This document shows positions 1 to 37,145 of a stretch of DNA of 37,145 bases, one piece after another. Each line of letters opens with the position of its first letter. The stretch's first letter is position 1. The notes beneath the pieces were generated by a model, which worked only from the letters and a program-made list of their open reading frames with translations, searched no databases and had not been told where the DNA came from. Source of the DNA: a bacterium (GTDB lineage Bacteria; Patescibacteriota; Microgenomatia; UBA12405); assembly GCA_029561175.1 (NCBI GenBank), contig JAKQJL010000034.1, positions 1-37,145 on the forward strand, given 5' to 3'. A program made the position numbers and the translations under genes.

Positions 1-6
1 TTAATG

Positions 7-324
7 TCATTTTCTAAAAGATAAATTTAAATTTACTCCGTCTGTTATTTCATAAGAATTATTTAAGTTGACAAACAAGGTTTTTCTTCTTCCAATAATT
101 GTTTGAATACCATTTACTTTAAAAGATACTTGGTGGTCAGGTTGGCTTCCTTTTAAAATAACAGTTGCACTATGTTTATCATCATTTACATATATTTTCT
201 CAATACAATCAATACCAACACTTCCAAAATCTTTATTTCTACTATTTCCATGATCATCATTTCGGTATTCTCCGTCATAATAAATCATTGTTGTTCCTTC
301 TGATTCTATATATAATGGCGCCAT
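7..324 (-). CDS. hypothetical protein, 105 aa
   Basis: I do not recognise this protein. The ATG-initiated frame codes for a soluble, rather basic and probably beta-rich polypeptide without a signal peptide or membrane segment. The C-terminal half alternates hydrophobic and polar residues and has a basic patch (GRRKTLF). It stands alone and is divergent from uvrC. A -10-like TAATAC (332-337) ends 7 bases before the ATG, the same geometry seen at other transcription-unit starts in the window, which supports this start. An internal Met at residue 13 is an alternative. Gene status is likely from the full-length open frame and promoter geometry, but no function can be given. Confidence 0.6.
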   Translation of the reverse strand: MAPLYIESEGTTMIYYDGEYRNDDHGNSRNKDFGSVGIDCIEKIYVNDDKHSATVILKGSQPDHQVSFKVNGIQTIIGRRKTLFVNLNNSYEITDGVNLNLSFRK

Positions 325-331
325 AGTTTGA

Positions 332-337
332 GTATTA
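332..337 (-). promoter_or_regulatory. -10 hexamer of the 105-aa gene, leaderless geometry
   Basis: On the minus strand TAATAC (4 of 6 to TATAAT) is followed by 7 bases and then the ATG. No convincing -35 box is visible. Confidence 0.35.
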
Positions 338-396
338 AAAACTATAATTCATATATAACCCTACATTCACTTAGTACTATAATTTTTGTTGTCATA

Positions 397-425
397 TTGA
401 TTTATATTTCTAATAACTATATTAT
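397..425 (+). promoter_or_regulatory. uvrC promoter, TTGATT-N17-TATTAT
   Basis: A -35 box TTGATT (397-402) and a -10 box TATTAT (420-425) are separated by exactly 17 bases. The expected transcription start near 432 lies about 3 bases before the uvrC ATG, so the mRNA would be essentially leaderless. No Shine-Dalgarno sequence precedes the ATG. Confidence 0.6.
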
Positions 426-434
426 AAGCCATAA

Positions 435-1682
435 ATGCCAAAAAGTACAATAAATTTGATCAATCTTCCCACTTCTCCTGGTTGCTATCTCTACCGGGAT
501 GCTTTGGGTGAGATTATTTATGTTGGCAAAGCCATCAATTTAAAAAAACGTGTTTCTCAATATTTTCACCGCGACGATGCTCTTGGCCCCAAAACTCAAA
601 CTCTAGTTTCTCAAATTGCTTCAATCGAAACCAAGGTTGTTAGTTCCGAAATCGAAGCTTTAATTCTAGAATCTAGTCTTATCAAAAAATATCGCCCTAA
701 ATATAATTCTCTTTTAAAAGATGATCGATCATATTCTTATATCGTCATTACTAATGATCTTTTTCCTCTGGTTTATTCTACCCACTATTCATCAATTCCT
801 CCCAAATCAACCGTCTTTGGGCCTTTCCCTTCAGGTAAAGATGTTGTCAATTTACTCTCAACTATTCACCACATTTTTCCCTATTATAAAAAAGCTCACC
901 CCAAAACCGAGTGTCTTTATTGCCATTTAAATCAGTGTCCTGGCCCAAATCCAAATCGTCAAGATTATCTAAAAACTATTTCAAAAATTAAAAAAATTCT
1001 AAATAATAAGTTTTCACTACTTCGTCGTCAGTTGGTTTCAGAAATTAAAAAAGTAAATCAACCCGAGTCTTACGAAAAAGCTTTAGCACTAAAAAAACAA
1101 TTAGATTCACTAGATTATATTGTTTCTGGTTGGCGAAATTTAAAGAACCTTTTTGAATCAGTCAATTTATCTGAAGATAAACAGAGTCAAGCTATAAACG
1201 AGCTAAAAACAACCATAAATTTGCCTAAAATTAATCGGATTGAATGTTACGATATTTCTCAAATGGGTACCAAATATTTTGTTGGTTCAATGGTGGTTTG
1301 GCAAAATGGCGCCATCGATAAATCGCAGTATAAAAAATTTAAAATTAATACTAAAGTCACTCCCGATGATCAATATATGATTAAAGAAGTTGTCTTTCGT
1401 CGTCTTCGTCATCCAGAATGGGGGACTCCCGATTTAATTATGGTTGATGGTGGTAAACCTCAAGTATCATCGGTTACCACTATTACTGATTTGCCAGTAA
1501 TTGGTTTAGCCAAAAAATTCGAAACTATTGTTATAAAAAATCAAAATGGTTTTCAGGAAATAAATTTACCAGTTAATTCTTCTGCTCTTAATTTACTAAA
1601 ATCACTTCGAGATGAAGCTCATCGTTTTGCCAATTATTACCGTTGTCAACTTATGTCTCAGTCAAGTGGATTGCTTTCCTAA
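435..1682 (+). CDS. uvrC: UvrC-type excinuclease subunit without HhH domain
   Basis: UvrC is the dual-incision nuclease of nucleotide excision repair and works with UvrA and UvrB. The N-terminal GIY-YIG domain is visible at residues 15-95 (GCYLY, then YVGKA). A Cys-rich segment (CLYCHLNQCPGP, about 160-171) matches the cysteine motif of the family, and a UvrB-binding UVR-like helix pair lies near 212-230. The RNase H-like endonuclease half has ECYDIS (D273), MVDGGKPQ (D338) and DEAHRFA (H396), which match the usual catalytic residues. The protein stops about 15 residues after the DEAHRFA motif. Typical UvrCs are near 600 aa and end with a tandem helix-hairpin-helix DNA-binding domain, which is absent here. 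Its 3' end overlaps convergent rel by 32 bases. Confidence 0.93.
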   Translation: MPKSTINLINLPTSPGCYLYRDALGEIIYVGKAINLKKRVSQYFHRDDALGPKTQTLVSQIASIETKVVSSEIEALILESSLIKKYRPKYNSLLKDDRSYSYIVITNDLFPLVYSTHYSSIPPKSTVFGPFPSGKDVVNLLSTIHHIFPYYKKAHPKTECLYCHLNQCPGPNPNRQDYLKTISKIKKILNNKFSLLRRQLVSEIKKVNQPESYEKALALKKQLDSLDYIVSGWRNLKNLFESVNLSEDKQSQAINELKTTINLPKINRIECYDISQMGTKYFVGSMVVWQNGAIDKSQYKKFKINTKVTPDDQYMIKEVVFRRLRHPEWGTPDLIMVDGGKPQVSSVTTITDLPVIGLAKKFETIVIKNQNGFQEINLPVNSSALNLLKSLRDEAHRFANYYRCQLMSQSSGLLS

Positions 1683-3084
1683 TATGTTCTCTGGCGTTTG
1701 AAGATACTACTATATTTAGCCAATTTTTATTAACAATTGGTTTTTTAGTGGCAATAATCTCAATCAAATCTCCAGTTTTTAAAACCGTATCTATTCCTTT
1801 GTAATTATTATTTATCATCGCTCCTTTACAGCGGTCACCCAGATTAGAATGAATTTGATAAGCAAAATCAATCACTGTGCTGCCTTTAGGCAATTGAATC
1901 GTGTCACCTTTAGGAGTGAACACATAAATAAATTTATCTAAAACACTAATTCGATAATTTTTAATTTTATCGCCACCTGTTTGCCAGTTAACTAGCTCTT
2001 TAACCCACTCATATCCAACTCCACTTACCCCGGTGGTACCTTTACTCATTTTATAAGCGATATGAGAAGCAGGACCAAATTCATTAAATTCATGCATTTG
2101 AAAAGTTCGAATCTGAACCTCTACCGTTAATTTGTTTTTCCAATTTAAAGTAGTTTGAATAGATCTGTATCCATTTGGTTTTGGGCTGGAAATATAATCA
2201 TCAAATTCATTTGGTAAATACTCAAATTTAGCGTGTAATAATCCCAGTACGGTATAACAATCAGCTACCGATTCAACCAAAATTCTCACCCCCACCCGAT
2301 CTAATAACTTTTTCTTTAAAAAAGATCCGTATAAACTTTTTATTCTTCCTTGAATCTCGTAGTTATTAATATGATTAATCGCTGCCATTTGATTAATTTC
2401 ATTTTTAACTAAACCCAAAGCTTTAATTTCCTCCCGTTTTCTTTCAGAGATTCTTTCGTCCAATTCTTTCGCTTCTTTAGGATATAAAATTTTAAAGGCG
2501 ATATCTTCCAATAGTCTTTTAAAATAATGCAAACCCACATATTCTGCCACTGGCCCATAAATTCCAAAAACTCTTTTGGCATATTTTATTTGTCTTTCGG
2601 GTGATAACGATTTAATCGTCATCCCGTTATGAAGTTTATCGACCAATCTAATAATCAACACTCGCACGTCATCTACCGAAGAAAATAAAAATCTTCTAAA
2701 AACTTCAATATTTGTTTGATGAATTTCAATTCCACTAGTTTTTTTCTTAACCTCGGTCATGCCTTCTACTAGTAAAGCCACTTCATCTCCAAACTCATTG
2801 GCAATATCGTTCACTGTAATGTTAGTATCCTCAACACAATCATGTAATAACGCCGCTACCACGGCTTTCTCACCAACTCCCAATTGAGCACACACCTTAG
2901 CTACCCAAATCGGATGAGTAATATAAGCTTCTCCCGATTCTCTTCTTTGTCCTTGGTGGGCTAACAAGGCGTAATCATAGGCTTTTTGAATTTCAGCCAC
3001 AGGTAAATTATTTTCGATTGCCACCTTTTCTAGTTCAGGCCAAAAATTTTCTGAAAAAATATTTAAATCAAGATCTAAAGTCAT
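1651..3084 (-). CDS. rel: bifunctional (p)ppGpp synthetase/hydrolase, short form (HD-synthetase-TGS)
   Basis: Stringent-response enzyme making and degrading (p)ppGpp. With ATG 3084 as start (477 aa), the HD hydrolase domain spans about 25-185, with H43, H81-D82, the ED of HDCVED and a DKLHN motif (D149), so hydrolysis looks intact. The synthetase domain spans about 240-350 (LDRVGVRI, YISSPKPNGYRS, EVQIRT). A TGS domain follows at about 384-446. Usual long RSH proteins exceed 700 aa; the helical, zinc-finger and ACT regions that bind the ribosome are missing. A TTG at 3123 would give 13 more residues but overlaps the sortase end; the ATG lies 22 bases after the sortase stop and is preferred. 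Probably co-transcribed with the sortase. Confidence 0.93.
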   Translation of the reverse strand: MTLDLDLNIFSENFWPELEKVAIENNLPVAEIQKAYDYALLAHQGQRRESGEAYITHPIWVAKVCAQLGVGEKAVVAALLHDCVEDTNITVNDIANEFGDEVALLVEGMTEVKKKTSGIEIHQTNIEVFRRFLFSSVDDVRVLIIRLVDKLHNGMTIKSLSPERQIKYAKRVFGIYGPVAEYVGLHYFKRLLEDIAFKILYPKEAKELDERISERKREEIKALGLVKNEINQMAAINHINNYEIQGRIKSLYGSFLKKKLLDRVGVRILVESVADCYTVLGLLHAKFEYLPNEFDDYISSPKPNGYRSIQTTLNWKNKLTVEVQIRTFQMHEFNEFGPASHIAYKMSKGTTGVSGVGYEWVKELVNWQTGGDKIKNYRISVLDKFIYVFTPKGDTIQLPKGSTVIDFAYQIHSNLGDRCKGAMINNNYKGIDTVLKTGDLIEIIATKKPIVNKNWLNIVVSSNAREHIRKAIHLTET

Positions 3085-3106
3085 TTGGGAAATTATAAAC
3101 CTATTT

Positions 3107-3796
3107 TTAAATTTTTTGAGCAAATACCAATAGTCTTTTCCAATCGGTTCCCAATGGCCAACAAGTTTGCAGAATCACTATTTCTTTATCTGGCTCTTTA
3201 TAATTTAAATATTCAATTTGTGAAGCTTCCACTACTTCAGTTTTATAAACTCGATAATTATGTACTTCTCCCTGATATCTAATTTGAACTTCATCATTCG
3301 TCTTTAATTCTCCCAACAGGTAAAATACCGAGTTCTTCCTTACCATATCAATTCCCTGATCAGTTGAGTGGGCAAAAATATAGGTAGTATGATTTGGTCC
3401 TAATCCTGGAAAATTACTTCCTTTGGCTTGAGCTACCACATTCTCTTTTAAAATCGGTAAATACTCAGTATCTTTAAAAGGATTAATATTGGGAACAATA
3501 TTTGAATATGCCGATATTTTAGGAATAATAATCGAGTATTCTTGGTCATCAAACTCTTTTGTTTCTATATTATTGGGTAATAAAGCAGTTTTTGTTTCAT
3601 ATTTATAAACTACTTTAACCAGTGGGCTGTACAAATAAAATATGTATCCTAAAGAGATTAAAAACAGGCAAGTTCCAAGGTAGAATACAACTTTTCTTAA
3701 CTTGCTAGGGTTATGATAGATAATCCCTTTTTTAGATCTAATTTTAACTTTTCTCGTTTTTGGAGTAACACGAAAAAAGTCTGTAATTATCGACAT
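3107..3796 (-). CDS. sortase family transpeptidase, N-terminally membrane anchored
   Basis: Sortases cleave a C-terminal LPxTG-like signal on secreted proteins and transfer the protein to an amine on the cell surface. The 229-aa protein has a basic cytoplasmic tail, one membrane segment at about 36-58 and an extracytoplasmic sortase domain from about 85. The catalytic triad is readable: H143 in YIFAHSTDQ, C212 in LQTCWPLGTD and R221 in WKRLLVFA. The order and spacing fit class C/D/E-like sortases; I cannot assign the class. It is the first gene of a minus-strand pair with rel. A candidate substrate with an IPDTG signal is encoded at 21442-22053. Confidence 0.92.
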   Translation of the reverse strand: MSIITDFFRVTPKTRKVKIRSKKGIIYHNPSKLRKVVFYLGTCLFLISLGYIFYLYSPLVKVVYKYETKTALLPNNIETKEFDDQEYSIIIPKISAYSNIVPNINPFKDTEYLPILKENVVAQAKGSNFPGLGPNHTTYIFAHSTDQGIDMVRKNSVFYLLGELKTNDEVQIRYQGEVHNYRVYKTEVVEASQIEYLNYKEPDKEIVILQTCWPLGTDWKRLLVFAQKI

Positions 3797-3802
3797 AATC
3801 TT

Positions 3803-3832
3803 ATTTTATATCCACTTGTTTGACAAATACAA
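3803..3832 (-). promoter_or_regulatory. sortase-rel promoter, TTGTAT-N18-TAAAAT
   Basis: On the minus strand TTGTAT (3832-3827) and TAAAAT (3808-3803) are 18 bases apart, and the -10 ends 6 bases before the sortase ATG. This predicts a leaderless mRNA. It interlocks with the divergent greA promoter, whose TTGACA occupies 3820-3825. Confidence 0.45.
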
Positions 3833-3848
3833 GGCCATACTTTACTAT
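3820..3848 (+). promoter_or_regulatory. greA-lysS operon promoter, TTGACA-N17-TACTAT
   Basis: Perfect -35 TTGACA (3820-3825), 17-base spacer, -10 TACTAT (3843-3848). This is one of the two best promoter matches in the window. Expected transcription start is near 3855, about 130 bases before greA. Confidence 0.7.
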
Positions 3849-3858
3849 ATAACCTCAT

Positions 3859-3927
3859 ATGACCACAAAATACTTATCTCAAAATCAAAGTAAGTGTTCT
3901 GGTGGCTTCATTATCTGTCTCCCTTAA
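3859..3927 (+). CDS. possible leader peptide, 22 codons, upstream of greA
   Basis: A short frame starts with ATG about 4 bases after the predicted transcription start and ends with TAA just before the greA leader hairpin. It would encode 22 residues beginning MTTKYLSQNQ and ending in FIICLP. Its last codons cover the left arm (3919-3923) of the outer stem of the terminator-like structure, so a translating ribosome would block that stem. There is no enrichment for one amino acid. A frame this short may occur by chance. Confidence 0.3.
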   Translation: MTTKYLSQNQSKCSGGFIICLP

Positions 3928-3976
3928 CTATTAAGCTTAAAATACATAGCTTAATCAACTCTCGGGAGCTTTTTTT
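3919..3976 (+). terminator. terminator-like hairpin with U-tract just upstream of greA (possible attenuator)
   Basis: An outer stem CTCCC/GGGAG (3919-3923 with 3964-3968) encloses a perfect 8-bp inner stem ATTAAGCT/AGCTTAAT (3930-3937 with 3948-3955), followed by C and seven T (3970-3976). The structure ends 12 bases before the greA ATG and lies downstream of the strong promoter at 3820-3848, so transcripts must pass it to reach greA and lysS. The internal loops (6 and 8 bases) make the fold moderate rather than strong. Confidence 0.5.
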
Positions 3977-3988
3977 ATCAATCAAAAT

Positions 3989-4450
3989 ATGAATAAAACA
4001 CTTCTAACTCAAGAAGGCGCTATCAAATTACAAGTAGAATTAAAGGATCTTAAGGAAAAAAGAGATCACTTAATTGGTCAAATCGAAGAAGTTGCTCAAC
4101 CTGATGAATCAGGTGAAGATGGCTTGGCCACTCAACTTAAAGAAGAACTTGAAGTAATTTACGATAAAATCGACAAGATTGAAGAAACTTTAGAAGTTGC
4201 TGAAATAATTACCGATAAAAAACAATCTTTTAAAACTGTTCAAGTTGGTGCCTCAGTTAAAATAAAGATCTCTGGCAATTCCGTTAAAGAATTTCATATT
4301 GTAAATCAGATGGAATCAGACCCAACCATTAACAAAATTTCAGATACTTCACCTTTAGGCTCAGCTCTTCTTGGCAAAAAAGTTGATGATGAAATTGAAG
4401 TTCTTGCACCTGTAGGCAAAATTACCTACAAAATTGTTTCCATTGGCTGA
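3989..4450 (+). CDS. greA: transcript cleavage factor, GreA family
   Basis: GreA rescues backtracked RNA polymerase by inserting a coiled coil through the secondary channel and stimulating cleavage of the RNA 3' end. The 153-aa length is normal (about 158). The N-terminal two-helix coiled coil covers about 1-75 and the FKBP-like C-terminal domain about 80-153, with the family sequence near SPLGSALLGKKVDDEI. The coiled-coil tip, normally GDxxEN with two catalytic acidic residues, reads PDESGEDG: acidic but altered, so cleavage activity should not be assumed; a Gfh-like inhibitory role is possible. There is no Shine-Dalgarno sequence. It is the first full gene of an operon with lysS, 11 bases downstream. 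Confidence 0.9.
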   Translation: MNKTLLTQEGAIKLQVELKDLKEKRDHLIGQIEEVAQPDESGEDGLATQLKEELEVIYDKIDKIEETLEVAEIITDKKQSFKTVQVGASVKIKISGNSVKEFHIVNQMESDPTINKISDTSPLGSALLGKKVDDEIEVLAPVGKITYKIVSIG

Positions 4451-4461
4451 TAAAATAAGTC

Positions 4462-5907
4462 ATGTCCGACTTAATACAACAACGTCAAGAAAAGCTTCAA
4501 AAATTAAAATCTTTAGGGTTAGACCCGTATCCTCAACCAAATTTAGTCAACCGAGATTCTACTCAAGTAGCTAAAACAAAAATCGATCAAACCACTACTG
4601 TTGCTGGTCGATTAATGCTACTTCGTGGTCACGGTAAAATTCTGTTTGCCGATCTGCAAGATTTTTCTGGAAAAATTCAAGTATTTTTCGAACAAAATAC
4701 TCTTGGCGAAAAAATGGAACAGGTTAAACTATTTGATATTGGCGATATCGTCACCGTTACTGGCATTGTATTTAAAACTACTGCTGGTGAAATTACCATC
4801 CGAGTTTCAGACTTTCAAATTCTGGCTAAAAACCTCCGCCCCCTACCCGAAAAATGGCATGGATTAACCGATACTGAAGAATGTTATCGTCAACGTTACG
4901 TCGATTTAATTGTTAATGCCGAATCACGTCAGGTCTTTTTGACTCGAACCAAAATCCTTTCTAGTATGCGTCAATTTCTAGATGATCATGGTTTTCTCGA
5001 AGTTGAAACTCCTATTCTTCAACCTGTATATGGAGGAGCTTCAGCTAAACCATTTATCACCAAACATAATGAACTCGATCAAGAAATGTATCTTCGAATT
5101 AGCGATGAACTTTATTTAAAAAGATTAGTTGTTGGTGGTTTTGAAAAAGTTTACGAAGTATCCCGTGATTTTCGTAACGAAGGTGTTTCTCGTTTTCATA
5201 ATCCTGAATTTACTCAAATCGAGTTTTATTACGCCTACATTGATTATCAAGAATTAATGAAGTTTACCGAAGAATTAATTGTCGATGTCGTCAAAAAAGT
5301 AAAAGGTAATCTCCAAGTTGTTTTTCAAGGAAAAACTCTCGATTTTACTCCACCTTTTAAAAAACTTAGTTTTAAAGATGCTATTTTAGAAAAAACTAAA
5401 ATTGATATCGATTTAATTAAAACTGAAGCTGATTTTCTAAAAAGTATTCAAGACTCTAAATTAAAATTAGATTTAAATGGTGTGGTTGGTCTCGGTGCCA
5501 TGTTCGATGCTCTTTACAAAGAATACGTTCGCCCATATTTGGAAGGTCCACTTTTTATTACCGACTACCCCTCAGAGATGATTGCTCTGGCCAAAAGGAA
5601 ACCAGAAAATCCTTCCAAAATTGCTTCTTTTCAACTAATCGCTTGTGGTACTGAATTGTTAAAAGCTTATAACGAGTTAAATGATCCCAAAGATCAACAC
5701 GATCGTTGGGTTGATGAGGAAACATTAGCTAAAAAAGGTGCCGAAAACGCCATGCAATTAGATACCGATTATCTTCGGGCTCTTGAATATGGCATGCCAC
5801 CAACGTCTGGTTGGGGGATGGGTATCGATCGTTTTACTCAATTTTTAACTGACTCGCCAACCATCAAAGACGTTATCTTATTTCCCGCCATGCGCCAGGA
5901 GGGGTAA
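4462..5907 (+). CDS. lysS: lysyl-tRNA synthetase, class II
   Basis: Charges tRNA-Lys with lysine in the cytoplasm. The anticodon-binding OB domain is at about 45-125 (VAGRLMLLRGHGKILF). The class II catalytic core follows, with motif 1 near VETPILQP (181-188), motif 2 at 231-253 (YEVSRDFRNEG, then HNPEFTQIE) and motif 3 at 450-457 (GWGMGIDR). The lysine-specific stretch LKAYNELNDP is present. At 481 aa it is slightly shorter than the usual 490-505 and ends soon after motif 3. Its last codons carry a strong Shine-Dalgarno sequence for the next gene, whose ATG begins directly after the lysS stop. Confidence 0.97.
   Translation: MSDLIQQRQEKLQKLKSLGLDPYPQPNLVNRDSTQVAKTKIDQTTTVAGRLMLLRGHGKILFADLQDFSGKIQVFFEQNTLGEKMEQVKLFDIGDIVTVTGIVFKTTAGEITIRVSDFQILAKNLRPLPEKWHGLTDTEECYRQRYVDLIVNAESRQVFLTRTKILSSMRQFLDDHGFLEVETPILQPVYGGASAKPFITKHNELDQEMYLRISDELYLKRLVVGGFEKVYEVSRDFRNEGVSRFHNPEFTQIEFYYAYIDYQELMKFTEELIVDVVKKVKGNLQVVFQGKTLDFTPPFKKLSFKDAILEKTKIDIDLIKTEADFLKSIQDSKLKLDLNGVVGLGAMFDALYKEYVRPYLEGPLFITDYPSEMIALAKRKPENPSKIASFQLIACGTELLKAYNELNDPKDQHDRWVDEETLAKKGAENAMQLDTDYLRALEYGMPPTSGWGMGIDRFTQFLTDSPTIKDVILFPAMRQEG
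5897..5904 (+). promoter_or_regulatory. strong Shine-Dalgarno AGGAGGGG for the HD gene
   Basis: AGGAGGGG lies within the last lysS codons, 3 bases before the following ATG (5 from the AGGAGG core). It is the only clear Shine-Dalgarno sequence I noticed in the window and fixes the start of the next gene at 5908. Confidence 0.75.
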
Positions 5908-6480
5908 ATGGATCGACAGTTGTTTGAAAACGCAGTTAAAGCTAATCTTGAAACCAATATTTACTATCATTCTTTAGCGCTTGAAGCGTGCATGTTAGCT
6001 CTTTACGACTATCTAAAACCAACAACTGGGCCATCAAAAGAAGATTGGGGTTTAGCAGGTTTAATTCATGATATTGATTACGCTGGTGAAACAAAATCAG
6101 ATCATCCTTATAAAACCTTAGAAGTTTTAAAAAAATATAAATTAGAAATTTCACCAGTTGTTGATCGAATTGTCAAAGATCATTGTGCTTCAACTGGTTT
6201 ACCTGCCGGAGCCTTAGCGCCGGCGGGATGGGCTATTCGTTGTGCCGATTCATTAACTGGTCTAATTACTGCCACTGCTTTGGTTTATCCTTCAAAAAAA
6301 CTTGCTGATGTAAAACTATCATCGGTCGTAAAAAGATTTTTAAAAGAACCAAAATTTGCTGCTGGCACTCGTCGAGAAGAGGTCGCATTATGTCAAACTA
6401 TGCTTAATATCCCTTTAGAGAAATTCATTGAAATTTGTTTTTTGGCAATGCAAAAAATTGCCCCAAAGATTGGTCTATAA
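5908..6480 (+). CDS. HD-superfamily hydrolase, predicted
   Basis: A 190-aa protein of the HD metal-dependent phosphohydrolase superfamily. Metal ligands are visible as H21 (YYHSLALEA), H54-D55 (LIHDIDYAG), H92 (KDHCAST) and D114 (RCADSLTG), spread in the usual HD order. It resembles a group annotated only as predicted HD-superfamily hydrolases, and the substrate is unknown; nucleotide or phosphoester hydrolysis is the general expectation. It follows lysS with no gap and has an excellent ribosome binding site, so it is translated from the greA-lysS transcript. No membrane segment. Confidence 0.85.
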   Translation: MDRQLFENAVKANLETNIYYHSLALEACMLALYDYLKPTTGPSKEDWGLAGLIHDIDYAGETKSDHPYKTLEVLKKYKLEISPVVDRIVKDHCASTGLPAGALAPAGWAIRCADSLTGLITATALVYPSKKLADVKLSSVVKRFLKEPKFAAGTRREEVALCQTMLNIPLEKFIEICFLAMQKIAPKIGL

Positions 6481-6539
6481 GTCAATTGTCAACTAGCTAA
6501 CATAAAGATAAATAATGCCTATAATAAGGCAATATACAA

Positions 6540-6568
6540 TTAGTAATCACTCTAAATTATGCTACAAT
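6540..6568 (+). promoter_or_regulatory. candidate serS promoter, -10 TACAAT
   Basis: TACAAT (6563-6568) lies 12 bases before the serS ATG; the -35 at 17 bases is poor (TTAGTA, 6540-6545). A second candidate upstream is CTAACA (6497-6502)-N17-TATAAT (6520-6525), whose -10 sits in a small hairpin (TGCCT/AGGCA). I cannot choose between them. Confidence 0.35.
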
Positions 6569-6580
6569 ACTTTTCAGTTC

Positions 6581-7846
6581 ATGATAGACATAAATATTTT
6601 GCGCGAGCAACCAGAGATTATCAAGCAGGCGTTAGTCAATCGTCAAAAAGATTTGAGTCTTTTGGAATCAGTTCAAAAAGCCGACTCCGATTATCTTCAA
6701 ATTTTAAAAGAAGTTGAAAATCTTCGAGCCGAACAAAATAAGTTAACTCGTAATTTTACGGGTAAGCCCACTGAAGAACAGTTATCAGCCGCCAAAACTA
6801 TTAAAGAAAATTTAAAGTCCAAAGAAGAACTTTTATCAGAGAAACAAACTAATCTAAATCTTTTACTAGAAGAAATCCCCAACATTCCCGCCGAAGATGT
6901 ACCTATTGGCAAAGATGATACCGATAATCAAGTTTACAAAACTGTTGGCGAAAAACCAAAATTTGATTTTACTCCACTCGATCATATCGATCTTGGTGAA
7001 AAACTTAATATTCTCGATGTCAAAAAAGCCGGTGAACTGTCTGGTTCTCGATTTGGTTATTTTAAAAACCAAGGTGCTGTTCTGGAAATGTCAGTTATGT
7101 TTTATGCCTTTACCAAATTAATCAATAAAGGTTTTCATGGTATGGTTCCACCTACCATGGTTAAAAGTAAAACTGAATGGGCTTGTGGTTACACTAGCAA
7201 TAAAAATCTTTTTAATGCTGGTTACTCTTCACCTGAAGATGATCTAATTTTTATTAGCTCCTCTGAACACTCAGTTGTTCCTTACCACTCTAACGAAGTC
7301 TTATCGGAAAAAGATCTTCCTATTAAATACGTTAACTTTTCTCCTTGCTTCCGTCGAGAAGCCGGAACTTATGGCAAAGACACTCGTGGTCTTTTTCGAG
7401 TTCACTTTTTTAATAAAGTCGAGATGAATATTTTTACCCTTCCCGATTTAAAGATATCCGATGCCATGTGCGAGGAAATGCTTTCTATCGAAGAAGAAAT
7501 TATGCAAGAGCTTGGGCTTCATTATCAAGTTATGAAATGTTGTACTGGCGACTTACCTCAACCCAACCGTCGAATGTACGATATCAACACTTGGTTCCCT
7601 GGTCAAAATAATTATCGTGAAACTCAATCCTGTTCTAACTGTTCTGATTATCAAGCTCGTCGGCTTAACACCAAAGTAAAAATTGGCAACGAAAACAAAT
7701 TAGTTCATATTCTCAACGCTACCGTTATTACCGACCGTGCTGTTTTGGCTATTTTGGAAAATCACCAACAACCAGATGGCAGTGTCAAAATTCCCGAATG
7801 TCTTTGGGCTTTAACCGGCTTTAAAGAAATTCGCCCTACTTTATAG
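6581..7846 (+). CDS. serS: seryl-tRNA synthetase with divergent motif 3
   Basis: Charges tRNA-Ser. The frame opens at 6515, but the family N-terminus (MIDINILREQPEII) starts at ATG 6581, giving 421 aa, the normal length. The tRNA-binding coiled-coil arm spans about 25-100. Class II motif 2 is at about 256-285 (CFRREAGTYGKDTRG), and CSNC-DYQARR at 351-361 matches the family. The serine-binding TxE motif reads SSE (227-229), and motif 3, usually NGSGLA then GR and L, reads NATVITDRAVLAILENHQ (379-396). Overall similarity makes serS by far the best call, but the variants at serine-contact positions are worth noting. It lies between two promoter regions and may be its own transcription unit. Confidence 0.9.
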   Translation: MIDINILREQPEIIKQALVNRQKDLSLLESVQKADSDYLQILKEVENLRAEQNKLTRNFTGKPTEEQLSAAKTIKENLKSKEELLSEKQTNLNLLLEEIPNIPAEDVPIGKDDTDNQVYKTVGEKPKFDFTPLDHIDLGEKLNILDVKKAGELSGSRFGYFKNQGAVLEMSVMFYAFTKLINKGFHGMVPPTMVKSKTEWACGYTSNKNLFNAGYSSPEDDLIFISSSEHSVVPYHSNEVLSEKDLPIKYVNFSPCFRREAGTYGKDTRGLFRVHFFNKVEMNIFTLPDLKISDAMCEEMLSIEEEIMQELGLHYQVMKCCTGDLPQPNRRMYDINTWFPGQNNYRETQSCSNCSDYQARRLNTKVKIGNENKLVHILNATVITDRAVLAILENHQQPDGSVKIPECLWALTGFKEIRPTL

Positions 7847-7858
7847 AGGAGCCACCCA

Positions 7859-7893
7859 ATCCCGGTATACCGAATTATCGAGTATACCGGGAT
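7859..7893 (+). repeat. perfect 12-bp inverted repeat between serS and secA
   Basis: ATCCCGGTATAC (7859-7870) and GTATACCGGGAT (7882-7893) are perfect complements around an 11-base loop, 12 bases after the serS stop. As RNA this is a stable hairpin, but only scattered T residues follow, so a classical intrinsic terminator is doubtful. The right arm ends where a secA -35 box would lie, so it could also be a DNA-level operator. Confidence 0.55.
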
Positions 7894-7911
7894 GGTTTGC
7901 ATTCTTCGTTA

Positions 7912-7917
7912 TATAAT
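7912..7917 (+). promoter_or_regulatory. secA -10 box TATAAT, leaderless geometry
   Basis: A perfect TATAAT ends 7 bases before the chosen secA ATG, so transcription would start at or next to the A of the start codon. No good -35 box at 16-18 bases; that region is the right arm of the inverted repeat. Confidence 0.55.
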
Positions 7918-7924
7918 CATTTCT

Positions 7925-10522
7925 ATGATCTCTTTTTTAAAATCCTTAGTTGATGAAAACTATCGTCGTTTAAATTCTTTTTATCCAATAGTTAAAAAAA
8001 TTAACGCCCTCGAAGAATCGATTCAAAAATTAACAGATCAAGAACTTGCTGATAAAACTAATTATTTTAAAGAATTACTTTCTCAAGGAAAAACTCTCGA
8101 CGACATTCTCCCTGAAGCCTATGCCGTTCTCCGAGAGGCTATCAGACGAGTTATTGGTGAGCGAGCTTATGATGTTCAGCTTCTAGCCGCCATTGCTCTC
8201 CATCAGGGTTGTATCGCTGAACAGCGTACCGGTGAGGGTAAAACTCATTCAGTAATTTTTCCGGCCTATTTGAATGCTTTAACCGGCAAAGGTGTCCATG
8301 TGGTTACTCCCAATGATTATTTAACTCGAGTTGGTGCTGGTTGGTATCCAAAAGCTTTAAAATTTTTAGGAATTACCACTGGGGCTATTGTCCACGAACA
8401 ATCATTTATTTTAGATCCAGAATATACTGAAGAATCTGAGAAAGTTGATGATCGTTTGGCCCATTTAAAACCGGTTTCTCGTCAGCAAGCTTATCTAGCC
8501 GATGTTACCTATGGAACTAATAATGAATTTGGATTTGATTATCTTCGCGATCACATGGTTGCTTCAGAAGATGACAAAGTTCAACGTTCGCACTATTTCG
8601 CTATTGTTGATGAGGTTGACTTTGTTTTAATCGACGAAGCTAGAACTCCCTTAATTATTTCTTCTCCCAACAATTCTCCTACCGATAAATATTATCAATT
8701 TGCTCAAGTCGCCAGTCAGCTACAACCCAACGATTATGTCATCGAAGAAAAATCGCGTTCCGCTACTCTTTCTGAATTCGGTATTAGAAAAGTCGAAAAA
8801 ATATTAGGTATCAACAATCTTTATGAGGAATCGTTTGAAACTATTCATTATATTGAAAATGCTATCAAAGCCCAAGCTCTATTTCATAAAGACAAAGACT
8901 ACGTTATTAAAGATGGTGAAATAATTATTGTCGACGAATTTACTGGTCGTTTAATGAATGGCCGACGTTGGTCAGACGGGCTTCATCAAGCTGTCGAAGC
9001 CAAAGAAGGTGTTACTGTTCAGCAAGAATCGCAAACTTGGGCCACCATTACTTTTCAGAATTTTTTCCGGCTATACGAAAAATTAGCTGGAATGACTGGT
9101 ACCGCTCTTACCGAAGCCGAAGAATTTCGAAAAATTTACGAGCTAGATGTGCTAACTATCCCCACTCATCGAGAGATCAAAAGAATCGATGATGGAGATC
9201 TAATCTTTAAAACTCAACGTTCAAAATACGCAGCTATTGCCACTAAAGTCGAAGAACTCTATCGTTTAGGTCAACCAGTATTAATTGGTACCACGAGTAT
9301 TCAAAAAAATGAAATTATTTCACAGTTATTATCTAAAAAGGGGATTCCTCACCAACTTTTAAATGCCAAAAATCATCTTTCAGAAGCTGGTATTATCGCC
9401 AAGGCGGGTCGCTTAAAAGCCGTCACTGTTGCTACCAATATGGCTGGTCGAGGAGTCGATATTATTTTAGGAGGGCCCAAAGACAATCGCGATAAAAACG
9501 AATGGCAACAAGAACATGATCAAGTAATCGCTCTGGGTGGTTTATACGTTATTGGTACCGAACGACACGAATCACGAAGAATCGACAATCAGCTTCGGGG
9601 TCGATCTGGACGCCAAGGTGATCCAGGTTTTTCTCAATTCTATGTTGCTCTAGACGACGATTTAATGAGAATTTTTGGAGGTGAAAAAATCTCTAGTTTA
9701 ATGGAAAAATTCAATATGCCCGAAGATACCCCATTAACTCATCCATTAGTTTCTCGAGTATTGGAGCAAATCCAAGTTAAAGTCGAAGGCTACAATTTTG
9801 ATGTTCGTAAAAATTTAGTTGAATATGATGACGTAATTAATAAACAACGCCAAATTATTTATCGAATTCGCGACAATACTCTCTCTCAAGCTAAAAAAGA
9901 ACCACAAAAGAATTGGCAAGAAATTAAAAAATATTTAGAATCCGAAGTCGATTTCTTAATTTCTAAGGGAAATTTAAGCTTGGAAATATCGGAAATTTTA
10001 CCAATGCCCGAAAGTCAACGTCAACAATTTTCAGCTGACCTTCAAAAATCAGCCACACCCAAAGAAGATATTATCAAAATTTTTGAAGACCAATGGCAAC
10101 AAAGAATTTCTTATTTTGGTCAAGATATTAGTAACTCTATTTTGGCCTACGCTGTAGTCAAAACTCTCGATCCACTTTGGGTAGAACATCTGACTGCTCT
10201 CGATGATTTACGCGACGGTGTTCGTCTTCGTGGTTATGCTCAAAAAGATCCTTTAATCGAATATCGCAAAGAAGGTTTTGAAATGTTTCAAAAACTACTA
10301 CGTTCGTTCGAATCAAATTTAGCTAGAACCATATTTAGGCTCGAACCAGTAGCTCAACCGGTTAATACTCCTAAAAATATTACTGAAAGTAGGGGAGAAG
10401 AAGAAACTAGTTCTAAAAAAGATACTCCAGTTATTAATCAAAAAACTCTAAGTCGCAACGACCCATGTTGGTGCGGTTCTGGCAAAAAATGGAAAAAATG
10501 TCACTATCCCAAACTCGCTTAA
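7925..10522 (+). CDS. secA: preprotein translocase ATPase SecA
   Basis: SecA drives Sec-dependent protein export through SecYEG. The frame opens at 7892, but ATG 7925 (MISFLKSLVDEN) matches the family start and follows TATAAT; this gives 865 aa, a normal length. Walker A is RTGEGKTH (101-108), the Walker B-like DEVD is at 229-232 followed by DEARTP, and the second motor domain has TNMAGRGVD and NQLRGRSGRQGDPG. The C-terminus has the zinc-binding SEC-C motif CWCGSGKKWKKCH, used for SecB or ribosome contacts. The 3' end overlaps the next gene, so the two are probably co-transcribed. Confidence 0.97.
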   Translation: MISFLKSLVDENYRRLNSFYPIVKKINALEESIQKLTDQELADKTNYFKELLSQGKTLDDILPEAYAVLREAIRRVIGERAYDVQLLAAIALHQGCIAEQRTGEGKTHSVIFPAYLNALTGKGVHVVTPNDYLTRVGAGWYPKALKFLGITTGAIVHEQSFILDPEYTEESEKVDDRLAHLKPVSRQQAYLADVTYGTNNEFGFDYLRDHMVASEDDKVQRSHYFAIVDEVDFVLIDEARTPLIISSPNNSPTDKYYQFAQVASQLQPNDYVIEEKSRSATLSEFGIRKVEKILGINNLYEESFETIHYIENAIKAQALFHKDKDYVIKDGEIIIVDEFTGRLMNGRRWSDGLHQAVEAKEGVTVQQESQTWATITFQNFFRLYEKLAGMTGTALTEAEEFRKIYELDVLTIPTHREIKRIDDGDLIFKTQRSKYAAIATKVEELYRLGQPVLIGTTSIQKNEIISQLLSKKGIPHQLLNAKNHLSEAGIIAKAGRLKAVTVATNMAGRGVDIILGGPKDNRDKNEWQQEHDQVIALGGLYVIGTERHESRRIDNQLRGRSGRQGDPGFSQFYVALDDDLMRIFGGEKISSLMEKFNMPEDTPLTHPLVSRVLEQIQVKVEGYNFDVRKNLVEYDDVINKQRQIIYRIRDNTLSQAKKEPQKNWQEIKKYLESEVDFLISKGNLSLEISEILPMPESQRQQFSADLQKSATPKEDIIKIFEDQWQQRISYFGQDISNSILAYAVVKTLDPLWVEHLTALDDLRDGVRLRGYAQKDPLIEYRKEGFEMFQKLLRSFESNLARTIFRLEPVAQPVNTPKNITESRGEEETSSKKDTPVINQKTLSRNDPCWCGSGKKWKKCHYPKLA

Positions 10523-11520
10523 AATTTTTTGATTTAATTAAATCTTCATCAAAGATTGTTTTAACCACACATTTTTCTCCAGATGACGATGCGATTTCAT
10601 CAATTCTTTCACTTTACTACGTTTTAACAAAAAAATTTCCCAAAAAGCAAATTGAGATGATTATTACTGGTAATCCAGTTAATCGCTTTTCGGTGTTTTT
10701 AAATTATTCCCAAATTCACTTTGTCAGTGAGTTAGCCACAAAACTTACCAATGCCGATTTATTAATTTGTCTTGATGGTGGTCAATATTCTCGTTTTAGT
10801 AATGATTCTCAAAAAATTCTCGACTTAAAAATTAAAACTATTTGTCTTGATCATCATCAATCTCCTCCGGATAAATTTGATCTACTTTGGCAAAACCCTA
10901 AAGCCGCTTCAACTGCTGAATTGGTCTATCAATTTACCTCTAAAAATTTTGTTTTAGATGAAACTTTGTCAAAACTACTTTTATTGGGTATTCTAGGCGA
11001 TACTGGTAATTTTAATTATATTCGTCCTGGTCAATATCATTTATTTTCTTTAGTTAAAAAAATTCTTCAAATTAGCCAAATCAATATCCAAGAGTTTAAA
11101 TCAACTTATTCTTTAATTGAACCTCAAGCTTTTGAAATTATCCAAGAGTTTGTTAAAAATTCAAAATTTTATCAAGTAAAAAACTGGCCAGATTTCCAAG
11201 TATCCTATTTAACCAATACTTACTCAGATCAGCTTACTAGCGAAGCTTCAAGTATTTTTGTTTCCAACTATCTTCGTTTAATTAAAGGATATTCCTGGGG
11301 TTTTACCGTTTACCAGAAATCAGATGGCAATTTTAGTTTATCGTTCAGGTCTTTGCCCGGTAGTGTTAATGTTCGGGACTTAGTTGAAAGAATTGGCATT
11401 GGTGGTGGTCACGATCGCGCTTCGGGCGCCAAAGTTAATGCCAAAGACGCTGTTTCTTCGTCAGTTGTGATTAATCAAATAATTGATTGGTTAAAAACTA
11501 ATCAACCTTTGCTAACATAA
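10498..11520 (+). CDS. nrnA: DHH/DHHA1 phosphoesterase, NrnA-like
   Basis: This family hydrolyses nano-oligoribonucleotides, pAp or cyclic dinucleotide products. The DHH domain shows THFSPDDDAISS (H25, D29, D31), CLDGGQYSRF, CLDHHQSPPD (the DHH motif) and GILGDTGNF. The C-terminal DHHA1 domain has RIGIGGGHDRASGA. At 340 aa it is close to the usual NrnA length. The frame opens at 10465 inside secA; ATG 10498 is preferred because the family begins shortly before the first beta strand and this keeps the secA overlap to 25 bases. ATG 10489 is an alternative. pAp versus oligonucleotide preference cannot be read from sequence. Confidence 0.87.
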   Translation: MSLSQTRLKFFDLIKSSSKIVLTTHFSPDDDAISSILSLYYVLTKKFPKKQIEMIITGNPVNRFSVFLNYSQIHFVSELATKLTNADLLICLDGGQYSRFSNDSQKILDLKIKTICLDHHQSPPDKFDLLWQNPKAASTAELVYQFTSKNFVLDETLSKLLLLGILGDTGNFNYIRPGQYHLFSLVKKILQISQINIQEFKSTYSLIEPQAFEIIQEFVKNSKFYQVKNWPDFQVSYLTNTYSDQLTSEASSIFVSNYLRLIKGYSWGFTVYQKSDGNFSLSFRSLPGSVNVRDLVERIGIGGGHDRASGAKVNAKDAVSSSVVINQIIDWLKTNQPLLT

Positions 11521-11523
11521 TTC

Positions 11524-11796
11524 ATGGAACAAAACCAAGAACTCCTCGATCAGCTAAAAAAGATCAACTCTAAGCTCGATATTATCAACCATCCCATCAA
11601 AAATGCTTACTACAATTTTATTGCTGGAGTTTTTCGGTCACTCGGATCACTTTTTGGCACCATGGTTATTGCTTCCTTGTTTATTTATCTTCTTTCCCGA
11701 TTTAATTTTTTCAACAACTTCAACAATTGGTCAAAGTCGATTATTAACTCTGTCGGCTTTCCTTCGCTCTCATCGCCCGCACCCGATCAACCTTAG
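11524..11796 (+). CDS. small membrane protein, DUF5665-like
   Basis: A 90-aa protein with an N-terminal amphipathic helix (about 1-25), one hydrophobic segment at about 42-60 and a polar C-terminal tail. The pattern of a short coiled helix, NAYYNFIAGVFRSLG and a glycine-containing membrane helix resembles the DUF5665 family, whose function is unknown to me. It starts 3 bases after the nrnA-like gene. Its last 53 bases overlap the 3' end of convergent typA, so its C-terminus is constrained by another protein's code. Confidence 0.65.
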   Translation: MEQNQELLDQLKKINSKLDIINHPIKNAYYNFIAGVFRSLGSLFGTMVIASLFIYLLSRFNFFNNFNNWSKSIINSVGFPSLSSPAPDQP

Positions 11797-13597
11797 ATAA
11801 ATATTTTTTTCTTAATCTAATTGTTACTGGGGTAACGTCAATTAATTCATCATCTTCAATAAAATCCAGAGCTTCTTCGATACTATATTTAACCGCTGGT
11901 GCCAAAATAATGGCATCATCGTTTCCCGAAGATCTCATATTAGTTAACTGTTTTCCTTTGCAAACATTAATTTCCAAATCATCTTCTACTGGTCTAAAAC
12001 CCACCACTTGTCCTTCGTACACTGGTTCAGTTGGTTCCACAAAGGTGACGCCTCTTTTTTGAGCTAAATCCAATCCAAAACTTAAGGCTTTACCGCTTTC
12101 CGAAGCAATTAATACTCCATTTCGTTGTCTTTTCTCAGTTCCCAACATCGATTCATAGCCTAAAGCCAAATAACTTAAAGAAACTGACCCTTTTGTGGCT
12201 GTCATCAACACACTTCTTAAACCTAAAGCATTTCTTTCTGAAATTTTATAAATCATTTTTATTCCTGCTTTATCGTCAGTAATCATATCTTTCATCTCAG
12301 CTCTTCTTTTTCCTAATTCGGCTGTAATTACTCCTACATAATCTTGAGGAGTTAAAACCGTCAACTCAGAAAAAGGTTCTGTCCATCCTGATTCGGTTTT
12401 CTTTAAAATAACTTCTGGTTTTCCCACTTCCATGGCATAACCTTCACGTCGAAGCTTTTCAATTAAAATTGCTAAATGTAATTCTCCCCGGCCGGAAACA
12501 ATAACTCTAATGCTGTCATTTGGATCATCTTCAATTCTTAATCCTAAATTTGTCTCTACTTCTTCGGCCAATCTTTCTTTAATTTCTCTAGAAGTTAAAA
12601 ACTTTGATTCTTCTTTGGCAAAAACGCTAGTATTTGGTCCAAAGCTAGCTTTTAAAGTTGGTTCGGTAATACTAATTGTTGGTAGGGCAACTTGATATTG
12701 AGGATCAGTGATTGTTTGTCCTATTTTAAATTGGGGTACACCAGCAATATAAATAATTTCACCAGTTTCGGCCTGATCAGACTCAACTTTATTCATTCCT
12801 TCGTTAATATACATTTTTTCAATTTTGTAATTACCCAAAGCTTTTTGATCGGGAGACAGTAAAGTTACAAATTGTCCTTTTTTAATTGTTCCCTGATTAA
12901 CTCTTCCCATGGCTAATTTACCCAAATATCCGTTTTTCTCGAAAGCCGAAATCAACATTTGAAATGGTTTATCAGTATTAATATGACTATTGGGAATAGT
13001 CTCAATTATTTGATCAAGCAAAGGAAGGATATCTGCTGGGGCATTAAAATCTGCTGGAACGTTTTTATAGGCCTTACCATCTCTTCCTACTGCGTATATT
13101 ACTGGAAAATCTAAGGTGTCAGGATTATTAGCTAAAGATAAAATTAAGTTCTCAGTATCAGCTAATACTTCATTAATTCTAGAATCTTTACGGTCAATCT
13201 TATTAATAATTAAAATAATTTTTAAATTATTTTCTAAAGCTTTTTTTAGTACAAACTTGGTTTGAGACAATGGTCCTTCGGCAGCATCAACAATCAATAA
13301 GGCTCCGTCTGCCATATTCATTACTCTTTCAACTTCTCCACCAAAATCAGCATGTCCCGGAGTATCAATAATATTGATTTTTACTCCCTTATAAAAGATT
13401 GAAGTATTTTTCGATAAGATAGTAATTCCTTTTTCTCTTTCCAAATCATTACTATCCATTATTCGGTCAGTATTCATCTCTTCCTGATTATCCCTAAAAG
13501 AGTGTGTTTGTTTTAGCATGGCATCCACCAAGGTAGTTTTTCCATGGTCAACGTGAGCGATAACCGCTAAGTTGATAATTTTATCAAGTTTTTGCAT
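11744..13597 (-). CDS. typA: ribosome-associated GTPase TypA/BipA
   Basis: TypA is a translational GTPase of the EF-G type that binds the ribosome and helps 50S assembly and stress adaptation. The 617-aa length is standard. The G domain has [10 protein letters not shown] (G1, 14-23), [16 protein letters not shown] (G3) and NKIDRKDSR (G4), followed by EF-Tu-like domain 2, the EF-G III/V-like domains and the TypA-specific C-terminal region ending in [13 protein letters not shown]. It is divergent from the C39-like gene and convergent with the DUF5665-like gene, with a 53-base overlap and no visible terminator between them. Confidence 0.97.
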
Positions 13598-13619
13598 TCC
13601 TAGATTTTACCACTAAAAT
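13591..13619 (+). promoter_or_regulatory. promoter of the C39 peptidase operon, TTTGCA-N17-TAAAAT
   Basis: TTTGCA (13591-13596) and TAAAAT (13614-13619) are 17 bases apart, and the -10 ends 6 bases before the ATG at 13626, predicting a leaderless mRNA. The -35 overlaps the divergent typA start codon. Confidence 0.5.
13604..13612 (-). promoter_or_regulatory. typA extended -10 (TGGTAAAAT), leaderless geometry
   Basis: On the minus strand an extended -10, TG-G-TAAAAT, ends 6 bases before the typA ATG. No good -35 is seen. It mirrors the divergent C39 operon promoter, which also has TAAAAT 6 bases before its ATG. Confidence 0.5.
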
Positions 13620-13625
13620 AAGAAT

Positions 13626-14363
13626 ATGAAGCTAAAGATTGGAATTATCTTATTGTTGGTTTTAATCTCTGCCTATTTAGGCACAAAAATATTTCAAAAA
13701 CCTACTGTTCAAACAAAAATTGAACAAATAAAGCAGGAGATTGTTCCCACCAAGCCCATTCATCTCGATTCAACTGGCCTTCCTAATCGTTATTTAATCG
13801 AGGCTCCTTTTGTCGAACAAGCTCCCAAAAAAGATTGGTCACAACCTTGGCAAGATGCCTGTGAGGAAGCAGCCCTGTTAACACCCTACTATTATTATTC
13901 TTCAATTACTCCTTCCTCAGATCAAATTGTTCAAGATTTAACTAAAATATTTGACTATGAAAACTCTCAAGGTTGGAGTCATGATGTTAACTTAGAACAA
14001 ATGCAACAAATTGCTCAAGATCTTTGGGGATTATCTTCAGAAATTATTCAAAATCCAACTGTGGATCAAATCAAAGAAAGGATTACCAATAATCAACCAA
14101 TAGTCGTTCCTGCCAATGGAAAAACACTATTTAAAGAAAATAAACATTTTAAAGCTGGTGGTCCTTGGTATCACAATTTAGTCATTATTGGTTTCGACGA
14201 TGATCAAAAAAAATTCATTGTTCACGATGTCGGTACTCAATTTGGAGCTAAATTTAAGTACAGTTACTCATTATTATTAAAAAGCATTCACGATTTTCCA
14301 TCCACCTTAAATAAAGAAGATATTGATCAAGGTGATCAAAAAGTTCTAGTTTTGTTAAAATAA
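13626..14363 (+). CDS. membrane-anchored C39-like cysteine peptidase
   Basis: A 245-aa protein with one N-terminal membrane segment (about 4-22) and an extracytoplasmic papain-like domain of the Peptidase_C39_2 type. The likely catalytic residues are C79 in WQDACEEAA, H183 in WYHNLVIIG and D201 in VHDVGTQFG, with Q73/Q76 as candidates for the oxyanion hole. Such domains cleave peptides, but those not fused to an ABC exporter have no known specific substrate. It begins a plus-strand run of envelope genes and may process exported proteins. The next gene starts 3 bases downstream. Confidence 0.82.
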   Translation: MKLKIGIILLLVLISAYLGTKIFQKPTVQTKIEQIKQEIVPTKPIHLDSTGLPNRYLIEAPFVEQAPKKDWSQPWQDACEEAALLTPYYYYSSITPSSDQIVQDLTKIFDYENSQGWSHDVNLEQMQQIAQDLWGLSSEIIQNPTVDQIKERITNNQPIVVPANGKTLFKENKHFKAGGPWYHNLVIIGFDDDQKKFIVHDVGTQFGAKFKYSYSLLLKSIHDFPSTLNKEDIDQGDQKVLVLLK

Positions 14364-14366
14364 TTT

Positions 14367-14876
14367 ATGATAAAAAAATTATTTCTCATATTATCAACTA
14401 TATTTTTATTATCATCATGTACTATGAATACTCAAACAAACACCACCAATAATCAGATTATTATCACCACTAAAGATGGCACTATTGAAGCCGAGCTTTA
14501 TTCCGATAAAACTCCCAATACTGCTGCCAATTTTATTAGTAAAGTTCAATCAAAATTTTATGATGGTTTAATCTTTCATCGAGTAATTGAAGGATTTATG
14601 GCTCAAGGCGGTGATCCAACTGGTACTGGTACCGGTGGTGGCAAAATTACTTCAGAAATAAATCAGATTCCTTTTGAAAGAGGTTCTTTTGGACTAGCCA
14701 GAACCCCGGTTACCAAAGAAATTAGTAATGATAGTCAATTTTTTATTTGTTTTACCACCCAAGGTTGTCAGCATTTAACCGGAGATTACGTCAACTTTGG
14801 AAAAGTAACTTCTGGGTTAGAAGTCTTAGACAAAATCAAACAGGGAGATAAAATAATTTCCATCACTTTAAAATAA
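14367..14876 (+). CDS. cyclophilin-type peptidyl-prolyl isomerase, lipoprotein
   Basis: Catalyses cis-trans isomerisation of prolyl bonds in exported proteins. The N-terminus is a lipoprotein signal with lipobox LLSSC (C18), so the enzyme is predicted to be tethered to the outer face of the membrane. The cyclophilin domain covers about 30-169 with HRVIEGFMAQGGD (catalytic R, then F and Q), FGLART and SQFFICF, and HLTGDYVNFGKV. At 169 aa it is a minimal single-domain form. It sits between the C39-like peptidase and a CPHC thiol oxidoreductase, suggesting a cassette for handling exported proteins. Confidence 0.93.
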   Translation: MIKKLFLILSTIFLLSSCTMNTQTNTTNNQIIITTKDGTIEAELYSDKTPNTAANFISKVQSKFYDGLIFHRVIEGFMAQGGDPTGTGTGGGKITSEINQIPFERGSFGLARTPVTKEISNDSQFFICFTTQGCQHLTGDYVNFGKVTSGLEVLDKIKQGDKIISITLK

Positions 14877-14877
14877 T

Positions 14878-15252
14878 ATGAAGAAATTTTTAATTATTAT
14901 TATCTTTTTGCTGTTTTCAGCTTGGGTTTACCAAAAACTAACCACTCCTCCTGCTGAACAAAAATATTCCAATGATCAAGCCGAAATCATTATTTATTGG
15001 GGTGATGGTTGCCCTCATTGCGAAAATGTCAAAAAATACATTTCCGACAATAAAATAGATCAAAAAATAAAAATTTTATTCAAAGAGGTTTATCAAAATA
15101 AAAACAACCAAAAAGAATTACTTGAATATGTTAAAAAATGTCCAGAAATAGATACTCGCCAAGGTGTTGGCGTTCCTCTTGGCTATGTCGTTTCTGAGTC
15201 CAAATGTTATTTGGGCGATACTCCGATTATCGACTGGTTAAAAACAAAGTGA
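14878..15252 (+). CDS. membrane-anchored thioredoxin-like protein, CPHC motif
   Basis: A 124-aa protein with one N-terminal membrane segment (about 3-19) and a small thioredoxin-fold domain whose active site is CPHC (C45 and C48 in GDGCPHCEN). CPHC is the motif of the oxidase DsbA, but the domain is short and lacks the DsbA helical insertion, so it resembles the small glutaredoxin-like proteins of this superfamily. A conserved GVGVPLGY segment carries the turn expected for the cis-proline, followed by another Cys (SKCYLGD). It probably forms or isomerises disulfides outside the membrane. The redox partner, for example a VKOR protein, is not in the window. Confidence 0.85.
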   Translation: MKKFLIIIIFLLFSAWVYQKLTTPPAEQKYSNDQAEIIIYWGDGCPHCENVKKYISDNKIDQKIKILFKEVYQNKNNQKELLEYVKKCPEIDTRQGVGVPLGYVVSESKCYLGDTPIIDWLKTK

Positions 15253-15593
15253 GTTTAAAACAAAAACAATTTAAGTTTAGCTTTGCAGTATTACTTCGAC
15301 TAATAATCTTTGGTTTGTTTTTAATTATCTCTATCAACTATCTCTCCCATAACCAGACAAATGTTTTAGGTGATTCTACTTTAAACATCGATCTTTCTCC
15401 TTATCTACCAAAAGATATATCAAATAAGTTTCAAGATTTTCAAAAAACCCCAGTCTTTCATAATTATGAGACAATCAGAGATCAAGTACAAACCCAATTA
15501 AATGGTTTTCCTCAAAAACAAATAAAAGAAATTAAAAAAGAAATAGTTAAATCTATTTACCAAGATATTATTAAAAGTATCGATCAACCATGA
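15249..15593 (+). CDS. small single-span membrane protein upstream of prfB, unknown function
   Basis: The frame opens at ATG 15204 inside the thioredoxin-like gene, but a GTG at 15249 overlaps that gene's stop as GTGA and gives a sensible N-terminus (basic, then a membrane segment at about 11-32). This gives 114 aa. The rest is extracytoplasmic, with a conserved-looking [12 protein letters not shown] and a charged C-terminal helix. I do not recognise the family. Its stop overlaps the prfB start (ATGA), so it is translationally coupled to both neighbours. Confidence 0.65.
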
Positions 15594-16660
15594 ATCTCGA
15601 AGAATTACTTCAGAAGTTAGAAAAAATAAAATTAAAACTAAATTATTCAGATTTAGTTAATCAACTTCAAGTTTTCAAACAACAATCTACTGACGAGTCA
15701 ATTTGGTCGGATCCATCAAAAGCAGCTGAAATTATGCAAGCTATTTCCGACTTGGAAAAAATAATTACCCAGATTGATCAAACAGAAAAAGAACTAATTG
15801 AATTGGTTGAATTTAGTAAGCTTTTAGAATCAGAATCCGATCAAGACTTAACTCAAAACCTACTCTCCCGCCAGCGTGAATTAACCAAACTAATTGAACA
15901 ATTAGAACTACAAACATATTTGTCTGGTAAATACGATAAAAATGGTTGCATATTTTCTATTCATTCTGGCCAAGGCGGTACTGAAGCTATGGATTGGGCC
16001 TCAATTTTACAAAGAATGTATTTACGTTATTTCGATCGTAAAGGGTGGAAATACGAACTTTTAGATGAAATTCGAGGCGAAGAAGCTGGAATAAAAACTG
16101 TTAGTTTTAAAATAACCAATTCCTATTCTTATGGTTATTTAAAAGGTGAAAACGGAGTCCATCGCTTAGTTAGGCTCTCGCCTTTTAATGCTGATCAATT
16201 AAGACAAACATCTTTTGCTAAAGTAGAAGTCACTCCGATTATCGATTCAAAATCTGATTTTCAAATTAAAAATGAAGATATCGAGTTTTCAGCCTATCGT
16301 TCTGGTGGGCATGGCGGACAAAACGTTAATAAAGTTTCAACTGCTGTTAGATTAGTTCATAAACCAACTGGAATTGCCGTTAGTTGTCAAAGTCAACGCT
16401 CACAAGATCAAAATCGTTTATTGGCCATGGAAATGCTCGCTTCAAAATTATGGGCTATCGAACAAGAGAAATATAACTCCGAAAAAAAAGAGATTAAAGG
16501 AGAAAATGTCATTGCTGGTTGGGGTCATCAAATTCGTTCTTATGTTCTACATCCCTATAAAATGGTTAAAGATCTCAGAACCCGAGAAGAAACTTCAGAT
16601 ACCACTGCAGTTTTAGACGGGGACTTAGATAATTTTATTAATGCCGAATTAAAACAATGA
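15590..16660 (+). CDS. prfB: peptide chain release factor 2
   Basis: RF2 ends translation at UGA and UAA. The 356-aa protein has the stop-codon-reading tripeptide SPF (197-199) and the catalytic GGQ loop (242-244, in [11 protein letters not shown]). The N-terminal helical domain carries the RF2-like [11 protein letters not shown] near 35-45. The gene is one continuous frame: the programmed +1 frameshift near codon 25 used for autoregulation in many bacteria is absent. Presence of RF2 and of TGA stops in the window agrees with the standard bacterial code. It overlaps both neighbours by ATGA. Confidence 0.96.
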
Positions 16661-17661
16661 AAAAAGTAATATTTTTATTTTACTTTATTTTTACACTAAT
16701 TTTTACTTCGCTTTACTTAGGTCTTTTCCAGTTAGCCAAAATCACCAATAAACGTATTGATTATTTTCCCAAACTCGTTATTAATACTCTTCAAAACAAA
16801 TCTACTGCTTCGCGAAATATTTTAGTTTTAGGTCTCGATCCTCGTGACGACAAAATTGAAAAAACCAATACCACTGATACTATTATGTTGGCTAAAGTTA
16901 GCTCTAAAGATTTAAGAATTATTTCTATTCCTCGTGACTTGTGGGTATATTCACTTTCTAAAAAAGTCAATCAAATTTATGAGTTATCTCAAACTCAAAC
17001 AGATCGTTATCAATATCTCAAAACCAATTTTGAAAAACTTACTAATCAAAAAATAGACAATTTGCTAATTATTACTAGTAAAAATTTAATCGATATTATC
17101 AAAATTGTTGGTGGAGTCGATGTTCAACTTGAAATTGGTTTTAAAGATACTCAATATCCCAATCCAGAATATATTAAAAATCCTAATCCAAACATACCTA
17201 TTTATAAAACCGTTGAGTTTAAATCTGGTTTAGTTCATCTCGATGAAACCAATGTGGTTGAATTTGTCAGATCACGTCACGGTGCTGAAACTGCCGCTTT
17301 AAATGGTACCGATCTTGGAAGAATTAATCGCCAACAATTATTAATTAATGCTCTCCAACAAAAACTTCTCAATTTACCCAAAAACATCAATAGCCTCAAA
17401 ATACTACTTAATCTTTATAATTATTATTCTCATTCAATTGAAACTGACTTGGAAGATCAACAATTATTTAGTTTGGCCTATCAATTACTACCAAATTTAG
17501 ATAAATTTAGCATTAACAAAACCGTCGTACCTACCAGCGAAAACAATACTACCCCAATTTATCATCCTAATTTTAATATTAATGGTGCTTGGGTGTTTAT
17601 TCCTAAAGAAAAAAATTACCAATCATTGCATAATTATATTAATGACTATTTCAAAGACTAA
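16657..17661 (+). CDS. LytR-CpsA-Psr (LCP) family glycopolymer transferase
   Basis: LCP enzymes move glycans from polyprenyl-pyrophosphate carriers to peptidoglycan or to surface proteins. The 334-aa protein has one N-terminal membrane segment (about 4-26) and the extracytoplasmic LCP domain: [30 protein letters not shown], and FVRSRHGAE with GRINRQQLL. The Arg and Asp residues that bind the pyrophosphate in the family are retained. It overlaps prfB by ATGA and the methyltransferase by 20 bases. It could be the attachment step for the glycan made by the locus at 22-37 kb. Confidence 0.93.
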
Positions 17662-18334
17662 TCAGGATAGCTATTATCAAACTCATCAAGATCGATTTGC
17701 TGTTATTTTAAAAAGCATTAGTAATTTAAAACTTTCTCCTAAATCATCCATTTTAGATATCGGTTGTTATCCTTTGTATCTTTTTCAAGAGCTAGAAAAG
17801 CAAGGTTATCAATTATCTGGAATTAGTTCTCAGCATGAATCTGTCGATCAACCCAGCATTAAGACCTTAAATATTGAAACTACCAATTTTCCTTATCAAG
17901 ATAATTCATTTGATTTGGTGATCTTTACTGAAGTAATTGAACACCTAACTACTAACCTCGATGGTATTTTCAAAGAAATCCATCGGGTTTTAAAACCCGG
18001 GGGGTATGTTTTGCTTACCACTCCAAATGTTTTAAAAATACATAATATTCTTTCTCTGTTGTTCAATCAAAATATTTATTTTAGTCTCGATCAGCTAAAT
18101 CAACCAATCAACTATCGACATCAACGAGAATATACTTTATCCGAAATTAAAACTCTTCAAGAAAAAGTTGGTTTAAAACCAATTATTGCTCGTACATTTA
18201 CTGGCTATACCCCATTTAGACATAAAACTGTTTCTGATAGTTTTTTAATTAAATTTACAAAACTATTGATTTACTTTTTTACCTGTCTATTTGCTAATCG
18301 AAAAGATTCCATTATTACCATATATCAGAAATGA
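17642..18334 (+). CDS. class I SAM-dependent methyltransferase
   Basis: A 231-aa Rossmann-fold methyltransferase. Motif I is SILDIGCYPLYLFQEL (less glycine-rich than usual), motif II-like residues follow near QLSGISS, and post-motif FDLVIFTEVIEHL and RVLKPGGYVLLTTPN are typical of the Methyltransf_11/UbiE-like group. The frame opens at 17582 inside the LCP gene; ATG 17642 ([10 protein letters not shown]) is the sensible start. A hydrophobic stretch near the C-terminus (LLIYFFTCLF) may touch the membrane. The substrate is unknown; a sugar or lipid-linked glycan is possible from the neighbourhood. Confidence 0.85.
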   Translation: MTISKTNQDSYYQTHQDRFAVILKSISNLKLSPKSSILDIGCYPLYLFQELEKQGYQLSGISSQHESVDQPSIKTLNIETTNFPYQDNSFDLVIFTEVIEHLTTNLDGIFKEIHRVLKPGGYVLLTTPNVLKIHNILSLLFNQNIYFSLDQLNQPINYRHQREYTLSEIKTLQEKVGLKPIIARTFTGYTPFRHKTVSDSFLIKFTKLLIYFFTCLFANRKDSIITIYQK

Positions 18335-18340
18335 TATACT
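18332..18340 (+). promoter_or_regulatory. candidate extended -10 promoter (TGATATACT) of the ftsEX operon
   Basis: TG-A-TATACT overlaps the methyltransferase stop codon. The expected start near 18347 is about 19 bases before the next ATG. The -35 at 17 bases is weak (TTATTA). An AT-only 14-bp palindrome (18342-18355) lies at the expected start site. Confidence 0.4.
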
Positions 18341-18365
18341 GAAATATTAATATTTAAAAATATTT

Positions 18366-18821
18366 ATGGATATTCAAAATTTAGCCACACCAGAGGTAAA
18401 AACAACTAACACAAAATACATCTACTTAATTATTGTTTGTTTGGCGATCGGTTCTGGTTTTTGGTTGTCTAGACTAAGTTTAGGTAAGAAAGAACCCGTT
18501 ACTAGTAATTCTCCTAAAAATACAGAAATTGTCAGTCAAGTAACCAATAAAGATCAAATTCAAGTCGGCAAAACCTATGGCACTGTTGAAGCTCGCTATA
18601 AAGATACCGCTACTGGAGTTTTGGAAGCTGGAAATATTAACGGTGAAGGTACCCATATTTTAGTTCGTGAAGGTGGTCTTTCTCAAAGAGCTTCGTTAAC
18701 TTCGTCTGTTCTTGATCTTGATATGTTCGTTGGTCATAAAATCGAAATCAAAGGCGAAACCAATGCTTCCAACAAAACTTCATGGTTGATGGAGGTTGGA
18801 GTTGTCAAAGTCTTAGAATAA
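18366..18821 (+). CDS. membrane-anchored extracytoplasmic protein, OB-like domain, first gene of ftsEX operon
   Basis: A 151-aa protein with one membrane segment (about 19-38) and an extracytoplasmic domain. The segments KTYGTVEARYKDTATG, GEGTHILVREGG, SSVLDLDMFVGHKIEIKGET and WLMEVGVVKVLE look like the strands of a small OB-like barrel (VGHKIEIKGET is a typical OB strand-turn). I recall similar conserved hypotheticals in CPR genomes, but know no function. It ends 3 bases before ftsE, so a role linked to FtsEX or to wall hydrolysis is a fair guess. Confidence 0.75.
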   Translation: MDIQNLATPEVKTTNTKYIYLIIVCLAIGSGFWLSRLSLGKKEPVTSNSPKNTEIVSQVTNKDQIQVGKTYGTVEARYKDTATGVLEAGNINGEGTHILVREGGLSQRASLTSSVLDLDMFVGHKIEIKGETNASNKTSWLMEVGVVKVLE

Positions 18822-18824
18822 TCT

Positions 18825-19502
18825 ATGAAAATAGCTTTTAATAATGTTGTCAAAAACTATGGATCAGTCAATGCTCTTAATGGTGTTTCGTTTACCATTA
18901 AACCATCTGAATTTGTTTTTTTAGTTGGTTCTTCTGGAGCTGGCAAATCAACTTTGATCAAACTTTTATTAGCACAAATTAAACCATCATCAGGTGAAAT
19001 TAATATTAACGATCAAGACTTAAATTCTTTTCGAAAAAAAGAGTTAGACGAACATCGTCGCAAAATTGGCGTAATCTTTCAAGATTATCAACTGATTGTC
19101 GATAAAACTATTGAAGAAAATATTGCTTTGGCCCTAGATATTTCAGGCTATCCCCAAAATCAAATAAAATCTCGAATTGACGAAGTAACTACCTTAGTTA
19201 ATCTTCATCACCGACAAAATCAATTCCCATCACAACTATCAGGAGGGGAGTTGCAACGCGCTGCTTTGGCTCGAGCTCTAGCTCCAAATCCAGAAGTAAT
19301 TTTAGCTGATGAACCAACTGGTAATTTGGATAATGAAAATAGTTGGAATCTGTTAAGATTGTTTAAAAAAATCAATCAAAAATTTGGCACGACTATTTTA
19401 ATGACCACTCATAATCAAGATTTCATCGATTCCTTAAAATATCGGACTATTATTATTGATGATGGTTTAATTGTTAAAGATTTACCAACCAAAGAATCAT
19501 GA
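18825..19502 (+). CDS. ftsE: cell-division ABC transporter ATPase FtsE
   Basis: FtsE is the ATPase that, with FtsX, transmits conformational signals to peptidoglycan hydrolases at the septum. The 225-aa protein has Walker [11 protein letters not shown], a Q-loop near FQDYQL, the signature [15 protein letters not shown], Walker [13 protein letters not shown] and the H-loop TTHNQDF. It ends in an ATGA overlap with ftsX. The MacB/LolD families are similar, but adjacency to ftsX and an M23 gene settles the call. Confidence 0.94.
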
Positions 19503-20365
19503 CCGCAAATTCAACTTGGCATCATCTTCGTCGATCACCATTTCAAAGCCTAGCCGCAATTATTGTTATCTATGTTTGTTTTTTGTTCCTTAATTTCTTT
19601 TATCTTTTTAGTTCTGGTGCTTCAAATTTGTTGAAATTTTTAGAAACCAAACCCGAGATCACTATTTATTTAAAGGATGGTTTAGATAAATCGATTGTTG
19701 AAGGACTTCAAAAAGAATTAACAAATTATCCAAGTATTCGTGAAATTAAATTTATTTCCAAAGAAAAAGCCCTAAGTATCTATAAAGAATCCAACAAAGA
19801 CAATCCACTCCTAACCGAAATGGTTACTTCAAGCATTCTCCCAGCCTCATTTGAAGTCTCAACCTCAGATCCAAAAGTCCTCGATCAAATTTATCAAAAC
19901 TTTACTTCAAAAACCAAAGAAATTGATGAAATTATTTATCAAAAAGAAGACATCGAAAAAATTCTCAAATGGACAGCTATTCTCCGAAACATCGGTTTCG
20001 CTATCGCTATTTTGTCTATTATTTTTACTGTCTCCATCGTCAGTACTATTATTGGTATGAAAATAATTTCTAAGAAAGAAGAAATTAAAATTTCAAGATT
20101 ATTAGGCGCTTCGAAAAAATATGTTAAAAGTCCATTTCTTAATGAAGGATCAATTTATGGAATTATTGGAAGCTCACTGTCAAATCTGACTATCTTAGTT
20201 GTTTCTCTTTCTCTTCAATCAAAAATAAATAGCTTTTTTGAGTTAACATTTATCCCCAATGATCCTGTTTTTTATTTAATTAGTTTTTTTATTTCGGTTG
20301 TCTCCGGTTTATTGCTTGGTTTAGTTTCTATCAGTTTGGCTGTTAATCGCTATATCAAATTTTAA
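19499..20365 (+). CDS. ftsX: cell-division ABC transporter permease FtsX
   Basis: FtsX is the membrane partner of FtsE and binds extracellular hydrolase activators. The 288-aa protein has four membrane segments (near 20-40, 160-188, 215-238 and 256-280), with the extracytoplasmic loop between the first two (about 45-155) holding the FtsX-type sequence EITIYLKDGLDKS and FISKEKAL. The stop is directly followed by the ATG of the M23 hydrolase gene, with no gap, indicating tight coupling with its likely effector. Confidence 0.93.
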   Translation: MTANSTWHHLRRSPFQSLAAIIVIYVCFLFLNFFYLFSSGASNLLKFLETKPEITIYLKDGLDKSIVEGLQKELTNYPSIREIKFISKEKALSIYKESNKDNPLLTEMVTSSILPASFEVSTSDPKVLDQIYQNFTSKTKEIDEIIYQKEDIEKILKWTAILRNIGFAIAILSIIFTVSIVSTIIGMKIISKKEEIKISRLLGASKKYVKSPFLNEGSIYGIIGSSLSNLTILVVSLSLQSKINSFFELTFIPNDPVFYLISFFISVVSGLLLGLVSISLAVNRYIKF

Positions 20366-21445
20366 ATGCGTTTAAAATTATTTTTAATTTTAATCAGTAT
20401 ATTTATTTTTGCCTCTCCCATTAAGGCCACTACTACCGAAGAATTAACCAAACAAATCGAAGAGTACGATAAAAAAATTGTTGATCTAGAAAAAACCAAA
20501 GACTCATTATCAAAACAAATAAAAATACTTAACTCTCAGGTTGAGTTAACTTTACTTAAAATTAATCAAACTCAACTTTCAATCAAAACTCTCGAAAACG
20601 AAATTACGTCACTAAGTTCAATAATTGGTAATCTAGACATTAATCTCAATCAATTGTCTTCAATCTATCTTGCTCAGGTAGTTGAAAATTATAAAATGCA
20701 AAAAAAAGTACCTTTGGTTAGTTTTTTACATTCTAAAAGCTTCAACTCTTTTTTAAATCAGTATAAGTACCATTCAACTCTCCAAAAAAATAATCATCAA
20801 ACTATGGTTGAATTGGAAACAGCTAGAACTAATTATGATATTCAAAAAAATCAGAAGGAATTAAAACAAAAAGAGCTCGAAATTCTTAAAGAAAAGCTCT
20901 CAAGTCAACAATCTAACCTAGATAAACAGAAATCTAATAAAACCAACCTATTGGAAGTAACCAAAAACGATGAATCAAAGTATCAACAATTAAAAAAAGC
21001 CGCTGAAGACGAACTTAGTGCCCTGATTAAAGCAAAATTTGTTGGTAAGCGCGAAGTAAAAAAAGGCGAGCCAATTGGCATTATGGGTAACACTGGTTAT
21101 TCATTTGGTGACCATCTTCATTTTGGTCTCTATAACCTAAAAGAAGCTGAAATTGCTTCTTGGACCTATCAAAACGATATTGATGCTAGTTCATATCTTG
21201 GTGAACATCGCTGGCCAATGGTAAATTATGAAATTACTCAGGGTCGTGGCCATACCAAATATTCTTACCTCTATGCTGATCGTTTCCATCATGGAATTGA
21301 TATGGTCTCGAGCAATAAAACTATTTATGCTGTCGAAGATGGAGTTGCTTACTTCTTCAAAAATCCATCAAGCAGTTTAGGCAACCATGTCAAGTTGTTC
21401 CATTCCGATGGAAAAATGACACTCTACTTACACTTGCAAAATTAG
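20366..21445 (+). CDS. secreted coiled-coil M23 (LytM) peptidase with circularly permuted catalytic domain
   Basis: Probable peptidoglycan endopeptidase or hydrolase activator controlled by FtsEX, comparable in layout to EnvC. The 359-aa protein has a signal peptide (1-22), a long coiled coil (about 24-110 and 140-220, with the family break VPLVSFLHSKSF) and a C-terminal LytM domain. The domain halves are swapped: KKGEPIGIMGNTGY with HLHF (H250, H252) comes first, then ITQGRGHT, HHGIDM (H308, D312), AVEDGVAYF, and TLYLHLQN (H356) at the end. Zinc ligands H308, D312, H252 and catalytic H356, H250 are therefore all present in permuted order. The stop overlaps the convergent gene by 4 bases. Confidence 0.9.
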   Translation: MRLKLFLILISIFIFASPIKATTTEELTKQIEEYDKKIVDLEKTKDSLSKQIKILNSQVELTLLKINQTQLSIKTLENEITSLSSIIGNLDINLNQLSSIYLAQVVENYKMQKKVPLVSFLHSKSFNSFLNQYKYHSTLQKNNHQTMVELETARTNYDIQKNQKELKQKELEILKEKLSSQQSNLDKQKSNKTNLLEVTKNDESKYQQLKKAAEDELSALIKAKFVGKREVKKGEPIGIMGNTGYSFGDHLHFGLYNLKEAEIASWTYQNDIDASSYLGEHRWPMVNYEITQGRGHTKYSYLYADRFHHGIDMVSSNKTIYAVEDGVAYFFKNPSSSLGNHVKLFHSDGKMTLYLHLQN

Positions 21446-22053
21446 TAACCTCGAGCTAGTTTTCTTAATCCTAAAGAAGCTAAGGCCATCAAACTACCAA
21501 AAACAGAACCTAATACTAAGATATTGCTTCCAGTATCGGGAATGTTATTACTAGCAATGTAATAGCTAGCTCTATCATTATCGTAAGCATTTTGATTTCT
21601 TACTTCAGCAAAATTAGTTAAAGCTACTGGATTAGTTCCAATTGGGCTATTAACAATTCGACCTCTAATCATCAATACTTTGGTTTCACCAACACCTAAA
21701 CTATCAATAGTAGTAGTAATTCGATTGTTTTTTTGATCAAACTCACCAGGATAATATTGTAAAGATAAATATTTAGGTAAATTATCAGTTACTGTCAGAT
21801 TAGTTAAAACCGAATTACTTCGATTCTCAACCACTAATCTAAACTCAATCCCATCGTTTTCATTAAATACGTAAGTATTTCTGGAAATGTTATCAACAAA
21901 TTCAGTTTGAGCAGTTGATCTTATAGTTTTATCAATAACAACACTATATCTGTTGTTTTGATTATGATATTGTGCCCAAGCTTTTGAGCCGCTATTTAAA
22001 AATAGGGTCATAAATAAGGCACATGTGACTAACGATTTATTTAATTTATTCAT
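21442..22053 (-). CDS. secreted DUF11-like protein with IPDTG sortase signal
   Basis: A 203-aa cell-surface protein. It has a signal peptide (1-27, AWA before the cleavage site), a DUF11-type beta-sandwich at about 55-165 (ENRSNSVLTNLTVTDNLP, then NPVALTNFAEV) and a classical C-terminal sorting signal: IPDTG at 171-175, a hydrophobic segment at about 178-196 and a basic tail (RKLARGY). It is thus a predicted substrate of the sortase at 3107-3796. The strong promoter upstream suggests high expression. It is a single-domain protein, so it may be a pilin-like or surface-coat subunit; that is a guess. Confidence 0.85.
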   Translation of the reverse strand: MNKLNKSLVTCALFMTLFLNSGSKAWAQYHNQNNRYSVVIDKTIRSTAQTEFVDNISRNTYVFNENDGIEFRLVVENRSNSVLTNLTVTDNLPKYLSLQYYPGEFDQKNNRITTTIDSLGVGETKVLMIRGRIVNSPIGTNPVALTNFAEVRNQNAYDNDRASYYIASNNIPDTGSNILVLGSVFGSLMALASLGLRKLARGY

Positions 22054-22076
22054 ATATATAATAAAAATTACAGGAT

Positions 22077-22104
22077 ATTATAACTCATAAGATTATTTTG
22101 TCAA
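22077..22104 (-). promoter_or_regulatory. perfect promoter TTGACA-N16-TATAAT of the IPDTG surface protein
   Basis: On the minus strand TTGACA (22104-22099) and TATAAT (22082-22077) match the consensus at all 12 positions with a 16-base spacer. The start near 22070 leaves about 17 untranslated bases without a Shine-Dalgarno sequence. Confidence 0.75.
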
Positions 22105-22123
22105 GTAAGCTTAATAAAATATT

Positions 22124-22132
22124 TGTTATACT
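22124..22132 (+). promoter_or_regulatory. extended -10 promoter (TGTTATACT) of the glycan locus, leaderless geometry
   Basis: TG-T-TATACT ends 7 bases before the ATG at 22140, so transcription would begin at the start codon. There is no -35 at the right distance. It probably drives the whole plus-strand glycosyltransferase run. Confidence 0.55.
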
Positions 22133-22139
22133 CTTTTGT

Positions 22140-22862
22140 ATGACTAAATTAATTCCAGAACTCTCTGTATTTTTCCCTTGTTACAACGAAGAAGCTAATC
22201 TTAAGAACACTTTTGATAAAGCACTACCTGTTATAAAAGAAGTTGCCGATAAATGGGAAGTAATTATTATCGACGATGGTTCTAAAGATAAAACTCCATT
22301 AATTGCTTCCCAAATAGCCAAAGAATATCCAAATAATTTAAAAATCGTCACTCATAATCCTAATCGTGGATATGGTGGCGCCTTTAAAAGTGGTTTGTAT
22401 AACTCTCAATACCAATGGGTGGCTTTTACCGATGCTGACGGTCAATTTGAGTTTACCGACCTCAAGAAACTAATAAACAAACAAAAAGAAACTGGTGCTG
22501 ATATGGTTATAGGCTACTATTTAGGTCGAAAAGTACCTTTTATTAGAATCTTCGGCTCAAAAGTTTGGCAATTTATGGTTAACCTCTTATTTGGTTTATC
22601 TGTAACTGATATTGATTGCGGATTCAAACTAATCAACAAAAAAGTAATCGATACTATTCCCAAACTGGAATCTGAAAGGGGACCATTTATTACTTCAGAA
22701 TTTTTAATCAAATCTAAAAAAGCTGGTTTTAAGATTGTTGAAGTTGGAGTAACTCATTATGCTCGCCAGTTTGGTGAAGCCACTGGAAGTAAGCTAAATG
22801 TAGTTATTGCTGGTTTTAAAGATTTGTTTCGTCTTTGGATAAAGCTTACTTTTAACAAATGA
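22140..22862 (+). CDS. GT2 glycosyltransferase, polyprenyl-phosphate mannose synthase-like (DPM1 type)
   Basis: Predicted to transfer a sugar from a nucleotide donor to polyprenyl phosphate on the inner face of the membrane. The frame opens at 22098; ATG 22140 fits the family N-terminus and the promoter, giving 240 aa. GT-A motifs: FFPCYNEEANL, IIDDGSKDKT, NRGYGGAFKSG, DADGQFEFTDL (metal-binding DAD) and DIDCGFKLINKK. There is no C-terminal membrane domain. The ATGA overlap with the next gene, a GT-C enzyme that would use polyprenyl-phosphate sugars, supports the assignment. Confidence 0.88.
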   Translation: MTKLIPELSVFFPCYNEEANLKNTFDKALPVIKEVADKWEVIIIDDGSKDKTPLIASQIAKEYPNNLKIVTHNPNRGYGGAFKSGLYNSQYQWVAFTDADGQFEFTDLKKLINKQKETGADMVIGYYLGRKVPFIRIFGSKVWQFMVNLLFGLSVTDIDCGFKLINKKVIDTIPKLESERGPFITSEFLIKSKKAGFKIVEVGVTHYARQFGEATGSKLNVVIAGFKDLFRLWIKLTFNK

Positions 22863-24265
22863 TTCAGTTTCTTAAGAAAAACTACTTATTAATCGCAATT
22901 CTTTTATTGGCCGCTTTTCTTCGGCTCTATAAAATTTCAGATTATATGGAGTTTTTGGGTGATCAGGGTCGCGATGTTGTCATTGTTCGTGATTTCTTAA
23001 AAAACGGTAATCTCTTTTTTATTGGTCCACAAACTAGTATTGGTAACATGTATCTTGGCCCATTTTACTATTACGTTATCATGGCCCCAGCTCTACTCAT
23101 TGCTAATTTCAATCCGGTCGGCCCAGCAATTTTTGTAGCCCTACTAGGAGTTTTAACTGTTTATTTTGCTTTTTATATTTCCCAAAAATGGTTTAATTCA
23201 AAAACAGCCTATATCAGCGCTCTGCTTATGGCCATATCTCCAGTAATCATCAAGTATTCTAATTTTTCTTGGAATCCAAATATTTTGCCTCTTTTTTCGT
23301 TGTTATTTATCTATTTTCTTTGGGAAAAAAAGATCATTTTGGCTACTTTATCGTTTATTATGGCTATCAATTCTCATTATTTAGCCTTAAGTTTACTACC
23401 TTTAGCTTTTATTATCTGGTTTCTCAAAAAATATTCTTTCAAAGCAACTTTAGTTGCTATTCTTTTGTTCATTCTCTCTTTAACACCTCAAATTCTTTTC
23501 GATCTAAAGCATCAAGGTCAAAATATTAAATCAATATCTACCTTCTTTACCCAAAGAGAAACAACCGTCAACCTAAAGCCTTATAAATCTTTAATTAAGA
23601 TGCCTACTATTTATCATCAGTTGGTAACTAGTTCTTTATCAGCTAGAAATTTTAATTTAGGTATCGCCGTTTCTATCTTTTTATTACTAGGTTCAGTTTA
23701 CTTATTAGTCAAAAAAAGAACTCCCGCTTTGTTGTTAATCGTCGGTTGGATTATTTCCAGTGTAATTATCCTAGGTCTATACAAACAACATCTCTATGAT
23801 CATTATTTTGGTTTTGTTTTTCCGGCGTTTTTTATTCTAACCGGTTATCTTTTAAGCAAAATCAACAAATATTTATCAATCATTATTCTTATTATTTTAG
23901 TTTCATTTAGTGTTCTAAATACTAACTTTAAGTACCCCGGCCCAAAACAACTAGAAACTACTAAAACTATTGTTAAACAAATTATTAGTACGGCCGATAA
24001 TCGACCGTTCAACTTTGCTTTATTAGCCAAACAAAATTATGATCCAGGATATCGTTATTTTTTCTACGAATCTCAGTCTTCTCTTAAAAATATTCAAGAA
24101 CAATTAACCGATCAATTATTTGTTGTTTGTGAGCCTTGGCAAATCGATTGCCAACCAATAAATAATCCAGAATGGGCTGTTGCCGCTTTTGGTTGGGCAA
24201 AAATCGATAAACAATGGGAAACAAATGGTATCAAAATTTATCAACTTAGCCACACTAAAATCTAA
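22859..24265 (+). CDS. GT-C membrane glycosyltransferase, PMT/ArnT (GT39/GT83)-like
   Basis: A 468-aa integral membrane protein with about 11-12 membrane segments and an extracytoplasmic C-terminal tail. The first loop has FLGDQGRDVVIVRD, an acidic motif like the GT-C catalytic loop, followed by IGPQTSIGNMYLGPFYYY. GT-C enzymes take sugar from a polyprenyl-phosphate carrier outside the membrane and transfer it to protein, lipid or glycan. The acceptor is unknown. It is clearly paralogous to the next gene. Confidence 0.82.
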   Translation: MIQFLKKNYLLIAILLLAAFLRLYKISDYMEFLGDQGRDVVIVRDFLKNGNLFFIGPQTSIGNMYLGPFYYYVIMAPALLIANFNPVGPAIFVALLGVLTVYFAFYISQKWFNSKTAYISALLMAISPVIIKYSNFSWNPNILPLFSLLFIYFLWEKKIILATLSFIMAINSHYLALSLLPLAFIIWFLKKYSFKATLVAILLFILSLTPQILFDLKHQGQNIKSISTFFTQRETTVNLKPYKSLIKMPTIYHQLVTSSLSARNFNLGIAVSIFLLLGSVYLLVKKRTPALLLIVGWIISSVIILGLYKQHLYDHYFGFVFPAFFILTGYLLSKINKYLSIIILIILVSFSVLNTNFKYPGPKQLETTKTIVKQIISTADNRPFNFALLAKQNYDPGYRYFFYESQSSLKNIQEQLTDQLFVVCEPWQIDCQPINNPEWAVAAFGWAKIDKQWETNGIKIYQLSHTKI

Positions 24266-25733
24266 TTTACTTTTAATCGTAATTTGGTTAACCGCCTTAT
24301 TTGTCAGATTTTATCGTCAAGATCAACTTTTAGGATTTTATTATGATCAAGGTCGAGATGCCAAAATGGCTCACGACATTATCACCTTAACCAATCTTCC
24401 TACTATTGGTCCAACTACCGGCATTCAGGGCCTATATTTAGGTCCTTTTTGGTACTACCTAATTACCCCTGGGTATTTTTTAGGCAATGGTAATCCCGCT
24501 GTTGCCGCTTTGTTTATCTCAGTTATCGAATCATTCTCGATATTCTTATTATTCTATTTATTAACCAAATATTATTCTAAGTCTGCAGGCTATTTGGCTA
24601 TTATTTTTTGGTCATTTAGTAACTACTTAGTCAGATCTAGCCGTTGGTTTAGTAATCCCACTCCTATTCCAACATTTTCACTTCTTCTAATACTTTTTTT
24701 GCTAAATATTGTGATTCATCGTCGCTACTATCAACTACTTTTTTTAACACTGTTTCTTGGGCTATCATTGCAATTAGAGGCAGCTTCGGCAATATTCTTT
24801 ATTCCTTCAATCTTATTATTTATATTCGTAAATTTTGATAGCTTTAAAAAAATCCCCTTAAAATACTATTTTTATTCTTCATTAACCTTTTTTCTTACTT
24901 TAATTCCTCAATTAGCTTTTGAAATAAAAAATCATTTTCCTACCACCAAAGTTTTTATTGGTTTTCTAAGTGGTAAAGTAAATACTATTTCTGGCAAATC
25001 CTGGGGGATACCAACTATTGAATTCGTCATTAATCGTCTTAAATTTTACTATCAAGTGTTTTTTACCAAATTAGATACCAATTTACGGCCATTAACTTTC
25101 CTTCTATTTATTTTATTTATTATCGGATTATTCTATTTGTTTAAAACAAAAATTCAAAACAAATTAGTTCAAATATCTTTAATTTGGTTATTAGTACCTC
25201 TTTTTTTACTTCTATTTTTTCAAGGTAATTATGGAACCTTGTATGATTACTATTTAACTGGTTTTTTTTCTGCTTTTATTATTGTTTTTTGTTTATCTAT
25301 TTTTTCCTTTCCAAATCGTTTTTTAGTTATTCTTTTTTCGTTTTTATCCTTAGTAATCTTTTTCAATGGCAATTTGATTCATTTAAAGAACTACTTAATT
25401 GCCAATCCAGACGGTCCTACTCATATTAGTTTAGGAAATCAAACTCAAGCTCTTTTGTTCGCTTGCCAACAAACTCAAGATTACAATCTTAATATTTATG
25501 TTCCACCAATTACTCCTCACACTTATGAGTACTTGCTTTCCTGGTATTCTTCAAAAGGAATTTGTAAATCTCCAAGCCAATCTAATCAAAAAACAGTTAT
25601 TTCTCTCTATGAAGTTGACCCCAATAATCCCTCAACACTAGCTAACTGGTTGAAAAGTCAGGATACAATTGGGAGAATAGAAAAGCAACAAATCTTTGGT
25701 GGAGTTATAGTTCAACAAAGATTAAGACAATAA
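24225..25733 (+). CDS. GT-C membrane glycosyltransferase, tandem paralogue of the preceding gene
   Basis: A 502-aa membrane protein with about 11-12 segments. The frame opens at 24180; ATG 24225 places the first hydrophobic segment near the N-terminus and leaves a 41-base overlap with the preceding gene. The first loop, GFYYDQGRDAKMAHD then IGPTTGIQGLYLGPFWYY, aligns directly with the same loop of the previous protein, so the two arose by duplication. Divergence elsewhere suggests different donors or acceptors. Confidence 0.82.
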   Translation: MVSKFINLATLKSNLLLIVIWLTALFVRFYRQDQLLGFYYDQGRDAKMAHDIITLTNLPTIGPTTGIQGLYLGPFWYYLITPGYFLGNGNPAVAALFISVIESFSIFLLFYLLTKYYSKSAGYLAIIFWSFSNYLVRSSRWFSNPTPIPTFSLLLILFLLNIVIHRRYYQLLFLTLFLGLSLQLEAASAIFFIPSILLFIFVNFDSFKKIPLKYYFYSSLTFFLTLIPQLAFEIKNHFPTTKVFIGFLSGKVNTISGKSWGIPTIEFVINRLKFYYQVFFTKLDTNLRPLTFLLFILFIIGLFYLFKTKIQNKLVQISLIWLLVPLFLLLFFQGNYGTLYDYYLTGFFSAFIIVFCLSIFSFPNRFLVILFSFLSLVIFFNGNLIHLKNYLIANPDGPTHISLGNQTQALLFACQQTQDYNLNIYVPPITPHTYEYLLSWYSSKGICKSPSQSNQKTVISLYEVDPNNPSTLANWLKSQDTIGRIEKQQIFGGVIVQQRLRQ

Positions 25734-25736
25734 ATT

Positions 25737-26510
25737 ATGGCTAACAATCTTTCCATCTCGATAATTATTCCCTGTTATAACGAAGAAGCAAACATTAAAA
25801 GGGGAGTTTTAGATGAAGTTTTTAACTATTTAAAATCACAAAAATTTGCTTGGGAAGTAATTATTGCTAACGACGAATCTACCGATAATAGCCTTGAATT
25901 AATTAAAGATTTTACTGCCAATCATCAAAACTTTAGATACTTAGATCTTCCCCATGGAGGCAAACCCTCAGCAGTTTGGGGTGGTATCCAAAAAGCTAAA
26001 TATCCCTATGTCTTATTTACTGACATGGATCAATCAACCCCCTTAGTAGAACTAAATAAATTTTTACCTTATTTTGAAGATCAAGTTGATGTGGTTATTG
26101 GTTCTCGAGGATCTTCACGTGAGGGTAATACTTTTATACGTAAAGTTGGCTCAAAAATATTTTTATTTGGTCGACGATTAGTTTTGTTATCAAAAATTAT
26201 TGATACTCAGTGTGGTTTTAAAGCCATGAAAACCGCGGTAGCTTTAAAAGTATTTCCTCAGTTACAATTTTTTAAAGATAAATCAGAAAAAAAAGGCTGG
26301 CGAGTATCTGCTTATGACGTCGAATTACTATTTATCTGTCAGAAATTAGGTTTTCAGATTGAAGAAGTTGAAGTTGAATGGAAAAATGAAGACACTAGCA
26401 CCACCAAAGGTGATCTCAACGCTAGATACCGTAAAGAATCTATTCAAATGTTAAAAGAAATTTGGCGAGTTTTGAAGAACAATCTCAAAGGTGTTTATGA
26501 TCAAAAATAA
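25737..26510 (+). CDS. GT2 glycosyltransferase, polyprenyl-phosphate glucose synthase-like (ALG5 type)
   Basis: A 257-aa soluble GT-A enzyme: SIIIPCYNEEANI, IANDESTDNSLE, HGGKPSAVWGGIQKA, FTDMDQSTP (in place of the usual DADL-TP) and IDTQCGFKAMKT. The G-K-AV-G pattern and the TP after the metal motif resemble dolichyl-phosphate glucosyltransferases. It probably makes a polyprenyl-phosphate sugar for the adjacent GT-C proteins. It starts 3 bases after the previous gene and overlaps the next by 14. Confidence 0.85.
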   Translation: MANNLSISIIIPCYNEEANIKRGVLDEVFNYLKSQKFAWEVIIANDESTDNSLELIKDFTANHQNFRYLDLPHGGKPSAVWGGIQKAKYPYVLFTDMDQSTPLVELNKFLPYFEDQVDVVIGSRGSSREGNTFIRKVGSKIFLFGRRLVLLSKIIDTQCGFKAMKTAVALKVFPQLQFFKDKSEKKGWRVSAYDVELLFICQKLGFQIEEVEVEWKNEDTSTTKGDLNARYRKESIQMLKEIWRVLKNNLKGVYDQK

Positions 26511-28017
26511 AACCTTATTATTTTGGATATTATCATTATTATCAATTGTTTTTTATTTTTTTAGTAGGCTTCAAAATCTTACTATTATTCCAGTATTTGG
26601 CGATGAAGCTATTTATCTTCGTTGGTCTCAAATAATTAAATCAGTCGAAACCTTACGCTTTATACCTCTTACTGATGGTAAACAACCATTATTTATGTGG
26701 GTCACGGTATTATTCTTTAAAATTGTTTCAGATCCTTTAATTGCCGGCAGGCTTGTTTCAGTTTTTTCTGGTTTTTTCACTTTAATTTTTATTTATTTGA
26801 TTTTATTAATCGGTCAAAATTATTCTTCATCTCAAACAGATTTTAAAAAATTTTTAGTTGAATCATTTAAAAAATCTCAAATTAGTTCTTTTCTTGGAGT
26901 ATTTATTTATCTTACTTCAACCTACTTTTTCTTTTTTGATCGTTTAGCAGTTCCCGACAATCTTTTGTCATCTTTATTAACCGTCTCTCTTTTTCTTTTA
27001 TTGCTAATATTGAAATTTCCACGATTTGATCTAGCTATTTTACTTGGCATTTCTCTTGGCATTTCTTGGTTAACCAAATCACCTGCTGTTTATTTTATTA
27101 CCATAAGTCTTTTTTTCTTAATTTCTAAATTCAAAATCAAGTATCTTTTTTATTTTTTTACCGTGCTTATATTTTCATTTACTATCTACAACATCCTTCG
27201 TCTTGGGCCTCAATTTCATCAAATTGCCCTTCGAAATCAAGATTACATCTGGTCATTATCTGAAATTATCAAACACCCTTTCGATCCCTTATTACCACAC
27301 GTATCCGACATAAAAACATTATTGTCGACCTATTTCAACCCACTTTTTCTAATTATTTTTGTTTCTTTACTAATCAAGAAAATCATCAAAAAAGATTTTT
27401 CTAATTTTTATTTTTATTTAATTCTTTTTTTCTGGTTCTTAGCTCCAATGCTTGCTACCGCTATTTTTGCTAAAGTTTTTACCGCTCGATATATTTTATT
27501 TTCAATGCCAGCCTTAACACTTTTCTTTAGTATCTTAATTCTTGAGTTAACTAATAGAAAAATCTTATTAATAGTTTTATTACTTCAAATATTTCCATTG
27601 ATACTAAATCTAAAGCTTTCTACTAATCCTATGTTTATTCAACTTCCAAGTACTGAAACTGGTTATCTTCAAGATTGGACATCCGGCTGGGGTATTCAGA
27701 CTGCTTCCAAATATTTAATTGATCGTTCTTCTCAAGCAAATGTTATTGTTGGCACCGAAGGTTATTTTGGTACACTTCCCGACGGACTACAGATTTATAC
27801 TAATCAGAAAAATCAGTTAACAGTATTTGGTGTTGGTATTGGTTTTGAAAAAATTCCCGAAAAATTAATTGATGCTCGTAATCATGGAGACGAGGTTTAT
27901 TTATTACTAAATCAAAGCCGACTCAAACTTCTTCCCCAAGAAACTGATAAACTAGAAATAATTCAAAAGTATTTAAAACCCAAACAAGATTATTTAATTT
28001 TATATCGTTTAAAATGA
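26497..28017 (+). CDS. GT-C membrane glycosyltransferase, GT39-like
   Basis: A 506-aa membrane protein with about 10-12 segments. The first extracytoplasmic loop has PVFGDEAIYLRWSQ, an acidic motif of the GT-C type, then TDGKQPLFMWV, which resembles the PMT/ArnT family. A GTG at 26491 adds two residues; ATG 26497 is preferred. It ends in an ATGA overlap with the next gene. It is paired with the ALG5-like enzyme upstream. Confidence 0.8.
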   Translation: MIKNKTLLFWILSLLSIVFYFFSRLQNLTIIPVFGDEAIYLRWSQIIKSVETLRFIPLTDGKQPLFMWVTVLFFKIVSDPLIAGRLVSVFSGFFTLIFIYLILLIGQNYSSSQTDFKKFLVESFKKSQISSFLGVFIYLTSTYFFFFDRLAVPDNLLSSLLTVSLFLLLLILKFPRFDLAILLGISLGISWLTKSPAVYFITISLFFLISKFKIKYLFYFFTVLIFSFTIYNILRLGPQFHQIALRNQDYIWSLSEIIKHPFDPLLPHVSDIKTLLSTYFNPLFLIIFVSLLIKKIIKKDFSNFYFYLILFFWFLAPMLATAIFAKVFTARYILFSMPALTLFFSILILELTNRKILLIVLLLQIFPLILNLKLSTNPMFIQLPSTETGYLQDWTSGWGIQTASKYLIDRSSQANVIVGTEGYFGTLPDGLQIYTNQKNQLTVFGVGIGFEKIPEKLIDARNHGDEVYLLLNQSRLKLLPQETDKLEIIQKYLKPKQDYLILYRLK

Positions 28018-29738
28018 TCAGTTTTATTAAAAAACATCGCTATCTGTTAATTTTATTGTTAGCTATTATTCCCACAATTTCTTTTTTACTAAAACCAAAT
28101 GAATATTGGAATATGCACGATGATATGCAAGTAATTCGTCAGCTTTCAATGGAAAAATGCCTCAAAGATGGCCAAATACCGTGTCGATGGTCTCCAGATT
28201 TAGGCTATGGCTACGGATATCCTTTATTCAATTTTTATCCTCCAATGCCATATTTTGTTGGTCAGGTTTTTCGAACTTTTGGTTTTAATTATCTAACTAC
28301 TGTTAAATTAACGGCTCTAACTCAAATTGTTTTAAGTACTTTAGCCATGTATCTTTTAGCTTCTTCTATTTTTGGTTCTTTTGGAGGTCTGGTCTCGGCC
28401 ATATTTTATGCCTATGCTCCTTATCATGCCCTTAATATTTATGTTCGTGGGGCTATGAACGAAGCTTGGGCTGCTGTCTTTTTTCCTCTAATATTTCATT
28501 TTTCTAGAAAGTTAATTATCGATAAAAAAATTTCCTCTCTAGTTCTTTTTTCACTCTCTTTTTCTGGTCTATTGCTCTCACACAACCCAATGGCTTTAAC
28601 TTTTACTTTATTTTTATTTATCTGGGTTTTGTTTTTTCTTTATCAAAATTATCGCTCAATTAAAGATACCCTGCAAACTATTCTTAAACTTTTTATTTCG
28701 GCTATTTTTTCTCTATCTTTAACTGCTTTTTATACTATTCCTGTTTTATTAGAAACCAAATATGTTCAAATTGAAACCATGTTTCAAAATTATTATCACT
28801 GGTCAGTTCACTTTACTAGTTTAAAACAATTATTTATCAGTAATTATTGGGGCGATGGAGCTTCAGTTTGGGGCCAAGACGATCGAATGTCTTTTATGGT
28901 TGGCTATCTCCATTGGCTACTTCCTCTCTTTTTGATTTTATATTTCATTTTTAGTTTTGTTAAAACCAAGAAAATATCTACAATTTCTTTTGTCTCACTA
29001 TTAACAGCTTTAATGGGTTTCTTTGCTGCTTTTATGACTCATGAAAGATCAGCTTTTATTTGGCTCCTAATTTCCCCAATTCAAAAAATTCAATTTCCTT
29101 GGAGATTTCTCAATCATTCAGTTTTTCTTTTGTCTATTTCAGTTGGAATTATCCCTAGTCTTTTTTCCAGTTTTAAAAAATATTCACTCTATCTTAGTTC
29201 TTTGATTTTACTAATAGTCGTCTTTTTAAATATTAGCTATTTTACCCCAATTACTCATGGTCCAATTTCTGAGCAACAAAAATTATCCGGTAAAGCTTGG
29301 GTTAATCAAGTGACTTCCGGGATCTACGATTATCTTCCCAAAACTGCTCGAATTGCTGCTCAAGGCCCGGCCAAAGACTTTGTTGATAGTCTTAGTCCAG
29401 AAGTAAAATATCAGGTCACTAATGCCAAAAAGGGGACTAATTGGCAAATGTTTGATCTTTTTTTAGAAAAGTCCACCAATGTCACTTTGCCAATTCTTAG
29501 CTATCCTATTTTTAAAGTTTACGACAATAACCAATTAATTGATTATAGTGTTGAACCAGAACTGGGTCGTTTAGTAGTTAGTTTATCTTCAGGTAATCAT
29601 CAACTATTTATTAAACTAACCGACACTCCAGACCGCACTATATCTAATATTGTTTCTTTACTTGCTTGGTTGAGTCTACTTATTTATCTTTTGATAAATT
29701 ATGTCATCAAACCTAGATGTCAATTCCATCAAAGATAA
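28014..29738 (+). CDS. large membrane protein, PTPS-related/YfhO-like GT-C superfamily
   Basis: A 574-aa membrane protein with about 11-12 segments and a C-terminal extracytoplasmic region (about 420-540). MHDDMQVIRQL in the first loop, DLGYGYGYPLFNFYPP and FYAYAPYHALNIYVRG resemble the membrane family labelled 6-pyruvoyl-tetrahydropterin synthase-related; despite the name these are not pterin enzymes and look like GT-C glycosyltransferases. The end overlaps the flippase gene by 38 bases. Confidence 0.75.
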   Translation: MISFIKKHRYLLILLLAIIPTISFLLKPNEYWNMHDDMQVIRQLSMEKCLKDGQIPCRWSPDLGYGYGYPLFNFYPPMPYFVGQVFRTFGFNYLTTVKLTALTQIVLSTLAMYLLASSIFGSFGGLVSAIFYAYAPYHALNIYVRGAMNEAWAAVFFPLIFHFSRKLIIDKKISSLVLFSLSFSGLLLSHNPMALTFTLFLFIWVLFFLYQNYRSIKDTLQTILKLFISAIFSLSLTAFYTIPVLLETKYVQIETMFQNYYHWSVHFTSLKQLFISNYWGDGASVWGQDDRMSFMVGYLHWLLPLFLILYFIFSFVKTKKISTISFVSLLTALMGFFAAFMTHERSAFIWLLISPIQKIQFPWRFLNHSVFLLSISVGIIPSLFSSFKKYSLYLSSLILLIVVFLNISYFTPITHGPISEQQKLSGKAWVNQVTSGIYDYLPKTARIAAQGPAKDFVDSLSPEVKYQVTNAKKGTNWQMFDLFLEKSTNVTLPILSYPIFKVYDNNQLIDYSVEPELGRLVVSLSSGNHQLFIKLTDTPDRTISNIVSLLAWLSLLIYLLINYVIKPRCQFHQR

Positions 29739-31158
29739 GTCAACTTCAGGTGTTCTGTTTTTGACAATTAGAAATATTGGAATTCAATCGGTGTCTGTTT
29801 TGGGATATTTTATTTTGACAATTATTTTGGGAACCTCCGAGGTTGGTTTATTTGCTATTGTAGCCGAATCAATTAGTATTCTTGGGTATTTTTCTGATAT
29901 TGGTTTAGCGGCTGCTTTAATTCAAAAAAAAGAAACTCCCTCAAAAAAAGAATTTGATTCAACTTTTACCTTTCAACAACTTCTAGTTACTATTGGTTTA
30001 GTAGTTGTTTCATTGGTTTTTTTCAATATTTATCAACAAAAAAGTTACGGCACCAAAGAGTTATTTATATTTATTAGTTTATGTTTCTCTTTTTTTGTTG
30101 GTTCATTAAAAACTATCCCATCAGTAATTTTAGAAAGAGAATTAGACTTTAAACTTTTATCTACCGTTGATATTATTGAAAATATTATTTTCTATAGCAT
30201 TGCTGTTCTTTTTGCCTTTTTGGGTTTTTCAACCAATTCATATGCAATTGCTGTATTTATTAGAAGTCTGATTGGTCTAATTATTATTTATAAAAAAACC
30301 AGCTATCGCCCTCAGTTAAACTTTTCTTTTACTTCTTTAAAACAATTATTTAAGTTTGGTATTCCCTATCAAGCCAACAGCTTTATTGCTGTTGCTAAAG
30401 ATAAAATATCAAATCTTTTTGTGGCGGCAATTATTGGACGAGAAGGTTTTGGTATTCTTTCTTGGAGTCAAAAAGGGCCCAGAATTCCTCTTTCTTTTAT
30501 GGATTCAATTATGAAAGTTTCTTTTCCGGTATTTTCTCGACTTCAACACGACCCAGAAAATCTTCGAAGATCTTTAACCAGAACTTTATCAGTTATTTCT
30601 TTAATTATATTTCCCGCATTAACTATCATTTCACTAGTATCTTCAAACTTAATTTATTTAATTCCTAAATACTCAAAATGGTCACCAGCAATCATTCCCT
30701 TATACTTGTTTTGTCTTAATAATCTGATTGCGGCTGTAACCACTCCTTTAACCAATTCTTTTAATGCTGTTGGCAAAATCACTTTAACTTCAAAATTTAT
30801 GATTATGTGGACAGTTTTAACTTGGATATTTTACCCCCTTTTAAGTTTTCGATATGGTTATTTGGGCACCGCCATTGCTTCGGTTGTTGTCAGTTCTTCT
30901 TCAATAATCGTTTGGTACTATGCTCATAAAGTCTTCAACATCAATGTCTTTAAAATTATCACTCCTTATTTATTGGGATCGTTAATTATTCTCTTCTTGG
31001 GTATTCTTTTTAAAATAATCATTAATCAATTACTTGTTCAAATTATTTTAATTCTTCTCTTTTGTCCTTTATTTTATTTTGTTTTTATCTATTTTGCTGA
31101 TCGTCATAATTTACTATGGCTATACACTCAAATTCAAACACGATTAAAACAAAAATAA
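29701..31158 (+). CDS. Wzx-type oligosaccharide flippase (MOP superfamily)
   Basis: Moves polyprenyl-linked oligosaccharide units across the membrane. The 485-aa protein has about 12-14 membrane segments, without a soluble domain. Family signs include the N-terminal NIGIQSVSVLGYFILTIILG, DIGLAAALIQKKE, LERELDFKLLS and FGIPYQANSFIAV. The start overlaps the previous gene by 38 bases; the only alternative would be inside the first helix. It is the one flippase of the locus, implying that at least one glycan is assembled on the cytoplasmic face. Confidence 0.9.
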   Translation: MSSNLDVNSIKDKSTSGVLFLTIRNIGIQSVSVLGYFILTIILGTSEVGLFAIVAESISILGYFSDIGLAAALIQKKETPSKKEFDSTFTFQQLLVTIGLVVVSLVFFNIYQQKSYGTKELFIFISLCFSFFVGSLKTIPSVILERELDFKLLSTVDIIENIIFYSIAVLFAFLGFSTNSYAIAVFIRSLIGLIIIYKKTSYRPQLNFSFTSLKQLFKFGIPYQANSFIAVAKDKISNLFVAAIIGREGFGILSWSQKGPRIPLSFMDSIMKVSFPVFSRLQHDPENLRRSLTRTLSVISLIIFPALTIISLVSSNLIYLIPKYSKWSPAIIPLYLFCLNNLIAAVTTPLTNSFNAVGKITLTSKFMIMWTVLTWIFYPLLSFRYGYLGTAIASVVVSSSSIIVWYYAHKVFNINVFKIITPYLLGSLIILFLGILFKIIINQLLVQIILILLFCPLFYFVFIYFADRHNLLWLYTQIQTRLKQK

Positions 31159-32771
31159 TTACTATTTTTACTTTTGGTTTTTGTTTATTATTTTCGGTAC
31201 TACCAGTAATTCGAAGTGGCTTAAAATATGATTTTGGAATTGGTTTCTGGGGTCCCACTGCTCACGATTTTCTTTGGCACCTAAGTTTAATTAACCATAT
31301 AAAAAATCCATTTTCCATCCCATTTCCTTCTTTTTCTGGTGAATTACTAACCAACTATCACCCTTTTTTCAATATACTCTTAGCTTTAATACCCTTCGAT
31401 CATTCATTTTTACTTTTTCAAGTATTTCCACTTATTAGTTCTTTAGTAATTTTAATTCTAGTTTATAAAATCAGTTACCAGTTTTATCAAAAACATACAG
31501 TTTCCCTTTTAACTATCTTTTTTTACACCTTTTCTAATTCTCTTGGTTGGATTTATACCTATCTTACTCAAAGAAAAATTGCTGGTGAGTCTTTATTTTG
31601 GTCAATGCAATCTCTGTCATCACAAATAAATCCTCCGTTTATTCTCTCTCAAATTTTTATTCTATTAATAATTTATTTACTTCAAACAAAACCAAAATCA
31701 ATCATTATTCCTCTTCTTTTAATATTCTTACCAATAACCAAAGTCTATGGAGCAATCACCGGATACGCTCTAGTATTTTTTTATTGGTTTTTTAATTATC
31801 AAGAAATTACTAAAAAAATAATTTTAAATTATTTTATTTCATTTCTTTTAGCCATTTTATTATTTTTCAAATTTAATGCCAGTTCTTCTAGTTTATTAAT
31901 CTTTAATCCATTTTGGTTTATCTTTGGTATGTTTAGTTCGACTGACAAATTATATATACCTAAAGTAGCTTCTTTTTTATTTAATACTTCTTTATCAGAT
32001 CCTCGTAAAATTTTTATTCTGTTTATTGGAATTATTATTTTTTATTTAGGAAATTTTTCTTTTAGATTATTGGCTTTCAAATATCTCAGTAAATTTAACA
32101 AAATTCAAAAAATTATTTTTCTTGTAACTATTATTTCGGCTCTGATACCATTATTTTTTATTCAAAAGTCAACTGCCTGGAATACCATTCAATTTTTATA
32201 TTACCCTTTAGCTTTAAGCAATCTTTTATTTTCTAGTTATATTTTTCATCAACTAAATAATCGCCTCTATCTTTCAGTATTTTTAATTCTCTATTTTTCT
32301 TTTATCTCTAATCTTGATTTAATTAAAGGTTCACTTGGGTCCCCACCACCATCTGCTATATTATCTTCTGAATATCAAGCTATCCAATTTTTAAATAGTC
32401 AATCACCAGGAATTATCCTAACTTATCCGTATGATCCCCATCTTCTAAAAAACCAAAAAACACCAATTCCACTTTATGCTTATGAAACTACTTCTTACCT
32501 ACCTGCCTATACTCATCATTTAACCTATCTTTCTGATGAGATGAATGCTGGTAATTCTAACAAAAACTGGCAACAAAGAAGAAATGATTCTCTAAAATTT
32601 TTTGATCAAAAATCTATTTATGAAGATCGTGGCTTTCTGGTTAATAATCAGATTGATTATATTTATTTAGTTGATCAACAAGTTAACAAAACTAGCTTAA
32701 AAATATCAGATATGTCATTATCTAAAATTTACGATAATTCTTACGTTCAGATTTATAAAGTTAATCGATGA
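31116..32771 (+). CDS. multi-span membrane protein, probable GT-C glycosyltransferase
   Basis: A 551-aa membrane protein with about 12 segments and an extracytoplasmic C-terminal region (about 420-551). The loop after the first segment has PTAHDFLWHLSLINH, comparable with the acidic/His motif of the other GT-C proteins here, and SGELLTNYHPFFNILLALI. I cannot name a family. It overlaps the flippase gene by 43 bases. A polymerase-like (Wzy) role is possible but not shown. Confidence 0.65.
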   Translation: MAIHSNSNTIKTKIITIFTFGFCLLFSVLPVIRSGLKYDFGIGFWGPTAHDFLWHLSLINHIKNPFSIPFPSFSGELLTNYHPFFNILLALIPFDHSFLLFQVFPLISSLVILILVYKISYQFYQKHTVSLLTIFFYTFSNSLGWIYTYLTQRKIAGESLFWSMQSLSSQINPPFILSQIFILLIIYLLQTKPKSIIIPLLLIFLPITKVYGAITGYALVFFYWFFNYQEITKKIILNYFISFLLAILLFFKFNASSSSLLIFNPFWFIFGMFSSTDKLYIPKVASFLFNTSLSDPRKIFILFIGIIIFYLGNFSFRLLAFKYLSKFNKIQKIIFLVTIISALIPLFFIQKSTAWNTIQFLYYPLALSNLLFSSYIFHQLNNRLYLSVFLILYFSFISNLDLIKGSLGSPPPSAILSSEYQAIQFLNSQSPGIILTYPYDPHLLKNQKTPIPLYAYETTSYLPAYTHHLTYLSDEMNAGNSNKNWQQRRNDSLKFFDQKSIYEDRGFLVNNQIDYIYLVDQQVNKTSLKISDMSLSKIYDNSYVQIYKVNR

Positions 32772-32783
32772 TAAAATAGATTT

Positions 32784-33719
32784 ATGGAAAAAAAACCTTT
32801 GATAAGCTTGGTTATTAATGTTCGAAATGAAGCCGAAAACTTGGATCGTTGTTTAAAATCTGTAAAAGGATTCGCCAATGAAATCGTTATTGTCGATATG
32901 CATTCAACCGATAACAGCTTAGAAATCGCCAAAAAATACAACTCAAGAGTATTTTCTTATCGACCAATGAAATATGTCGAACCTGCCAGAAATTACGCTC
33001 TTTCAAAAGCTAAAGGTAAATGGATTCTTCTTCTCGATCCAGATGAAGTCTTAACTTCCACTTTAAAAAAAGAATTACTAACTATTATTAAAAGAGAAGA
33101 TGTCGATTTTGTTAAAGTTCCTCGAAAAAATCTAATTTTTGGTAAATGGATTCGACACAGTAAATGCTGGCCGGATTATTTAATTAGATTTTTTAAGAAA
33201 AACTCTGTCACCTGGAAAAATGAAATTCACAGTCAACCTGAATGTAAAGGCAACAGTTTAACTTTAATTGATGTTGAATCCATGGCAATCAAACACTACA
33301 ATTATCGATCTGTTAGCCAGTATTTAACTCGAGCTATCAGATATTCTTCTGTCCAAGCTGATGAATTGTTTGAATCTGGTTATCGTCCCAAAATTACCGA
33401 TTTTCTTCTAAAACCTATCCAAGAATTTAATTCTCGTTATTTTTATGCCGAAGGATACAAAGACGGCATGCATGGCTTAATATTTTGTTTACTTCAATCT
33501 TTTTCGATTTGTTTAATCTATATTCGTCTTTGGGAAAAAAATGGCTCTGAAGATAAAACTGTTTCAAAAGAATCTTTTGTTTCTGCCGTTCAAGAATCTC
33601 TTTTTGAATTCGGACATTGGTTCAGTCTTTATTTTAAAAATGAATATTCAAAAAACATTTTTAAAAACTTATTAATAAAAATTCGTCAAATATTAAATCG
33701 TCTTACTAAGAATTTCTAA
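32784..33719 (+). CDS. GT2 glycosyltransferase, WaaE/KdtX-like
   Basis: A 311-aa GT-A enzyme. Motifs: LVINVRNEAENLDRCL, IVIVDMHSTDNSLEIA, VEPARNYALSKAKGKWI and the metal-binding LLDPDEVL. The EPARNYAL segment and DPDE are typical of the WaaE-like group that adds a sugar to lipid-linked glycans. A hydrophobic stretch near 230-248 (LIFCLLQSFSICLIYI) suggests membrane association. Starts 12 bases after the previous gene and ends with a one-base overlap (TAATG) with the next. Confidence 0.87.
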   Translation: MEKKPLISLVINVRNEAENLDRCLKSVKGFANEIVIVDMHSTDNSLEIAKKYNSRVFSYRPMKYVEPARNYALSKAKGKWILLLDPDEVLTSTLKKELLTIIKREDVDFVKVPRKNLIFGKWIRHSKCWPDYLIRFFKKNSVTWKNEIHSQPECKGNSLTLIDVESMAIKHYNYRSVSQYLTRAIRYSSVQADELFESGYRPKITDFLLKPIQEFNSRYFYAEGYKDGMHGLIFCLLQSFSICLIYIRLWEKNGSEDKTVSKESFVSAVQESLFEFGHWFSLYFKNEYSKNIFKNLLIKIRQILNRLTKNF

Positions 33720-34642
33720 TGAAAAATAACGTTGGAATAATTATTCTAAATTGGAAACAGCCAAAACTTACCGTAGAAACAATCGACTCTGTTCTAAAAA
33801 TTAAAAATCGTTTTTTTGAATATCAAATATATTTAGTTGACAACGGTTCTCCAGATGACAGTTTAAAAATTTTCAATAAAAAATATTCAACTAATCCCAA
33901 AATTACTATCTTAGAATTTTCACACAATTTAGGATTTGCCGGTGGAAACTCCCAAGCCGCTAATCTTATTCAAGATAAACATGATCTTATTCTCTTCTTA
34001 AATAATGATGTAATTGTTAATCCAAATTTTTTAGATATTTTAGTTAATTATTTACTTGAAAATAAACAAATTTCAGCCGTTTCTCCTAAAATCTTTTTTG
34101 CTCCAGGTCATGAATATCATCAAGATCGCTATCAAAAAAAAGATCTCGGAAAAGTTATCTGGTCTGCTGGTGGCACCATCGATTGGAATAATATCTATGG
34201 TTCTAACTATGGTATCGATCAAGTAGATCATGGGCAATTTGATCGTGAAATTATCAATAGAGATTACATTAGCGGCTGTTGTCTTTTAATTAAATCCGAA
34301 GTAATAAAAAAAATTGGTTCTTTTGATCCTTTGTATTTTACTTATTACGAAGATGCTGATTTATGTCAACGTTTATTAAAAAATAATTTTTCTTTTTCAT
34401 ATTGTCCAAATTCTGTGATTTGGCATATAAACTCAGGTTCATCTTCACCAGGAAGTCCGTCTCATGACTATTTTTTAACCAGAAATCGACTTTTGTTCGG
34501 ATTTCGTTATGCCAACCTTAAAACAAAATTTGCTTTATTCCGTCACTCAATTCAAATACTATTATTTTCTCCATCTAGCTGGCAAAAAAAAGGTATCATT
34601 GATTATTATTTTGGTAACTTAAATCGAGGAAGTTGGAAATGA
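33719..34642 (+). CDS. GT2 glycosyltransferase, rhamnosyltransferase (WbbL)-like
   Basis: A 307-aa GT-A enzyme. IIILNWKQPKLTVETI, LVDNGSPDDSLKIF, HNLGFAGGNSQA, LFLNNDVIVNPNFL (metal motif NND) and SGCCLLIKSEVI with FTYYEDADLCQRL are diagnostic of the WbbL/GT2 rhamnosyltransferase-like group. The sugar is not certain from sequence. Overlaps the next gene by ATGA. Confidence 0.9.
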   Translation: MKNNVGIIILNWKQPKLTVETIDSVLKIKNRFFEYQIYLVDNGSPDDSLKIFNKKYSTNPKITILEFSHNLGFAGGNSQAANLIQDKHDLILFLNNDVIVNPNFLDILVNYLLENKQISAVSPKIFFAPGHEYHQDRYQKKDLGKVIWSAGGTIDWNNIYGSNYGIDQVDHGQFDREIINRDYISGCCLLIKSEVIKKIGSFDPLYFTYYEDADLCQRLLKNNFSFSYCPNSVIWHINSGSSSPGSPSHDYFLTRNRLLFGFRYANLKTKFALFRHSIQILLFSPSSWQKKGIIDYYFGNLNRGSWK

Positions 34643-35418
34643 AAACCACGTTATCAATTGTTATTGTTACTGGCAAAGAAGAAGACATGATTGGAGATTG
34701 TTTAAAAAGTGCTCTGTTCGCCGACGAAATTATTTTAGTTGCTAGCCCAGCCTGTAATCAGCAAACCATTTCAATAGCCAAATCTATTGTTCCCAAAATA
34801 AAAATTATCAAAGCTGATCCAAAAGTATCAGTAGATTTTTCTTACTGGCACAATTTAGGTGCCAAAAATGTAACTTCTTCTTGGCAACTTCATCTTGATT
34901 GTGATGAAAGAATTTCTCCAGATCTTCAAACCGAGATTATTAATAATATTAATGACCAACAATCAACCATCACCAACTACGATCTTCCTCGAGCCAATCA
35001 TTATCTAGGTCATAGAGTTCATTATGGAGGTTCTTATCCAGATTATGTAAAACGTCTATTTAAAACCTCTTCTTTTCACCAATATCAGGGAGTGGTTCAT
35101 GAACAACCTCAAATTGACGGCCAATCATCAGTAACTAAATCCGATTTACTTCATTACACTCATCGTGACTTGTCCTCTATGCTACAAAAAAGTAACACTT
35201 GGACATCTACTGAAGCTCAGTTATTGTTTGATAGCCACCACCCACCTGTTTATTTTTGGCGTTTTCCCCGAATGATGTTAACCAAATTTTTTGAAAGATT
35301 TATTCGTCAACAAATGTGGCGTGATGGCCTAGTTGGCTGGGTTTCGGTATTATTTGAGACATTTGATACTTATATGATTTATGCCAAACTTTATGAGTTA
35401 CAACAAAACAAAATATGA
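34639..35418 (+). CDS. GT2 glycosyltransferase
   Basis: A 259-aa GT-A enzyme. Motifs: LSIVIVTGKEEDMIGDCL, ADEIILVASPA (the usual D-x-S/T-D-x-T is changed), SYWHNLGAKNVTSSWQL and the metal-binding LDCDERISPDL. The C-terminal half (HRVHYGGSYPDYVKRLF, VHEQPQ) is like WaaE-type enzymes. A TTG at 34633 adds two residues, but ATG 34639 overlaps the previous stop as ATGA and is preferred. Confidence 0.87.
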   Translation: MKTTLSIVIVTGKEEDMIGDCLKSALFADEIILVASPACNQQTISIAKSIVPKIKIIKADPKVSVDFSYWHNLGAKNVTSSWQLHLDCDERISPDLQTEIINNINDQQSTITNYDLPRANHYLGHRVHYGGSYPDYVKRLFKTSSFHQYQGVVHEQPQIDGQSSVTKSDLLHYTHRDLSSMLQKSNTWTSTEAQLLFDSHHPPVYFWRFPRMMLTKFFERFIRQQMWRDGLVGWVSVLFETFDTYMIYAKLYELQQNKI

Positions 35419-36575
35419 AAATAGGTATTTATGATCCTTATTTCGATACCCAAGGAGGAGGCGAGAGATATATCTTATCAATTGCCGAATACTATCTTAA
35501 TCATGGCGATCAAGTAGATTTATTTTGGTCTGGAGATCAAGGTCTTGTTTCTAAAGCAATTACCAGATTTTCTCTCAATCTTGAAAAATTAAACATTGTT
35601 CCAGATATTTTCAATCTATCACCTAATAAAACTGATCTAATCGATAACCTAGATAATCTAAAAATTTATAGTCATAAAAATAATCAACATCTAATATCTA
35701 AAATATCGCACTTAGTAAATATTTATCATCAAACCAAAAAATACGACTATTTTTTCTTTTTAAGTGATGGTAGCTTACCTTTTCTCTTTGCTAAAAAGAA
35801 CATTATTCATCTTCAAGTACCGTTTAATTTTACGCACTCGTTACCTTCTGTAATTATAAACTTCTTAAAAAAGAAAAATTATTCATCTTTTATTGTCAAC
35901 TCACAATTTACCAAAAGATTTGTCGATAATTGTTATTCGATCAACTCTACTGTTATCTATCCACCAGTTGATATTTCAAAGTTTGTCAGTGACTCTAATA
36001 AAAAAAATATCATTTTATCTGTTGGTCGTTTTGATAACTTACTCAACGCTAAAAAACAAGATATTTTAATTGAAGCCTATAAAAAATTAATCAATCAATC
36101 TTTAGCTAATAATTGGAAATTAGTCTTAGCCGGAGGTAGTCATGATCAAGAAAACCAAAATCAATATTTAAACCACCTTAAACATTTAGCGAAAGATTTA
36201 CCTGTTGAATTCGTTGTTAACCCTGATTTTAAAACCTTATCAAATTTATATAGTAGTTCAAAAATTTATTGGCATGCAGCTGGTTATAATGTCGACGAAA
36301 ACATTACTCCTCAATATACCGAACATTTTGGAATTACTGTCGTCGAAGCTATGGCTTCTGGGCTTGTTCCTTTAGTTGTCTCTAAAGGGGGATTAGTTGA
36401 AATCGTTAAAGACTCATCTAATGGTTATCTTTGGAATAGTGTCGATGAATTAGTTGCTAAAACTAATTTACTATTAGGAAATCAAAACTTACTTAATCAA
36501 CTGTCTTCACAATCAATGGTTGATGCCCAAAAATACACTAAAGAAATATTTTTTACAAAACTGTCTAATTTATAA
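35415..36575 (+). CDS. GT4 glycosyltransferase, ALG2/ALG11-like
   Basis: A 386-aa GT-B enzyme that adds a sugar from a nucleotide donor on the cytoplasmic face. The N-terminal domain begins KIGIYDPYFDTQGGGERYI, like ALG11/ALG2-type mannosyltransferases. The C-terminal nucleotide-binding domain has ILSVGRFDNLLNAKKQ, LVLAGGSHD and EHFGITVVEAMASGLVPLV, the E-x7-E motif of GT4. Overlaps the previous gene by ATGA and the next by one base (TAATG). Confidence 0.92.
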   Translation: MKIGIYDPYFDTQGGGERYILSIAEYYLNHGDQVDLFWSGDQGLVSKAITRFSLNLEKLNIVPDIFNLSPNKTDLIDNLDNLKIYSHKNNQHLISKISHLVNIYHQTKKYDYFFFLSDGSLPFLFAKKNIIHLQVPFNFTHSLPSVIINFLKKKNYSSFIVNSQFTKRFVDNCYSINSTVIYPPVDISKFVSDSNKKNIILSVGRFDNLLNAKKQDILIEAYKKLINQSLANNWKLVLAGGSHDQENQNQYLNHLKHLAKDLPVEFVVNPDFKTLSNLYSSSKIYWHAAGYNVDENITPQYTEHFGITVVEAMASGLVPLVVSKGGLVEIVKDSSNGYLWNSVDELVAKTNLLLGNQNLLNQLSSQSMVDAQKYTKEIFFTKLSNL

Positions 36576-37145
36576 TGATTAATACTAAAAATATCTCAGT
36601 TATTGTTACCAATTGGAACGGATTAAGTCTTTTAAAAAAATATCTTGAAACTGTAATTATTAATAGTCCTGAAGCCCAAGAAATAATTGTTGCAGATGAT
36701 GCTTCCACCGATAACAGTCTTGATTTTTTGAAATCTTTATCAAAAAAATATCCTAAACTAAAAATTATTAGTAACTCAACTAATTTAGGATTTGGTGAAA
36801 ATTCTAATAATGCTGTTAAGATAGCCAAAGGAGATTTGATTGTTATGCTAAATTCTGATATCAAACCTCATCCAAATTATATAAAAAATACTTTATATCA
36901 TTTTAAAAATGAAAATGTGTATGGGGTTAGTTTTTCTGAGCTTGGCCACGAAAACTATGGTCAAATATATTGGAAAAACGGCTATTTACAACATCGTCCT
37001 GGTTACTCTCTAAAACCCCATTCCACTGATTGGTTATCAGGAGGTAGCGCCATTATTCGAAAAGATATTTTTTTAAAACTAAACGGTTTTGACCCAATTT
37101 ATGCTCCTTTTTATTTTGAAGATTTAGACCTTGGAATCAGAGCCA
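36575..37145 (+). CDS. GT2 glycosyltransferase, partial at the right edge
   Basis: An open frame from ATG 36575 to the end of the window (190 codons, no stop). It begins MINTKNISVIVTNWNGLSLL, then IIVADDASTDNSLDF, STNLGFGENSNNAV, LIVMLNSDIKPHPNY, WLSGGSAIIRKDI and FYFEDLDLGIRA. These are the motifs of the WbbL/GT2 rhamnosyltransferase-like group, as in the gene at 33719-34642. The start codon overlaps the previous stop by one base. The C-terminus lies outside the window. Confidence 0.88.
   Translation, partial: MINTKNISVIVTNWNGLSLLKKYLETVIINSPEAQEIIVADDASTDNSLDFLKSLSKKYPKLKIISNSTNLGFGENSNNAVKIAKGDLIVMLNSDIKPHPNYIKNTLYHFKNENVYGVSFSELGHENYGQIYWKNGYLQHRPGYSLKPHSTDWLSGGSAIIRKDIFLKLNGFDPIYAPFYFEDLDLGIRA

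Follow-up and report, generated by a model that had tools for sequence, protein, structure and literature searches.

A circularly permuted M23 peptidase domain, identified from sequence, encoded directly behind ftsX in Patescibacteria

Gene neighbourhood and protein layout

The window (the whole stretch of DNA that was analysed, 37,145 nucleotides, from a genome of the Patescibacteria) carries ftsE and ftsX followed by a gene for a 359-residue protein (Table 1). The ftsE and ftsX genes overlap by 4 nt, the third gene starts right at the end of ftsX, and this ftsX is the single match in the genome. The first-pass annotation had described the third gene as coding for a probable wall hydrolase coupled to ftsX, with a coiled coil and a permuted catalytic domain. 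Its reading frame and the five active-site residues assigned to it were confirmed from the DNA, and the coupling agrees with the NCBIfam and Pfam matches that identify FtsE and FtsX directly upstream.

Table 1. Features of the ftsEX locus and of the protein encoded behind it
Feature	Position	Strand	Basis
ftsE (ABC ATPase, 225 aa)	18825..19502	+	NCBIfam TIGR02673, 1e-77, 260.6 bits, slightly below the cut-off of 264.85
ftsX (288 aa)	19499..20365	+	PF18075 FtsX_ECD, 1.4e-15; PF02687; NCBIfam TIGR00439, 3e-49
Gene of coiled-coil protein with circularly permuted M23 domain (359 aa)	20366..21445	+
Probable signal peptide, residues 1-21, ...ASPIKA	20366..20428	+	Hydrophobic N-terminus, by inspection of the sequence
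Coiled-coil-type helical hairpin (predicted), residues 24-224	20435..21037	+	AlphaFold2 helices; VIA-align to EnvC
Short lobe in the hairpin, about residues 113-126, putative counterpart of the FtsX-binding tip	within 20435..21037	+
Half B (ordinary C-terminal M23 half, here first; V-K-K-G-E-P-I-G...HLHF), residues 225-257	21038..21136	+	Pfam and PDB-sequence matches; rotation test; predicted strands 225-231, 236-241, 250-257
New joint of the former C and N termini, residues 258-282	21137..21211	+	Alignment of permuted domains
Half H (ordinary N-terminal M23 half, here last; WPM...HHGIDM...TLYLHLQN), residues 283-359	21212..21442	+	Pfam and PDB-sequence matches; rotation test
H250 (catalytic His of HxH) and H252 (zinc ligand)	21113..21121	+	Conserved in the permuted family
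H308 and D312 (zinc ligands, HxGxD)	21287..21301	+	Conserved in the permuted family
H356 (second catalytic His, YLHL), 3 residues before the C-terminus	21431..21433	+	Conserved in the permuted family

The gene immediately 5' of ftsE (18366-18821, + strand) codes for a protein of 151 aa that has a single probable membrane helix. This protein matched no Pfam family above chance and is a possible unrecognised FtsEX partner. A LytR-CpsA-Psr family protein shortly upstream of ftsEX (16657-17661, +) suggests a wall-polymer neighbourhood, and about 4.5 kb 5' of ftsE lies a stand-alone Peptidase_C39_2 protein (13626-14363, +), which belongs to the same fold family as the alternative FtsEX-linked catalytic domains of relatives. 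On the other side, a gene for a DUF11 surface protein (21442-22053, -) is convergent with the hydrolase gene and overlaps it by 4 nt. The DUF11 protein ends in IPDTG...TM...KLARGY, an LPXTG-like sorting signal that scored 16.0 bits with Gram_pos_anchor, below the cut-off of 20. A long series of glycosyltransferases and membrane mannosyltransferase-like proteins follows downstream of the division genes (22098-37144, +).

Order of the halves and residues of the active site

The 359-aa protein scored 61.6 bits against PF01551 (cut-off 28.7). The match was spread over two stretches, the better of which aligned residues 306 to 358 with positions 1 to 53 of the 96-position profile. When the organism's own genome was scanned with PF01551, nucleotides 21281 to 21442 fell on profile positions 1 to 54 and nucleotides 21047 to 21139, located 5' of them, on positions 60 to 90. 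In a search of PDB sequences, both halves matched ordinary M23 proteins (such as 9gy1, 3slu, and 6muk) in swapped order. The motif V-x-K-G-x-x-I-G...HLHF is thus followed by HxGxD...YLHLQ, and the ordinary succession of HxxxD, YxH, and HxH is not found. The two halves, the zinc ligands (HxxxD and HxH), the two catalytic histidines, and a score above the Pfam cut-off are shared with ordinary M23/LytM domains (PF01551; LytM, lysostaphin, and ShyA), but here the halves are swapped, the chain ends just past the YxH strand, and the former termini are joined. Because the order of the motifs is reversed, the protein is classified as a circular permutant and not as a regular M23 member.

For a rotation test, a profile was built from ordinary, non-CPR M23 domains only, and domains were scored in the native and in the rotated order. 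The window domain in its native order gave two pieces of 50.7 and 41.3 bits; after rotation, it gave one piece of 102.6 bits that covered profile positions 5 to 121 of 126. Among 57 permuted representatives, with most families contributing one, rotation raised the score in 56, and the median rose from 42.1 to 82.1 bits. Held-out ordinary domains lost by the same operation, from 131.8 to 67.7 bits (n = 37, with two exceptions). Half B preceded half H in 136 proteins and followed it in 17, no longer series was detected, and each permuted ORF had one copy of each half.

These results indicate that, as far as sequence can tell, the window protein has a catalytic domain that is a genuine circular permutant of M23. 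The chain appears to have been opened behind the YxHL strand and before the one with V-x-K-G-x-x-I-G, and the old termini appear to have been joined by a short linker. The first-pass annotation had made both claims, the permutation and a cut in the loop between the YxHL and K-G-x-x-I-G strands, and had proposed a profile search with the halves swapped. The swapped Pfam and PDB stretches together with the rotation test bear it out on both points, and the search with swapped halves returned its single near-full-length match, at 102.6 bits, only after rotation. Chance, assembly error, and a local frameshift were ruled out as causes, because about 120 distinct proteins from other genomes repeat the same order.

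The same annotation had named the reading that would count against it, in which the protein holds two separate degenerate M23 copies with one half surviving from each. The native order does give two separate Pfam stretches. However, the halves are complementary and yield one full-domain score once rotated, the ligands of one zinc site are co-conserved across both halves, and exactly one copy per half is present in every permuted ORF, with no intermediate orders. Since there is one copy per half, the domain is not a degenerate pair; the two-copy origin is extremely improbable, and the claim of a permutation stands.

In EnpA, groove loops 1 to 4 connect beta1-2, beta4-5, beta9-10, and beta10-11 (PMC8269130). 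When the cut is mapped onto these loops, it would fall outside all four of them as assigned for EnpA.

The zinc ligands of LytM are HxxxD and the second His of HxH, and they match the residues of the window protein. H250 and H356 correspond to the two water-activating histidines of LytM, His260 and His291 (PMC4594094). In 120 distinct permuted proteins, a sample that includes close relatives, so that the residue counts are not independent, the position of H250 was His in 120, that of H252 was His in 119, that of H308 was His in 112 and Pro in 6, that of D312 was Asp in 118 with 2 gaps, and that of H356 was His in 118 with 2 gaps. Past the YxH histidine, the chain continued for a median of 2 residues. 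The prolines at the H308 position in 6 of the 120 may reflect misalignment or loss. The complete active site described earlier is therefore present, its five residues being near-invariant over the 120 proteins. EnvC does not have the complete set of active-site residues, and degeneration affects many of the LytM proteins linked to division (PMC9662197); the window protein, with all five, shows no such degeneration.

Distribution of the permuted domain and exchange of catalytic heads

A homologue search with the window protein gave matches in 51 of 56 relatives. A profile of the permuted domain matched over its full length in the majority of 187 genomes from the window's class (probably Microgenomatia), and it did so too in many families that belong to other groups of the phylum (Patescibacteria).

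In a survey of at least one genome per family, ftsX was located and the genes behind it were classified. Forty families of the window's class were covered, of which 28 had a permuted M23 gene behind ftsX, 11 had a C39-like gene, and 1 had both; ordinary M23 genes and empty positions were each found in none. For the rest of the phylum, 85 families were counted, a set that combines the survey with families fetched for a permuted match and approximates the families sampled with the permuted profile. Here, 18 families had permuted M23, 10 had ordinary M23, 8 had CHAP, and 3 had C39. The other 46 of these 85 families showed no recognisable hydrolase within about 450 nt behind ftsX (e.g., L149, L165, L175, and L181).

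The permuted gene lies directly behind ftsX in the window and in 46 other surveyed families, and its start is typically a few bases from the ftsX stop. The conjecture that the permutation could be common in CPR genomes was therefore correct (behind ftsX in 29 of 40 families of the window's class and in 18 of 85 elsewhere in the phylum). The stricter proposition that an FtsX-adjacent M23 domain is always permuted in the phylum was rejected, with ordinary M23 present there in the 10 families counted above. FtsEX coupling does not depend on the permutation, since the position behind ftsX is taken by a different head, or by none, in many CPR families. The genome of the window contains two further M23 genes, both of the ordinary order. 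Short permuted M23 proteins of 175 and 208 aa were also seen at positions not directly behind ftsX (L105:3657-4184 and L107:3769-4395, respectively); in the L107 protein, the coil was not recognised.

Outside the phylum, the permuted profile gave half-profile matches or none, and no full-length match, in 251 Chloroflexota and 249 Bacillota genomes. No full-length match was found in 198 Bacteroidota genomes either, a search that had no internal positive and is weak on its own. Among 30 named genomes, a full-length match was obtained only in the two that hold the loci L225 and L245. A pattern scan of the named genomes found nearly all M23 loci to be ordinary and the same two to be permuted, L225 (Patescibacteria UBA10118) and L245, both with the FtsX gene immediately upstream of the permuted gene. 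All other M23 genes with FtsX in the locus, including L226 of Chloroflexota and several of Bacillota, had the ordinary order. In viruses, 80 loci were inspected, 78 of them with both halves; these 78 were ordinary and none was permuted, and a viral search with the window protein alone found no relative. An occurrence outside the phylum was accordingly rejected at 0 full-length matches in about 700 genomes of three phyla, a count obtained with score cut-offs and a limited first look that rare or very divergent permutants could escape. Within the data searched, the permuted form, which is old and conserved, was seen in Patescibacteria alone.

A tree of the rejoined domains comprised 112 columns only, and its resolution is therefore low. 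The permuted sequences clustered, with L225 among families of the window's class. A tree in which all permuted sequences form one clade was better than the free tree by 8.7 log units (p-AU 0.64). A single origin of the permutation is thus compatible with the data and is preferred, because the constrained tree is better and the cut and end points are identical. Several independent origins within the phylum are unlikely. They would account for the free quick tree, which needs 3 changes of the permuted label and places some permuted rows among ordinary CPR rows, but grouping all permuted rows improves the tree, and the cut point, the C-terminal end, and the joint (...DPxxYL..WP...TQ.yG) are uniform throughout.

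A tree of the coil only required 25 changes of head type, indicating that heads were exchanged repeatedly on the same coil, and its strongly supported branches force at least 7 changes for the permuted head. In the window's own family, two tandem genes follow ftsX in G023 and G032, one of the C39 form and one of the permuted M23 form, and other members have only one of the two. In family f89, permuted and ordinary M23 genes stand in tandem behind ftsX (L096 and L108). The succession FtsX, permuted M23, ordinary M23 in these two loci (L096:2503-4945 and L108:3442-6122) is a possible trace of an origin of the permutation by duplication.

C39-like, papain-type heads on the ftsX-linked coil were observed in L017, L018, L132, L200, L204-L215, L121, and L122 and in the tandem of G023/G032. 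PF13529/PF03412 scored near or over the cut-off in L200 and L132, and L017 had no Pfam match. CHAP heads on the FtsX-adjacent coil, a PcsB-like architecture, were observed in other groups of the phylum (L125, L130, L137, L144, L166, and L176). The C39-like and CHAP proteins behind ftsX in related CPR (such as L017, L132, L130, and L144) share the coil and the gene position with the window protein but differ in the catalytic domain.

Coiled coil, joint, and control by FtsEX

AlphaFold2 (mean pLDDT 83.5) predicted helices at residues 24-112, 116-122, and 126-224 and, in addition to the three strands of half B (Table 1), strands at 288-292, 311-315, 319-321, 326-331, 340-345, and 350-357. All expected LytM-type strands were predicted, with pLDDT of about 85 to 96 over most of the domain and weak values at 261-270, from an alignment that included ordinary M23 half fragments. 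With three permuted sequences only, the catalytic domain was of low confidence. The best Foldseek match was FtsEX-bound EnvC (8tzl_E, E = 2.2e-5); EnvC 6tpi, RipA, RipC, and PcsB were also among the matches. VIA-align superposed the coil on FtsEX-bound EnvC 8tzk_E over 99 residues at 1.5 A (Z = 11.9), covering mainly the coil (residues 17-225). The fold match by itself is not specific, because other coiled coils score similarly, but relatives match PF24568 CC_PcsB, and these matches and the ftsX linkage agree with it. The coil is therefore predicted to be of the EnvC/PcsB/RipC type and to bind FtsX.

The distance from the end of the coil to the catalytic domain had a median of 9 residues in permuted proteins (52 families), compared with 23.5 in ordinary-order proteins (12 families of the phylum); with one value per family, the Mann-Whitney p was 3.7e-7. 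The groove of EnvC is blocked by a helical restraining arm of 50 residues, which is placed between the coil and the LytM domain (PMC7668044). A joint of only about 9 residues leaves no room for an arm of that type, and none is seen in the predicted fold, where the helix ends at residue 224 and the strand begins at 225. The first-pass annotation had proposed the coiled coil, which is upheld by the AlphaFold2 helices, the EnvC match, and CC_PcsB in relatives, and a linker that enters the domain at a different point, which can now be stated more sharply as about 9 residues, where ordinary-order relatives have about 24.

With EnvC, its top full-length fold match, the window protein has in common an N-terminal coiled-coil hairpin with a (predicted) FtsX-binding tip and a C-terminal M23 domain. 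In contrast, EnvC is catalytically dead, has the ordinary order, and carries the arm, whereas the window protein is complete in its active-site residues, is permuted, and has almost no linker. PcsB, CwlO, and RipC likewise combine a coiled coil with a head that is itself a hydrolase, but their heads are CHAP or NlpC/P60 and not M23. Pfam finds M23 only in the window protein, and no CHAP head.

Most probably (about 0.78), the window protein is thus exported and active as a zinc peptidase; it would cleave peptides of the cell wall, with FtsEX holding and switching it. In other FtsEX systems, autoinhibition is released by mechano-transmission (PMC11627006). For the permuted enzyme, we infer gating by FtsEX along the following lines. 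The tip of the coil would dock on the extracellular domains of FtsX, and ATP binding by FtsE would move or compress the coil. Because the second helix of the coil runs nearly straight into the first catalytic strand, this motion may act on the active-site sheet or reposition the whole domain, with no long restraining arm to be withdrawn. The active site would be exposed or straightened by the movement of the coil, and the active enzyme would itself cleave septal wall peptides, without an amidase partner. The difference from other FtsEX systems would be that the moving helix joins the catalytic sheet almost without a tether and at another entry point.

Two other readings bear on this. The protein could be permuted but inactive, a LytM factor like EnvC that merely activates amidases under FtsEX control. 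Such a role would be in keeping with FtsEX-bound EnvC as the nearest full-length fold match and with the many degenerate LytM proteins linked to division (PMC9662197). Yet the five active-site residues are kept in 93 to 100% of the 120 proteins, which a scaffold would not need, and the same coil bears catalytic C39 or CHAP heads in relatives, so that the slot points to a hydrolase; an inactive factor is improbable. A better chance, though clearly short of an even one, is given to the permutation being neutral, an ancient accident that left folding and gating as they are in ordinary M23 heads and shortened the joint only as a by-product. By the EnpA loop assignment (PMC8269130), the cut would fall in none of the four groove loops, and activity could therefore be unaffected. 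Ordinary M23, C39, and CHAP heads stand behind ftsX in other families, and the coil tree, with its 25 changes of head type, shows frequent exchange. On the other hand, permuted heads dominate the window's class, where 0 of 40 families have an ordinary-order head at ftsX although ordinary-order M23 genes are present elsewhere in the same genome, and the joint is consistently shorter.

The permutation might also be a functional invention, a strain-gated M23 enzyme in which an FtsX-driven helix is fused to the core strand near HxH, its head having then spread across Patescibacteria as a cassette on the FtsX-binding coil. This proposal is a tentative one that we consider doubtful, and it is similarly doubtful that the permuted topology is functionally essential for gating. 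If the proposal is true, the strand with the other catalytic His would be the free C-terminus, and FtsEX would switch the enzyme by deforming or aligning the active-site sheet, with no arm being lifted.

In the literature searched (open-licence papers), no description of a permuted M23/LytM domain was found, and searches on FtsEX or on CPR wall hydrolases gave none either. The string "permut" is absent from the M23 review and the FtsEX papers (PMC7668044, PMC9662197, and PMC11627006). On FtsEX in Patescibacteria, one paper was found, which merely counts ftsE and ftsX. Circularly permuted NlpC/P60 enzymes (YaeF/G6R, LRAT-like) are known (PMC6403190). They are a parallel case of natural circular permutation in a fold related to peptidoglycan enzymes, but theirs is an unrelated cysteine-peptidase fold. 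What appears to be new here is a phylum-wide topological variant of the catalytic domain; FtsEX-controlled wall hydrolases are of a known kind.

Annotation pipelines report the protein as "peptidase M23" and overlook the rearrangement, and searches by motif order would judge the domain to be broken. Circular permutation is uncommon among natural enzymes, and this M23 permutant has been kept across a phylum-wide slice of Patescibacteria, where it occupies the gene slot that controls the separation of daughter cells. In this phylum, the FtsX-binding coil appears as a chassis on which catalytic heads can be interchanged. The permuted enzyme leaves no space for the usual restraining arm and so offers a natural experiment for studying the switching of wall hydrolases by FtsEX.
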